Origin: Arenicola marina | Taxonomy: Eukaryota; Annelida; Polychaeta; Arenicolidae | NCBI GenBank assembly: GCA_964019135.1 | Contig: OZ025248.1 | Location: forward strand, 72,608,119 to 72,672,118 | Reading direction: 5' to 3' | Length of the DNA: 64,000 bases | Shown: positions 1 through 64,000 of the stretch, piece by piece | How the letters are laid out: each line of letters begins with the position of its first letter | How positions within the stretch are numbered: position 1 is the first letter of the stretch | Notes under the pieces: generated by a model | Seen by the model: only the letters and a program-made list of their open reading frames with translations | Told to the model about the DNA's origin: nothing | The model's database searches: none | Position numbers and translations under genes: made by a program

Positions 1-1080
1 CGACGAAAAGATCGTTGCAATAGTAAACTATACGGCGTTCCCGTTCTTCTAACGCGACCCCCCCCCCCACCCCTACCTCCCGCCGCCCCCACCCCAGCCT
101 TCTTCATGCCCGCCAATACACACACGCATTCCAGCTTTGATGCGCTTCACTGGTGCACACTCCTGCCCTTATCTACACCCACACTCACACCCTACCTTAC
201 ACCCCTACCCTGTGTATTGCTGGCCGGTCCATTCAGCTGCTTGCCCCCCTCCCCCCCCCCCCACAGGCCCCACCTGAGGCCGAGGTGACAGCGGTCGCAG
301 CAGCATGGGAAACTATGAAACGCTGTAATTCCAGAAGGTCCCGGTTTGAGTTATAATGTGCAGCGAGACGACCCCCATGCATCAGTCATGCGTCATCAGA
401 CGTCCATTTGAGCCATAAAATCTCAGCCGCCAGGGTGATATGCCTTGTTTGGTCCTCTGCCTACGTGCTTAGCTTACAGATCTTCCTCGAAGCAGTGGTC
501 GGAACATACTCTTGAATGTTTGGTGGCTTTAAAACACGGGCAATCTTGCCGCAAAAGCTGCTGGTCGCCTAATGGATAGCGGTAGAAAGATATGTTTGCT
601 GTCCTTTTTTGCAATTGTTACAACAAACTGATGAACAGTACATTATTTTGTTCTAAATGCATCGATGGTTTAAATTTATAAGTCAAATTCTCTTGTCATT
701 ATTCATGAGAGGTGTTGAGCTGACAGTTTTTTCCAAAGACGCACCACTTCTCGCATGTAAACACAGTTGTGGTTCAGCGGAGAGTCGTCGTCGGTGACGT
801 CAACGCCCTGCGTGTGATTGGCTAACTCTGGTCACGTGTTCAGAACATATCGATACCCGCCTTATGGGCAAAAATAAATGTTTTCTACTGTTGATGTGCG
901 ATTTTGTCGATGATGGTTTCTTTTTAAACAAAACGATTAACAGCAGATTAATTTTATGCCAACATAGTTTAACTTTTTTATCCCATGGCAGCCGCCTGGT
1001 ATTTTCTTTTAAGGTCACGTGATTGCGAGGTGAGCACTGATCGGAGTACACAATTGTCTCGCTGGGTGGAACCCTATGTT
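1..1080. other. no gene seen; C-rich low-complexity patches
   Basis: I see no supported gene here. The stretch holds a C-rich patch near 58-100, CA/CT-rich sequence to about 265 with a run of C near 248-262, then ordinary AT-rich intergenic DNA. The short open frames over the C-rich part reflect composition only. Confidence 0.5.
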
Positions 1081-1084
1081 GCAC

Positions 1085-1430
1085 TGTACGTGCATGAGAC
1101 TCGTGTATCGCCTGCGGCGCTAGACGCATTACCCCGACTGCCTGTCCTCCACGATCTGAGCCCCCTCAGCTTTCGAGCTGGGTTAGGCAATCGATTCCTT
1201 GGGTCCGACAGCCTTCGAGTAAAGCAGGGTTGTGTTCTAGCACCGACTGTACTTGGCATGTCCTTCTCCATGCTCTTTTTCGAAGGGTGTTTACTTGCGT
1301 ACCAGATCGGATGGAAAGTTGTTCAACCTTTCACCATGGCGTCCAAGCGGAGGCGCTGAAGTGTCAATGATGGCTAGTCGCTGACGACGCGGCGACGGTT
1401 GCCCGTTCAGCAAGCCTCTTTCAAATGCAC
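1085..1430 (+). pseudogene. non-LTR retrotransposon reverse transcriptase remnant
   Basis: A short open frame carries the reverse transcriptase motif VKQGCVLAPT (from 1219), typical of the palm of LINE reverse transcriptases. About 160 bases on, in another frame, ADDAA (1380-1394) matches the catalytic (Y/F)ADD block. The spacing is right for one palm domain broken by a frameshift. No complete ORF, endonuclease or target duplication is visible, so this is a decayed fragment. It may belong with the LINE 3'-end pieces at 4.1-5.0 kb, which have the same orientation, but I cannot show they came from one insertion. Confidence 0.6.
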
Positions 1431-2295
1431 GTGCTTTATTCGCTTTTACAACCGTATAAGTGTTAAGAAAACTGCCATACTGAGCCAAGGGGCTATCACG
1501 CCGCCAGTGATTACCCTTAATAATATGCCTTTAGAGATGGTTAAAGCGGGTGTCCAACCTAATTTAATCGCGATCTGCACCGAAAGTTTACATCTTAAAA
1601 TTAAATTGGCGAGTGTTAACGCGTCGTTTCGGCCGACTGGTAAGGAGAAAAAAATTAAGGCAGCACGCCCCCATCAATGTCAAGCAAAGCGCCATTTTGC
1701 CGGGAGCAGTGACGCATTTTGTGACTATTCATATGGCGCCGCCTTACCTTATAACTCGCGGAGAGAGGGATCAGGGCCGCGATTTACAGATGAACAGCGG
1801 CCGTTCCAAGCCTCGCAGTAGTGCAAGATCTTAGTGCTTCATTGAAAAGTACCGCCCAAACAAATTGATATACGTCTTGCGACGATTGACTCTGCAACAA
1901 TGCCATGATTGGAGTTAGAATCGCCGCTATTTATATTAGCGATTATCACGCGCTCTTGTTTTGCTCACACAATAGGCGCAATTTCCGGTTTGAATAAATT
2001 AGAGTATCGCCTCCTGATTGGTCAATCGCGGACACGCCTCCAAAAAGGGCTGCCGCCTGCGTAGGCTGCGAAATCGTGCCTGGCGGTCACTTCTAGATTT
2101 TATTGTGAGCTACAGATAGAACGAAAAATTCTATAATTTGGAGGATAGACAATTGGGTATTATATGAATCGGTGAAGCAGCGTTAGAGGCCAGGCTGGCG
2201 GTTCCCTTTAAGTAATTGTATTCCTTGGGAAGTACCGTTGATATCTGAATGACGAAATAAATACTCGCATTGGCAACGTATTCACCACCTTTAGT

Positions 2296-2415
2296 AGGGC
2301 CCCAGGGAGCCTTTTTCGAGACAGTGATGTTTAAAATCAACAACGCGACATTGGGGCTGCCTTGAAATCGACATGTGGCATCAAGGCTTGGCGACAAGCG
2401 ACATGGGCGATAGGT
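2296..2415 (+). repeat. dispersed CGACA-rich repeat family, copy 1
   Basis: This copy contains aaaatcaacaacgcgacatt followed by ggggctgccttgaaatcgac and then cttggcgacaagcgacatgg. The same string of cues (TTTTTCGA, AAAATCGACA, CGCGACATTGGGG, GGCGACAAGCGACATG) recurs at about 24.75, 32.68, 39.36 and 47.58 kb. It is a dispersed repeat of unknown type. No terminal inverted repeat or coding capacity is visible. Confidence 0.6.
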
Positions 2416-2559
2416 ATAATCAGGACGCTTTACAATGAGAGAAGGAAGGGAGAGTGGAGCCATATCCCCAGGGGTAACCCTCTAGTCTTGGCGAAGAAAG
2501 ACCTGGGATATTTATCCTGCGGCCACATAAACATGGCCACAGCGGGGCGCGTTACGTCC

Positions 2560-2635
2560 ACGTTAGGCTCTCAGGTGGCCAGAGCACTCAAGGCGAGCGC
2601 TCTAACCCACTGAGCTATCGGGCTGGCCCCAGCGA
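2560..2635 (-). repeat. tRNA-like SINE head (candidate)
   Basis: On the minus strand the sequence reads GCCCGATAGCTCAGTGGGTT then AGAGCGCTCGCCTTGAG, which closely matches the acceptor stem, D-arm (A-box) and anticodon region of a tRNA. No intact B-box (GGTTCGANTCC) follows at the right distance, so it is not a functional tRNA gene. A tRNA-derived SINE or tRNA pseudogene is the best reading. Confidence 0.5.
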
Positions 2636-2639
2636 CCTA

Positions 2640-3640
2640 AGCGAAACTTCCTTCTCGATCCCTCGATCTCCATCGTCGTAAAAGACTGTGATCTTCAGCC
2701 AATAGCGTGTGGCCTTCCAAGTTTAAACAGCGCGGCGCTGTCAGCTTCAAAACAAGCGTGCAATGGTGGAGGAGACGAAGAAGCGATCTTTGCTAGAAGT
2801 TACTCCGAAACAATACTTGTTTAGTTTTCGTGTTAGTTTATATTATGTGCCACACTGTATGTTAAGCTTACTATCAGAAAATAAGTATTGTTGCACACTA
2901 TGTAGTAAGCAACTTTAATATAGCAAGCTAGCAGCTTCATCATGCCTAGCCTCGGTAGACCCGATTCCAGCCTTTTTTTCCTACGGGGTTGTCAAAAAAG
3001 AATTAGCACATTTGAAAATTCTAAATTATGGGGTAAACAATCACAATTTCGTATTGAATAATAGAATTTGTAATAGAATTTTTTGCAACGTTCGATGCGG
3101 GCGCCATAGTTCCCTCCGTCTCCATCATCCCCGCCGTCTCCTAAAACCCCGCCGTCCCCTCGGTCCCCTCCATCCCCACCGTCCCAACCACCCCGCTGAT
3201 GCATCTATGGTGACTGGCAATTCTTTTGTATAGGGTTCTGGCGACAATTAAGCTCTGATGATTGGTGACAACCTCTTACAAATGAATATAATAGCGAGCG
3301 CAAGCGAGCTCTTAAGGTAACATGCATGCATATTCAAAGTCCATTTCAAGCATAGGCTTAGGACTTTCATTTCGCGTAACAACCCCCATGAGACGTTTTC
3401 GGATTCGGAGTAAATATGAGCTGTACATAAATATATTCAAGCAAAGAGAGGTCGAAGCCTATTATGTCAGGTCTTTAATAATTAAATCAGCTGCCCCACA
3501 AAATTAACGAATAAATTATTCAATGTTAACACTGGATGTATACTTCAAACTAAAGTTAATTTATAAGCGACGGGCTAAATGTCTGTTGCCAAGCAGAGCG
3601 CTCTTAGTGACCGCCCATCGGCTGCTGTCATAGTGAGTAG
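2640..3640. other. no gene seen
   Basis: Ordinary AT-rich DNA with a C-rich imperfect patch (3115-3195) built of ccccgccgtcccc-like steps. Open frames across that patch on either strand are low complexity. I see no splice-bounded exon. Confidence 0.5.
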
Positions 3641-3676
3641 TTGTGACGTCAAAATGTTATAAACATGACGTCACAA
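3641..3676. repeat. inverted repeat with two TGACGTCA (CRE) palindromes
   Basis: TTGTGACGTCA (3641-3651) and its exact reverse complement TGACGTCACAA (3666-3676) flank ATGTT-ATA-AACAT, which is itself inverted. Each arm contains the 8-bp CREB/ATF palindrome. It could be a hairpin-type mobile element tip or a regulatory site; nothing nearby decides which. Confidence 0.6.
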
Positions 3677-4133
3677 TGGGAGTTTCTGAGCAACCGAATG
3701 ATTGCCACAAGCACGTGCATGGTATAGGTCATCCCGCCAAAGATATTCTTATGGCAAGCCGAAGTGAGATTAATTTTGAATATTAATCTAGATGTATCCC
3801 CTCGGAATATCTGAATTAATAAATATACGCTCGCATTTTTTAGGTAGCACCTATCCATATTATTTCGATTGTAGCCCTACGTGTTCTGGCATATTCACAG
3901 TAGGGAACAACACGCAGCGTGGCATCTGGATGCATCGGGTCGTCAGTGTTAATCTCACTTCCAGGTTTATGCCAAATGCTTTATTGGTACTGTATACTGT
4001 TTTGTTTTACTTTGGAGTCGAGTGCAATAAATATAAAATAAAAATTGTGAGAATGTCGTCAATTTCACAACCAGTTGCTTTTGTTCTACATCTACCGCCA
4101 TTGCAGAATGGAACCTAAACTGGTGCGTGTTTC

Positions 4134-5034
4134 ATGCGTGGTACTGGACAAACGAGGGGAAAACTAACCGTTCGCAGGCAAATGTTGTCCCGCTTCTTAG
4201 CAAAGGAAGGTAACCAGTGCGGAAGGGTTAGGCAGGGCCAGCCTATTCTTGAACAACGGCGTCTTCGATGGCTTGGGCACGACCATCGTATTGTTGGGGA
4301 CTTAGATATGGCTTAACGAAACTTTATTAAGGTAGGAATAGAGATTAAATGGATGCAGAGCGCGCGTATCGTGCGTGTGGGTACAGGGGGGTGGTGAGGC
4401 CCTGGCGTGGTCGGGGTAGACGTCGAAAGAAAAGTCGAAAGTTGAAAGTCTGAAGATGGAAAAGAAGACAGGGAAGAAATAATCTAAATAATAAGATGCA
4501 CATGTCGGATTAAAAAAAACGGATTGTAATAAATATTCTGATAATCGCCTTCTCTGTTTATCGTCGCACGAAACGCGCCTTCCCCTGATATCTGATGCCA
4601 AATGCTCCCAAAAATTTGAATCGATACCGATAGTATAGAATATAGAGTAGTAGAAAATATCCAAGTGGGACTCGCCACAGTGTGTAGGATGAACGCATTC
4701 CAAAGGATGTGCTCAATGGCGAGCCTGCCGCCCGGCAAATGCCCAATTAGACGGCCAATTCGGCGAAGGTTGAAAGATGTTTGTAAACTTCACCTGAAGG
4801 CTTTCGGTGTCGATTCGAATTTTTGGGTGGATTTGGCATCTGATATCAGGAGAAGGCGCGTTTCGTGACAAACTCAAAAAGCTGGTTTGCAAGATACCAC
4901 TTGAAACGTCAAACGATGAGACCAGTGAGCACTGGTTAAGACCAAGTCATCGATGTGACGACTGCGGAAAAATCTGCCGGTCACATAATTTCAGTCCTAA
5001 GCGCAAATACCGCGAGACAAAGCAGACTACTTAA
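4134..5034 (+). pseudogene. LINE 3'-end remnants, including one inverted piece
   Basis: Near 4255-4290 the translation RRLRWLGHDHRI matches the conserved (R)RLRWLGHvxRM block near the C terminus of many animal LINE ORFs. From about 4760 a frame reads RRLKDVCKLHLKAFGVD then WVDLASDIRRRRVS, the usual following block. After a frameshift comes HRCDDCGKIC, the C-terminal zinc-binding motif. Between them, minus-strand positions about 4565-4640 encode a second copy (GIDSNFWEHLASDIRGRRVS) in opposite orientation. Two fragments of the same family therefore lie head to head and form an inverted repeat. All frames are broken; this is a relic. Confidence 0.65.
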
Positions 5035-5400
5035 AGCTACTTTTCAACAAAAAGTAAGCAGTGGACGCGTGGGAACGCGCAGACTGTGGTAGTGACGTCA
5101 GCAAACTGAATAAATAGTGAATAACTGAATAAACCCACATGAATAAACCCTTCCGACATAGGGCTCTCACTTTTCACTTGCCGTATATTGACCGACTGTA
5201 AAGCCTTCTTGCGGGAGAGTGTTATATTGTTTACTGCTGTTCCAACAGCAAAGGCGCCTCCCTCAATTTGACAGAACCATCCCCCTGGTTGAAACAGTAA
5301 CGTTAAATCACAACATCAATTACAAATCTATCATTTTGCGCAGTCGAACGAATGCCAACTGACCACATTTAAAGGATGATTATAATTCGTCTGTTTGCAG

Positions 5401-5559
5401 TTGCAAGATTCTGCCTTGCCCATTCCGGACCTGGGCCCTCTTGGACCTATAGAAGGCCGATCCTATCGAATTAATCACCATCTGGATAAGTTTGCGCCAG
5501 ACAATAATCTTTTGGCCACCGTCCCGTTACTCCCAGCACAGTATTGTACACTCCATAAG
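5401..5559 (+). CDS. probable upstream exon of the kinase-like gene
   Basis: The acceptor ttctgtttgcag precedes 5401 and the donor ctccataag|gtatgg follows 5559. The 159-bp exon is open, phase 0 at both ends, and translates to 53 residues beginning LQDSALPIPDLGPLGP and ending PLLPAQYCTLHK. The next exon (5807) also starts in phase 0, so it can join. I recognise no domain: no glycine-rich loop and no VAIK-type lysine is visible. If it belongs to the gene it lies just N-terminal to the partial N-lobe encoded at 5807-5933. Exons further upstream were not found. Confidence 0.5.
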
Positions 5560-5806
5560 GTATGGTCCAACGTATCTTTGATTATACGTTTACTAGCTAA
5601 TTCCAGCCTAACTTCATACAGCCAGCTTAGTAGACATATAGCTATAAGCCGGTGGAAAATATGCACTTATCGCAAAGCGGTTATTAATACGTGCAATAAC
5701 GAAAAATGCCACACCCAAAAATACCCTGACTACCGTAAAATATAAAATATATCGTAAAATTCGTCATGCTTTAAGTCGTGATGATTTGTGTACATTTATG
5801 TCCTAG

Positions 5807-5933
5807 ATGAGGCGATGTCAACTGCAAATGCTGTTGAAGTTGAGAAACGCCAGCCATGATCACGTGGTCTTCCCGCTGTGGGTGGTCCAGCAACCGGCAG
5901 ACCTACGTCTGGCGTACCTCCTCACAGACATCG
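5807..5933 (+). CDS. kinase-like gene exon: N-lobe segment whose 3' end founds the 37-bp array
   Basis: The acceptor tttatgtcctag lies before 5807 and the donor is ACAGACATCG|GTAGGG. The 127-bp exon is open in phase 0 and ends in phase 1, exactly complementary to the exon at 16414. Its last 22 bases (5912-5933) plus the first 15 intronic bases are the repeat unit of the satellite that follows. Confidence 0.75.
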
Positions 5934-8900
5934 GTAGGGTGGTCTCTAGCGTACCGGCTCACAGACATCGGTAGGATGGTTTCTAGCGTACCGGCTCGCA
6001 GACATCGGTAGGGTGGTGTCTAGCGTACCGGCTCACAGACATCGGTAGGGTGGTCTCTAGCGTACCGGCTCACAGACATCGGTAGGGTGGTCTCTAGCGT
6101 ACCGGCTCACAGACATCGGTAGGGTGGTGTCTAGCGTACCGGCTCACAGACATCGGTAGGGTGGTGTCTAGCCTACCTCCTCACAGACATCGGTAGGGTG
6201 GTCTAGCGTACCGGCTCACAGACATCAGTAGGGTGGTCTCTAGCGTACCTCCTCACAGACATCGGTAGGGTGGTCTCTAGCGTACCGGCTCACAGACATC
6301 GGTAGGGTAGTCTCTAGCGTACCGGCTCACAGACATCGGTAGGGTGGTCTCTAGCGTACCCGCTCACAGACATCGGTAGGGTGGTGTCTAGCGTACCTCC
6401 TCACAGACATCGGTAGGGTGGTCTCTAGCGTACCTCCTCACAGACATCGGTAGGGTGGTCTCTAGCGTACCTCCTCACAGACATCGGTAGGGTGGTCTCT
6501 AGCGTACCGGCTCACAGACATCGGTAGGGTGGTCTCTAGCGTACCTCCTCACAGACATCGGTAGGGTGGTCTCTAGCGTACCTCCTCACAGACATCGGTA
6601 GGGTGGTCTCTAGCGTACCTCCTCACAGACATCGGTAGGGTGGTCTCTAGCGTACCGGCTCACAGACATCGGTAGGGTGGTCTCTAGCGTACCTCCTCAC
6701 AGACATCGGTAGGGTGGTCTCTAGCGTACCGGCTCACAGACATCGGTAGGGAGGTGTCTAGCGTACCTCCTCACAGACATCGGTAGGGTGGTCTCTAGCG
6801 TGCCTCCTCACAGACATCGGTAGGGTGGTCTCTAGCGTACCGGCTCAAAGACATCGGTAGGGAGGTGTCTAGCGTACCTCCTCACAGACATCGGTAGGGT
6901 GGTCTCTAGCGTACCGGCTCACAGACATCGGTAGGGTGGTCTCTAGCGTACCGGCTCACAGACATCGGTAGGGTGGTCTCTAGCGTACCTCCTCACAGAC
7001 ATCAGTAGGGTGGTCTCTAGCGTACCGGCTCACAGACATCGGTAGGGTGGTGTCTAGCGTACCTCCTCACAGACATCGGTAGGGTGGTGTCTAGCGTACC
7101 TCCTCACAGACATCGGTAGGGTGGTCTAGCGTACCGGCTCACAGACATCGGTAAGGTGGTCTCTAGCGTACCGGCTCACAGACATCGGTAGGGTGGTCTC
7201 TAGCGTACCTCCTCACAGACATCGGTAGGGTGGTCTCTAGCATACCTCCTCACAGACATCGGTAGGGTGGCTTCTAGCGTACCTCCTCACAGACATCGGT
7301 AAGGTGGTCTCTAGCGTACCGGCTCACAGACATCGGTAGGGTGGTCTCTAGCGTACCGGCTCACAGACATCAGTAGGGTGGTCTCTAGCGTACCTCCTCA
7401 CAGACATCGGTAGGGTGGTCTCTAGCGTACCTCCTCACAGACATCGGTAGGGTGGTCTCTAGCGTACCGGCTCACAGACATCGGTAGGGTGGTCTCTAGC
7501 GTACCGGCTCACAGACATCGGTAGGGTGGTCCCTAGCGTAGCGGCTCACAGACATCGGTAGGGTGGTCTCTAGCGTGCCGGCTCACAGACATCGGTAGGG
7601 TGGTCTCTAGCGTACCGGCTCACAGACATCGGTAGGGTGGTCCCTAGCGTACCGGCTCACAGACATCGGTAGGGTGGTCTCTAGCGTACCGGCTCACAGA
7701 CATCGGTAGGGTGGTCTCTAGCGTACCTCCTCACAGACATCGGTAGGGTGGTCTCTAGCGTACCGGCTCACAGACATCAGTAGGGTGGTCTCTAGCGTAC
7801 CTCCTCACAGACATCGGTAGGGTGGTCTCTAGCGTACCTCCTCACAGACATCGGTAGGGTGGTCTCTAGCGTACCGGCTCACAGACATCGGTAGGGTGGT
7901 CTCTAGCGTACCGGCTCACAGACATCGGTAGGGTGGTCCCTAGCGTAGCGGCTCACAGACATCGGTAGGGTGGTCTCTAGCGTGCCGGCTCACAGACATC
8001 GGTAGGGTGGTCTCTAGCGTACCGGCTCACAGACATCGGTAGGGTGGTCCCTAGCGTACCGGCTCACAGACATCGGTAGGGTGGTCTCTAGCGTACCGGC
8101 TCACAGACATCGGTAGGGTGGTGTCTAGCGTACCTCCTCACAGACATCGGTAGGGTGGTCTAGCGTACCGGCTCACAGACATCGGTAGGGTGGTCTCTAG
8201 CGTACCGGCTCACAGACATCGGTAGGGTGGTCTCTAGCGTACCGGCTCACAGACATCGGTAGGGTGGTGTCTAGCGTACCTCCTCACAGACATCGGTAGG
8301 GTGGTCTGGCGTACCTGCTCACAGCCATCGGTAGGGTGGTCTCTAGCGTACCGGCTCACAGACATCGGTAGGGTGGTGTCTAGCGTACCTCCTCACAGAC
8401 ATCGGTAGGGTGGTCTAGCGTACCGGCTCACAGACATCGGTAAGGTGGTCTCTAGCGTACCTCCTCACAGACATCGGTAGGGTGGTCTCTAGCGTACCGG
8501 CTCACAGACATCGGTAGGGTGGTGTCTAGCGTACCTCCTCACAGACATCGGTAGGGTGGTCTCTAGCGTACCGGCTCACAGACATCGGTAGGGTGGTCTC
8601 TAGCGTACCTCCTCACAGACATCGGTAGGGTGGTCTCTAGCGTACCGGCTCACAGACATCGGTAGGGTGCTGTCTAGCGTACCTCCTCACAGACATCGGT
8701 AGGGTGGTGTCTAGCGTACCTCCTCACAGACATCGGTAGGGTGGTCTCTAGCGTATCTCCTCACAGACATCGGTAGGGTGGTCTCTAGCGTACCTCCTCA
8801 CAGACATCGGTAGGGTGGTCTCTAGCGTACCGGCTCACAGACATCGGTAGGGAGGTGTCTAGCGTACCTCCTCACAGACATCGGTAGGGTGGTCTCTAGC

Positions 8901-11900
8901 GTGCCTCCTCACAGACATCAGTAGGGTGGTCTCTAGCGTACCGGCTCACAGACATCGGTAGGGTGGTCTCTAGCGTACCGGCTCACAGACATCGGTAATG
9001 TGGTCTCTAGCGTACCTCCTCACAGACATCAGTAGGGTGGTCTCTAGCGTACCGGCTCACAGACATCGGTAGGGTGGTCTCTAGCGTACCGGCTCACAGA
9101 CATCGGTAGGGTGGTCTCTAGCGTACCGGCTCACAGACATCGGTAGGGTGGTCTCTAGCGTACCTCCTCACAGACATCGGTAGGGTGGTGTCTAGCGTAC
9201 CTCCTCACAGACATCGGTAGGGTGGTGTCTAGCGTACCTCCTCACAGACATCGGTAGGGTGGTCTCTAGCGTACCGGCTCACAGACATCGGTAGGGTGGT
9301 GTCTAGCGTACCTCCTCACAGACATCAGTAGGGTGGTCTCTAGCGTACCGGCTCACATACATCGGTAGGGTGGCCTCTAGCGTACCGGCTCACAGACATC
9401 GGTAGGGTGGTCTAGCGTACCGGCTCACAGACATCGGTAGGGTGGTGTCTAGCGTACCTCCTCACAGACATCGGTAGGGTGGTCTCTAGCGTACCGGCTC
9501 ACAGACATCGGTAGGGTGGTGTCTAGCGTACCTCCTCACAGACATCAGTAGGGTGGTCTCTAGCGTACCGGCTCACATACATCGGTAGGGTGGCCTCTAG
9601 CGTACCGGCTCACAGACATCGGTAGGGTGGTGTCTAGCGTACCTCCTCACATACATCGGTAGGGTGGTCTCTAACGTACCGGCTCACAGACATCGGTATT
9701 GTAATCTCTAGCGTTCCGGCTCACAGACATCGGTAGGGTGGTCTCTAGCGTACCGGCTCACAGACATCGGTAGGGTGCTGTCTAGCGTACCTCCTCACAG
9801 ACATCGGTAGGGTGGTGTCTAGCGTACCTCCTCACAGACATCGGTAGGGTGGTCTCTAGCGTACCGGCTCACAGACATCGGTAGGGTAGTCTCTAGCGTT
9901 CCGGCTCACAGACATCGGTAGGGTGGTCTCTAGCGTACCGGCTCACAGACATCGGTAGGGTGCTGTCTAGCGTACCTCCTCACAGACATCGGTAGGGTGG
10001 TGTCTAGCGTACCTCCTCACAGACATCGGTAGGGTGGTCTCTAGCGTACCTCCTCACAGACATCGGTAGGGTGGTCTCTAGCGTACCTCCTCACAGACAT
10101 CGGTAGGGTGGTCTCTAGCGTGCCTCCTCACAGACATCGATAGGGAGGTGTCTAGCGTACCTCCTCACAGACATCGGTAGGGTGGTCTCTAGCGTGCCTC
10201 CTCACAGACATCGGTAGGGTGGTCTCTAGCGTACCGGCTCACAGACATCGGTAGGGAGGTGTCTAGCGTACCTCCTCACAGACATCGGTAGGGTGGTCTC
10301 TAGCGTACCGGCTCACAGACATCGGTAGGGTGGTCTCTAGCGTACCGGCTCACAGACATCGGTAGGGTGGTCTCTAGCGTACCTCCTCACAGACATCAGT
10401 AGGGTGGTCTCTAGCCTACCTCCTCACAGACATCAGTAGGGTGGTCTCTAGCGTACCGGCTCACAGACATCGGTAGGGTGGTCTCTAGCGTACCGGCTCA
10501 CAGACATCGGTAGGGTGGTCTCTAGCGTACCGGCTCACAGACATCGGTAGGGTGATCTCTAGCGTACCTCCTCACAGACATCGGTAGGGTGGTCTCTAGC
10601 GTACCGGCTCACAGACATCGGTAGGGTGGTGTCTAGCGTACCTCCTCACAGACATCGGTAGGGTGGTCTCTAGCGTACCGGCTCACAGACATCGGTAGGG
10701 TGGTCTCTAGCGTACCTCCTCACAGACATCGGTAGGGTGGTCTCTAGCGTACCGGCTCACAGACATCGGTAGGGTGCTGTCTAGCGTACCTCCTCACAGA
10801 CATCGGTAGGGTGGTGTCTAGCGTACCTCCTCACAGACATCGGTAGGGTGGTCTCTAGCGTATCTCCTCACAGACATCGGTAGAGTGGTCTCTAGCGTAC
10901 CTCCTCACAGACATCGGTAGGGTGGTCTCTAGCGTACCGGCTCACAGACATCGGTAGGGAGGTGTCTAGCGTACCTCCTCACAGACATCGGTAGGGTGGT
11001 CTCTAGCGTGCCTCCTCACAGACATCGGTAGGGTGGTCTCTAGCGTACCGGCTCACAGACATCGGTAGGGTGGTCTCTAGCGTACCGGCTCACAGACATC
11101 GGTAATGTGGTCTCTAGCGTACCTCCTCACAGACATCAGTAGGGTGGTCTCTAGCGTACCGGCTCACAGACATCGGTAGGGTGGTCTCTAGCGTACCGGC
11201 TCACAGACATCGGTAGGGTGGTCTCTAGCGTACCGGCTCACAGACATCGGTAGGGTGGTCTCTAGCGTACCGGCTCACAGACATCGGTAGGGTGGTCTCT
11301 AGCGTACCGGCTCACAGACATCGGTAGGGTGGTCTCTAGCGTACCGGCTCACAGACATCGGTAGGGTGCTGTCTAGCGTACCTCCTCACAGACATCGGTA
11401 GGGTGGTCTCTAGCGTACCGGCTCACAGACATCGGTAGGGTGGTCTCTAGCGTACCGGCTCACAGACATCGGTAGGGTGGTCTCTAGCGTACCGGCTCAC
11501 AGACATCGGTAGGGTGGTGTCTAGCGTACCTCCTCACAGACATCGGTAGGGTGGTCTCTAGCGTACCGGCTCACAGACATCGGTAGGGTGGTCTCTAGCG
11601 TGCCGGCTCACAGACATCGGTAGGGTGGTCTCTAGCGTACCGGCTCACAGACATCGGTAGGGTGGTCTCTAGCGTACCTCCTCACAGACATCGGTAGGGT
11701 GGTCTCTAGCGTACCTCCTCACAGACATCGGTAGGGTGGTCTCTAGCGTACCGGCTCACAGACATCGGTAGGGTAGTCTCTAGCGTTCCGGCTCACAGAC
11801 ATCGGTAGGGTGGTCTCTAGCGTACCGGCTCACAGACATCGGTAGGGTGCTGTCTAGCGTACCTCCTCACAGACATCGGTAGGGTGGTGTCTAGCGTACC

Positions 11901-14900
11901 TCCTCACAGACATCGGTAGGGTGGTCTCTAGCGTACCTCCTCACAGACATCGGTAGGGTGGTCTCTAGCGTACCTCCTCACAGACATCGGTAGGGTGGTC
12001 TCTAGCGTGCCTCCTCACAGACATCGATAGGGAGGTGTCTAGCGTACCTCCTCACAGACATCGGTAGGGTGGTCTCTAGCGTGCCTCCTCACAGACATCG
12101 GTAGGGTGGTCTCTAGCGTACCGGCTCACAGACATCGGTAGGGAGGTGTCTAGCGTACCTCCTCACAGACATCGGTAGGGTGGTCTCTAGCGTACCGGCT
12201 CACAGACATCGGTAGGGTGGTCTCTAGCGTACCTCCTCACAGACATCGGTAGGGTGGTCTCTAGCGTACCTCCTCACAGACATCAGTAGGGTGGCCTCTA
12301 GCATACCGTCTCACAGACATCGGTAGGGTGGTCTCTAGCGTACCTCCTCACAGACATCAGTAGGGTGGTCTCTAGCGTACCGGCTCACATACATCGGTAG
12401 GGTGGTGTCTAGCGTACCTCCTCACAGACATCGGTAGGGTGGTCTCTAGCGTACCTCCTCACAGACATCGGTAGGGTGGTCTCTAGCGTATCGGCTCACA
12501 GACATCGGTAATGTGGTCTCTAGCGTACCTCCTCACAGACATCGGTAGGGTGGTCTCTAGCGTACCTCCTCACAGACATCGGTAGGGTGGCCTCTAGCGT
12601 ACCGGCTCACAGACATCGGTAGGGGGGTCTCTAGCGTACCTCCTCATAGACATCGGTAGGGTGGTCTCTAGCGTACCTCCTCACAGACATCGGTAGGGTG
12701 GTCTGAGGCGTACCTCCTCACAGACATCGGTAGGGTGGTGTCTAGCGTACCTCCTCACAGACATCGGTAGGGTGGCCTCTAGCGTACCGGCTCACAGACA
12801 TCGGTAGGGTGGCCTCTAGCGTACCGGCTCACAGACATCGGTAGTGGGGTCTCTAGCGTACCTCCTCACAGACATCGGTAGGGTGGCCTCTAGCGTACCG
12901 GCTCACAGACATCGGTAGGGTGGCCTCTAGCGTACCGGCTCACAGACATCGGTAGGGGGGTCTCTAGCGTACCTCCTCATAGACATCGGTAGGGTGGTCT
13001 CTAGCGTACCTCCTCACAGACATCGGTAGGGTGGTCTGAGGCGTACCTCCTCACAGACATCGGTAGGGTGGTGTCTAGCGTACCTCCTCACAGACATCGG
13101 TAGGGTGGCCTCTAGCGTACCGGCTCACAGACATCGGTAGGGTGGCCTCTAGCATACCGGCTCACAGACATCGGTAGTGGGGTCTCTAGCGTACCTCCTC
13201 ACAGACATCGGTAGGGTGGCCTCTAGCGTACCGGCTCACAGACATCGGTAGGGTGGCCTCTAGCGTACCGGCTCACAGACATCGGTAGGGGGGTCTCTAG
13301 CGTACCTCCTCACAGACATCGGTAGGGTGGTCTCTAGCGTACCTCCTCACAGACATCGGTAGGGTGGTCTCTAGCGTACCTCCTCACAGACATCGGTAGG
13401 GTGGCCTCTAGCGTACCGGCTCACAGACATCGGTAGGGTGGTCTCTAGCGTACCGGCTCACAGACATCGGTAGGGGGGTCTCTAGCGTACCTCCTCACAG
13501 ACATCGGTAGGGTCGTCTCTAGCGTACCTCCTCACAGACATCGGTAGGGTGGCCTCTAGCGTACCTCCTCACAGACATCGGTAGGGTGGTCTCCAGCGTA
13601 CCTCCTCACAGACATCGGTAGGGTGGTCTCTAGCGTACCTCCTCACAGACATCGGTAGGGTGGTCTCTAGCGTACCTCCTCACAGACATCGGTAGGGTGG
13701 CCTCTAGCGTACCTCCTCACAGACATCGGTAGGGTGTCCTCTAGCGTACCTCCTCACAGACATCGGTAGGGTGGCCTCTAGCGTACCTCCTCACAGACAT
13801 CGGTAGGGTGTCCTCTAGCGTACCTCCTCACAGACATCGGTAGGGTGGCCTCTAGCGTACCTCCTCACAGACATCGGTAGGGTGGTCTCTAGCGTGCCTC
13901 CTCACAGACATCGGTAGGGTGGCCTCTAGCATACCTCCTCACAGACATCGGTAGGGTGGTCTCTAGCGTACCTCCTCACAGACATCGGTAGGGTGGCCTC
14001 TAGCATACCTCCTCACAGACATCGGTAGGGTGGTCTCTAGCGTACCTCCTCACAGACATCGGTAGGGTGGCCTCTAGCATACCTCCTCACAGACATCGGT
14101 AGGGTGGTCTCTAGCGTACCTCCTCACAGACATCGGTAGGGTGGCCTCTAGCATACCTCCTCACAGACATCGGTAGGGTGGTCTCTAGCGTGCCTCCTCA
14201 CAGACATCGGTAGGGTGGCCTCTAGCATACCTCCTCACAGACATCGGTAGGGTGGCCTCTAGCGTACCTCCTCACAGACATCGGTAGGGTGGTCTCTAGC
14301 GTACCGGCTCACAGACATCGGTAGGGTGGTCTCTAGCGTACCGGCTCACAGACATCGGTAGGGTGGTCTCTAGCGTACCTCCTCACAGACATCGGTAGGG
14401 TGGTCTCTGGCGTACCTCCTCACAGACATCGGTAGGGTGGTCTCTGGCGTACCTCCTCACAGACATCGGTAGGGTGGTCTCTAGCGTACCGGCTCACAGA
14501 CATCGGTAGGGTGGTCTCTAGCGTACCGGCTCACAGACATCGGTAGGGTGGTGTCTAGCGTACCGGCTCACAGACATCGGTAGGGTGGCCTCTAGCGTAC
14601 CGGCTCACAGACATCGGTAGGGTGGTCTCTGGCGTACCTCCTCACAGACATCGGTAGGGGGGTCTCTAGCGTACCGGCTCACAGACATCGGTAGGGTGGT
14701 CTCTAGCGTACCGGCTCACAGACATCGGTAGGGTGGTGTCTAGCGTTCCGGCTCACAGACATCGGTAGGGTGGTCTCTAGCGTACCGGCTCACAGACATC
14801 GGTAGGGTGGTCTCTAGCGTACCGGCTCACAGACATCAGTAGGGTGGTGTCTAGCGTACCTCCTCACAGACATCGGTAGGGTGGTCTCTAGCGTACCTCC

Positions 14901-17900
14901 TCACAGACATCGGTAGGGTGGTCTCTAGCGTACCTCCTCACAGACATCGGTAGGGTGGTCTCTAGCGTACCGGCTCACAGACATCGGTAGGGTGGTCTCT
15001 AGCGTACCGGCTCACAGACATCGGTAGGGTGGTCTCTAGCGTACCTCCTCACAGACATCGGTAGGGTGGTCTCTAGCGTACCTCCTCACAGACATCGGTA
15101 GGGTGGTCTCTAGCGTACCTCCTCACAGACATCGGTAGGGTGGTCTCTAGCGTACCTCCTCACAGACATCGGTAGGGTGGTCTCTAGCGTACCGGCTCAC
15201 AGACATCGGTAGGGTGGTCTCTGGCGTACCTCCTCACAGACATCGGTAGGGTGGTCTCTAGCGTACCTCCTCACAGACATCGGTAGGGTGGTCTCTAGCG
15301 TACCGGCTCACAGACATCGGTAGGGTGGTGTCTAGCGTAGCGGCTCACAGACATCGGTAGGGTGGTCTCTAGCGTACCGGCTCACAGACATCGGTAGGGT
15401 GGTCTCTAGCGTACCTCCTCACAGACATCGGTAGGGTGGTGTCTAGCGTACCTCCTCACAGACATCGGTAGGGTGGTCTCTAGCGTACCTCCTCACAGAC
15501 ATCGGTAGGGTGGTCTCTAGCGTACCTCCTCACAGACATCGGTAGGGTGGTCTCTAGCATACCTCCTCACAGACATCGGTAGGGTGGTCTCTAGTGTACC
15601 TCCTCACAGACATCGGTAGGGTGGTCTCTAGCGTACCTCCTCACAGACATCGGTAGGGTGGTCTCTAGCGTACCTCCTCACAGACATCGGTAGGGTGGTC
15701 TCTAGCGTACCGGCTCACAGACATCGGTAGGGTGGTCTCTAGCGTACCTCCTCACAGACATCGGTAGGGTGGCCTCTAGCGTACCGGCTCACAGACATCG
15801 GTAGGGTGGCCTCTAGCGTACCGGCTCACAGACATCGGTAGGGTGGTCTCTAGCGTACCGGCTCACAGACATCGGTAGGGTGGTCTCTAGCGTACCGGCT
15901 CACAGACATCGGTAGGGTGGCCCGTAGTCGAATCCATTTCGTTCACTTTACCAACTAATGAATAATAATATGTTTTCGTGGTGTTTATCGAAGAGTTTTA
16001 GTTGGAAGACAACCAACACAGAGGAAGACCAAGTAGTAGCAATATACTGCCCCCTTGTGATGGCTTGTTTTGTTGTTTCGCAAAGTTTACTGTCGTGTGG
16101 GATGTTTTCCCTTCTTCCAAAGAACTAATGGACTAATACCTGAAACGCTGTATTGCGATAAGCATATGGCACACCACAATAAATGGTTACAAATGGGAGA
16201 GAACATTTGTAAATATTTTTAGTTGTAGTTACTCTCAAAGCTTGCGATGTCCACATGTCTTAATGTAGATATATCTGTTATAATGTATGAGTAGTTTGTA
16301 TTCCGCAAATTTAGTGGCCGTAAACTCCATTTAACAACCGATTTAATAATTCATACAGACTTTTATATTTTCTATGTATTCTTCCGAGAGTGATTGCGCT
16401 GTGCTTTGTGCAGGATTGTCCCTGGCTTCGCGCATGCGCGAAGTGGCGCCCGCGGGATACAGCGCGTCGACTGTCTGGTCCCTGATGACGCAGATCATGG
16501 CGGCTGTGGACTTCCTCCACAGAAAGAACATCGTTTACTTGGCCTGGACAGGTTGGTGCCCATCAGGGACATCATGTCTTAAAACTTGCTTGCTTAAACT
16601 CAATTTTCTGTGAGTCTATGAGACATGAATGGTTCTGGAAGCAAAAGTTAATTCCCCAACATTATCTCTTTACTGTTAATATTGTTAATTTAGAAAAATA
16701 GACTCGCAATCGAGGTTGGAAGAGGTAACGGTACATTATTAGCCGAGAGAATTTGTGAATACTAGCTGTAGCCAAGCCGACATTATACTGTTTTAGAGGA
16801 TGTATTATGCTGTGTTATGTTGTCCTCGTTATTGTGACGTAGGTGCACTGTACATTGGCCAAGTCTTTTGGGATCCACCCACTTGTAATAACTTTATAAC
16901 GTTAATGTCTTGCACCGAAAGCGTACTCCAACAGACTTTGCTGTAGAATCTGTGCGTATTTCATGTATTTTAAATTATGGGCATAATGGTCTTGGAGACG
17001 GAGATAAATGACATTGTGAAGCCGTGTGCTTGAATCTGCACCCATATTTAACCGGGTAGAGGTTTCACACATGCACGTGTATTCCATAATACATATCGCT
17101 CATATCGGTGCCGTTTGCGGAATCTGGTGCAGCCATCATGGAGCAGCTGTAATGAGTGGATTGCACAATCGTTTTTGACAGATACAAAACACCGATGTAT
17201 CTGGCCGTTTATAGCGTTAAAATCTCATTTTTAGATGTATTTGGCCGTTCATAGCGTTAAAATCTCCATTTCAGATGTATTTGGCCGTTTATAGCGTTAA
17301 AATCTCCTTTTCAGCCAGCAGCATGTGTCTACATGATCCACACATGTTGGTGAAGTTGAGCAACTTTTCCTACGCGGTCACCTTGGAGGAGACAATCGAC
17401 GAGGAAGACGTTGAGGACACAGCCCGAATGCTGCCTCCTCACGTAGCGCCCCCTGAGGTGAGATTGGCTGTAGACTGGACATCACCACGCGACTAACTGG
17501 TAGGAGAAGCGCCCCCTGAGGTGAGATTTGCTGTAGACTGGACATCACCACGTGACTAACTGGTAGGAGAAGCGCCCCCTGAGGTGAGATTGGCTGTAGA
17601 CTGGGCATCACCACGTGACTAACTGGTAGGAGAAGCGCCCCCTGAGGTGAGATTGGCTGTAGACTGGGCATCACCACGTGACTAACTGGTAGGAGAAGCG
17701 CCCCCTGAGGTGAGATTGGCTGTAGACTGGGCATCACCACGTGACTAACTGGTAGGAGAAGCGCCCCCTGAGGTGAGATTGGCTGTAGACTGGGCATCAC
17801 CACGTGACTAACTGGTAGGAGAAGCGCCCACCTGAGGTGAGATTGGCTGTAGACTGGGCATCACCACGTGACTAACTGGTAGGAGAAGCGCCCCCTGAGG

Positions 17901-20900
17901 TGAGATTGGCTGTAGACTGGGCATCACCACGTGACTAACTGGTAGGAGAAGCGCCCCCTGAGGTGAGATTGGCTGTAGACTGGGCATCACCACGTGACTA
18001 ACTGGTAGGAGAAGCGCCCCCTGAGGTGAGATTGGCTGTAGACTGGGCATCACCACGTGACTAACTGGTAGGAGAAGCGCCCCCTGAGGTGAGATTGGCT
18101 GTAGACTGGACATCACCACGTGACTAACTGGTAGGAGTAGCGCCCCCTGAGGTGAGATTGGCTGTAGACTGGACATCACCACGTGACTAACTGGTAGGCG
18201 AAGCGCCCCCTGAGGTGAGATTGGCAGTAGACTGGGCATCACCACGTGACTAACTGGTAGGAGAAGCGCCCCCTGAGGTGAGATTGGCTGTAGACTGGGC
18301 ATCACCACGTGACTAACTGGTAGGAGAAGCGCCCCCTGAGGTGAGATTGGCTGTAGACTGGACATCGCCACGTGACTAACTCATAGGAAGAGCGCCCCCT
18401 GAGGTGAGATTGGTTATAAACTGGACATCACCCCGTGACTAACTGGTAGAAAAAGCGCCCCCTGAGGTGAGATTGGCTGTAGACTGGACATCACCACGTG
18501 ACTAACTGGTAGCAGAAGCGCCCCCTAGGGTGAGATTGGTTATAAACTGGGCATCACCCCGTGACTTAACTGGTAGGCAAAGCGCCCCCTGAGGTGAGAT
18601 TGGCTGTAGACTGGACATCACCACGTGACTAACTGGTAGGAGAAGCGCCCCCTAGGGTGAGATTGGTTATAAACTGGGCATCACCCCGTGACTTAACTGG
18701 TAGGCAAAGCGCCCCCTGAGGTGAGATTGGCTGTAGACTGGACATCACCACGTGACTAACTGGTAGGAGAAGCGCCCCCTAGGGTGAGATTGGTTATAAA
18801 CTGGGCATCACCCCGTGACTTAACTGGTAGGCAAAGCGCCCCCTGAGGTGAGATTGGCTGTAGACTGGACATCACCACGGTAGGAGAAGCTCCCCCTAGG
18901 GTGAGATTGGTTATAAACTGGGCATCACCCCGTGACTTAACTGGTAGAAAAAGCGCCCCCTGAGGTGAGATTGGCTGTAGACTGGACATCACCACGTGAC
19001 TAACTGGTAGGAGAACTTGCATACACGGGCAAGAGAGATAACTTTATATTTGACCATTTGGCGCGCGTTCAAACTAAGTTTGCAATCGGCATAGTTCCTA
19101 TTAGGTCCTTGACGAACAGAACGACGACTGTCGTAGGTTGTGACGGGGTATAATATCACACGCGGCCAACCACGGTGTCGCTATAAGTGTTGTATTATTC
19201 GTAAAGATGACGCTTAGCTTCATATGGTTCTTTAGGCGTCAGATGGCGTCAAAGATCTCTGATCTCAGGGTTTGCTTCAGCGCTGGATACGATTATGTCC
19301 AAGTGAAACATGTGTCTACTTCAAATGTTAGTTAAAACGAATCAATTACGCAACCCAGCGTCGACCACACACCATTTACCAAGAAATAACACGTGAGTGA
19401 TCTGTATCGGCCACGTGTCTGATTACAATAATGATAAATTCTTCTGTCACATACAGTGGCGGATTTTACGAACGCAGTTTAGCCGACTACGGAGTTTAGT
19501 CAGCTAAAGTTACCATGTAAACAAGTTACCATGTAAAGTTACCATGTAAATGATGGGCGATTTTAGCCGACTAAACCCCGCTAGCCGGCTAAGCTATGTT
19601 CTTGAAATAGACCCCGGTACACCGACACTCATCTAATGTGTGTGTCATGTGGACGTTGCAGTGCTACGATGGACAGGTGGTCGAGCTTTCCGATAGCTGG
19701 GGCCTAGCTGTCATTATGTACCAGTTGGCGACGGGTCGACGTGTGGACTATCGCTACCGCCACTACACTGAGGCGGTGGGTGTCGAGGTGAGTGCCATCC
19801 AGTATCCTGTCCATCGACCACGCAGGCCTGAGAACTTTTAATTCTTAAAGCAAAAATTATATATTTATCCCAGATTCGCCATGCTTCACTGTTGATTTTG
19901 GAATGAAAATATAACCCACGTGTTTTCTCGTTGTCCAACATCGAAAAGTTCAATCTTAAAAAAATCGTATTGTGACAGGTTTTACTTCCGTATGGCTTCT
20001 ATTTCGTATTTTATTTGCTTTGGCTTGTGTGTATGTAAGATCAGAGAAGTGTGTATGTATGTTTTTTTAGAAATGACCCTACAAGATGGCATCTTTTTTA
20101 TGGGAACATCAGAAAAGAAACTATGTTTACGTTATCAAAAAGTAAAATAAAACCGGTCCCTGATATTTGATGTTAGGACTGATGTCCTACGTGTTTTAGG
20201 CGAGGACGGAATAGGCTCCTTGTGTAAGGTTTGGCTGACGTACCTCGGTGCATCGATCATGTATTAATGTGCGTCCAAATAGTAAATACCGATACTTTTT
20301 CAGACACTAAACTAATCGTGGACCCTAGGTGGAGTGGCTGCGGTGTATAGCATTGTACTACTAATAAATGGAAAGGTCACTTGAGTTCATTTCCGAATTA
20401 TCAAGTTATCCTGGGTATTAAATGTTTATTCCCTATCTTACATTTATTCCCTATCGTACATTTATTCATATTTATAAATCTACTTCTTACCATTTTGTTT
20501 CCATTTTGTGAACTGTTGTGTTATTAATTATTTGACTGACTTCACGGATTTTTGGAAGATAACGATGTTGGAGTTACTTATCGATGCACGCGCACTTCAG
20601 TGCACCAAAGGTTAAGTAGATGGATGGATAGACTGAAGGCACCATCTTGATGTTTACATGTGGTTGTTGGTTACTAAACTGACTAACTTTGAGGCATGGT
20701 AACGAGACTAAGGAGGGGTAGCAACTCTTTACCATAACCAAACCATGTAGCCTGTGGTGCATTGGTGGAGGAAGTTTGGGCGATATTAAAGGCCACTGAA
20801 GTGGATAAACGTGCATATATATATATCTATATATCGTATTGTCCTCCCACTTTTTATTGACCTATGGCATGATTCACTCTCGTATCTTCGTGAACTGGGA

Positions 20901-23600
20901 AACATTTATTTTTCTTTGTAAACAGGAAACGAGGACTTTTATTTCTTGTGACCTAGGAATTTTACTACCTTGCCTCCTCTCGTAAGTTGTGAGTTTCTCG
21001 TTTGGCATGTCTGTATCAAGGTTCAATGCTTGCCATTGATGGTGTGGCACAACACTTATATGTCTACTTCATTCCCTTCCGTCTTCATCTCACGATACCA
21101 CACGGTATAGTCAATCTCATAGTTTACAGACACGCTAGGTACCACTTAATAGGTTATTGGTGGTAAATAGTGTAAATATCACTTACTGTGTAGTCATTTA
21201 TTGTCGATCACATGTTAGTTTCTTTGCGTGGCTGTGTCTGTCTCTAATAGTAGGTTTAGAGGAACGTTATACCTTGCTGTGATGAATCTAACCACCGCCG
21301 TAGAGTGGGCGTGGGGGTACATGAGGTGCGAAGCTCCCCCCCCCCCTCCTCCGCCCCCCTTTATAATACTTATTTTTGAGTAAATGCAAGAAACTGCACC
21401 CATCAGAAATCGATGCATTTACCAGAGTTGGGATATGGCTATGTGTTGAGCGTAGTGTATGTCCATCTGTTATGTTACCAACTCAATCCTGATTGTCTTT
21501 CGCCGCTAACTAAAGTGGTGATAAGCGCATGTCATAATGGTCGACACCCGTTTTACTGTTTCTATTGTTACGTTTGTCGATTTACTTTGTACCCATTCTC
21601 TTTGTATGAGAAGAGCCAATGAAAAACAAAATAATTTAAAAAAAAAAAAAAAAAAAAAAAACTAAATCCTGATTTAGATAATCTCGCTTTAGTTGATATC
21701 CCACTGACCTTCAAATTCACCGGTCGTCGCGCATGCCCGTGATTCGAATTTGGGGACTGGTTCACATAACATGTGTTTGATTGTCCCAGGAGGTCCCATG
21801 GCTTCTATATGATCCCATATAGAATTGATATAAAACGCCGATTCACGAATTCCGTCCTCCGACCGAGATAAATTACATAAATACAAGAACAAGCCCTTCG
21901 CAGTTATCATTGAAGTGGCGCTATCTACACTCACCTCACCTGACTAGATACACCGTAGCGATAATCCGAAAGATATCACTGCCTCGTGTGAATGCACTCC
22001 TTGTGTATAAAGTGGAGTGACGCCTCAACTCTGATTGTTTCGTAAAAGATCTGATTACACATGTTTGATTTGTAATTTTAACACGGTTCTGGGTTATCCG
22101 TTAGTGTTTAGGGCTATTCGTCGAGACAATGTTTGACACATACCGCCCTTTATGATGTGGTAAGATATCATAGAAATGTGTCGTTATTAATTTGGTTCCA
22201 TGATCGTTGTTTTGGTGTACGTTTACAAAATGGCGTTTTGTGTTATTTAGACCTAAAACAAACCTATATCCAGTCCCGAATTCGTTAACGTTTGCCGATG
22301 CAAACTGTTGGTTCAGATATTGTATGGCCACAATATAATGAGGAATTCCGAGAAAGGGTATTTTGCTCCCAGATTTTGTTTTTCTTTACGAGCAAGGCCT
22401 CAAGTCGGAGATCGATTTTTCTTCCTATCTTTGTGATTGAAACAAATTGGCAATATATTATGTATATTAAGTTGGCCTAAACTTAGGCAAGTGTAGATAT
22501 AACGCTGTAATTGTTTAAATATGTGTGATGTCGTATCTGTCAACAAACTTAATGCGCTACTCTTTTTGTCCTATATATATCTTGTTCTTGATTTTTCATT
22601 GACCCTTAAAGGTACTATTTCAACAAATTGGTCGGGGGGGGGGGGGTTCGGTCAGATCGGAGGGAGGCGCCTTCGCTTTTGGAACAGCCGTAAAAACTAT
22701 ATAAGACTCCCACAAGGAGGCGTTACAATCGGTGCATATACGGCAAGTGAGAAGTCGTTGCGCCCTCTGTCGGAAGATTTTAATCACTCGGGTTACATCA
22801 CTGTACTGATGTCATCACACAAGCTTTTCCAATATTTAATTTTTGTTGAAATACTAATTTTATGTTAGTGGTGTCCTCCCTGGCGTTATCCGCATTATTT
22901 TAGGACATGTACTACATCGCTATCTGTGTTTTCTTGTTTTCTAGGTTCGAACTTTAGTTCCACGCTTAGACGGTTTGATGGATAATAACATGAGGTCTTT
23001 GGCAGCTTTATGCCTGCAGGTAAAGTTGATAAGGTGTCACCGTTACTTGGCGCCACCTGGTACAGGTCGTCAAGGATGGGATTTAATTGGTATACAGTTA
23101 ACATCTTAACTGTAAGATGTTACGGTTACTTATCACCCCATGGTATCCACTGATGAAGGGTTTAATGGGTAAAGAGTTAACATCTTAACTTTAAGATGTT
23201 ACGGTTGCTTGTCACCACATGGCATCGACTGATGAAGGCATTCTCTGTTAGGAGTTAATACCTTAACTGTACGGAGTTAATGTGTTACTGTACTTCGCGA
23301 AACTTATTAGCCACCGATGAGGGATTTAAAGCTGCCATGCTATGTCGCCATCTAGTGGTTGAAATTGAAAACAAAGACCTACTCTCGTGTAGACAGAGGC
23401 AAATGCAAAGGAAAGAAGCTAACATTGATCCATCGTGTTCAAGCTCACAGAATATCTGGATGACATTGCAACGGCAGCAGACGTTTAATGTTTTTGTCCA
23501 TTAATTCCTGCAGACCCGACCGGACCAGAGAGAGACGGTTACCAACCTGTCCTCCTACGTCTTCAATGTCACACAGACGCTGGCGTCCCTTGAGGAGTGA
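5807..23600 (+). CDS. kinase-fold protein, probable pseudokinase (possibly Roco/LRRK-like), six exons
   Basis: Join of 5807-5933, 16414-16551, 17315-17457, 19662-19787, 22945-23019 and 23514-23600 (TGA stop). Intron phases run 1, 1, 0, 0, 0 and every junction is GT-AG and in frame. The order of kinase-fold blocks is right: QMLLKLRNASHDHVVFPLW (alphaC to beta4), LRLAYLLTDIG (hinge), QIMAAVDFLHRKNIVYLA (alphaE and catalytic loop), MLVKLSNFSYAV (DFG region), VAPPE (APE), LSDSWGLAVIMYQLATGR (alphaF), RSLAALCLQTRPDQRETVTNL (subdomain XI). The catalytic loop reads YLAW where active kinases have YRDL, the usual Asn is not evident, and DFG is NFS. Catalysis is therefore unlikely and a scaffold or allosteric role is inferred. 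Block spacing resembles Roco/LRRK kinases, but no LRR or ROC domain is in view. The glycine loop and upstream exons were not identified. Confidence 0.75.
5912..15922 (+). repeat. ~10-kb minisatellite, 37-bp unit x ~270, spanning an exon/intron boundary
   Basis: The unit is GCGTACC(TCC/GGC)T then CACAGACATCG, followed by GTAGGGTGGTCTCTA. The first 22 bases are the coding end of the exon at 5807-5933 and the last 15 start with its 5' splice site. Two main variants alternate (CCTCCT as in the exon, and CCGGCT). Minor variants are GTGTCTAG, GCCTCTAG, GGTCTAG (2-bp shorter units) and ATCAGTAGG. Higher-order duplication is visible: rare-variant blocks recur at 7531/7938 (407 = 11 x 37) and 12618/12951 (333 = 9 x 37). 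Reading on past the first donor hits an in-frame TAG in the second unit. No ORF or other gene lies inside. The array fills nearly all of a 10.5-kb intron. Confidence 0.95.
15923..16413 (+). other. 3' end of the long kinase-gene intron
   Basis: Unique AT-rich intron sequence after the array. It ends in a T/G-rich tract and the acceptor GCTTTGTGCAG before the exon at 16414. Nothing else is seen in it. Confidence 0.6.
16414..16551 (+). CDS. kinase-like gene exon: hinge to degenerate catalytic loop
   Basis: The acceptor is TTTGTGCAG|GATTG and the donor GGACAG|GTTGGT. It encodes LSLASRMREVAP through HRKNIVYLAWTG. It starts in phase 1, completing a Gly codon with the previous exon, and ends in phase 1. 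The catalytic-loop Arg-Asp is replaced by Leu-Ala. Confidence 0.8.
17195..17314 (+). repeat. three tandem 40-bp copies of a 3' splice site
   Basis: Three exact-length units (17195-17234, 17235-17274, 17275-17314) each read ATGTAT(C/T)TGGCCGTT... then GCGTTAAAATCTC, and end in TTTTTAG, CATTTCAG and CTTTTCAG. The last AG is the acceptor used by the phase-compatible exon at 17315. The first two are potential alternative acceptors that would add 80 or 40 bases. Confidence 0.9.
17315..17457 (+). CDS. kinase-like gene exon: DFG-equivalent to APE motif
   Basis: Begins in phase 1 after CTTTTCAG and ends in phase 0 at CCCCCTGAG|GTGAGA. It encodes MLVKLSNFSYAV, an acidic insert EETIDEEDVED, then MLPPHVAPPE. 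DFG is NFS. The last 12 coding bases found the 63-bp array. Confidence 0.8.
17446..19015 (+). repeat. minisatellite, 63-bp unit x ~25, spanning an exon/intron boundary
   Basis: The unit is GCGCCCCCTGAG (coding end of the exon at 17315-17457), then the donor GTGAGATTGGCTGTAGACTG, then GGCATCACCACGTGACTAAC and TGGTAGGAGAA. Early copies are nearly identical. Copies after about 18400 alternate with a diverged type (GGTTATAAACTG, CACCCCGTGACTTAAC). The 63-bp period is a multiple of three, which produces long minus-strand open frames that are not genes. On the sense strand each unit carries an in-frame TAA, so only splicing at the first donor keeps the ORF open. Confidence 0.95.
19016..19661 (+). 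other. intron sequence up to the acceptor at 19660-19661
   Basis: Unique intron DNA containing a small inverted-repeat element (19477-19593, listed separately). It ends TGGACGTTGCAG before the next exon. Confidence 0.6.
19477..19593. mobile_element. 117-bp MITE-like inverted repeat
   Basis: The left arm GTTTAGCCGACTACGGAG-TTTAGTCAGCTAAA (19477-19508) pairs with the right arm (19561-19593), which contains TTTTAGCCGACTAAACCCCG, with few mismatches. The loop holds three copies of AGTTACCATGTAAA. It resembles a very short non-autonomous DNA element. No target duplication was confirmed. Confidence 0.5.
19662..19787 (+). CDS. kinase-like gene exon: alphaF region
   Basis: The acceptor is GACGTTGCAG|TGCTAC and the donor GTGTCGAG|GTGAGT; 126 bp, phase 0 at both ends. 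It encodes LSDSWGLAVIMYQLATGRR, which matches subdomain IX (DVWSxGVxxYELxTG), with Ser-Asp-Ser before Trp. Confidence 0.8.
19788..22944 (+). other. long intron; no gene seen
   Basis: AT-rich intron with a (TA)n tract near 20815-20833, a C/G-rich patch at 21338-21358, a 24-base poly(A) near 21637-21660 that may mark a retroposed insertion, and a G run near 22635. No frame shows a recognisable domain. Confidence 0.5.
22945..23019 (+). CDS. kinase-like gene exon: alphaG-alphaH segment
   Basis: The acceptor is TTGTTTTCTAG|GTTCG and the donor TGCCTGCAG|GTAAAG; 75 bp, phase 0 to phase 0. It encodes VRTLVPRLDGLMDNNM then RSLAALCLQ. With the next exon it completes the subdomain XI pattern LAxxCLQxRPxxR. 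Confidence 0.75.
23020..23290 (+). repeat. degenerate ~80-bp tandem repeats starting at the donor
   Basis: Three to four diverged units follow the 5' splice site directly. They share GGTAAAG or GGTATACAG at the start, TTAACATCTTAACTGTAAGA, GTTACGGTTRCTTRTCACC and CACTGATGAAGG. Two units carry the palindrome TAACATCTTA-ACTG-TAAGATGTTA or a variant. Spacing is irregular. Confidence 0.6.
23514..23600 (+). CDS. kinase-like gene last exon
   Basis: The acceptor is TTAATTCCTGCAG|ACCCGA. It encodes TRPDQRETVTNLSSYVFNVT then QTLASLEE and a TGA stop at 23598-23600. The RPDQR segment provides the conserved subdomain XI arginine. No clear polyadenylation signal was located close by. Confidence 0.75.
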   Translation, partial: TRPDQRETVTNLSSYVFNVTQTLASLEE

Positions 23601-23764
23601 TGACGTCATCCGCCACCTTCCCTCAAGGCTCTCTATCCGGCCATGACAGGATCGAGCCAACATGACATAGTTAATTGGTTAAATAATTGTTTGATAGGAT
23701 TTCCTTGAACCATCTCTTTCGATAAGAGTTGCATGAGAGAGATTTTCCCTTTTTTTTAATCATG

Positions 23765-24066
23765 AAAATTGTTCATTTTGAGGGGCATTATGCCACAGCT
23801 TCATTTTGAGGGGCATTATGCCACAGCTACATTTTGAGGGGCATTATGCCACAGCTACATTTTGAGAGGCATTATGCCACAGCTACATTTTGAGGGGCAT
23901 TATGCCACAGCTACATTTTGAGAGGCATTATGCCACAGCTACATTTTGAGGGGCATTATGCCACAGCTACATTTTGAGAGGCATTATGCCACAGCTACAT
24001 TTTGAGAGGCATTATGCCACAGCTACATTTTGAGGGGCATTATGCCACAGCTACATTTTGAGGGGC
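23765..24066. repeat. 28-bp minisatellite, ~11 copies
   Basis: The unit is CATTTTGAGRGGCATTATG then CCACAGCTA, with GAGGGG and GAGAGG variants alternating. It lies about 170 bp downstream of the kinase-gene stop codon. No coding meaning is seen. Confidence 0.95.
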
Positions 24067-24744
24067 ATTATGAGGTTTGGATAACATTTACAGGGCACAA
24101 TGAAGTGATAGGAATAAATTTACGGGGCATTGTGAACCAACTGAAATTACTTTTATGCGGCATTATTATTAGGTTTAGTGGATTTACGTATTTCAGGGAC
24201 CTTCGGCCTGCCGTCGTTTGGAAGATTTAATTGTAGTTTACAGTTGTGGTCCCGCAAACAGTTTGTGATCCATTGGGCCGTCCGAGCGATTGTTTAAATT
24301 GGGAAGTGTAAGTGGTTAAGTTTTGTTTTAAAATTGCTCTCCTTTGTCCGCAGGGCTTTACTGCGATTTCCACTTGTGTTCTTCAGTTATAAGTGGCAGT
24401 TCGCAGCCGCCCCCCCCCCCACCCTCCCCCCTCTCAGCTATCTAAGTTCCCCCTTGCTTTCCCCGAACTCTGGAATAGGTTTGGTTAGATTTATTAGATG
24501 TATTAGCTTTGACAAGAACATCACCTACAAGAAATCCATGGCTTGCTTCAAGATGTAGTGCTGGCTTTCCGCAGCTGACGGGTGCGGTAAAGGAAACAAT
24601 ATTTTAAATAATGGTCCACATCTGTATGTAAATAGAGAGAGAAACCCCCTGAAGTTGTTATCGCGGCGAAAAAAGTAAACCAGATATTCACCGCTCTAAT
24701 CTTTTGAGACCTCTTAGAATTGTTTGCAAATCGCCTTTGTGTGG

Positions 24745-24990
24745 AACAACCATATAGGGCCCCTGAGGGAGGGTAGCCATGTCGCGTGTCGATTTTAAAA
24801 AAAGGTCCATGTCGCGTGTCGATTTTAAGAAAAGGTCCATGTCGCGTGTCGATTTTAACAAAAGTTCCATGTCGCGTGTCGCTAAGTCTTATGTCGCATG
24901 TCGATTTTAAGGCAGCCCCAATGTCGCGTTGTCGATTTTAAAAGTCGCTGTGTCGCCGTGTCGAAAAAGCCCCTCTGGGGCCCTCCATAT
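24745..24990 (-). repeat. dispersed CGACA-rich repeat family, copy 2 with internal tandem units
   Basis: Four to six ~30-bp units of ATGTCGCGTGTCGATTTTAA (minus-strand form of the family) are followed by CAATGTCGCGTTGTCGATTT and GTCGAAAAAGCCCCTCTGGG. Orientation is opposite to the copy at 2.3 kb. Confidence 0.75.
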
Positions 24991-24999
24991 GGCTACCGA

Positions 25000-26900
25000 A
25001 AGTTTCTCGCTCTCACTTGGTTGTGGCCCATTGCGACACTAGGTCCGGTGGGACATGTGGAAGGCCCCCCCCCCCCCCCCCCAACCATGCGCAGCTGTCT
25101 CCCTTATGTAAAATACATTAAAACCCTCTCCGATCCATGTACTCAAGCGGTGCCATTATGATAGATACAGGGGAGATATCTCCGCCTGGGAAACAACCCC
25201 GCATACCACACTGGGATAAACCTATCCCGCGTGACTGCATGGCTACGTCTATAGGCGTATGATTTGTTGCGTCTCAGGTTAAACTTGACACAAGTTCGGG
25301 CCGGAAAATTCATATGGCATCGCTTCTCGTGCGAGATGGGTTCATCTTAGCACACATCTCCTATCTAAATCCTTGCCTGTAGCGGCTGGGATATGCTGTG
25401 AGAGACGTATGCTCCGATAAACCCATCTCGCACTCGACCCTATGTTGTATGCATTACAGCGAAGGTGCCGATTCGCCTTGGAGGTGGAGATTAACATTGT
25501 TGTCAGAGCTAATCAGCCATAAGACGGGTAGCACGAACAATGCAATGAGGACTTCTGTCAATTTGATCTCTACTTCTACGTTTTGGCAGAAGTATTTCTT
25601 ATACATGTACACTATATGACTCTGTGGTCTGTGTAACAGTTGTGCTCTTGCCCAACTTGCCGCCAAGGGAGATACTAGCTGTGATGGCTGTAGAGCTTTC
25701 ATGTTTGCCGGACGCTTTGGTTGATCCGTGGTGTTGTTGGATATCGAGGGAACTGACTGTTAATACGACAGGTCGATATGGTGAATGCGAGGGTATCCGT
25801 TATGTAATTGTGGACAGTGTACCCACAGTATGACAGTGAATCAAACGTTGCTGACGTTAAAGACGTTAAAGACACGAACAAACGCCCTTTCGGCACCGTT
25901 ATTCGCGTCACTGGAGGAATGGTCTGATATTTTTTCAAACGAACATTGGTGTTTAGGCTACCTAGCTGGAGAACAATCAAACGGCGAACAAAGCCGAACG
26001 CTGCACCTATTACGAATCGTTGAATTTGATTTGGCAAAGATGTTATCGTTTAGAGATAATACCCGATTAACTGTGTTTAATGAGCTTCTGTCCGGTGAAC
26101 TGTGTTTATTGAGCTTCTGTCCGGTTAACTGTGTTTGGTGTCTTGACGATCTGATGACGAACTGATACTCGGGGTGATATAAGGAGCTACGTGTTCTCCT
26201 AACTCGCCTTATGATAAGCAGCAGTTTCTTCACAAATGTACATTTTACTTGCCCTCCAGTATAATACACGGAACATTTTTTGTGACTCGTACGGGAAGGT
26301 GTGCGTTCTTGTGTTCAACGTCATCAAACTGATGGTATTGCTGACGCTATGTGCCAGTTAAACTACAAGTAGATGTAACAATGTATACATCTATAGGCGA
26401 AGCTGTCTGTCTGTCCCGCCTATGCACCTGCTGCATGCACCAGCAGCCGCCCTCGACGTGTCAACAATGTCGCTGGGTGCTTATCGCTAATTGTTCTGCA
26501 TGGCCACCATGTCTGTATTGGGTCGTGGCGAGGCGGCCAGTTTCTTAAAGAGTATGAGTAACTACGTTCTTTGATTTTGTCGCTGGCTGACATGTGTGAC
26601 TATGGAGCCAAGAATGATTTGTTTTGTCCTCACTTGTTTAGGCGTTTTAAGATCATTTTGGCTGTAGATCCCCAAAAGTTTGTTTTTTATTCTCGACAAT
26701 AAAAGGAAGTAAACAGTAGTTCTGTCTTATTATGTGTGCGATTTATTTGTAAAGCAGTTTCCATTCATGGAGACCTAAGAGCTAACATCAATGTACTCAA
26801 CCCGCAATTATACAAACCAATGTCCGCAATCGATTCTGTGGGATTGCCTAGATATCTGGTATCTCGGGGACCCCAGGTATCAGCCAGACTCCTTGTATAT
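25000..26900. other. no gene seen; short duplications
   Basis: The stretch contains a poly(C) run (25066-25082) and a 14-bp perfect inverted repeat (GTGCGAGATGGGTT about 25328-25342, AACCCATCTCGCAC about 25418-25432). It also has a two-copy 28-bp tandem repeat (AACTGTGTTTAATGAGCTTC then TGTCCGGT, about 26070-26130). No splice-bounded or domain-bearing frame is evident. Confidence 0.5.
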
Positions 26901-27172
26901 GGGGGGGGGGGGGGGGGGGGGGTAAGGGGAGGTCGTGTTTCCAGATCACGAAGAATAAATCTCTTTATTCCCAGGTCACGATGAATTAAAAACGAAAAAA
27001 TCCAGTATACATAGAAAGGGCGGATACAAGATATAAATTAACGATTTTCCGATTCACGGTTATTTAACATTAAAATCCCGGTTTTTTTGCCTCATTCCCA
27101 GTTCATGGTGAAATGAAAACCCCATTCCCGAGGAACGGAAATACCCCTTGCCCCCCCCCCCCCCCCCCCCCC
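26901..27172 (+). mobile_element. G-tract/C-tract bounded short element, copy a
   Basis: A run of 22 G (26901-26922) is followed by GTAAGGGGAGGTCGTG. The far end is AATACCCCTTG and a run of 22 C (27151-27172), so the ends are inverted copies built on G-tracts. The interior repeats TTCCCAGTTCAYGRTGAA-like phrases. Related copies lie at 43.9, 57.0 and 58.2 kb. No ORF is present; this is probably a non-autonomous MITE-like family. Confidence 0.65.
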
Positions 27173-27523
27173 GCATATGGCTGCAGGCGCTGCCCAGGTC
27201 AACCTCGATCCTAGGCTAAACCACTTTTCCCCAAACCAATTTCATGCATGCCAAAATGCCATGCATCTACACGTATATAACATTGAAGAACACAACTTCA
27301 CCAAACACTGATCAATAAAAACAACTAGCGACACCTATGTATATTCCGGTACTGATTTAATTTAACCACACCTAGGATTCTATAGAGAAGCCTTGACAAC
27401 ACGCAAAAAACCCCAGCAACATCACACTTCATCTAAAATTGTTGATGTGCAAGAATAATTCTATGGCTCCGCCATTTCGAACTTGGAATCTAACAGTCGC
27501 ACGATTGCCACGTGGTTGATCGA

Positions 27524-28890
27524 TCACCCGTTGTCTCCTTTGATCCTGGTTGCGCCCCTATCGGCGGCGGGCGTGGGCTCTGGCGGCGATGCCGCTGCCG
27601 CTGGGCCGCTCGGAAAGATCAAGAACCCGTAGAACGTGGCGTAATTATGGTACAAGGCGTTGTGCATGCCGTACTCATGGGGCAGTTCGATCCACACCCG
27701 ATCGCCCTCCAGCAGAGTCAAAATACCCACGTTGGACGCGGCGCCTGCGCACTCGGCCTGCGATCCCCATGGCTGTGCCTCTTCCGGACAGCAATAACAG
27801 CCGGAGTTGTCGAAGGCGGATAAGAGTCGCTGGCCATTGCGAACCAGGTGCAGCAGGATGTTCTGGCCGTGGTAACTGACCCCGCCAAACCCGACCATGT
27901 AAGTGCCGTTGACGGGCGAGGTGAATTCGCCGGTTGTGACGTCATATCCGTCTCCGATATTGGTGAGAATAATATCGAAGTGCAGTACGCGGTAGTCAGA
28001 GGTCTGAGGCAATTCGGTATCCATGGTGACGGAAAAGGCCACGTGGTCGCGTGATTTTTGTGTTGGCACCGGTACCAGTCTGACATGGCCAGCTTCGCCT
28101 TTCCGCCCTTTAAATCCGCGTCTTCCTGCGAAATAAAACTTTGTGTTCAGTCTCCTAATGGTACACTGGCCAATTTGTTGTATTAAATACACAGGGCTCG
28201 TTTTATTCTTGAAATTACTATTTTGATGGATATTATAGCTGATTTGCCTGTTATCAAGAACCTTGAGATTTTACGCCCACCCTACTGCAGCGGTCTGAGC
28301 GGAGGAACAGAACTCCACGTGGTGCATTGGAGCTTGGACCTTGGTCAGAACCCGGGTGTCAGAATGACATAATATTAAGGAGGAATGACCTGATCGATAT
28401 ACATTATATGATTATCTTCATCGTAACGTCAAACCTGTATTTATGATTTCTTATTTTTCGTTTTGGCTGCCGCTGATGACCATTGATAGGTTTCAGATAG
28501 AAAGCCATAATTGACGATTGTAGTTACGGGTGGGAACAATAACTCACCTTTCTGACCCTTGCTTCCTTGGTGTCCTTTGGGCCCCGCGGGTCCTTCAGAG
28601 CCCTCGACCCCTTGCACCCCCTGAATGCCCTGCACACCCTGCACCCCGCGACCCCCGGGGTGGCCGTCCTGTCCGGAGGGCCCCGCCGGACCCTGATAGC
28701 ACGAGCATCCGGAGCACGCTTTACAGGAGGGCCCTCTGCCGCCTCCCTTGCTGCTGCCCTTGGTCAACGGGGCGCCTCCCTTGCGGTCCTTCTTCAAGCC
28801 TTTCGCAGCATGCTCCGTGGCGGATACACTGAGCAACAAGAGGAGGGTCAGGACTGTTGTCTTGGTCACCAGTTTGAGCCCGGTCGGCAT
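27524..28890 (-). CDS. secreted collagen-C1q domain protein, two exons
   Basis: Join of 28890-28548 and 28125-27524 on the minus strand. The ATG at 28890 starts MPTGLKLVTKTTVLTLLLLL, a signal peptide. A basic linker and the cysteine cluster SCKACSGCSCY follow, then Gly-X-Y collagen repeats. The donor AAAG|GTGAGT (phase 1) joins the acceptor TTTCGCAG|GAAGAC, and Gly-X-Y continues across the junction (GQKGRRGFKGRKGEAG). Exon 2 encodes one globular C1q domain: AFSVTM start, LHFDIILTN, FTSPVNGTYMVGFGG, RVWIELP and the C-terminal FYGFLIFP. This is the architecture of C1q/C1qTNF-like lectins and predicts trimers of the globular head. An immune or matrix role is inferred from the family. An upstream exon is possible because CTCGCAG precedes the ATG. 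Confidence 0.9.
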
Positions 28891-28920
28891 GATGGTTATC
28901 ACACTGCGAGGAAACGTACG

Positions 28921-28932
28921 ATATAAATCGAC
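28921..28932 (-). promoter_or_regulatory. TATA-like sequence upstream of the C1q gene
   Basis: Minus-strand GATTTATATCGTAC lies about 35 bp before the ATG. That is too close for a normal 5' UTR unless transcription starts a few bases before the ATG, so it is only a candidate. Confidence 0.25.
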
Positions 28933-28999
28933 TTGTCGAGCGCGACTTTCCAATGAAGCTGCCCACGACTATAAGGCTGGTATGCCTTCAGCTGTCGAT

Positions 29000-30231
29000 T
29001 TGTGTCCCCTTTGTTAGCTTTCTCTAAAATATTGATCTTCTCCTTCGATGAATGCTTCTTTTCGGCACAAGAGGATTGAGGATTGAGGAAGAGAGCTGTT
29101 TGTTCCCTTTTTGTGGTACGTCCTGTGTTCTGACTTCCAGGGTGTGAAATCTGCCAGCGCCAAGCCTGTGATTATTATTTTTTCCTTCATCAGTTTCAAT
29201 CGATCCACATCGTGTTTATCTTAGACATCACGAAACGATGGCGTAACAGCGATGTGTTGTCTCTCCGCTAGGCGCATATTCGTTTACAATCCCGAAACCA
29301 CTGGCTCGCGAGACGTCTTAAGCTGAAATAAATCTGGGACAGCTTGGATCCAAGGCATACTCCTGGAAAACGCATGCGTAGTCTGAATACGTGTCTCCTG
29401 CGCTGTGGGCCAATGTGTCCTATGGCAGGGCAAGTTTGCCGCGAGGGCCTTTTATCACTGTGCCAGCGTACTGTGGTTAATTTCCATAGGGTGATCTGGT
29501 GCCCGATACCATAGTAACCAATCCCATCACACACTAGAACCTTCTTCACTGTCCTGCCCCTCTTCGCCTCCGTTGTTTGCCCCCCTCCCCCCTCCCCCCC
29601 ACTCCTTCCTCCACTTCCTCATTCACATCCCTTGCCTTTTTTCTCTCTCTTCCTATCTCTCCCTCTCCCTCTCTCGCCCCTAGCCCCCCCCCCTTCCCTC
29701 TTTAGTCTTCAGGTCTGCTCTCTCTTGTCTCTCACTCGCCAATCAAGCATTGTGACTCATGCTTCAAACGCAGTGCGCCCAGATTGAGATGCATCCCCCT
29801 TGATTAATGTCACTTAATTCACTTTGGGGTCTTGAAAGCCGGGTATTTCACGACTCGTTGCAGCCTCCCAAATGGCCAATAATTCAACGCGACGCGACGG
29901 GCGCTCAGCCGGGAATCCGTCGCGTTAACTTGCCCGGCGCGACGCCTGGCGTCCAGTCCATGCGGGGCACACACCACGGCGCGTTTGTCTTGTCGATGTC
30001 GGCCCTAGGTTTCGCCGGGGGTGTCATGTAGCCTCCTAAACCTAGGTGAATCATAAGGTAAGAATAATTATATCTGCGTAGAGGCCTTGTTCATAAAGTT
30101 GGTACTGACTAAAGCTATTTGAAATTAATGCATACTATTTTTTTTTTAAATATAGTAAACCTAGTTGATATTGATCGAGATCGAGGCACGGGAGGTAGGT
30201 TACATTATATGTAATGATGTGGGGTCTGTAA
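29000..30231. other. no gene seen; pyrimidine-rich tract
   Basis: The plus strand has a long polypyrimidine stretch at about 29548-29735 (TCCCCCCTCC and TCTCTCTCCC phrases), then a GC-rich patch with CGCGACG/CGTCGCG inverted words at 29888-29950. No supported ORF is present. Confidence 0.5.
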
Positions 30232-30419
30232 AGGTCGCTACACACCGCGTCCGATCGACCGATTTTAATGCGACCGTTTTTTATGATGCGGGCGACAAAT
30301 TTCACTTGCGTGCGATTTTTGCATGCACACAGTCAGACCGATTTTGAGTTGAGCGTACGACATATTGAAGCATTGAGAGGCAATTGAGGTTTTAATCGTG
30401 AACGCGTTTGCTTTATTTG

Positions 30420-30975
30420 ATAATGTCTGATGTTGACGAAGCACAAAATGAAGAAAACCGTCAGATGGGTGTCAGAAGAAGGCGATCTGTTGGCCTGTTG
30501 ATGTTGATGATGGCTCGTAGGAGGCAGCAATTAAAGGCGACGTAATATGTGGATGCATCCAATTTGCCAAAGACGATCTGATTTTGTAGAATACCACAGA
30601 CTAGTACCCCAATTGAGACAGGATCCAGGCAGTTTCCAGCAGTATTGCCGGCTGAGTATTCCTTGATTTGACGAGCTGCTAGCCAGACTGACGCTTGACA
30701 TTGCCAAGCAAGACACCAATTACAGAAGGGCCACTCGATCTGACCACTCTGGATGATGTGGTAAAAGCTACAATTTTGCTACACAATTACCTCCAGCAGA
30801 ACAATAATATCGCCGATGAAAATGATCAGCATAGAGCACTGAATCGCCTTCGTGAACCAGGCCAACTGGGAGGTAATCAGCGGCCATGCGAGTTCGGGAT
30901 GCTTTCGCTGACTATTTCTTATCTGAAGAGGGTCAGGTTCCATGGCAAGGTGAAATCATTCATGCCATTAATTGA
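30420..30975 (+). pseudogene. Harbinger transposase relic, internally deleted
   Basis: From 30586 one frame reads VEYHRLVPQLRQDPGSFQQY, then after a stop codon FDELLARLTLDIAKQDTNYR. This is the N-terminal region that precedes the DDE domain in Harbinger transposases. It jumps directly to DDVVKATILLHNYLQQ and, after a frameshift, to VRDAFADYFLSEEGQVPWQ with TGA at 30973-30975, the usual C terminus. The DDE catalytic core is missing. The copy cannot encode a working transposase. Confidence 0.8.
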
Positions 30976-31373
30976 TTCGAACTGTTGTCCACGACTTCCC
31001 CTTGTATTCGAATCAAGTAAATCATTTGACCAGAAAATAAGAAATAAATGCATTCGATGATATCAAATCTTTATTTTCTTATGTATGATATAATTGTTGT
31101 TCTTCCGTTACTTTATACTTGGTTAACGTACGTAAGATTACTGGCTTGAGGATATTCTTCGGAGTCATGATAACTGCTCCTGTCATGTGACCAATTTCCT
31201 GAGACACTGGAATGATTAGAGTAATGAGCGCGAGGCAATTTTACGCTATAAGCCATCTCGTGCACAATTGTCTGGATTTTAAGTTTGGCCAATGACTGCT
31301 TATATGGCCGCAACTCACGCAAAGCGGGTTCTAAACTACGAAAAAAATACGTTATGTGATCGTCTTGTTTTCG

Positions 31374-32306
31374 TTACTTCGCTGGTGGAGTCGGCATAGG
31401 TTCACTTAGTTTTTCCGCGATTTTAAGCATCTTCTCCTCCACCCAATCTTGAGGCTTTCTCTTTCTCCTTCCTGCGACAATGGTCTTGCTTGCGCTAGTA
31501 ACGGGTCTGGCTGTCAGAGTCATTGCACCAGGTGCGCCATCGAACGTGGCTGGTGCATTGTCTTCATGGTCACCTTGGTCCTGGTCCACGTGGCCATCGC
31601 CCTCGTCGGAATTGTTATTTGTCTCTTGATCTAGTTTCAACTCTTCCTCATGATCACTGTCGACGTCTTCGTGATCCCGCAAGTTTGTGACAGTATTTCT
31701 CCCTTTGCATATATCTTCAAGAACAGCATAGACTTATAATGATTCAATACTTTAGTCATCAATTTTGTCGCATCCCCATTTTTTTGAGCTCACTGTCTTA
31801 TCATGTCTAGTGAAGGCATCCCGCAAATTGTGCCATTTTGTCTTGCATTCATGCACTAGAAAAGCAAAAGATACAGATCACCACGATGTTTATATAGGAA
31901 TTTCTGACATATGTTAGACAGGTCAGAACAAGTTAGCCCCAAAACTGTTATTGAGGATTATAATCGAAAAAACTTTTGTTGGTTGACTACAGGTTATCTG
32001 TGGACCCTGAATGTTTATACTGTCCCACACTGTAAGTGCCTCTTGACACAAGCAAATTTACCAAACCATGAGTATTATATCTTGTATCGCGGGTGGCATG
32101 GCGACATAAATTATAGAGACGAGCACTCGTGTACGACACGGTCTTATAGACATGCACTGACCTGGCATGTCGATTGATGATGAGATTGCTAGCCAGTCAT
32201 TTTCCTTCCTTCGATTGTCCTTATAATGGCAATTAGCAGAGTTGTACAACAGGTCAAATTTTGCACCTCGAGTATCAGTTTTTCGTCCAGGAGTGTGCTG
32301 CGACAA
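31374..32306 (-). pseudogene. MADF-domain (Myb/SANT-like) partner gene of the Harbinger element
   Basis: On the minus strand an upstream exon encodes YKDNRRKENDWLAISSSIDM with donor GCCAG|GTCAGT near 32160. The next exon begins after CTTTTCTAG near 31857 and encodes VHECKTKWHNLRDAFTRHDK, joined in phase 1; together these form a MADF domain. The frame then breaks in a run of seven A, with a second shift further on. The acidic tail (DVDSDHEEELKLDQ) and a basic C-terminal part (AGRRKRKPQDW) follow, ending at 31374. MADF proteins assist Harbinger transposases in DNA binding and nuclear import. Confidence 0.7.
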
Positions 32307-32659
32307 ATGACGGTGAACGAGTCCGACGCGATTTTATAGAGCAAATTCTATTCCGTGCCGTCCCGGTGCAAGCGTACGCGCGCAGTATGCAGAGTTGTGC
32401 TTAAAAGCATGAGTTCTATAATAAACGGTCGGCGTGGAATTCGGTCGGTCGCATTAAAATCGGTCGGTCGGAGGCGGTGTGTAGGGCCCTTTAGTCATGC
32501 AAGAAACAGATGAATAGTCCATGAGCCAAGGCCCAAAATTTGGGTCATCGGTACCATCCGAGGGCGCGACTGTGGATCATGATTTTTGGGAAGGTATACA
32601 TCTCTAGAGATGATAAATGGCTGATAGCATTGCCGCACTGACAGCTTTCGCTATGTAAT

Positions 32660-32780
32660 CGTTATGAGCATTCAACGTCATCAGATATTGCCCCATAAGG
32701 CCATTTTCGACACGAGACATTGGGGCCGCCTTAAAATGGTCGTGCGACATGGAGACTTAGCGACAAGCAACAAGGGCGAC
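32660..32780 (+). repeat. dispersed CGACA-rich repeat family, copy 3
   Basis: Contains TTTTCGACACGAGACATTGG, GGCCGCCTTAAAATGG and GACTTAGCGACAAGCAACAA. It leads directly into the 21-bp array, which may have grown out of its CGACAAG motif. Confidence 0.65.
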
Positions 32781-32782
32781 AA

Positions 32783-32950
32783 GTCTACTCCGACAAAACA
32801 CAAGTCTACTCCGACAAACCACAAGTCCACTCCGACAAACGACAGGTCTACTCCGACAAACCACAAGTCTACTCCGACAAACCACAAGTCTACTCAGACA
32901 AACGACAGGTCTACTCGGACAAACCACAAGTCTACTCAGACAAACGACAT
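32783..32950. repeat. 21-bp minisatellite, ~8 copies
   Basis: The unit is TCTACTCCGACAAACCACAA + G with AACGACAGG variants. The period is a multiple of three, so both strands appear open (STPTNHK-type peptide repeats). This is an artefact of the repeat. Confidence 0.9.
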
Positions 32951-33219
32951 AGCCTAGTCCCTTATCGACTCGACGTAAGGTTCTCTCCAAGCCCCCCCCC
33001 CCCCCTTGTCCATGCCCGATTCTGCACCCGCCCAACAACACTCTCCATCGTCGTAATACCTTAAAGGACAGGGCTGCGCCATCGCTTCCTATGGTCGTTT
33101 GCCTGCATCCCGTTACACACGGCTAAAGCTGTCCTTCGATGCATAAGTAACCATTGAATTGAATACGTATGTCAGAAGTGCAGGAATCTTTGAAAGGGGT
33201 GGCACAATAAAAAAAATTA

Positions 33220-33430
33220 GGCCGGGTGGGGGGAGGGGGGACTGAACTCTTGAGACCGGGGGGTGGCACGCTGATAAATTCTTAAGACCGGGGGGACGGG
33301 GGGCTGAGCAAAATTGCGACCAAGGGGGCCATTATTTTTTTGACGACCGGGGGGTGGCACAGAATTTGAAACGGGGGGTGCACAGATATACGTTAGGGTC
33401 TGAAAGGGGGGCACGTGACTCCTGGCCCCC
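33220..33430. repeat. G-rich degenerate tandem repeat
   Basis: Four to five irregular units contain GACCGGGGGGTGGCAC or GACCGGGGGG and TTGAGACC/TTAAGACC. C-rich on the minus strand. Confidence 0.7.
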
Positions 33431-33759
33431 CTCCCCCCTGCCCCATGGACGCGCTCATGTTTAATATATGAACAGTTTATAAACCCGAATGCCGCTGCTT
33501 TGTGAGTGACTGTCAGTGTCAGGCGAGCCAAAGTGTTGTGTGGGGTTATCCCAGTCCTATGAGGTAATAATCATCCTCAATCGCCTGTCTGCGCACACGG
33601 TATCTATAAAGTGACAGCCTTCCATACTTTCAACCAAATACTATGTGTGATAGGGTTGTGTGTAAGTAGGAGTGTCGTGCTATCCCCCAATGAATGTCAG
33701 TTACTTTAGAGGAGTGCTAATTTGTTAATGGGCGCATTTCTGGGCCGGTGTGGCATGCG

Positions 33760-33860
33760 ATTCTGCACCCCCGTGAGATTTTGCACCCCGGGGACGCATT
33801 ATGATGTTACCGTGCCATGAGATAGTGCACCCCCGTGAGATTGTGTACCCCTCGCCAGAA
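33760..33860 (-). repeat. GGGGTGCAAAATCTCAC motif copies
   Basis: CCCCCGTGAGATTTTGCACC and CCCCCGTGAGATTGTGTACC (+) are reverse complements of the motif that forms part of the 97-bp array at 36-38 kb and also occurs at 45.75 kb. Confidence 0.6.
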
Positions 33861-34105
33861 AAACATCTATGGCGGACCATTCCAATATTTATGACAAATA
33901 TACATATATGGCAGACCATTCAACTATTTATTCCCGCCTTTTAGATTAATGGAAATGTTACACCGGCCGGTTTATCTTGCCACATTCCAAAATTGTCCAG
34001 TATCGAAGCGTGATTTTGCTCCCATAAAACAATGGCGGATGGGGATTATTACGATTATTTTATTTTATTTTATTATTTTTATAATATCATGCAAATGTAT
34101 AATAC

Positions 34106-35836
34106 AAGGTGTGATATCCCTTTTTTTTCCCAAAATATCAGGTTTAAAGTGCAATTTAGAGAAAACAGAAGCCATCTGGATTGGATCTAATGCAAGCAAC
34201 TGTCCCGGAACTTTAAAAGTCAAATGGTGTAAAACTCAGTGTTTCTCTACATTAGGAATAGTTTTCACTTTAGACGAATATGAGATGGCAACTTTAAATT
34301 TAGGCTCAAAGCTTGAGTCTCTCAAAAAGTGTCTTAACCTCTGGCAAATGCGTGAATTAACTCTAATAGGTCGAATCTTAGTATTGAAATCCCTGGCACT
34401 GTCGAAGCTAACATATATAGCAACGAACATGTATCTACCAACCCAAACAATAAATGAAATTCAGAGTGTAATAAATTTGTTCCTGTGGAAAAACTCAACA
34501 CCTAAAGTTAAATTACAAGTTATGGCTCAGCCAATAAATGAAGGAGGCTTGAAAGCTCCTATCTATATTAACCAAGTTAAATCACTCAGATTAAGTTTTA
34601 TTAAGAGAATTTGCAATGATGAAAAGAAAGCATGGAAGGACTGCGCACAGACTTTCTTTCCATATATACTAATGAATGATTTATTTAACACCAGATGCGC
34701 GGTTCCTGCCTCGTTTTTAAATGATTTACCAATGTTTTATAAAGAACTTGTTCTCTTCTGGGCTGAGTTAAAGTCAAAGAAGGCCCCTGTTACAAAAAGC
34801 GAAATTTTATCCGAGTCGCTATGGTTTAATCCGTTTATTAAAATAAATGGCAATACAGTGTTTTATGAGAATTGGTACAGCAAACGCGTCAAGACTATAC
34901 ATGACCTCATTGGCGGTGATAATTTGCTGCTCTCAGATGACCAGTTAAGGTTGAGATATGGAGTACATTTTCACCTTTTAGAATACTATGGCCTGAGGTC
35001 AGCTATACCCCGCAGTTGGAAGATAGCCCTCCAAGGTGGAGAAAGAATAGGCTCGATAAATCTGAATTGTGAAACAGAATACACATGTAGAAGTATTTAT
35101 TGGAAACTCACTCCGAAACCAATAACTATTATACAGCGCAATAAATGGATGGAAATGTTTAGTTCTTCAGAAAATGAATGGTCTAATTACTGTTTATTAC
35201 CTTTTAAAAATAGTTTTGAGACCAAATTACAGTCGTTTCAATTCTCTGTACTATATAGGTTTGTACCATATAAGAGCCGGCTGCATAAAATGGGATTGGT
35301 AGACAGCAACATCTGTGACTATTGCTCGGAAATCGACACCATAACACACAGATTTGTGCAATGGCCTGTGGTAAAACGTTTCTGGAATTGTTTTGTGCAC
35401 TGGTGGGAAAATATAATTAAGGACAGGATCGATCTGTCGGAAAAACGAATAATTCTAGGTGATGGGACGGACAATTATACATTAAATAACTGCTTGTTGC
35501 TTGGAAAACATTTTATTCATACACAGAAATGCAAGACCCAACCAATCAGCTTCCCTGGGTTTAAGGTAATCTTGCAGTACCATATTCTTATGGAGAAACA
35601 CATCCTACTAATGAGAGGGCAGGCAAATATATTTCAAGAAAGATGGGGTGTCTTTTTTCAGCCTCCTTCATCTGAGTCCTAGTTTAATTTAATTTATCAA
35701 GCTCAAGTAAATGGTGTATGTGTTATGCTATCGTCAACTGTGCAACGACGTTCTGTAACAAAACTGTATTGGAACAATATTGTATGACTATCATTTCAAC
35801 GAAAAAAAAAAAGAAAAAAAAAAGGTGTGATATCCC
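34106..35836 (+). mobile_element. 5'-truncated LINE insertion with 15-bp target-site duplication
   Basis: AAGGTGTGATATCCC occurs at 34106-34120 and again at 35822-35836, directly after an A-rich tail (35803-35821). The body between is a severely 5'-truncated non-LTR element. Truncation plus A-tail plus long target duplication indicates target-primed reverse transcription. Confidence 0.9.
34121..35682 (+). pseudogene. LINE ORF2 C-terminal part (RT thumb to zinc-binding tail)
   Basis: The frame is open to the stop at 35682. It starts inside the reverse transcriptase at SGLKCNLEKTEAIWIGS and continues with the thumb block WQMRELTLIGRILVLKSLAL then LSKLTYIATNMYLP, INLFLWKN, and GGLKAPIYINQVKSLRLSFI. 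The C-terminal CDYCSEIDTITHRF then VVKRFWNCF is the zf-RVT-type motif of L1/Tx1-like LINEs. The catalytic YADD, endonuclease and ORF1 are absent because of truncation. The open frame upstream of 34121 is host sequence, not part of the element. The tail is intact, suggesting a young insertion. Confidence 0.85.
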
Positions 35837-35925
35837 GAAAACATAGCAGTATATTTTAGCAGTCAGTGTAGGTACCTTGTGAATTCAAGCAAGTCGTGTA
35901 ACTAAGCAAGTCATAAATAAACAGT

Positions 35926-37813
35926 AGCCCTGGCTCTAAGATATCGGTAGGGGTGCAAATTCCCACAGGAGAAGTAGTATCCATGACTACTGAGATTCGG
36001 TACCACCCTCACCCTGCGATATATAGCGTACGGTAGCCCTGGCTCTAAGATATAGGTAGGGGGTGCAAATTCCCACAGGAGAAGCAGTATCCATGAGATT
36101 CGGTACCCCCCTCCCCCTGCGATATATAGCATACGGTAGCCCTGGCTCTAAGATATAGGTAGAGGGTGCAAATTCCCACAGGAGAAGCAGTATCCATGAG
36201 ATTTGGTACCCCCCCCCCGCGATATATAGCATACGGTAGCCCTCTCATTAAGATATCGGTAGGGGGTGCAAATTATCATAGGAGAAGCAGCATCCATGAG
36301 ATTTGGTACCCCCCTGCGATATATAGCATACGATAGCCCTCTCACTAAGATATCGGTAGGGGGTGCAAATTCTCACAGGAGAAGCAGTATCCATGAGATT
36401 CGGTACCCCCCTGCGATATATAGCATACGGTAGCCCTCTCACTAAGATATCGGTAGGGGGTGCAAATTCTCACAGGAGAAGCAGCATCCATGAGATTTGG
36501 TACCCTCCTGCGATATATAGCATACGGTAGCCCTGGCTCTAAGATATCGGTAGGGGTGCAAATTATCATAGGAGAAGCAGCATCCATGAGATTTGGTACC
36601 CTCCTGCGATATATAGCATACGGTAGCCCTCTCACTAAGATATCGGTAGGGGGTGCAAATTCTCACAGGAGAAGCAGTATCCATGAGATTCGGTACCCCC
36701 CCCCCTGCGATATATAGCATACGGTAGCCCTGGCTCTAAGATATCGGCAGGGGGTGCAAATTCTCACAGGAGAAGCAGTATCCATGAGATTTGGTACTCC
36801 CCCCCCCCCCTGCGATATATAGCATACGATAGCCCTGGCTCTAAGATATCGGTAGGGGGTGCAAATTCTCACAGGAGAAGCAGTATCCATGAGATTTGGT
36901 ACCCCCCTGCGATATGAAGCATACGGTAGCCCTCTCAATAAGATATCGGTAGGGGGTGCAAATTCTCACAGGAGAAGCAGTATCCATGAGATCTGGTACC
37001 CCCCTGCGATATATAGCATACGGTAGCCCTGGCTCCAAGATATCGGTAGGGGGTGCAAATTATCATAGGAGAAGCAGTATCCATGAGATTTGGTACTCCC
37101 CACCCCCCCCTGCGATATATAGCATACGATAGCCCTGGCTCTAAGATATCGGTAGGGGGTGCAAATTCTCACAGGAGAAGCAGTATCCATGAGATTTGGT
37201 ACCCCCCTGCGATATATAGCATACGGTAGCCCTGGCTCTAAGATATCGGTAGAGGGTGCAAATTCTCACAGGAGAAGCAGTATCCATGAGATTCGGTATC
37301 CCCCTGCGATATATAGCATACGATAGCCCTGGCTCTAAGATATCGGTAGGGGTGCAAATTCTCACAGGAGAAGCAGTATCCATGAGATTCGGTACCCCCC
37401 CCCCCTGCGATATATAGCATACGATAGCCCTGGCTCTAAGATATCGGTAGGGGGTGCAAATTATCATAGGAGAAGCAGTATCCATGAGATTCGGTACCCT
37501 CCTGCGAAATATAGCATACGGTAGCCCTGGCTCTAAGATATCGGTAGGGGGTGCAAATTATCATAGGAGAAGCAGTATCCATGAGATTCGGTACCCCCCT
37601 GCGATATATAGCATACGGTAGCCCTCTCACTAAGATATCGGTATGGGGTGCAAATTATCATAGGAGAAGCAGTATCCATGAGATTCGGTACCCCCCTGCG
37701 ATATATAGCATACTGTAGCCCTCTCACTAAGATATCGGTAGGGGGTGCAAATTCTCACAGGAGAAGCAGTATCCATGAGATTCAGTACCCCCCTGCGATA
37801 TATAGCATACGGT
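35926..37813. repeat. ~97-bp minisatellite, ~19 copies
   Basis: The unit contains GATATATAGCATACGGTAGC, CCT(GG/CT)CTCTAAGATATCGG, TAGGGGGTGCAAATTCTCAC and AGGAGAAGCAGTATCCATGA, then GATTCGGTACCCCCC of variable C length. Variants (TCTCACAGG/TATCATAGG; GGCTCTAAG/TCTCACTAAG) are shuffled between units. The overlapping minus-strand open frames (YRRGVPNLMDTASPV-type) are artefacts. Confidence 0.95.
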
Positions 37814-38315
37814 TGTTGGGGCCCAAAACGTCCGACTGCCCAAAACATCCTACATACCTAGGAACAAACTGACAGTTACATTTGACGTTGCGCTCTTACA
37901 CAGTCTGCCGATATAAAGCCATGATCAGCTCGTTTTGTAGCCCTGATTCGTTAGCGATATACGAATAACATTGAGGTTTTATGAGAAGCTGGGGAGGGAA
38001 GGGGGGGGGGCGGACGTGTGAGCTTCAGTATGGGAACGGTGCGTAACAAGGCACGGAAAAAGCGTTAGCAATACTTTACAGGCTTGGCCTCTTTGCTCGT
38101 TATAGGACTTGTCACACCCTCCGGACCTAGATCTACCCATTAAAACAATATGTATTGCGAGATTAGGAGGGTACGAAACAAATCTGGGGACATATTTATT
38201 CTTTGATTATCGTGTTGTGCTTGGACAAAAATCGGCGTCTAACTGTGCATTGTGTTATAGGTGTGAAAGTCATGATTCTGGCCTGTTTTGGGCAGTCGGA
38301 CGTTTTGGGTTCTCA
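37814..38315. mobile_element. 502-bp inverted-repeat element inserted in the 97-bp array
   Basis: A perfect 25-bp inverted repeat (37822-37846 and 38285-38309, beginning CCCAAAACGTCCGACTGCCC) lies just inside ends that differ slightly. The array word CATACGGT is present on both sides (37806-37813 and 38316-38323), an 8-bp target duplication as made by hAT-type transposases. There is no coding capacity; this is a non-autonomous element. Confidence 0.8.
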
Positions 38316-38373
38316 CATACGGTAGCCCTGTCACTAAGATATCGGTAGGGGGTGCACATTCTCACAAGAGAAG
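38316..38373. repeat. last partial 97-bp unit, displaced by the insertion
   Basis: CATACGGTAGCCCTGTCACT then AAGATATCGGTAGGGGGTGC continues the array on the far side of the inserted element. Confidence 0.9.
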
Positions 38374-38659
38374 CCGTGAGGAGACCGGGGCTAGTTCGGC
38401 CAGTTTTCACTAAAATTGATCTTTAGGCCATTATTTCCTAGCTAGGAAGCCATGTTACTTCTGATATAATATGTACATATCTCGGCTAAGACACTGGCAT
38501 TATTTTACAGTTGTGGATTGTTTACCAACAACATAATTTAACACCAAAGGCACTATGGTTTAGGCAACAAAATGAAAAGTAGACAGTGAAAATAACTGTT
38601 TTCCGAAAAAGTTTCAAACGGCGTGCCATGCAAGATAGGGTGGGTAGATGCATTTATGC

Positions 38660-39181
38660 TTAGCTAACGTGAAATCTTTTGCTGGCAAGTAACACCGTCT
38701 GCGACTCCGTCAGGTACAACCCATCCACCAGGACCACCGCACTACTCTCGGCCTCTGAGTTAACGGCCTTCAGGCAGTTCCAATCAATGTGGTAGTAGTA
38801 ATGCCTCCAGGAGTGGTGGTGGTAGCCAAGAGCCTTGCTGTAGAAGGGATTGTTCTCGTATCTCCTCACTACAAGGGTATCGTCAACCTCATGTGCCTGG
38901 AATCCGCCCTTGCAGCCCTGACACCGTTTGACCCGTTTGCTGGGTTTAGTGACGGTGTAGGTCGAGGACGATGTCACGGGCTGGGGCTTGGCCCGGTTGA
39001 GACGCCTTCCACCGCTTGTTTCCCCCTCGTGCTTGCGGTTGTGGGATGGTGGGGGTGCTGGGCATTGTCCGCCGGGCGCCACTGGATGACTCGGTTGATC
39101 GCAGTTTAAGCACAAGAAACCTGGTTGTGAGCTGTCCAGGCACCTTGCGTGGAACCAGCGTATGCACTGGACGCATTTGAT
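38660..39181 (-). CDS. terminal exon: PHD-like zinc motif plus transposon-associated Cys/His domain
   Basis: The minus-strand acceptor CATCGTTTCAG lies before 39181 and the frame is open to a stop at 38660 (about 173 codons). The N-terminal part, IKCVQCIRWFHARCL then GFLCLNC, is the second half of a PHD-type finger. A basic, proline-rich linker follows, then RCQGCKGGFQ, VVRRYENNPFYSK and YYYHIDWNCLKA. I know that CxGC...YYH...C pattern mainly from transposable-element-encoded proteins. The exon lies downstream, on the same strand, of the integrase-derived exons at 40.5-43.2 kb and may be the C terminus of that gene. This link is inference. Confidence 0.6.
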   Translation of the reverse strand: MKCVQCIRWFHARCLDSSQPGFLCLNCDQPSHPVAPGGQCPAPPPSHNRKHEGETSGGRRLNRAKPQPVTSSSTYTVTKPSKRVKRCQGCKGGFQAHEVDDTLVVRRYENNPFYSKALGYHHHSWRHYYYHIDWNCLKAVNSEAESSAVVLVDGLYLTESQTVLLASKRFHVS

Positions 39182-39339
39182 CTGAAACGATGTACGGCGC
39201 AATTATAATATTCGTGATATTAAAGCTTATATAGTAATCCCGAGGTATAAACCACAAGTTTAGTTGTCTAATTCAAGAAGCATTTGCTGGGGCAGTGTCT
39301 GGAGAAACCCATGTGGCACGACATTTATTCTTCGTCTGT

Positions 39340-39520
39340 TCGTAATAGGCCAGGCTGGACTGCAATAAGGGGTCCAGAGTGGCTTTTTTTTCGACACGGC
39401 GACACGGCGATTTTTAAAATCGACAACGCGGCATTGGGGTTGTCTTAAAATCGACACGCGACACGGACCTTTTCTTAAAATCGACACGCGACATGTGCCC
39501 CCCCACCCCCCCTCAGGGGC
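39340..39520 (-). repeat. dispersed CGACA-rich repeat family, copy 4
   Basis: Contains TTTTTCGACACGGCGACACG, TTTAAAATCGACAACGCGGC and CTTAAAATCGACACGCGACA. It ends at a C-rich stretch (39498-39515). Confidence 0.8.
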
Positions 39521-39529
39521 CCTAATCTA

Positions 39530-40180
39530 GTGACTAACCTGATGTTTATTATTTACTAAGACTGATCAAAATACTAGTATAAAAGTTATTATATTAGATA
39601 TATTAAATAATCAGTTTAATATATAAGACACAATAATATTTTTGAATACAAATCCGTTGCAATTAGTCTTATCTTCCTTAGAAGGAGGTGTGGTGGGAAA
39701 CAGAACCTATAGTCCCTATGTCACATGGCAGGTAAAAAGGAAGCCACACTGCTATAGTAAAGTACTCGCGGGGATATCCGTACCATACGTTGCCGCGCCC
39801 CACTACTGAACCCAGTCGAGTTCGGTTTATAACAACACTTCTTCCAATCCATCTATGCAGAGAACAATAACACAAGCATCCGACCCCATCCCATCACATC
39901 CCCCACCCACCCACTACCAACAATACAGGTGGCACTGGACCATCAATAGTTATTCAATGCAAACAGGATAATTATGGGATTAGAAGGTGGTCCACTTTCG
40001 GGTACCAAGCCGGTTTAATTTGTTTTATCTGGTTATGTCTCGGGGTGAGGCACAAAGGACCAGAAGGGTAGGGGTGGTTGAAGGGGGGGGGGGGGTGCAT
40101 CTCCACATGAAGACATTATGATACTCTCGACATAGAAAGTGTGACGCTCAGTTTGGAGACTAAAGCAGCCTGAGTGAACA
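39530..40180. other. no gene seen
   Basis: AT-rich DNA, then a run of G at 40085-40096. Nothing supported. Confidence 0.5.
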
Positions 40181-40189
40181 TATTGAAGT

Positions 40190-40325
40190 AATCATCAAAA
40201 GTAATCATGATTACGATTACATTAGCAATGTAATCGATTACGATTACATTGCTTTTAAAAACAGTGTAATCGATTACGATTACTTGGAATATGTAATCGA
40301 TTACAATCGATTACGATTACTGATT
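40190..40325. repeat. clustered GTAATCGATTAC palindromes
   Basis: GTAATCGATTACGATTAC-like words occur at least four times, separated by CATTGCTTTTAAAAACA and TTGGAATAT. The 12-bp core GTAATCGATTAC is a perfect palindrome. It looks like a short mobile-element tip or a compound of TAAT-type homeodomain sites. Confidence 0.6.
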
Positions 40326-41514
40326 AAGACTACCCCATGTCTGGTCATGACGTTCAGTGAGTTATGGCCACATTGACATCTAATATGCGATGTCCCAATC
40401 TAACGGCTGCATTTGCAAACAACACTCATTTTCGCGTAGAAAGGGGTTAGCTCCTATATTGTTGTGGTGCGGTGGAAACATATCATCATCTCGCCGCTAA
40501 ACCAAGGATTTATTTCACTTACCTTGTTAACAAATTCCCTTCCTTGATCTGTTAATATGCAATGTGAAGCCCCGTGACGGTAGAAAATTTCCATCAGGCA
40601 CGAAGCAACTGATTCGGCAGTTTTATCTTTCAGTGGAAACGCTTCCACCCACTTTGTATAGTAATCAGTCGCTGTAAAGATGTATATACTTATTTCCAGC
40701 CGTCGTGGTTACCAGGGGTCCCATGAGGTCGACGCCTAGCATTTCCCATGGGCCAGCTACCAATTGACAGAAGAGGGGATGTTTTTATTTGATTAAGAAA
40801 GGGCGTGTTATGATCAGACAATTTACACTCGATTTATCTCCATTCTGTAATAGTGTCTTATGAGACATAGCAGTCATAGAAATGCTGTGTAAAAAGAATT
40901 AAACATTAATTCCCATTTATCCACGAATAATATGAAATGCTAATTTCTGTTTAAATGGCCAACAAGCATACCGTATTTCACGTTTATTTTCGAATATCAT
41001 GTCACATCATATATAGCAGTAACTGAGTCATTCTGCATCTGTTGGCTGGCATTTAGTTACAATTACTTTAATTTTATCTTCCATGAGCGACAAAAACCGC
41101 GAGGTGTGCATGAAGTCGTGTGTAGTGAACGTTTTGGCACGTTTAATTGTGTCAGAGGAATCGACCGTGAATTAATCTGCCAGTGGGTGTGTTTCCAGTA
41201 TGTATGCATGTGTAACTAATGATTGCACTATTATTTACAACCAGGGAACAATTACTAAATGTCCTCCTACCGTGCGAGCAACTTAGCTTTCCCCTGCCTA
41301 AGTAAAGAAATGACACATGTTTTGTCTCAAGGTTTGAATTTAGCACAATATTATGATATTTCACTCGCCGCGGAAAACGATTTTCATCTGTCGCTAATTG
41401 ATGATGATATAGGATAGGATTATCGGAATTCGGGGAAGATCGAAGAAAGACGTGGATTTCTAGGCGGTCTAACATGGTATAAGTTTACAAATATTTACAA
41501 ATTTGTATGAGGGG

Positions 41515-41590
41515 CCTTCCTGGTGTAGTCCTTAATTAGCGCACTAGACTGCAGATCAATAGCTCCTGGGTTCGTATCTTTTGCAATAAG
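41515..41590 (+). repeat. tRNA-derived SINE head
   Basis: CTGGTGTAGTCCTTAATTAG then CGCACTAGACTGCAGATC and the B-box-like GGGTTCGTATC. Same head as at 58.97 kb. Probably Pol III promoted in origin. Confidence 0.55.
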
Positions 41591-41599
41591 CGTTTATAC

Positions 41600-42660
41600 G
41601 GGCACGGGTGGATCTCGGGCGAGAGGGGGGGGGGGGGTAGGGGAGTTTCACTTACCCCCAACGTACCCCTTGGGAAGTTGAGCAAGTCTCGTTTTCGTAG
41701 ATGCCCCCCCTCCCCATCAAGCAAGGGGATGTTAAGTACATTAGTGGACACCCACGGCCGCGTTATTCTTTTTTACTCCCTGCCCCCCTCCCCACCCCCC
41801 CCTCCCGACACTCCCGGTCGCAAGGTTTCAGATAGCAGAGATCCCCCCCCACCCCCATTCTAAAATGCCTATATATCCGCCCTTGTAGGCGACATGCTAA
41901 ATTCGAATGAAACAATATCGCGTATTACATATCAGGCCACATATGTTGTCTAGGCCTGTATACTGTTTACTGACAAATATTCTTCCGTGAATCCATTGTT
42001 ATTCATGGGTAATTTTGGTGTATTGCACGAGTTAACATTTGTCAATGATGTTGGTGTATGAAGAAAACTGGTACAACACACGTTGACACACGTAATAGGT
42101 AAGTATCGAGTTATTATTTTCTTGGGTGGGTCATTGTTGTGACGGAAATATAATGACCCGCCCTGGTAAAATAATGGCCTCCTTCTGCGGCACAACACGA
42201 CTCTGATGAAACAATAGAAGCATGCAGTAACGGGTGTTAATTGATAGAGCTTGTTAAATAAAGTATCTTGCCCCTTGGTGCTACTAGTTTCTCTGTTATT
42301 GTATTTGCCGTAGCACGAGTTTTAAGCTGCTTAATGCATGACACTTGGCCACGGTCAGCTTATCTGATTTCTTAATCCGCCTGCCACCCACTTTCCGGGC
42401 CCTCCAGTCGTTCCCCAGTCTAACCCTGCAAACCGAACTTATCGGTCTCGCGACTAACTAAACGCGTCTTTGAACGAAAACTTATAGGCACTACGAGTCA
42501 ATAGGCAACAATCATTATTAATTGACAGAATGTAATTGTTTGATGTATCTAAGTTTGCGGACAGTAGATGTCGGAGGTAATTTTGTTACTGCCAATGTTC
42601 CGCCAAGCAGAAAATTTATTATTTTTAAGTATCCGCAAATTTACGTGGTATAAGGTTATT
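41600..42660. other. no gene seen; G- and C-runs
   Basis: A G-run at 41625-41637 and C-rich patches at 41704-41860. The open frames there are compositional. Confidence 0.5.
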
Positions 42661-43918
42661 TCTATAGCGAGTTATGTCTAGCGAACCTTGATTGACTGCA
42701 GCGGTTCCTTCTTCTCGAGGGGTCCTACCCTCTGACACTTGTCACATGTCGCGATCTTTGTGAAGAAGGCAGAAAGCATAAAAATGATATTATAATTAAA
42801 AGAGAGAAATGTATCAATGCTCCACGAATTAATAATAAATATTATTCCATTGCTAAGTTATATTGACAATTTCATATATTATAAGTAATGCGCTTTCACA
42901 GACACATATAAGCAATAACCGGATCCATGCACCTTACTTTTATTTTCTGCACAACTACGCACCCACAAACAAATCTTTAACAAATACTAGCCCAAACAAT
43001 GTTATAGGGCGAACGGTGTTTTGGAAACTTACCCATATCCGGATGTCGTGGGTCTGGCCCGGCCAGTAAAATCGCTGAAATATGGCATCTGCGGTTTTAT
43101 TGATGCCACTATGTCCACCAATTTTACTGCCATTAAAAATTCTCGCTGAACACTGCCAGACACTCCTCTTTTCTCTTCAGGACCTCAGTCCTTTTGCCAC
43201 TTGATGTGTGGATTAGATGCTGATTACCAATCGTAGTCTCATTTTCTAAAATAGAAACGATCGCATTAAAACATATTCAGGGAATTGGTAAAAAAACGAT
43301 GAAAATAAAATGAACAAAAGATTCTGCTTGGAGAGTTCACAGCCAAATATACCTGTAACAAACATGGCCACATTAGAATATAATTATATCCTAGTATTGT
43401 GCTGTAAGCCAATTTTATAAAAGGCTTTATTCACAAACATGGTCATCAGGTTTACCGACTGACTAAATAAGAACCGATGACTTTTCGCTTCTAGAAAACG
43501 TTGATTGTTATCTTTCAAAAATAAAATGAAACGTTGTGTATCTCTAAGTCGATCAATCGGCTCGGCGCGGAAACGATTATCTGAAATTAGCAGCGGATTA
43601 CGGGTTGCTCATGTGACTAAACAAACAATTTCGATCGCTGCCGCAAGTCAGCCAAGTTTTGACCATTGTATTCTGATGCCACTCCTGCAATGTACGTATT
43701 TATAACTGTAGCGAACTGCCTCGGCAGTATCGAAATCAAAGTTAGTGAGCTAAATGGCCGGACTATCTGGCTTGATATAGTCAAAACTTAGCCAGTTTCA
43801 AGCCAAAAAATATTGTAATAATAATGTCAGTTAGAGAATGTGATAGGAACGGTTTTGTTTGTGTATTATTCGTGTAGTGTCTTCGCTGTAATAATTAAGC
43901 GGGAGGGAAGGGAGCTCA

Positions 43919-44236
43919 GGGGGGGGGGGGGTCGTGTTCGCAGATAACGATGAATAAATTTCTTTATTCCCAGATCACGATGAACTAAGAGGAGAAATCT
44001 CCGCATACAAAGAAAGCGCAGATACATTATATAAATTGGCGATTTCTCGATGCACGGTTATTTAATATTATAATTCCAAGTGGACGACTAACGGAAATCA
44101 TTGATCACGATGGTCGGCTAATATCTCATTCTCAGTTCACGAAGAATTATTTTCTTCGTTCCCAATTCATAATGAAATGAAAAGCCCATTGCCGAGGGAC
44201 TGATAATAACCCTTGCCCCCCCCCCTTCCCCCCCAT
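43919..44236 (+). mobile_element. G-tract/C-tract bounded short element, copy b
   Basis: A G-run at 43919-43931, then GTCGTGTTCGCAGATAACGA. The interior matches copies a, c and d (TTTAATATTATAATTCCAAG, CGGCTAATATCTCATTCTCA). The end is AATAACCCTTGCCCCC with a C-run. Confidence 0.65.
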
Positions 44237-44689
44237 TGATATCGTGCTCGTAATTCTCTTTATACAACTATGTTTGAAGCCTACATGAGGCTACATGAGG
44301 TATACAGGGCTGCAAGCAGATTATTTTATTGTTAAGGTCTCTAATGAGATAAGACTCCAAAGACTTACTCCATAGTGGCTGGCTACAGACGGTTTTTTGG
44401 GTACGTAACACATGTGGCAGACCAACTGGGGACAGACATGCGTTATTACACGAGCGGGGTCGCCTTTCAACCCCATCATACGTCCCAAGTTACGCAATGA
44501 GAAGACTTGAAACAAAGAGTAAAGCTATGCGTTATCAACAGGATGGGCCATTTAATCTTAAATCTTCACATTGGCCTACAACCGAAATAACGGGTTTTTA
44601 GATTGACTGTTCAGTCACCACTATATTTCGTTTGTATGACGATCTATAAATAAATCTACAATATAGACAATCTTTCCTTGCTACATTGC

Positions 44690-45090
44690 TGACACTTGTT
44701 GCTTGCATATACACGCATTACGTCATATGCTACTGGGCCAGCCAGTGGCTATATGTGGGTCGATATTACACACATATGGTGCAAATTCTCTTCATTATTT
44801 TAGAATCAACAAAATACTATAGCGTGTTTTAGCGGACTTCGACTTCCCATATATATATACTTTTTTTTGTTAGGCCAGCATTTCTTAATTACTAGCCATT
44901 GCCGACTGTTCTTGATTGCATACACGCATTACACCATGGTACGGGACCATGCAGCGCATGTAGTGGCTGCTATATATATATATATATTATGGTGCATTCA
45001 CTTCATTATTTTAAGATCAACAAAATACTACAGCGTGTTTTATCGGGCTGCTACTTCCGATGATATATATCTATGTATATGTATATATTT
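44690..45090. repeat. diverged tandem duplication of ~200 bp
   Basis: TTGCATATACACGCATTACG... and TTGCATACACGCATTACACC... start two copies. Each continues to CTTCATTATTTTAGAATCAA / CTTCATTATTTTAAGATCAA and CAAAATACTAYAGCGTGTTT, then a (TA)n tract. Confidence 0.75.
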
Positions 45091-45184
45091 ATATAAAAAG
45101 GTTTTTTTTTTATACACCGGCGCGCACTTATAGTTTTCCAAATATATAGACGTGCGACTGACGTATTAAATCACCAGACTAAAG

Positions 45185-45390
45185 ACTAATCTGATGTTTT
45201 GGAAGTTAAATGAAAATTAAATTAGCAATGTCGTGAAGAACCGTTATATCGTATTTGACTTTATTTTATTATAATGCAGTTTTTAGTTAAACTCTGATGT
45301 TTTGGAAGTTAAATTAAATTAGCAATGTCGTGAAGAACCGCTATATCTTATTTGGCTTTATTTTATTATAATGCAGTTTTTTGTTTAAAT
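45185..45390. repeat. ~105-bp tandem duplication, two copies
   Basis: CTGATGTTTTGGAAGTTAAA, TTAGCAATGTCGTGAAGAAC and CTTTATTTTATTATAATGCA occur twice in the same order (from about 45190 and about 45294). Confidence 0.85.
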
Positions 45391-46071
45391 CGGATGTCCG
45401 GAATTACAGGTACAGATCTGTAAATATAATTCATGAACGCATTCAAGTAAATACTAGCGAATATATGGTATGTGCGGCAGCAACGAATGCGTTTGTACCA
45501 ACCTGATTCTAGCCGATCCGAAAGTTCAAAGTTCCCTGCGCGTCTTCGTAGACTGCCTTTCTGTGCCTTGTTAGAGCAACCAGCCGGATATTGTTTATTT
45601 TTAAGGAAAAAATAAATATCCTGAAACTTTTGTTCCCACTTTTTCCACTTGTCGCTTTCTTCCATCTTAAGGCAATTGTCAATCTATCTCGGTAGTCTGG
45701 TTGTACGTGCCACGCGCGCTCCTGATACTGCAAATGATCCACTAGATCAGGGGGTGCAAAATCTCATGGGAACTGGGAGCGGATGGTATTACGCATGCGC
45801 GAAGCGCTACTGCGCACGCGCTGTGGTAGGGGGTGCATTTTTCCACGGGATGCATTATCCCACGTCACACCGGTATGCCGCCCGGTAGCCGCAACACGTG
45901 ACAGGGATATGCCTATATTTCATTGAACTGCGCACACCGTTCACGTCCGGTACACGTAGGGGCACTGCAACCAACCCCTGGGGGTGGGGGGGGGGGGGGT
46001 ACTTAATACATTGCTGGGTGTGTGTGTGTGTGGGGGGGGGGCGCTTTAAAACCCTCCCTTTTTCACCGCCA

Positions 46072-46926
46072 AAATCCGCTTGGTCGGGGCGTTTTACCAC
46101 CAGATTCTGCTCGGTCGGGGCGTTTTACCACCAGATTCTGCTTGGTCGGGGCGTTTTACCACCAGATTCTGCTTGGTCGGGGCGTTTTACCACCAGATTC
46201 TGCTCGGTCGGGGCGTTTTACCACCAGATTCTGCTTGGTCGGGGCGTTTTACCACCAGATTCTGCTCGGTCGGGGCGTTTTACCACCAGATTCTGCTCGG
46301 TCGGGGCGTTTTACCACCAGATTCTGCTTGGTCGGGGCGTTTTACCACCAGATTCTGCTCGGTCGGGGCGTTTTACCACCAGATTCTGCTCGGTCGGGGC
46401 GTTTTACCACCAGATTCTGCTTGGTCGGGGCGTTTTACCACCAGATTCTGCTTGGTCGGGGCGTTTTACCACCAGATTCTGCTCGGTCGGGGCGTTTTAC
46501 CACCAGATTCTGCTTGGTCGGGGCGTTTTACCACCAGATTCTGCTCGGTCGGGGCGTTTTACCACCAGATTCTGCTCGGTCGGGGCGTTTTACCACCAGA
46601 TTCTGCTTGGTCGGGGCGTTTTACCACCAGATTCTGCTCGGTCGGGGCGTTTTACCACCAGATTCTGCTTGGTCGGGGCGTTTTACCACCAGATTCTGCT
46701 TGGTCGGGGCGTTTTACCACCAGATTCTGCTTGGTCGGGGCGTTTTACCACCAGATTCTGCTCGGTCGGGGCGTTTTACCACCAGATTCTGCTTGGTCGG
46801 GGCGTTTTACCACCAGATTCTGCTCGGTCGGGGCGTTTTACCACCAGATTCTGCTTGGTCGGGGCGTTTTACCACCAGATTCTGCTCGGTCGGGGCGTTT
46901 TACCACCAGATTCTGCTCGGTCGGGG
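46072..46926. repeat. 31-bp minisatellite, ~27 copies
   Basis: The unit is GGGGCGTTTTACCACCAGAT then TCTGCTYGGTC; the only common variant is CTCGGT/CTTGGT. Because 31 is one more than a multiple of three and the unit lacks stops on the plus strand, all three plus frames are open and read the same 31-residue peptide. I regard this as non-coding. Confidence 0.95.
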
Positions 46927-47573
46927 TTTTGCCCCCAAACTCCGCTCGTTAGGGGTATTGTTTCCTGAGTAGGGTTTTGTGGCCCATCCAATTAGAGAGG
47001 TGCAGTCGATACAGGCTCGATACCTCTGCAATGATTCGGTTCGCGGTAACAACCTCTGGGACTGGATGCGGTGGAAGGCAGGTCTGGTGTATGTTCTTGG
47101 TGTACGAATGTTGTATAAATGTTATGCTGTCATTGTGTATACATGCGTGCATATCTCACCACGCAGATGTGTTTAACATGTATCTTTTTTCTCTTAGTGT
47201 ACCATGTTTTGTTTCCGTTTGTACTACCGAATAAAAGATATAATTATTGGAACCTTTACCTTTTGTAAGAGTGTCATTTATGCTTCTGCCTACGTCAAAA
47301 CGTTCCTCATATGGACAGATCGGGCGAGGACAATAGTGTTCCGTTTGTCACAGAAATGTAAACATCAATTATTTGCCTAAAAATGCAACGGACCACATGC
47401 ACTATAGAGAGATCAATGTCTTATCTTTAAAACTATATTATTATTTTATATTTAGCAATGTCTGGACCAAAAAAGCATAAACACCCACTCGATTCTTCAC
47501 GCACAAACCGTGCAGCCAGCCGGTTACCCGTACTCAGACGTTGACTACTATGAGTAGGTGGCTGGAAGGGGTA

Positions 47574-47690
47574 AATGGCGACACGCGACACAGGCATATT
47601 TAAAAAATCGACATTCGACACAGATTTTAGAGAAGAAAAAAACGCCCCCCCCCCCAGGGGCCCCCCCCCCCCCAGTCCAGACCCCTTCTA
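47574..47690 (-). repeat. dispersed CGACA-rich repeat family, copy 5
   Basis: Contains GGCGACACGCGACACAGGCA, AAAAAATCGACATTCGACAC and a C-run/AGGGGCC end (47645-47672). A further CGACAAGCGACATG word lies at about 47835. Confidence 0.7.
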
Positions 47691-48119
47691 GGAGCACGTG
47701 ATTTGCTTTCGGTTTGGTCCCCAAAGCACTTAAATCAGAAATAGAACCCGCGAGAACTGTGCAGCCCTATTTAGCGACAGTACCGACATGGCTTTACACT
47801 TGACACTTTACACACGAGACAAGTTCCTCTTCTTACGACAAGCGACATGCCCCAGGGCCACGGGCTCTCTTGAAGGCGGGTGGACATTCACAATGTTTAG
47901 ACCCTTGTACTTTAATAGGGTTATAGGCCACTTGGCGCAGAATATTTACAGTTATAGACCCCCTATAATGCAAGGCATTTAGACCACTAATGTCATGTAA
48001 ATACATCAACAAACCGTTTGAAACGTGTAAGATTAAGCTATTGATGGTAGCCGGCAAAGCGCAGTTCTCAAAAGTGAAATACTTCAAATCAACATTTGTC
48101 AAATTATCGAAAAAGCTAA

Positions 48120-48647
48120 TGTGACAGGGTCAGTTTTTATGGTATTTCGGATTTGCAGAGGTGACACCTAGTGGTGCTCTGTGATAATATGTTGCTTAAA
48201 AGTGTCGCCATCTATTGGTATCCTCTTTTTTGTTATGTGCTGCCATCTGGCGAGGCACCGCCCGTGAACATCCGTTTCCGCCTAGAGAGATGCCCTTGGT
48301 CTCAAGTTGCTCGACGAGCAAGACGTGTTTTGCTTACAGACTCGCATCAACAGTTTTAGCCATTTGTCCATTTTGCCGTCACTCAGGTTAGTTTGTGGTA
48401 CATTCCAGACGACGTTATATCACTCGTTATAGCTATTTTGAACTGTATTTCTAATATTAAAGACAATTCTTAGTCAGTTTTAAGCGTGGAAATATACCAC
48501 GTGGGTATGCCGCTTTAGGTCTCGAGCATTTGACAAAGCCGGTTGATTTAACTTTTAGGTGTTTGGTTTATGTTACAAATAAACTCCGGAACTGTCCATT
48601 CTGTTGATTCTCTGATGTCAGCGCCCTCGCACATGCTCTCTGTTACA
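48120..48647 (+). repeat. 5' LTR
   Basis: 528 bp, TG...CA ends. It contains AATAAA in ACAAATAAACTCC as a possible polyadenylation signal. Identical to the 3' LTR except one base, as far as I could compare by eye. Confidence 0.95.
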
Positions 48648-48650
48648 ATT

Positions 48651-48668
48651 TGGTGTCAGAAGTGGGGT
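48651..48668 (+). other. tRNA primer-binding site
   Basis: TGGTGTCAGAAGTGGGG begins 3 bp after the 5' LTR. TGG complements the CCA tail of a tRNA. The tRNA species is not assigned. Confidence 0.75.
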
Positions 48669-49092
48669 CAGGGCGTTGGCAGGTGACAATCACAGTTAAT
48701 TTGGAGGATGGCGGAACATCAGACCATATGACCGATGACAAGCAACGACCAGACGTTGACAGGATGATGATGGGATCAACAATCAAGTGCCAGCCAGACG
48801 TCATCATTGACATCAACAGAAACGAAGCCGTTCAGCTGTAGGATGGATCGCCCGACCCAACATCAGATCAACCGACAGATGAAGATAAGGCTGAATCTCG
48901 TGAGCGTCGCTTACATATTCATACTGCCCCTGGTTTAATGTTACTGTTATGTCACGTTGTTGATGACATCGCCTGTTTTATGTTGTCGCATTGTTGTTGA
49001 CGTGACCTTTACTTGATGTTAGCCTGTTTCCTGTCACCTTTGTTGTTGTCGTCGGTTTAGACAAGGTACCTACTTATTGTAAGTGTCTAGGC

Positions 49093-50223
49093 ATGTCTAG
49101 ACATGGGGATGACGTGGGTGTGGAGGAGGAAGAGGTTGTTGCTCCTGGGGCAGGAGAGGATGGAGTTGCAGGCGAAGGTGCGGCTGTGCCAGAGGCTGAT
49201 GACCAAGGCAGGGAGGATTTGCTACGACAGCTGGCCGACCTACGGAGGCAGATGGGAGCGATGCATGTTCCACGACCCTTCCCGGAACAGTTTACCAGGG
49301 TGGTGTACGCGCCCAAGAAGGTTTCTAAGTTCAGCGGGGACCCTGCACGCCTGGAAGATTGGGAGATCGAGATCCACGCAAGCCTCGAAGCCCAGGGTTT
49401 GGAGGATTTGATCGCAGCTGACTTCATGATGTGCCACCTGGAAGGAGCTGCGAAGCGAGAGGTTCGGTATGCGGATCCAGAAGAAAGGTCTCACCCGGAG
49501 GCCATTTTCAAGCTGCTGGAAGAGGCCTTTGGGGAGAAACGGACCGCTGCGCAGCTGCTGGATGCGTTTTACGCCAGACGGCAAGAGAGTCGGGAGACAC
49601 TCCAACAGTTCTCACACGCGCTCATGGAGCTTCTGGATAAAGCCCTTCAGCAAGACGACACTTGCCTCCCCAACCGCGACAGGGCTTTACGGGACACCTT
49701 CGCTGAGAAGGTGCGGGATGGCTCTCTCCGTCGTGAGCTGAAGCGACGGATCCGTGACCATCCAAGTACCACATTCAGGAGCCTCAGGAGGGAGGCAGAG
49801 AGATGGGCGGAGGATGACCTCGGAGCTTCCGGATCGAAGGGTCAAGGGAAGATTGGTCAAGCTACGGTGAACGTGGTACAGCCGAGCGAGCTCGAATCAC
49901 AGACCAGTAAACTGACCTCTATGATGGAGTGCCTGCAGCGACAACAGTTGCAGCTGAATGAGCAGCACAAGCTGATCCTAGAGCTCACAGAGAGAAAGCG
50001 ACCGGACGGAAGGGAGCGACGCTGCTTCTTTTGTGACAAGCCTGGCCATTTTCGCAGAGATTGCTACCAGTGGAAGGCGCAGCGGAACAAGGAAACCACT
50101 GGACCGCCGGGTATTGGGTCACGCGAAGCTGGACAGTCAAGACCGCCCCCAGAGAATCCCAGTTCTGATGCACGCCGGTTCAGTGCCAATCGACCCCCAA
50201 ACGAGATTCACCCATTGCAGTGA
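49093..50223 (+). CDS. gag: Gag of the Ty3/Gypsy element
   Basis: 376 residues. The acidic N terminus is followed by a capsid-like region (RKVSKF-type motif near VSKFSGDP, then WEIEIHASLEAQG, FEEAFGEKRTA-type helices, RRQESRETLQQFSHALMEL). A nucleocapsid zinc knuckle CFFCDKPGHFRRDC lies at residues 311-324 (CX2CX4HX4C). The ATG at 49093 is the first in the frame after the leader. The stop (50221-50223) lies inside a hairpin just after a slippery heptamer, so Pol is probably made as a Gag-Pol fusion. Confidence 0.93.
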   Translation: MSRHGDDVGVEEEEVVAPGAGEDGVAGEGAAVPEADDQGREDLLRQLADLRRQMGAMHVPRPFPEQFTRVVYAPKKVSKFSGDPARLEDWEIEIHASLEAQGLEDLIAADFMMCHLEGAAKREVRYADPEERSHPEAIFKLLEEAFGEKRTAAQLLDAFYARRQESRETLQQFSHALMELLDKALQQDDTCLPNRDRALRDTFAEKVRDGSLRRELKRRIRDHPSTTFRSLRREAERWAEDDLGASGSKGQGKIGQATVNVVQPSELESQTSKLTSMMECLQRQQLQLNEQHKLILELTERKRPDGRERRCFFCDKPGHFRRDCYQWKAQRNKETTGPPGIGSREAGQSRPPPENPSSDARRFSANRPPNEIHPLQ

Positions 50224-50238
50224 GCCATGAAGTGGGTG
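50196..50238 (+). promoter_or_regulatory. -1 ribosomal frameshift signal between gag and pol
   Basis: The heptamer C-CCA-AAC (50196-50202) is in the Gag frame in exactly the X-XXY-YYZ register. After a 6-base spacer, CACCCATT (50209-50216) pairs with AGTGGGTG (50231-50238), an 8-bp stem with one G-T pair and a 14-base loop that holds the gag stop. Slipping back one base enters the pol frame, which is open from 50169. Pol has no nearby ATG in its frame, as expected. Confidence 0.8.
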
Positions 50239-53200
50239 CCACAACTGACAGAGGCTCAACCGTACCCGTAGTGCGCCTAGTGGGAAGCCGCCCGACAGTC
50301 GAGATCCAATTAGGTGGCGTGGGATTGATAGGTCTTGTGGATACCGGATCGATGGTGACAACCCTGTCCGAGAGCGCTTTCAGAGAATCGGTGGTACCCA
50401 CGGGAGTCCTATTGAAGCAAGCGGCATGGTTTTCTCTTACCGGAGCTAACGGTCTGGACATACCCTACATCGGTGCCATACAGAGCGACTTACAGATTGG
50501 CGACACCTTCCTCAAGAACGTGACCATCTTCGTGGTGAAGGACACGAAGGCCACAGAGGGTATCCGGCAGGAGGTCCCCATGTTAATCGGCACTAACGTG
50601 CTGGAACACCTACCCTCATTTGCATCTTTGCTGCGTCGAGAGGAGCCGACCAGAAAGAAGATGACAGGCATCGCTCGTGTTCCCGGCCCTTGGCCACTGA
50701 TGATCCCTGCACAGAGTCTCACCCCCGTGAAAGTCGTTGGTCCCCGACAAGGATTGACTTTGATGGAACCACTACCAAGACCACCCCATCCGGGTATACG
50801 GATAGGACGGACTGTCGTGGACGCCTCAAGTGGAGCAGTGTATGTCCAAGTAATGAACGGAACGGACTCAGACATCCAACTGAGATCTGGCACCCCCCTT
50901 GCCACTTTCAAACCCGCCTCTGATGTGTGCTGCAATGAGATCCAACTGAAGGTCCATTCCAACCGGATAACTGTCACGTGTGATACCAGTGACCGGGTTT
51001 CCGCCGTTCCTGCCGCAGGAGCGAAGATATATTCAGCCGAAGGATGCGTGAGTGGGATAAACCTCGACAACTTCCCTGGAACAGAAGAAGAACTGCAGAG
51101 AGCGAAAGACATCTTCTGCAAGTACCGTCACGTGGTTTCTCAAGATGGTGACGACCTGAGCTGCACTGGTTCTATCAGACACAGTATTAAGACTATGGAT
51201 GACGTGCCTGTCCAGCAGCCATACAGGAGGATTCCACCGCAGGATTGGAAGGAGGTCAAGACTCACCTTCAAGACCTCTTGAACAAGGGAATAATCAGGG
51301 AGAGTACTTCCAACTATGCGTCCCCGACCGTTATCATACGCAAGAAGACTGGTGAACTGCGCCTCTGCGTTGACTACCGCAGATTAAACTTGAAGGTGAA
51401 GAAGGACTCATATCCCCTGCCAAGGATCGAGGAAGCCCTGGAATCCATGGGTGGATCAACCTTGTTTTCAACCCTGGACCTCACCTCTGCATACAATCAA
51501 GTGGAAGTTGAGGCCACCGACCAGCACAAGACCGCCTTTGTGACACCTATGGGTCTGTTCGAGTATATCCGGATGCCGTTTGGACTGTCCAACTCGCCAG
51601 CCACGTTTTCGCGACTCATGGGACACGTGTTTCGGGATGAGGTGTTCGAGATACTGTTGGTGTACTTAGACGACATCATTATATTCAGTCGGAATATGGA
51701 GGAACATCTCAACAGACTGGAAATAGTACTGTCCAGACTGTCCCAGCATGGACTCAAGATTCGTCCTGACAAGTGCCATTTCTTCAAACCTGAAGTGTCC
51801 TTTGTGGGTCACCGAGTGTCTGCCCAAGGAGTTAAGACCAGCCCAGAGAAGGTCGCTGCCGTAGCGGAGTGGCCTGTACCTATGACCCTGAAACAGCTGC
51901 GAACCTTCGTAGGATTTGCCGCCTATTACAGGAGATTTGTCCAGCACTTCAGCTCCATAGCGGCGCCTCTGCATGAGCTAGTAGGGCGTATCATCAGGGA
52001 GCAGAAGGGACGCCGGAACAAGTCAGCCCCCCTCAAGGACGAGTGGACTGATAAACACGACGTGGCCTTTACCCAGCTGAAGGACGCACTGACAGCAGCC
52101 CCAACACTGGCCTACCCGGACTTCCGCCTGCCATTCGTTGTGGAGATCGACGCCTCACACGATGGTCTCGGAGCCGTGCTGAGTCAGATCCAGGATGGGA
52201 AGAGAAGGGTAATTGCGTACGCCAGCCGCGGTCTGCGCCGTGGTGAAAGGAATCTCGACCGTTACAGCTCCAAGAAGCTGGAACTGCTTACCCTGAAGTG
52301 GGCTGTTACTGAAAAGTTCACGGAATACCTGAGGCATCAGAAGTTTACCATCGAGACCGACAATAACCCCTTAACCTACCTTATGACGAAAAGACAGCTG
52401 CCGGCGCTGGAGCAACGCTGGGCCTCGGCCTTAGCAGGGTTTGACTTTGAGATCAAGTACAAGCCAGGTCGCAACAATCAAAATTGTGACGCGCTCTCCA
52501 GGCAGGAACAGCGTCCCTGGGATGTCAGTGAAGATGAGGTCGCCGATACCTTCGCCGTCGTGCTGCGACATAGTGATCTTCCAGCAGAGCTGCAACTTGT
52601 TGTCTGCTCAGAGTTACTTCGCGACGACAGCATCCAAGGAGAACCGGAGGCTTGTCAGCTGCCGCGTGTCTCGAACGAGGAGCTCAGCAAAGTGCAGGCG
52701 AACGATCACATCGTGGGAAGAGTGATGCAATTCATGAGGGAGGGGAAACCTAGCCGCCAGCGCCGGAAGGATGAGTCCAGCCACGTACGACTCCTTCTGC
52801 GCCAATGGGACAAGCTAAGCATTGACCAGGGAGTTTTGGTGCGCCTGGTGCAAGATCCCGTCCAAGGAATGATACGACAAGTGGTGCTACCAGTCTCGAT
52901 GAAAGATAAAGTGTTGGAAGGACTTCACGACAACCAGGGGCACCAGGGCGTCGACCGAACTGCAGCTCTGGTCCGGTCACGATGCTATTGGCCTGGGATG
53001 TACAAGGACGTCGAGAACTGGATTGGCCGCTGCAACCGATGTCTCCTCGCCAAGGTAGAAAGAGTTAAGACACCGTTGGGATCACTCCTGGCAACCAGGC
53101 CTCTGGAAGTCGTCGCCATGGATTTCACAATCCTCGAAAAGTCAACAAGCGGACACGAAAATGTACTGGTGATAACTGATGTCTTCACGAAGTATAGTGT

Positions 53201-54419
53201 GGCGATCCCGACTAAAGATCAAAAGTCTACCACCGTTGCCAAAGTGTTGGTGAAACACTGGTTTCACAGATTCGGACCCCCTCTCCGGTTACACTCAGAT
53301 CAAGGTAGAGACTTTGAGTCTCGTCTGATCAAGGACCTATGCAACTTGTACGGAGTGAAGAAGTCTCGGTCCACCCCTTACCATCCGATCGGAAATGCCC
53401 AGTGTGAGAGGTTCAATCGGACTCTGCATGACCTGCTGCGAACTCTCCCTCCGTCAAAGAAACCGAAGTGGCCCGACCTCATAGACTCACTGACCTTCTG
53501 TTACAACACTACGCCTCACGCGAGCACGGGATTCTCTCCTTTTTATTTGATGTACGGAAGGGACGCCCGTCTGCCAACAGACGCTCTGCTCGGTGAGATA
53601 CGGGAGGAACCAGTCCAGCCTGATTCCTGGGTTGCCATCCACCAGGACAGACTGAAAGAAGCTTTTGTCCACGCTAACGACAAGTTGGAGCGTGCAGCGG
53701 CCACTCGAAAGCAGGCGTACGATGCCAGTGCGCGCGACATGCCCTTGTCCATTGGACTGAGAGTCTACCTCCGGAACCGCGGCGTACGAGGACGCAACAA
53801 AATGCAGGACTCCTACCGACCCGAACCCTATCGTGTGGTAGCGCGAATGGAAGACAAGGCAGTGTACCTCGTGGAGCCAGCGGACGGGTTCGGAGTGGCG
53901 AAGTGGGTCAACCGCACTGAGCTGAAGTCTTGTCATAACGCCCGGACCCCGGAACCACATCCCATAGCAAGAGCGCGCCCACCAAGACTCTCTTCTTCAC
54001 ACTCGTCTGGATCATCATCCGACTCATCTGAGGCTGATTTCGTCGTCACCAGGTCCCGGAGACGTGTACTTCCGGCAAGGTTTCTCTCTCGAGAGGAACC
54101 GGAGCTCGAGTATCTTCGGACGGAAGACCGTGGTGTTGTACCCGTTGCTTACCAGGGACGAGACTCTCCGACTGTCCAACCTGACGAAACTGGGGTTCAG
54201 ACTCCCCAAGTTGCACACCCGGAAGACCGTGGTGTTGTACCCGTCGTTAACCAGGGACGAGATTCTCTGATTGCCCAACCTGTTGAAACTGTAGAACGCG
54301 AGGTAGACGTAGAGTCGACTCCCGTACTTCGGCGAAGTACGAGAACTACGGCTGGGAAACATGGTAACCCTCACGGCGAACCTCGATCAGTATTAGCATT
54401 GAATGAAATTTTTGTCTAG
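50220..54419 (+). CDS. pol: Pol: protease, reverse transcriptase, RNase H, integrase
   Basis: About 1,400 codons, with no stop to 54419. Residues are counted from 50220. Aspartic protease DTG at 41-43 (GLVDTGSMVTTL). RT with LDLTSAYNQVEV and catalytic YLDD at 482-485. RNase H with EIDASHDGLGAVLSQ and ETDNNPLTYL. Integrase zinc-binding HX4H at 903/908 with CNRC, and catalytic Asp 968 (AMDFTI), Asp 1027 (HSDQGRDF) and Glu 1063 (CERFNRTL). No chromodomain is seen. The C-terminal tail has an imperfect in-frame duplication of the phrase EDRGVVPV...QGRDS (about 54123 and 54225). The codon at 50220 is GTG, so translation presumably enters by -1 frameshifting from gag. Confidence 0.96.
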   Translation: MSHEVGATTDRGSTVPVVRLVGSRPTVEIQLGGVGLIGLVDTGSMVTTLSESAFRESVVPTGVLLKQAAWFSLTGANGLDIPYIGAIQSDLQIGDTFLKNVTIFVVKDTKATEGIRQEVPMLIGTNVLEHLPSFASLLRREEPTRKKMTGIARVPGPWPLMIPAQSLTPVKVVGPRQGLTLMEPLPRPPHPGIRIGRTVVDASSGAVYVQVMNGTDSDIQLRSGTPLATFKPASDVCCNEIQLKVHSNRITVTCDTSDRVSAVPAAGAKIYSAEGCVSGINLDNFPGTEEELQRAKDIFCKYRHVVSQDGDDLSCTGSIRHSIKTMDDVPVQQPYRRIPPQDWKEVKTHLQDLLNKGIIRESTSNYASPTVIIRKKTGELRLCVDYRRLNLKVKKDSYPLPRIEEALESMGGSTLFSTLDLTSAYNQVEVEATDQHKTAFVTPMGLFEYIRMPFGLSNSPATFSRLMGHVFRDEVFEILLVYLDDIIIFSRNMEEHLNRLEIVLSRLSQHGLKIRPDKCHFFKPEVSFVGHRVSAQGVKTSPEKVAAVAEWPVPMTLKQLRTFVGFAAYYRRFVQHFSSIAAPLHELVGRIIREQKGRRNKSAPLKDEWTDKHDVAFTQLKDALTAAPTLAYPDFRLPFVVEIDASHDGLGAVLSQIQDGKRRVIAYASRGLRRGERNLDRYSSKKLELLTLKWAVTEKFTEYLRHQKFTIETDNNPLTYLMTKRQLPALEQRWASALAGFDFEIKYKPGRNNQNCDALSRQEQRPWDVSEDEVADTFAVVLRHSDLPAELQLVVCSELLRDDSIQGEPEACQLPRVSNEELSKVQANDHIVGRVMQFMREGKPSRQRRKDESSHVRLLLRQWDKLSIDQGVLVRLVQDPVQGMIRQVVLPVSMKDKVLEGLHDNQGHQGVDRTAALVRSRCYWPGMYKDVENWIGRCNRCLLAKVERVKTPLGSLLATRPLEVVAMDFTILEKSTSGHENVLVITDVFTKYSVAIPTKDQKSTTVAKVLVKHWFHRFGPPLRLHSDQGRDFESRLIKDLCNLYGVKKSRSTPYHPIGNAQCERFNRTLHDLLRTLPPSKKPKWPDLIDSLTFCYNTTPHASTGFSPFYLMYGRDARLPTDALLGEIREEPVQPDSWVAIHQDRLKEAFVHANDKLERAAATRKQAYDASARDMPLSIGLRVYLRNRGVRGRNKMQDSYRPEPYRVVARMEDKAVYLVEPADGFGVAKWVNRTELKSCHNARTPEPHPIARARPPRLSSSHSSGSSSDSSEADFVVTRSRRRVLPARFLSREEPELEYLRTEDRGVVPVAYQGRDSPTVQPDETGVQTPQVAHPEDRGVVPVVNQGRDSLIAQPVETVEREVDVESTPVLRRSTRTTAGKHGNPHGEPRSVLALNEIFV

Positions 54420-54525
54420 AATGTTCGGTATTACAGCTAAGGTTATTGCTGTTATGCGTTAAATGTTACCTGTTATTTAAGCTGCGAGTAATACGTAAGG
54501 TTTGCTTACTTAACGCCTTAAGTAA

Positions 54526-54544
54526 ACAAAAAAGAAGGGGTGGG
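54526..54544 (+). other. polypurine tract
   Basis: CAAAAAAGAAGGGGTGGG lies immediately before the 3' LTR and primes plus-strand synthesis in this class of element. Confidence 0.8.
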
Positions 54545-55072
54545 TGTGACAGGGTCAGTTTTTATGGTATTTCGGATTTGCAGAGGTGACACCTAGTGGT
54601 GCTCTGTGATAATATGTTGCTTAAAAGTGTCGCCATCTATTGGTATCCTCTTTTTTGTTATGTGCTGCCATCTGGCGAGGCACCGCCCGTGAACATCCGT
54701 TTCCGCCTAGAGAGATGCCCTTGGTCTCAAGTTGCTCGACGAGCAAGACGTGTTTTGCTTACAGACTCGCATCAACAGTTTTAGCCATTTGTCCATTTTG
54801 CCGTCACTCAGGTTAGTTTGTGGTACATTCCAGACGACGTTATATCACTCGTTATAGCTATTTTGAACTGTATTTCTAATATTAAAGACAATTCTTAGTC
54901 AGTTTTAAGCGTGGAAATATACCACGTGGGTATGCCGCTTTAGGTCTCGAGCATTTGACAAAGCCGGTTGATTTAACTTTTAGGTGTTTGGTTTATGTTA
55001 CAAATAAACTCCGGAACTGTCCATTCTGTTGATTCTCTGATGTCAGCGCCCTCGCACATGCACTCTGTTACA
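54545..55072 (+). repeat. 3' LTR
   Basis: 528 bp, the same length and ends as the 5' LTR. Confidence 0.95.
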
Positions 55073-56002
55073 ATTATTCAAATGTTATAGTCCTAGTGGA
55101 AGTTTAGGCATTAAAGTGAACATATACCCAGCCAGCATGGCAACCATCTGCCAACCGTGAAACAACGTTGTCGGCAATGTTGGCTCAATGTCGGCAAAGA
55201 ACATTGGGCCAACGAGTGGGTGCTCATTGGGGAATGATTGTTTCAACGTTGTCAGCCAACAATGGCCAAACCATCTGCCAACCTTGGGCCAACATTAGCT
55301 GCCAACGATGGCCCAACCATAGGCCAACAGTGGGCCAATGTGCGCCGCCGACGTTCTACCGATATTAATCCACTATTGAACCACTGCAAATGTTGTTCAC
55401 TAATTTATTGACAAAAACCTTAAAAAGTGCAATACATGAATTCTTAATAGGTATACATGACGCGTAATGTCTGAAAAAAATCGCTCGTGACCGCTCATAC
55501 AGGTGCATGGCCGCTCATAGAGGTGGTCGCTCGCAGATGCGGTCGCTTCCACTCATTCCTGATTCTTGCGTTTGCCAGCTGTCACGCTCTCGTCGCCCGC
55601 AATCCCGCTTCCCAGCAAATCGCAGCCACTTCTTCACCACCTCTGAATTTGTGGCGCAACTGGCAGTCGGGTTGCTGCGAGTACCCCCTGAATTAAATCA
55701 AAGTAGACTCAATGGCAAAGCTGTTTAAAATATCATGCTGGTCCGATAATATGCATGAATAGCATTTACCTATACTGGTATACTTAACACATGTTTTTTG
55801 TTAGCTTAATATTTCTGGAACCCTGTTAAAGGCAATACAGTGGTAGCCACATACAAACTAATGATACTGTTCATAATTTGCAGTTGGCAGGATTTTTTGA
55901 CAGATCTGTCATATCACGTTGAATAGGTAACGCAAATGAGTTAAGTAGACAGTGGGAAAAGTGGAAATCCTTATCTTATCAGAAGAATACAGCCACACTT
56001 AC

Positions 56003-57685
56003 CATACACCACCTGGCGTAAGTTTAGGCGAGGGAATGGCACTTTCCCACTCTTCCATTGCCAATGTATTTGCTTTGCCACACTGTTTGACAGCAGTTAG
56101 TCCATGAAACGCTGCACTGTCTTGTCGAAAGTGGATACGCCCATCAAGGTGATGCTGCTGACCTAATTGGACATGCAAAATAAAGAGTCAAACTGAAGAT
56201 AAAATAGACATAAATTAAATTACACAAAGCAATACAAAAACATGGACAAACCTATGAGAACTGAAAATGCTGGTCTCTTATTCGTGCATACTTGACTAAA
56301 ATTGGGCCAGTGGAAGCTTTTGGGGCAACGAAATGATGATGAATGAAATATGCCACATATGGGGACCGTCCACTAAACCATGGATGCCTTGATCTCTAGT
56401 CCAGTACACTGACCAATAGACTAAGGGGGTTCTCTGAGACTTATATATAGCTGTGTGTTGTGTGGCCAGGCTTTAACAGCAAAAAACATTAATCGTTAAA
56501 TATTACAGCATACCGTTTTCCACACGGTCTCGTCATTAGCGAGGACCTCGTCCAATGTATGTAGGGCGTCTACGGTCAGGATGGGGAAGGGCATTCCATC
56601 TGGCGGAGGGGTTGGCGTGCAAGTCATGTTGAGATGCTGGCAAATTTTGCCAAGCATCACACCATTGTGCTCCTGCTGCTGTTGCACGCGCTCCAAAGCG
56701 TGCAGGAGGGCAATATCATACTCTGTCACTGTCAATGAAATTTAAACAGACTGTAAAACCAAATGTGAACAGCAAATTGTTATAGGTAACACTATAACCA
56801 CTTGGCCTAACTAAATAAAATGATCTCTTAGTTCCACGAGAAAATAATTCTTATCAATATAGAAGTTCAGAATGAATCGGCAGATATATGGTTCTGACCA
56901 CCCACCCAGATACTTGTTCTCTATACTTGTCTACACCCTTCTTCTTTTAGACAAATAGGAATAATCCATTTATATTTTTCATAATTATGTGCCTTGTTTA
57001 ATAAGGGGCGTTTACATGATATAAATTGGCCATTTCCCAATTCAGAGTTATTTAATATTAAAATTCCCAGTTCACGATTAATGAAAATACTCGATCACTG
57101 CTGTCGGCTAATATCCCATTCCCAGTTCATGAAGAATTATTTTCCTCATTCCCAGTTCACAGTGAAATGAAAAGCCCATTCCAGAGGAATGGAAATACCC
57201 CTTGCCGGCTAATAAGTTTAATGACATCAAAACCTTCAGCCAGGGGCAGGCTAGCTAGTCAAACACTGTGGTAAGATTAAAGTAAATCGTTTGAAGTGCT
57301 ATTCAAGCCTTCACCTGCCCATGGCTAAAGGTTTTGCATTGGTTTGACAGTGTTTGATTTTAAGAAAAGAGCTCCAAAACAGAGCTAGGCACTCGTGTGA
57401 GCGATAATACAGGAAAGGTCAGAAATTGCATACTCAGTGACCGTTTTCTTCCGCTGTACCATTATATTACAGTTCTAATTAAGTCAGTGCATAAATTACA
57501 TAATCCGATACTATAAAACAGACCGACAAGACAATAATAATGCGCCAAATGAATCAAAATCTAAAAATTCACGATAACTTACAGTCACTTGGAAAATAAG
57601 CCACCTCGTAGTTTCGAGTGCGCGTGCGCGACACACTCTGTTGCGCATCCGGGTCGAAGTTCACGGCACACAAACATGCACTCAT
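56003..57685 (-). pseudogene. three-exon DUF4806-like gene inside the transposon, with a stop codon
   Basis: Exons 57685-57583 (ATG start, MSACLCAVNFDP to NYEVAYFPSD), 56728-56514 (TEYDIALLHALERVQQQQEH to MPFPILTVDALHTLDEVLAN and ETVWKT) and 56162-56003 (VSSITLMGVSTFDKTVQRFM, then TAA, then SNSVAKQIHWQWKSGKVPF). Junctions are CT|GTAAGT, CG|GTATGC and G|GTAAGT with AG acceptors, and the phases fit. The helical segment, the FPILTVDALHTLDE-type strand and the final W-x-GK-x-F block follow the DUF4806 pattern, common in transposon-associated proteins of invertebrates. The in-frame TAA in exon 3 breaks it. A further exon near 55.5-55.7 kb is possible but not shown. Confidence 0.6.
56999..57207 (+). 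mobile_element. G-tract family element, copy c (left end missing)
   Basis: Contains TTTAATATTAAAATTCCCAG, CGGCTAATATCCCATTCCCA and GAATGGAAATACCCCTTGCC, as in the other copies, but lacks the G-run and the GTCGTGTT part. Confidence 0.65.
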
Positions 57686-57699
57686 AGGGGTCAAATGCA

Positions 57700-58180
57700 G
57701 ACGACAGTGTAACAGTACAATTGGACAGTGACAGATGCTTTCAAAGCTGATATATATTCAAGTAGGAACCAAACTATCTCTGCTGACATCTGTAGTTTAT
57801 TTTCTGCCACTATTTTCGGTTGTTGAAAGTAGAATAGACCGTAAATGTAGAGAGAAGCATCAGTACTAGCAGTGGCCTACTCGCTGTGTCATAAATCATA
57901 ATGTAGCCTTGTACGTAGTTGTACGGCAACGGAATAGCACATGGGGCGGATGTGGAGGTGAGATGCGCCCCCTCCCCCCCCCCCCCCCCACACACACCTT
58001 GGAAATATGACCATGCACTGTAAAAGTCCCCCATTCAGGGGCGGATCTAGAAAGGGTGGGGGCCCGGTGGCGGGTGGGGGGGCTTTGCGCTATAAAAAAA
58101 TGCGTGACGCATTTTTTATAACCTGGGGGGGGGGGGGGACTTGATTTCCACCTTAGAGTGGGGAGCGGCAAGGGGGGGGG
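57700..58180. other. no gene seen; C- and G-runs
   Basis: A C-run at 57974-57990, G-rich patches at 58065-58080 and a 13-base G-run near 58125-58138, with GTGACGCATTTTTTATA words. Open frames are compositional. Confidence 0.5.
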
Positions 58181-58186
58181 GGGGGT

Positions 58187-58490
58187 GGGGGGCAAGGGAG
58201 GGTCGTGTTCCCAGATCACGAAGAATAAATTTCTTTATTTCCAGGTCATAATCAATTAAAAGCACAACTCTCCGCATTCAATGGAAGGACGGATACACGA
58301 TACTAAGTAGACGATTTCCCGATTCACGGTCATTTAATATTAAAATTCCCAGTTCACGATTGATGAAAATCCTTGATCACGGCAGTCGGCTAATACCCAA
58401 TTCCCAGTTCAAGAAGAATTATTTTCCTCATTCCCCGTTCACGGTGAAATGAAAAGCCCAATCCAGAGGAACGCAAATAACCCTTGCCCA
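58187..58490 (+). mobile_element. G-tract family element, copy d (best termini)
   Basis: Starts GGGGGGCAAGGGAGGGTCGT and ends AAATAACCCTTGCCC, so GGGCAAGGG/CCCTTGCCC are inverted termini. The interior repeats TTCCCAGTTCACGATTGATG-like phrases. Confidence 0.7.
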
Positions 58491-58966
58491 TCCACCTTAG
58501 ATAGCCTTGATTTTGCATGCGGAGAAAAATGTCATTCTCCCTCAAAAATTGTCATTGAAAAAGTTTCGACTTTAACAGTCCCCAAGAAGGATTAATATCC
58601 CTTTGCTCTAGGGGGTTGGGTTTAATCCCCCTCCCCCCTCCTTGGATCTGTCTGGCTTGCATCTACAAAGTGTCATTCTGTGATGTATTTCATTGGAAAG
58701 CACAGTTACAGTGTATGCTCATGTTCCCAAGGGCCACCCCCCCCCCCCTACTTATATTCCCATTCACTGTATGCATCGCCTGCATTCGGCAGATTCTCGA
58801 GATGCACCCCCCCCCCCTTCCCCTCCCAATTATAAAAGCTAGTTCCGCCCCTGTAGCGCCAGAAGTTTGGGGTTATGTGCAACCAACTACCAACTGGTCA
58901 TTTACCTATAGAATTAATGGGGGGTGAGGGGTAGAGCAGTGCTTAAATGACATAGGCGAGGGGGGC

Positions 58967-59040
58967 GGCACTGGTGCAGTCGTTAGGCGCGCTAGACTGT
59001 AGTCAATCAATGGCGCCTGGTCTTGTGTCCAGGCCTGGAC
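58967..59040 (+). repeat. tRNA-derived SINE head, second copy
   Basis: CACTGGTGCAGTCGTTAGGC then GCGCTAGACTGTAGTCAATC, aligning with the head at 41.52 kb. The B-box part is less conserved (TCTTGTGTCC). Confidence 0.5.
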
Positions 59041-60269
59041 ACCTAATCCGCGTTATGTTTGATCCATTTGAGGTTGTTTGGCCCAATTTATTTTATTTCC
59101 CAAGTTGGTAGGATCTATATAAACCCCAGCCTATGGTCAAATCCGAGAGTGAATCTGGCAAAACTGTGTCATCAATTGTTAGTAAGTTATTATACCGTTC
59201 AGCTCGCGCACGATCTTCTTTTGCCGTTGCTTTTTGTGGTACATGTACCGCAAAGTATTGCGACCCGTAGGCAAGAGTCCATAGTTAGTCCTTATTGCCA
59301 GAGGTCGGCATTCCACGATCTCGTAAAAAATGCCTGAAGTCTGTCTTTATTCCATAAACAAAAATGACCGAAGGTAGCCATCTCAGGCCTTATATCAATG
59401 TATTTGTATTTCAAAAAAATAATAGTTAGAAGAAACTAGGCAAAAACTATGGTTATCGCCTTAAAAGTGCTGCGTTCACACGCAACCCGCCGTGTTGACA
59501 GCAGACACGTGCGTTTGTTTATGTGCCGTGACCTTTGACATTACCCATAGTGCCTTGCGACGCCGGAACTACGAACTGGCTTATTGCCGCATGGAAGTGT
59601 CGCTTCAAAAACTCGCTAGATGGCGCTGTGTTTTGCGCTAACGGCAGTACGCTGGTACGTAGGCGCAATGTTGGGCCAACATTCCATTGTCAACGGTTGG
59701 GTGCAGAGCGCAGACGACGGTCGGTATTACGTTGCGCCTATGTATACTAGCAAACGGTTGCGTTGCCTACCTAAAAACAACGTTGGGCCGATAATGCCAT
59801 GCTGGCTGGATATAGTGACGTTTTGTTTGAAATAATTAAATTCAAAAACTCTCACATCTAATATTAGACGAAAATGAGATGCACATGTCACAGTGAAACA
59901 TAAAGACGAGAAACCTTTATCACAAGCCAATAAAATTAGTTGCCTGTGACGTTAACCGTAGTTTTAGATATATATGTTAAATTGTATTACCATTTCTGAC
60001 GTGATGCTACGGGAATTTAAACCGCGTTATTCCAAAGCAGTGTAGTCTCATATTAAACATAAATACTTATGCAATGCCAATCATAACGATTTTTTGCTAC
60101 CATTAGTTGTGCGGCTGCAGTGTAAGTTTTAGTTCCTTTTAAAGAGTTTGCTTGAGGCAAGTGAATGTGATTACGCCTACCATCGATCGTTGATCAGTCA
60201 CGCCAAGTACTTGACAAGCATGTTTGCTTAGATGGCAGAAGGGAGGAGTTTTCATCCTGGTTGGCTCTG

Positions 60270-60277
60270 TATATAAC
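60270..60277 (+). promoter_or_regulatory. TATA box of the secreted-protein gene
   Basis: TATATAAC in GGCTCTGTATATAACATG; a start near 60300 (CATTCAGC) would give a 5' UTR of about 115 bases before the ATG at 60416. Confidence 0.55.
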
Positions 60278-60415
60278 ATGCCTCTGTACCATTATCAGCA
60301 TTCAGCGAGTCTCGACTCGAGTATTCACCACAAGGCGGCTCCAGCAATACAGGTGTCCAGGACAAGACTTGTTGTTCCTCTTTTGACGGGCCATCTGACG
60401 AAGCGAGAAGCGAGA

Positions 60416-61700
60416 ATGAGGGTCGTGTTGCTGCTTGTGGCGGCTCTCTTCAGCCAGGTCGCCACCACAACCGTGGAAGAAGTCCAGGCTCAGATCGACC
60501 AGCTGAAGGCCGCCATTCAGAAGATCACCTACGAGGTCATGTCAGACCAGTTCAAGGACGAAGAGGCGACTCGGAGCTCGGGGGCTTCCGGTCTTAAGAT
60601 CATGCGCGGCGACCTTGTGCGAGGCACCAAGTCCTACCTGGCGACCAGCTACTCCGGGGTCCCCGTGGCCGGTCTCCATGACCACGGCAACAACATCCGG
60701 ACGGTGGGGATAAGCGAGCTGGTGGCCGTGCTTAATGGCGTGGAGTTCCGGACCCGCCACAACGACTACATCATCGTGATGAAGAGCGAGACGACTGGTG
60801 AGATGGGCGCCGTGCAGCATATCGATTTTCCAGGTGCCTCCCGCCGTGTTAGAGAAGACCAACGTCAGCGAGCAGGTGGTGGAAATGCGCGGGTGGTTTA
60901 AGGCGTGGAAGGACCAGGATCACGCCACGCGAGACTACAGGCCCTACTTCAAGCCCATTCTCTGCTACCTGGAGGGCGTTTGGACCATGACCAGTGAAAA
61001 TATCTCGCAAAACTTCTTCTTCAGCGACCGCCACAGCCTAAACGCCACCACTTGGAAGGAGATGGAAGACAAGATCCGTTTCTCCTCGGACACCGGCCGC
61101 GAGGACGAGCTGCAGAACTTCGCCTACTTGCCCAAGAAGATTGTTGGCGCGGATGAGAACGGGGCGCCCATCGTGTCGCAGTACAACTACAGGATCCTCT
61201 GCCACCCGCTGAAGGACGATCTGCCTCTGGACAGACTGCGGGTCACGGACGACATCAAGAGTCGCATGAAGCTGAGCGTCGACCTGGGCAAGCCTGCCAC
61301 ACTGGAGGACCTCAGCCGTAGCCGTCTGGCCCGCTACCAGCTCAACACAAAAACGTGTCGACCTGGGAGGAGGAGAGCAACAAGAAATACACGCTGCTCG
61401 ACACCTTCATGTACGAGATCCCCGGCATGGACAACTACGGCGGTGAGGTTTACGACGACGTTTGACCTGCGAGCCAAGCAGTACCTCAACGCCGCTAACT
61501 ACCACCGGGTGCTGCGACTGAACAACATCGGCGCCCTGGGGACCAACTTCCGCGCTCGAGCCTTCAACGACCCCAACTTATACATGGCGATGAACACGCA
61601 GCCGGAAGTGGCCGATACGGATGTTTTAGCCTCTGTGTGCCATAGTAGACAGTTGGAACCGTTAATTATGTTAAGGCTAAGGTACAAAGGGGTCATATTC
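60416..61700 (+). pseudogene. secreted protein of unrecognised family, three apparent frameshifts
   Basis: The ATG at 60416 starts MRVVLLLVAALFSQVATTTV, a clear signal peptide. A short coiled region (EVQAQIDQLKAAIQ) follows, then SYSGVPVAGLHDHGNNIRTV, QHIDF. The frame then shifts at the T run 60826-60829 and continues VPPAVLEKTNVSEQVVEMRG to LSRSRLARYQLNT. It shifts again at the A run 61349-61353 (STWEEESNKKYTLLDTFMYE, GMDNYGG) and again near 61459-61464 (FDLRAKQYLNAANYHRVLRL). Codon use is GC-rich at third positions, unlike the surroundings. No introns are visible over 1.2 kb. I do not recognise the family. The indels may be assembly errors in an intact gene or true lesions. The 3' limit is uncertain after DVLASVCHS. 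Confidence 0.6.
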
Positions 61701-61739
61701 CCAGGAGTAGCCCGATACCCTTTGCGATGAGAGACATGG

Positions 61740-62480
61740 GATCTTTATCATGCAATACATTTACATAGCTGGGTTTGGACCACGCACCAGCCGTTTTGGG
61801 CTGAATAGTTCTCTATTGCTTACCAAGTGGAAAGTGGAAACTATTTTTTCACCGAATGAAAAGTGCAAATCATTGAGTGGAAAGTACGTCCTTGAATGGA
61901 ACATAGATGTACAGAAATAAATTGTGGTCCACATAACCCCCATAATCCACCCCATACAAATTAAGCACTCGACTCCCCACCCCCTCCCTGCCCACCGCCA
62001 CCAGTGCAGCAGGTTGGCAGCATGGCTCAAATCAGAGGTCCGATGCTGTCGGCAGTTCACGGGGGTTGTGCGTCATATACCAGGACGTAAACGGAGTAGC
62101 ACATATGGGCGTCATATGCCAGGGCGTAAATGGAATTGGACCGGATACGTTTGAACGCATCCGCTAGGAGTGATGTTACCAAGTACATTATTGTTAATGG
62201 TACATGCAGATGGATCGCTGGGTGAGCCGGGCCCGCGGTCGACTACACCCATCAATCTACCAAGTGCCATATAAACTTAGCTTTACGCTTTCAAGTGACG
62301 GTCCAATTTGACATCCGTGAACGATATAATGAGAGGCAAATTGATGCCATTTGAGAAGACACCCTACGCCTACATGACTGTATAGAAGCCATCTCGTCTG
62401 TGCCTAAATATTTAATGATGGAATAAGAGTGCGTATAATGGGGATATAGTCAGGATCGACAGAGGTCATCATTAAGTGGG
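61740..62480. other. no gene seen
   Basis: Contains a two-copy 26-bp phrase (CGTCATATACCAGGACGTAA at about 62070; CGTCATATGCCAGGGCGTAA at about 62110). Otherwise unremarkable. Confidence 0.5.
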
Positions 62481-62596
62481 CCACAGCCCAGTTGTGTTTG
62501 GCGAGTATTCTAGTCTACTGCATGCGCAGCATTATACAGAATCACATTCTTCTTATCGACCAACCACCATCGATCGTCCTCTCTTCCCTTGACAAA

Positions 62597-62882
62597 ATGG
62601 CGAAGATACTGACCCTATGTATAGCTTTCTTCGCGTATTGCGCCATTGAGGTTTCCACGTACGACGACTGGAACTTCACCAAGGTCGAGGATGGATGCTG
62701 GGTGGACGGCGTGTTCTATGAGTTTGGTGATGTGATCGCGACGCCCCCGCAGGACCCGTGTCGGCACTGCATATGCGTCGACTGGTCTGATGACCACCCG
62801 ACCTGTGCCATGGCCTCCTGCGCACAGCCACCCTGCGTCGACTACGAGGTGATTGGGTCTTGCTGTCCCAGCTGTCCAAACG
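62597..62882 (+). CDS. first exon of a secreted von Willebrand factor C-domain protein
   Basis: The ATG at 62597 (ACAAAATGG context) starts MAKILTLCIAFFAYCAIEVS, a signal peptide. It is followed by one VWC module: CWVDGVFYEFGDVI, CRHCICVDW, CAMASCAQPPC, SCCPSCPNG, with ten cysteines in the usual CxxCxC...CC.xC order. The donor CAAACG|GTAAGT after 62882 is phase 1, the usual phase for extracellular modules, so further exons lie beyond and were not found before the window ends. Upstream in-frame ATGs are less likely because they would bury the signal peptide. VWC proteins act in extracellular matrix or BMP binding; the role here is unknown. Confidence 0.82.
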
Positions 62883-64000
62883 GTAAGTCCATCATAACAA
62901 TCGCCTTGGAGGTAGATGAAATTAAAGTAATATATTCTGTACTTTTTTGTATTATTAACCTCTACTCCATGTCAAATAAGTATATTCTGTCTTGGATTTA
63001 AATCCTAAAAGCCTGTTCGGAGAGAAGCAAATTTGTTCACCTGAGCAGAAAGATGGTGGCGGGCTTTATATTTCCGTGCGCACCAGTTCGCTGTTTGATA
63101 TTTTGTGTGATATCGACCGCGGCTCACTAGGACGTCCGCGCGCGATAGCAATAAAGCGCGCAGTTTTATGTTGAAAATGCTATTTTACACACTCAACGAG
63201 TTATAAAACAGATACATCATCATTTTGAGATACTTTTAGTCTTCATTCTAAAATGTAGAAAATCTAAGATGGCGCATGTAATTAGGCTGCTTTAAGGCGT
63301 TCCTGATTTCATCTGTCATAAACTATCATGCTCCCCTTCGCTAGGTGGAGCTCCGTTCCTTGGCTCACTGCTACAGTCAACCGGGTGCAAATTTCAAGAT
63401 TCTTGCCAAACGGTGCAATCCGTCATAACTGCTTACAAAATAATTATTTTCAAGGATAAAACATATTTGTTGAAATGCTCGGCGCAGTTTCTCTATCACA
63501 AAGCCGCTATAACGGGTGAATGTGCGAATGCGTTGAGAAAGTCGCCGACAAGAGGTAATGAATGTTTTTACTATGGGTCGCAGGGTTCTGACATGCCTAC
63601 ACTCAGCAGCCAACACCCTGACAGCAGTGGGAGCTTATTCCTCATAGCACATCTGCCCCACGTAACTGCAAACCTCATGGTTGACCTCAACGGTGCTGGG
63701 GTCACGGATGTTTTTTGGGGGTCACAGTGGAAGAGTTAAGCTAAAAGAAAATCAAAATCAAAATAGCACCTGCTCAAAGCACCCTACGCCTTTGATCTCG
63801 ATCGAACTCGATAACATAGATCAAAAGTAACATGGCTTCTATCTAACTATTCAGGGCACGGTAACAATAGTACAGTAGCATAAGGTGAATTTGATGCCAA
63901 ACTTCGAATATATCTTCAATAAGGTTCGCTTTCAATTTTGGCGTACGAAGGATAATTCTGACGTGGGGCACAGTGGCTATAGAATATGCGCAACGCCCTC
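62883..64000 (+). other. intron of the VWC gene or intergenic DNA
   Basis: AT-rich DNA without a convincing VWC or other exon. The open frame 63413-63739 shows no recognisable domain. Confidence 0.45.

Follow-up and report, generated by a model that had tools for sequence, protein, structure and literature searches.

The gene described here, from the polychaete Arenicola marina, looks like a pseudokinase gene when judged by its deduced protein, and it probably holds a passive minisatellite that was seeded at an exon-intron boundary, was enlarged by tandem and block duplication and has its first splice donor picked by position. The array is real and very large, its features are of a known kind, and it is not the only minisatellite of such a size in the genome. 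The gene resides in a 64-kb stretch of DNA, referred to as the window, at position 72608119 of contig OZ025248.1 (C1:72608119) in an assembly of 867 Mb and 762 contigs. All coordinates are those of the window, and all features lie on its forward strand.

Results

The array (5908..15922) comprises 271 units of 37 bp, each with 26 exon-derived and 11 intron-derived bases and the donor TCG|GTAGGG. Tandem Repeats Finder reported it at 5908-15920 with a period of 37, 270.9 copies and 93% matches, and an independent anchor scan located 271 donor positions, the first at 5934 and the last at 15912. Both results bear out the minisatellite of about 10 kb and about 270 copies announced in an earlier note on this DNA. 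Neighbouring donors are 37 bases apart in 264 of 270 cases and 35 bases apart in the other six; no further value occurs, and thus no unit is absent. The founding unit (5908-5944) runs through the end of exon 5807-5933 and the donor, as that note had proposed for the unit, while the proposed division into 22 coding and 15 intron bases has to be corrected: copy 1 consists of the final 26 bases of the exon and 11 bases of the intron. It differs from the array consensus by a single mismatch, CTG for CTA, which is synonymous (both leucine). At this one site, 258 of 265 units carry the consensus base and six other units carry that of the exon. GT is kept at the donor in 269 of the 271 units, and the complete 9-mer TCG|GTAGGG is present at 244 of the 271 donor positions, the true donor counted, so that near-equal donors indeed follow by the hundred before the next acceptor. 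The note was also right about where the 16414 acceptor and the donors of the two exons lie.

Two main unit types differ at two neighbouring bases and account for 142 (TC) and 122 (GG) of the 265 full-length units, all of which are made up of the letters A, C, G and T only. Exon 5807-5933 belongs to the TC type; the GG type would turn a leucine into an arginine. Altogether 58 distinct types are found, and their order is non-trivial. One block of 14 units recurs 51 units off and another of nine units recurs 11 units off; such recurrences are consistent with growth through tandem and block duplication. A 16-base core around the splice sites, spanning the acceptor-like CTCACAG, ACATCG and GTA, is poor in variant types (7 of 39; 0.00235 with positions permuted and the poorest 16-base stretch taken). 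This is a hint only, because the types are non-independent, the length of the stretch was picked post hoc and mutation is possibly uneven. Note that this scarcity is unexpected for a purely passive array, unless mutation is uneven. The match of the 37-bp unit to a donor is not above that of shuffled units, 72% of which do at least as well. The claim made for the array therefore depends on the exon.

The gene model comprises five exons, beginning at 5401, 5807, 16414, 17315 and 19662, which have AG/GT edges and consistent phases and can be joined without a stop. E1 (5401..5559), the weakest member of the model, has consensus AG and GT, an open frame and phase 0 at both ends. E2 (5807..5933) agrees with E3 in frame and phase, and its final 26 bases are copy 1 of the array. 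E3 (16414..16551), which has a single match in the assembly and hence no second haplotype there, reaches the catalytic loop region, E4 (17315..17457) covers the activation segment as far as an APE-like motif, and E5 (19662..19787; taken to 19790 in the open-frame test of donor choices) contributes SDSWGLAVIMYQLATG and the alpha-F region. When compared with Pfam, the protein from E2 to E5 matched PK_Tyr_Ser-Thr (8.7e-10, 38.8 bits) and Pkinase (3.8e-09, 36.8 bits). Scores fell to 33.2 and 33.5 bits without E2, which hence contributes 3.3 bits (Pkinase) and 5.6 bits (PK_Tyr_Ser-Thr), and all nine versions with a shuffled E2 scored lower than the intact protein, at most 34.3 and 34.8 bits. Neither E2 alone nor E1 by itself matched any Pfam family, and adding E1 made the kinase scores dip slightly, to 38.1 and 35.8 bits as against 38.8 and 36.8. 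All 60 structure matches listed for the gene are kinases; nine of these 60 align across the E2/E3 junction, and the best ones begin downstream of it. In the structure alignments printed, residues other than Asp occupy the position of the catalytic Asp and that of the Asp of DFG, which is why the product looks like a pseudokinase. Overall, the evidence for the exons comes from homology and is fair to good. In the 64-kb window, neither Rfam families (gathering threshold) nor tRNAs were detected, and C1q and collagen were the only Pfam domains above the cut-off in ten other open reading frames.

The true donor (5934..5939) is the sole one of the 271 that keeps the frame: upon splicing to 16414, the frame stays open through E5 for donor 1 alone, just as the earlier note had maintained. 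Donor 2 joined to 16414 results in a frame shift with a stop further on, and the frame-shifted product has no Pfam match. For the remaining 269 donors the stop lies within the retained array sequence. The in-frame TAG that had been predicted past the first donor was found at 5972..5974, just inside donor 2, and is reached if donors 1 and 2 are both skipped. Local strength does not single out the true donor. Its predicted pairing with U1, calculated with an 11-base U1 end, amounts to -8.4 kcal/mol; the value is the same at 244 of the 271 positions (true donor included), and three array donors are predicted to pair slightly more strongly (-8.7 kcal/mol). Among the 3,188 other GT in the window, 1.4% are predicted to pair at least equally well, and predictions for the other donors of the gene range from -6.5 (E1) to -11.9 (E5). 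As the true donor has no local edge over its copies, it should be position that decides.

Two further arrays, absent from the earlier note, are present at E4 in the same gene: a triplicated acceptor and a 63-bp array. The former is a 40-bp array of three copies (17194..17314) that adjoins E4 without entering it. Its copies end in the acceptor-like TTTTTAG, ATTTCAG and TTTTCAG, the last of which is the E4 acceptor. The latter (17445..19015, 25 copies, donor GAG|GTGAGA) begins in the final 13 bases of E4, and its unit spans the exon-intron boundary with 13 exon and 50 intron bases, the exon being called by homology. The donor GT is kept in 25 of 25 copies, and donor 1 alone keeps the frame (1/25). 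When donors and acceptors were combined (269 x 3 x 25 = 20,175), two combinations proved open, namely the normal one and the one in which donor 2 is used together with the first of the acceptor copies. Testing exon edges for self-similarity gave the maximal 30 of 30 for both array donors (37-bp and 63-bp), and 16-19 of 30 at the other eight of ten edges, inside the 15-23 obtained for 150 random sites. The E4 acceptor, with a score of 18, is one of these eight; its copies came from Tandem Repeats Finder, not from the self-similarity test.

The genomic background was sampled in twenty evenly spaced 10-kb stretches (200 kb) of a single contig, that of the window. Arrays with a period of 10 or more take up 31.5% of the sampled bases, and those with at least 2.8 copies 30.0% (83 arrays, median 246 bases). 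One of the twenty stretches, L019, contains an array 9 kb or more in length, in which repeats of a 29-bp unit, detected as rows with periods of 58 and 87, occupy 9,088 bases from the first base on; counting by shortest period gives 6,586 for its longest row. With some 30% tandem repeat and one array above 9 kb in such a sample, a length of 10 kb is unexceptional in this genome. After collapsing of arrays, the chance of a base lying in a founding unit is 1.8%, and about 2% of exon edges are expected to do so. In the present gene, two of ten edges are spanned (P = 0.0135, post hoc), or three of ten if the abutting acceptor array is counted (P = 0.0007, post hoc). Donor-like motifs were not enriched in a set of 73 arrays from L002-L022 and the window, into which the 63-bp array entered as its 53-bp row: 14 arrays score at least 5 of 7, where 14.5 are expected, and the donor score of the 37-bp unit is unremarkable among them.

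Discussion

The observations are probably best accounted for by the following sequence of events. The junction at the end of E2 would have been duplicated in tandem once, by replication slippage or a similar process, and the array would then have been enlarged through more tandem and block duplication, while the exon copy of the unit stayed fixed, presumably because it is translated. The transcript would join the first donor to 16414. This donor is probably favoured by its position, since it is transcribed first and lies closest to the acceptor of E2 at 5806, as exon definition would have it, and the remaining donors may simply be carried along. A like origin may apply to the triplicated E4 acceptor and to the 63-bp array.

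That junctions acted as seeds at all may be a coincidence in a repeat-rich genome, where founding units sometimes cover exon ends and junctions are nothing special. We give this slightly less than an even chance. Tandem repeats make up roughly 30% of the 200 kb sampled, and with founding units covering 1.8% of collapsed bases a great number of exon edges should be hit genome-wide; donor-like motifs occur in the 73 arrays at chance level. The two spanned edges out of ten, or three with the abutting one, are more than such a background predicts, with the reservation that they were noticed post hoc. Coincidence concerns how the array arose and nothing else, and does not conflict with the passive, position-governed array that we favour. 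A different matter is whether E2 is an exon. If it were not real, or if the gene were dead, the array would be an ordinary intronic or intergenic minisatellite. The lack of a family match for E2 alone and the replacement of both Asp residues would suit this explanation, which we consider improbable given that phase and frame are kept at four junctions, that none of nine shuffles reaches the scores to which E2 adds its share, and that some of the listed structure matches run across the E2/E3 junction. Slightly less probable still is an artefactual copy number. Copy numbers in such arrays depend on reads and assembler, and for one lancelet locus the counts differ between two versions (PMC3902484); on the other side, 58 unit types in non-trivial order and strict register are hard to obtain by misassembly, and the 265 full-length units hold unambiguous bases only.

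Rather than being a passenger, the array may act on splicing, its donors drawing U1 or competing with the true donor so that array length sets the amount of productive kinase mRNA. Retention of GT in nearly all units, the identity of most donors with the true one, the small share of other GT in the window with equal predicted U1 pairing and the stop that ends each splice from an inner donor to 16414 would be in line with such a role. We nevertheless regard it as unlikely, since motifs persist without selection in young, homogenised arrays and published arrays of this type are reported to leave the mRNA undisturbed. Splicing within the array itself is very improbable. Each unit might be divided into an intron of 31 bases and an in-frame micro-exon of six, ACATCG (Asp-Ile), or might alternatively serve as a donor that sends the transcript into decay. 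The AG of CTCACAG and the donor GT are both kept in 265 of 271 units, and the scarcity of variant types in the 16-base core would also suit this reading. Introns of 31 bases are below the usual length of animal introns. Were the array splice-active, its length would tune kinase output or add a run of Asp-Ile.

The locus constitutes a natural test of 5' splice-site choice by the spliceosome among identical candidates: 244 donors agree in all nine bases and differ chiefly in position. If the first donor is used nearly always, exon definition and the order of transcription suffice against about 270 competitors over 10 kb. The array also shows the range over which boundary-seeded minisatellites can grow in a gene, which is relevant to models of how introns lengthen and how they are gained.

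The precedent in amphioxus to which the earlier note had pointed does exist. PMC3087553 applies the term 'mirages' to tandem repeats that straddle exon-intron boundaries of amphioxus genes, namely Adh3 and globins; the units measure 10-72 and 150-160 bp. The globins concerned are BflGb6 and BflGb9, two globin haplotypes carry 6 and 3 units, the Adh3 mirage (Canestro 2002, as cited) is described as somatically unstable, and the data suggest that splicing is undisturbed for both Adh3 and globins (PMC3087553). PMC3902484 reports normal mRNA splicing for a TnC mirage and suggests it for the lancelet PGBD5 gene, whose two arrays count 2 or 7 and 3 or 6 copies, depending on the sequence version, their first copies adjoining 5' splice sites.

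A link between the present array and these mirages may be inferred. The likeness extends to a unit that crosses the exon-intron boundary (26 exon and 11 intron bases here, with the exon called by homology), to splice signals kept in the copies (GT in 269/271 and 25/25) and to the involvement of both 5' and 3' boundaries; with PGBD5, the gene shares two arrays whose first copies lie at 5' splice sites. The copy numbers are different, 271 and 25 as compared with 3 and 6 in the globins and 2-7 in PGBD5. Since these printed copy numbers for globins and PGBD5 are 2-7, the scale appears new, and an array of this size was not found among the titles and abstract openings listed in searches of open-licence literature. 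The scale stressed in the earlier note is less remarkable for this genome, where one of twenty sampled stretches has an array exceeding 9 kb. Under the Rogers model, as cited in PMC3087553, introns are gained when sequence around AG/GT proto-splice sites is duplicated. The locus resembles this in its tandem splice-junction copies, which are potential new exons or introns, and departs from it in showing no new exon and in losing the frame whenever an inner donor is spliced to 16414.

Further arrays and open reading frames in the window

An array at 35924-37813 (97-bp unit, 19 copies) has the strings ATCGGTAGGG and TCACAG in common with the 37-bp unit that spans the exon end and donor of the pseudokinase gene, and no exon was identified near it in the window. 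The array at 46078-46926 (31-bp unit, 27 copies) is open in all three forward frames. On the minus strand, Pfam recognises a collagen repeat and a C1q domain in open reading frames at 27527-28968, which probably constitute a single gene. Judged by eye, long reading frames resemble a Gypsy-type gag-pol at 49006-54419 and a LINE-type ORF at 33895-35682.

Tandem repeats elsewhere on the contig

Minisatellites account for ~30% of the sequence sampled from the same contig, C1 (twenty 10-kb stretches, L003-L022), and a 29-bp unit occupies 9,088 bases of L019. Since a 30-bp tandem unit occurs in near-identical form at two distant places, 24777-24881 in the window and L004:4144-4308, it is perhaps part of a dispersed element. 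The unit of the array at L009:8278-10000 (38 bp, 45 copies) contains both donor-like ACG|GTGAGT and acceptor-like GCTGACAG. It could be another boundary array, i.e., a minisatellite whose founding unit covers an exon-intron boundary, as in the amphioxus 'mirages'.
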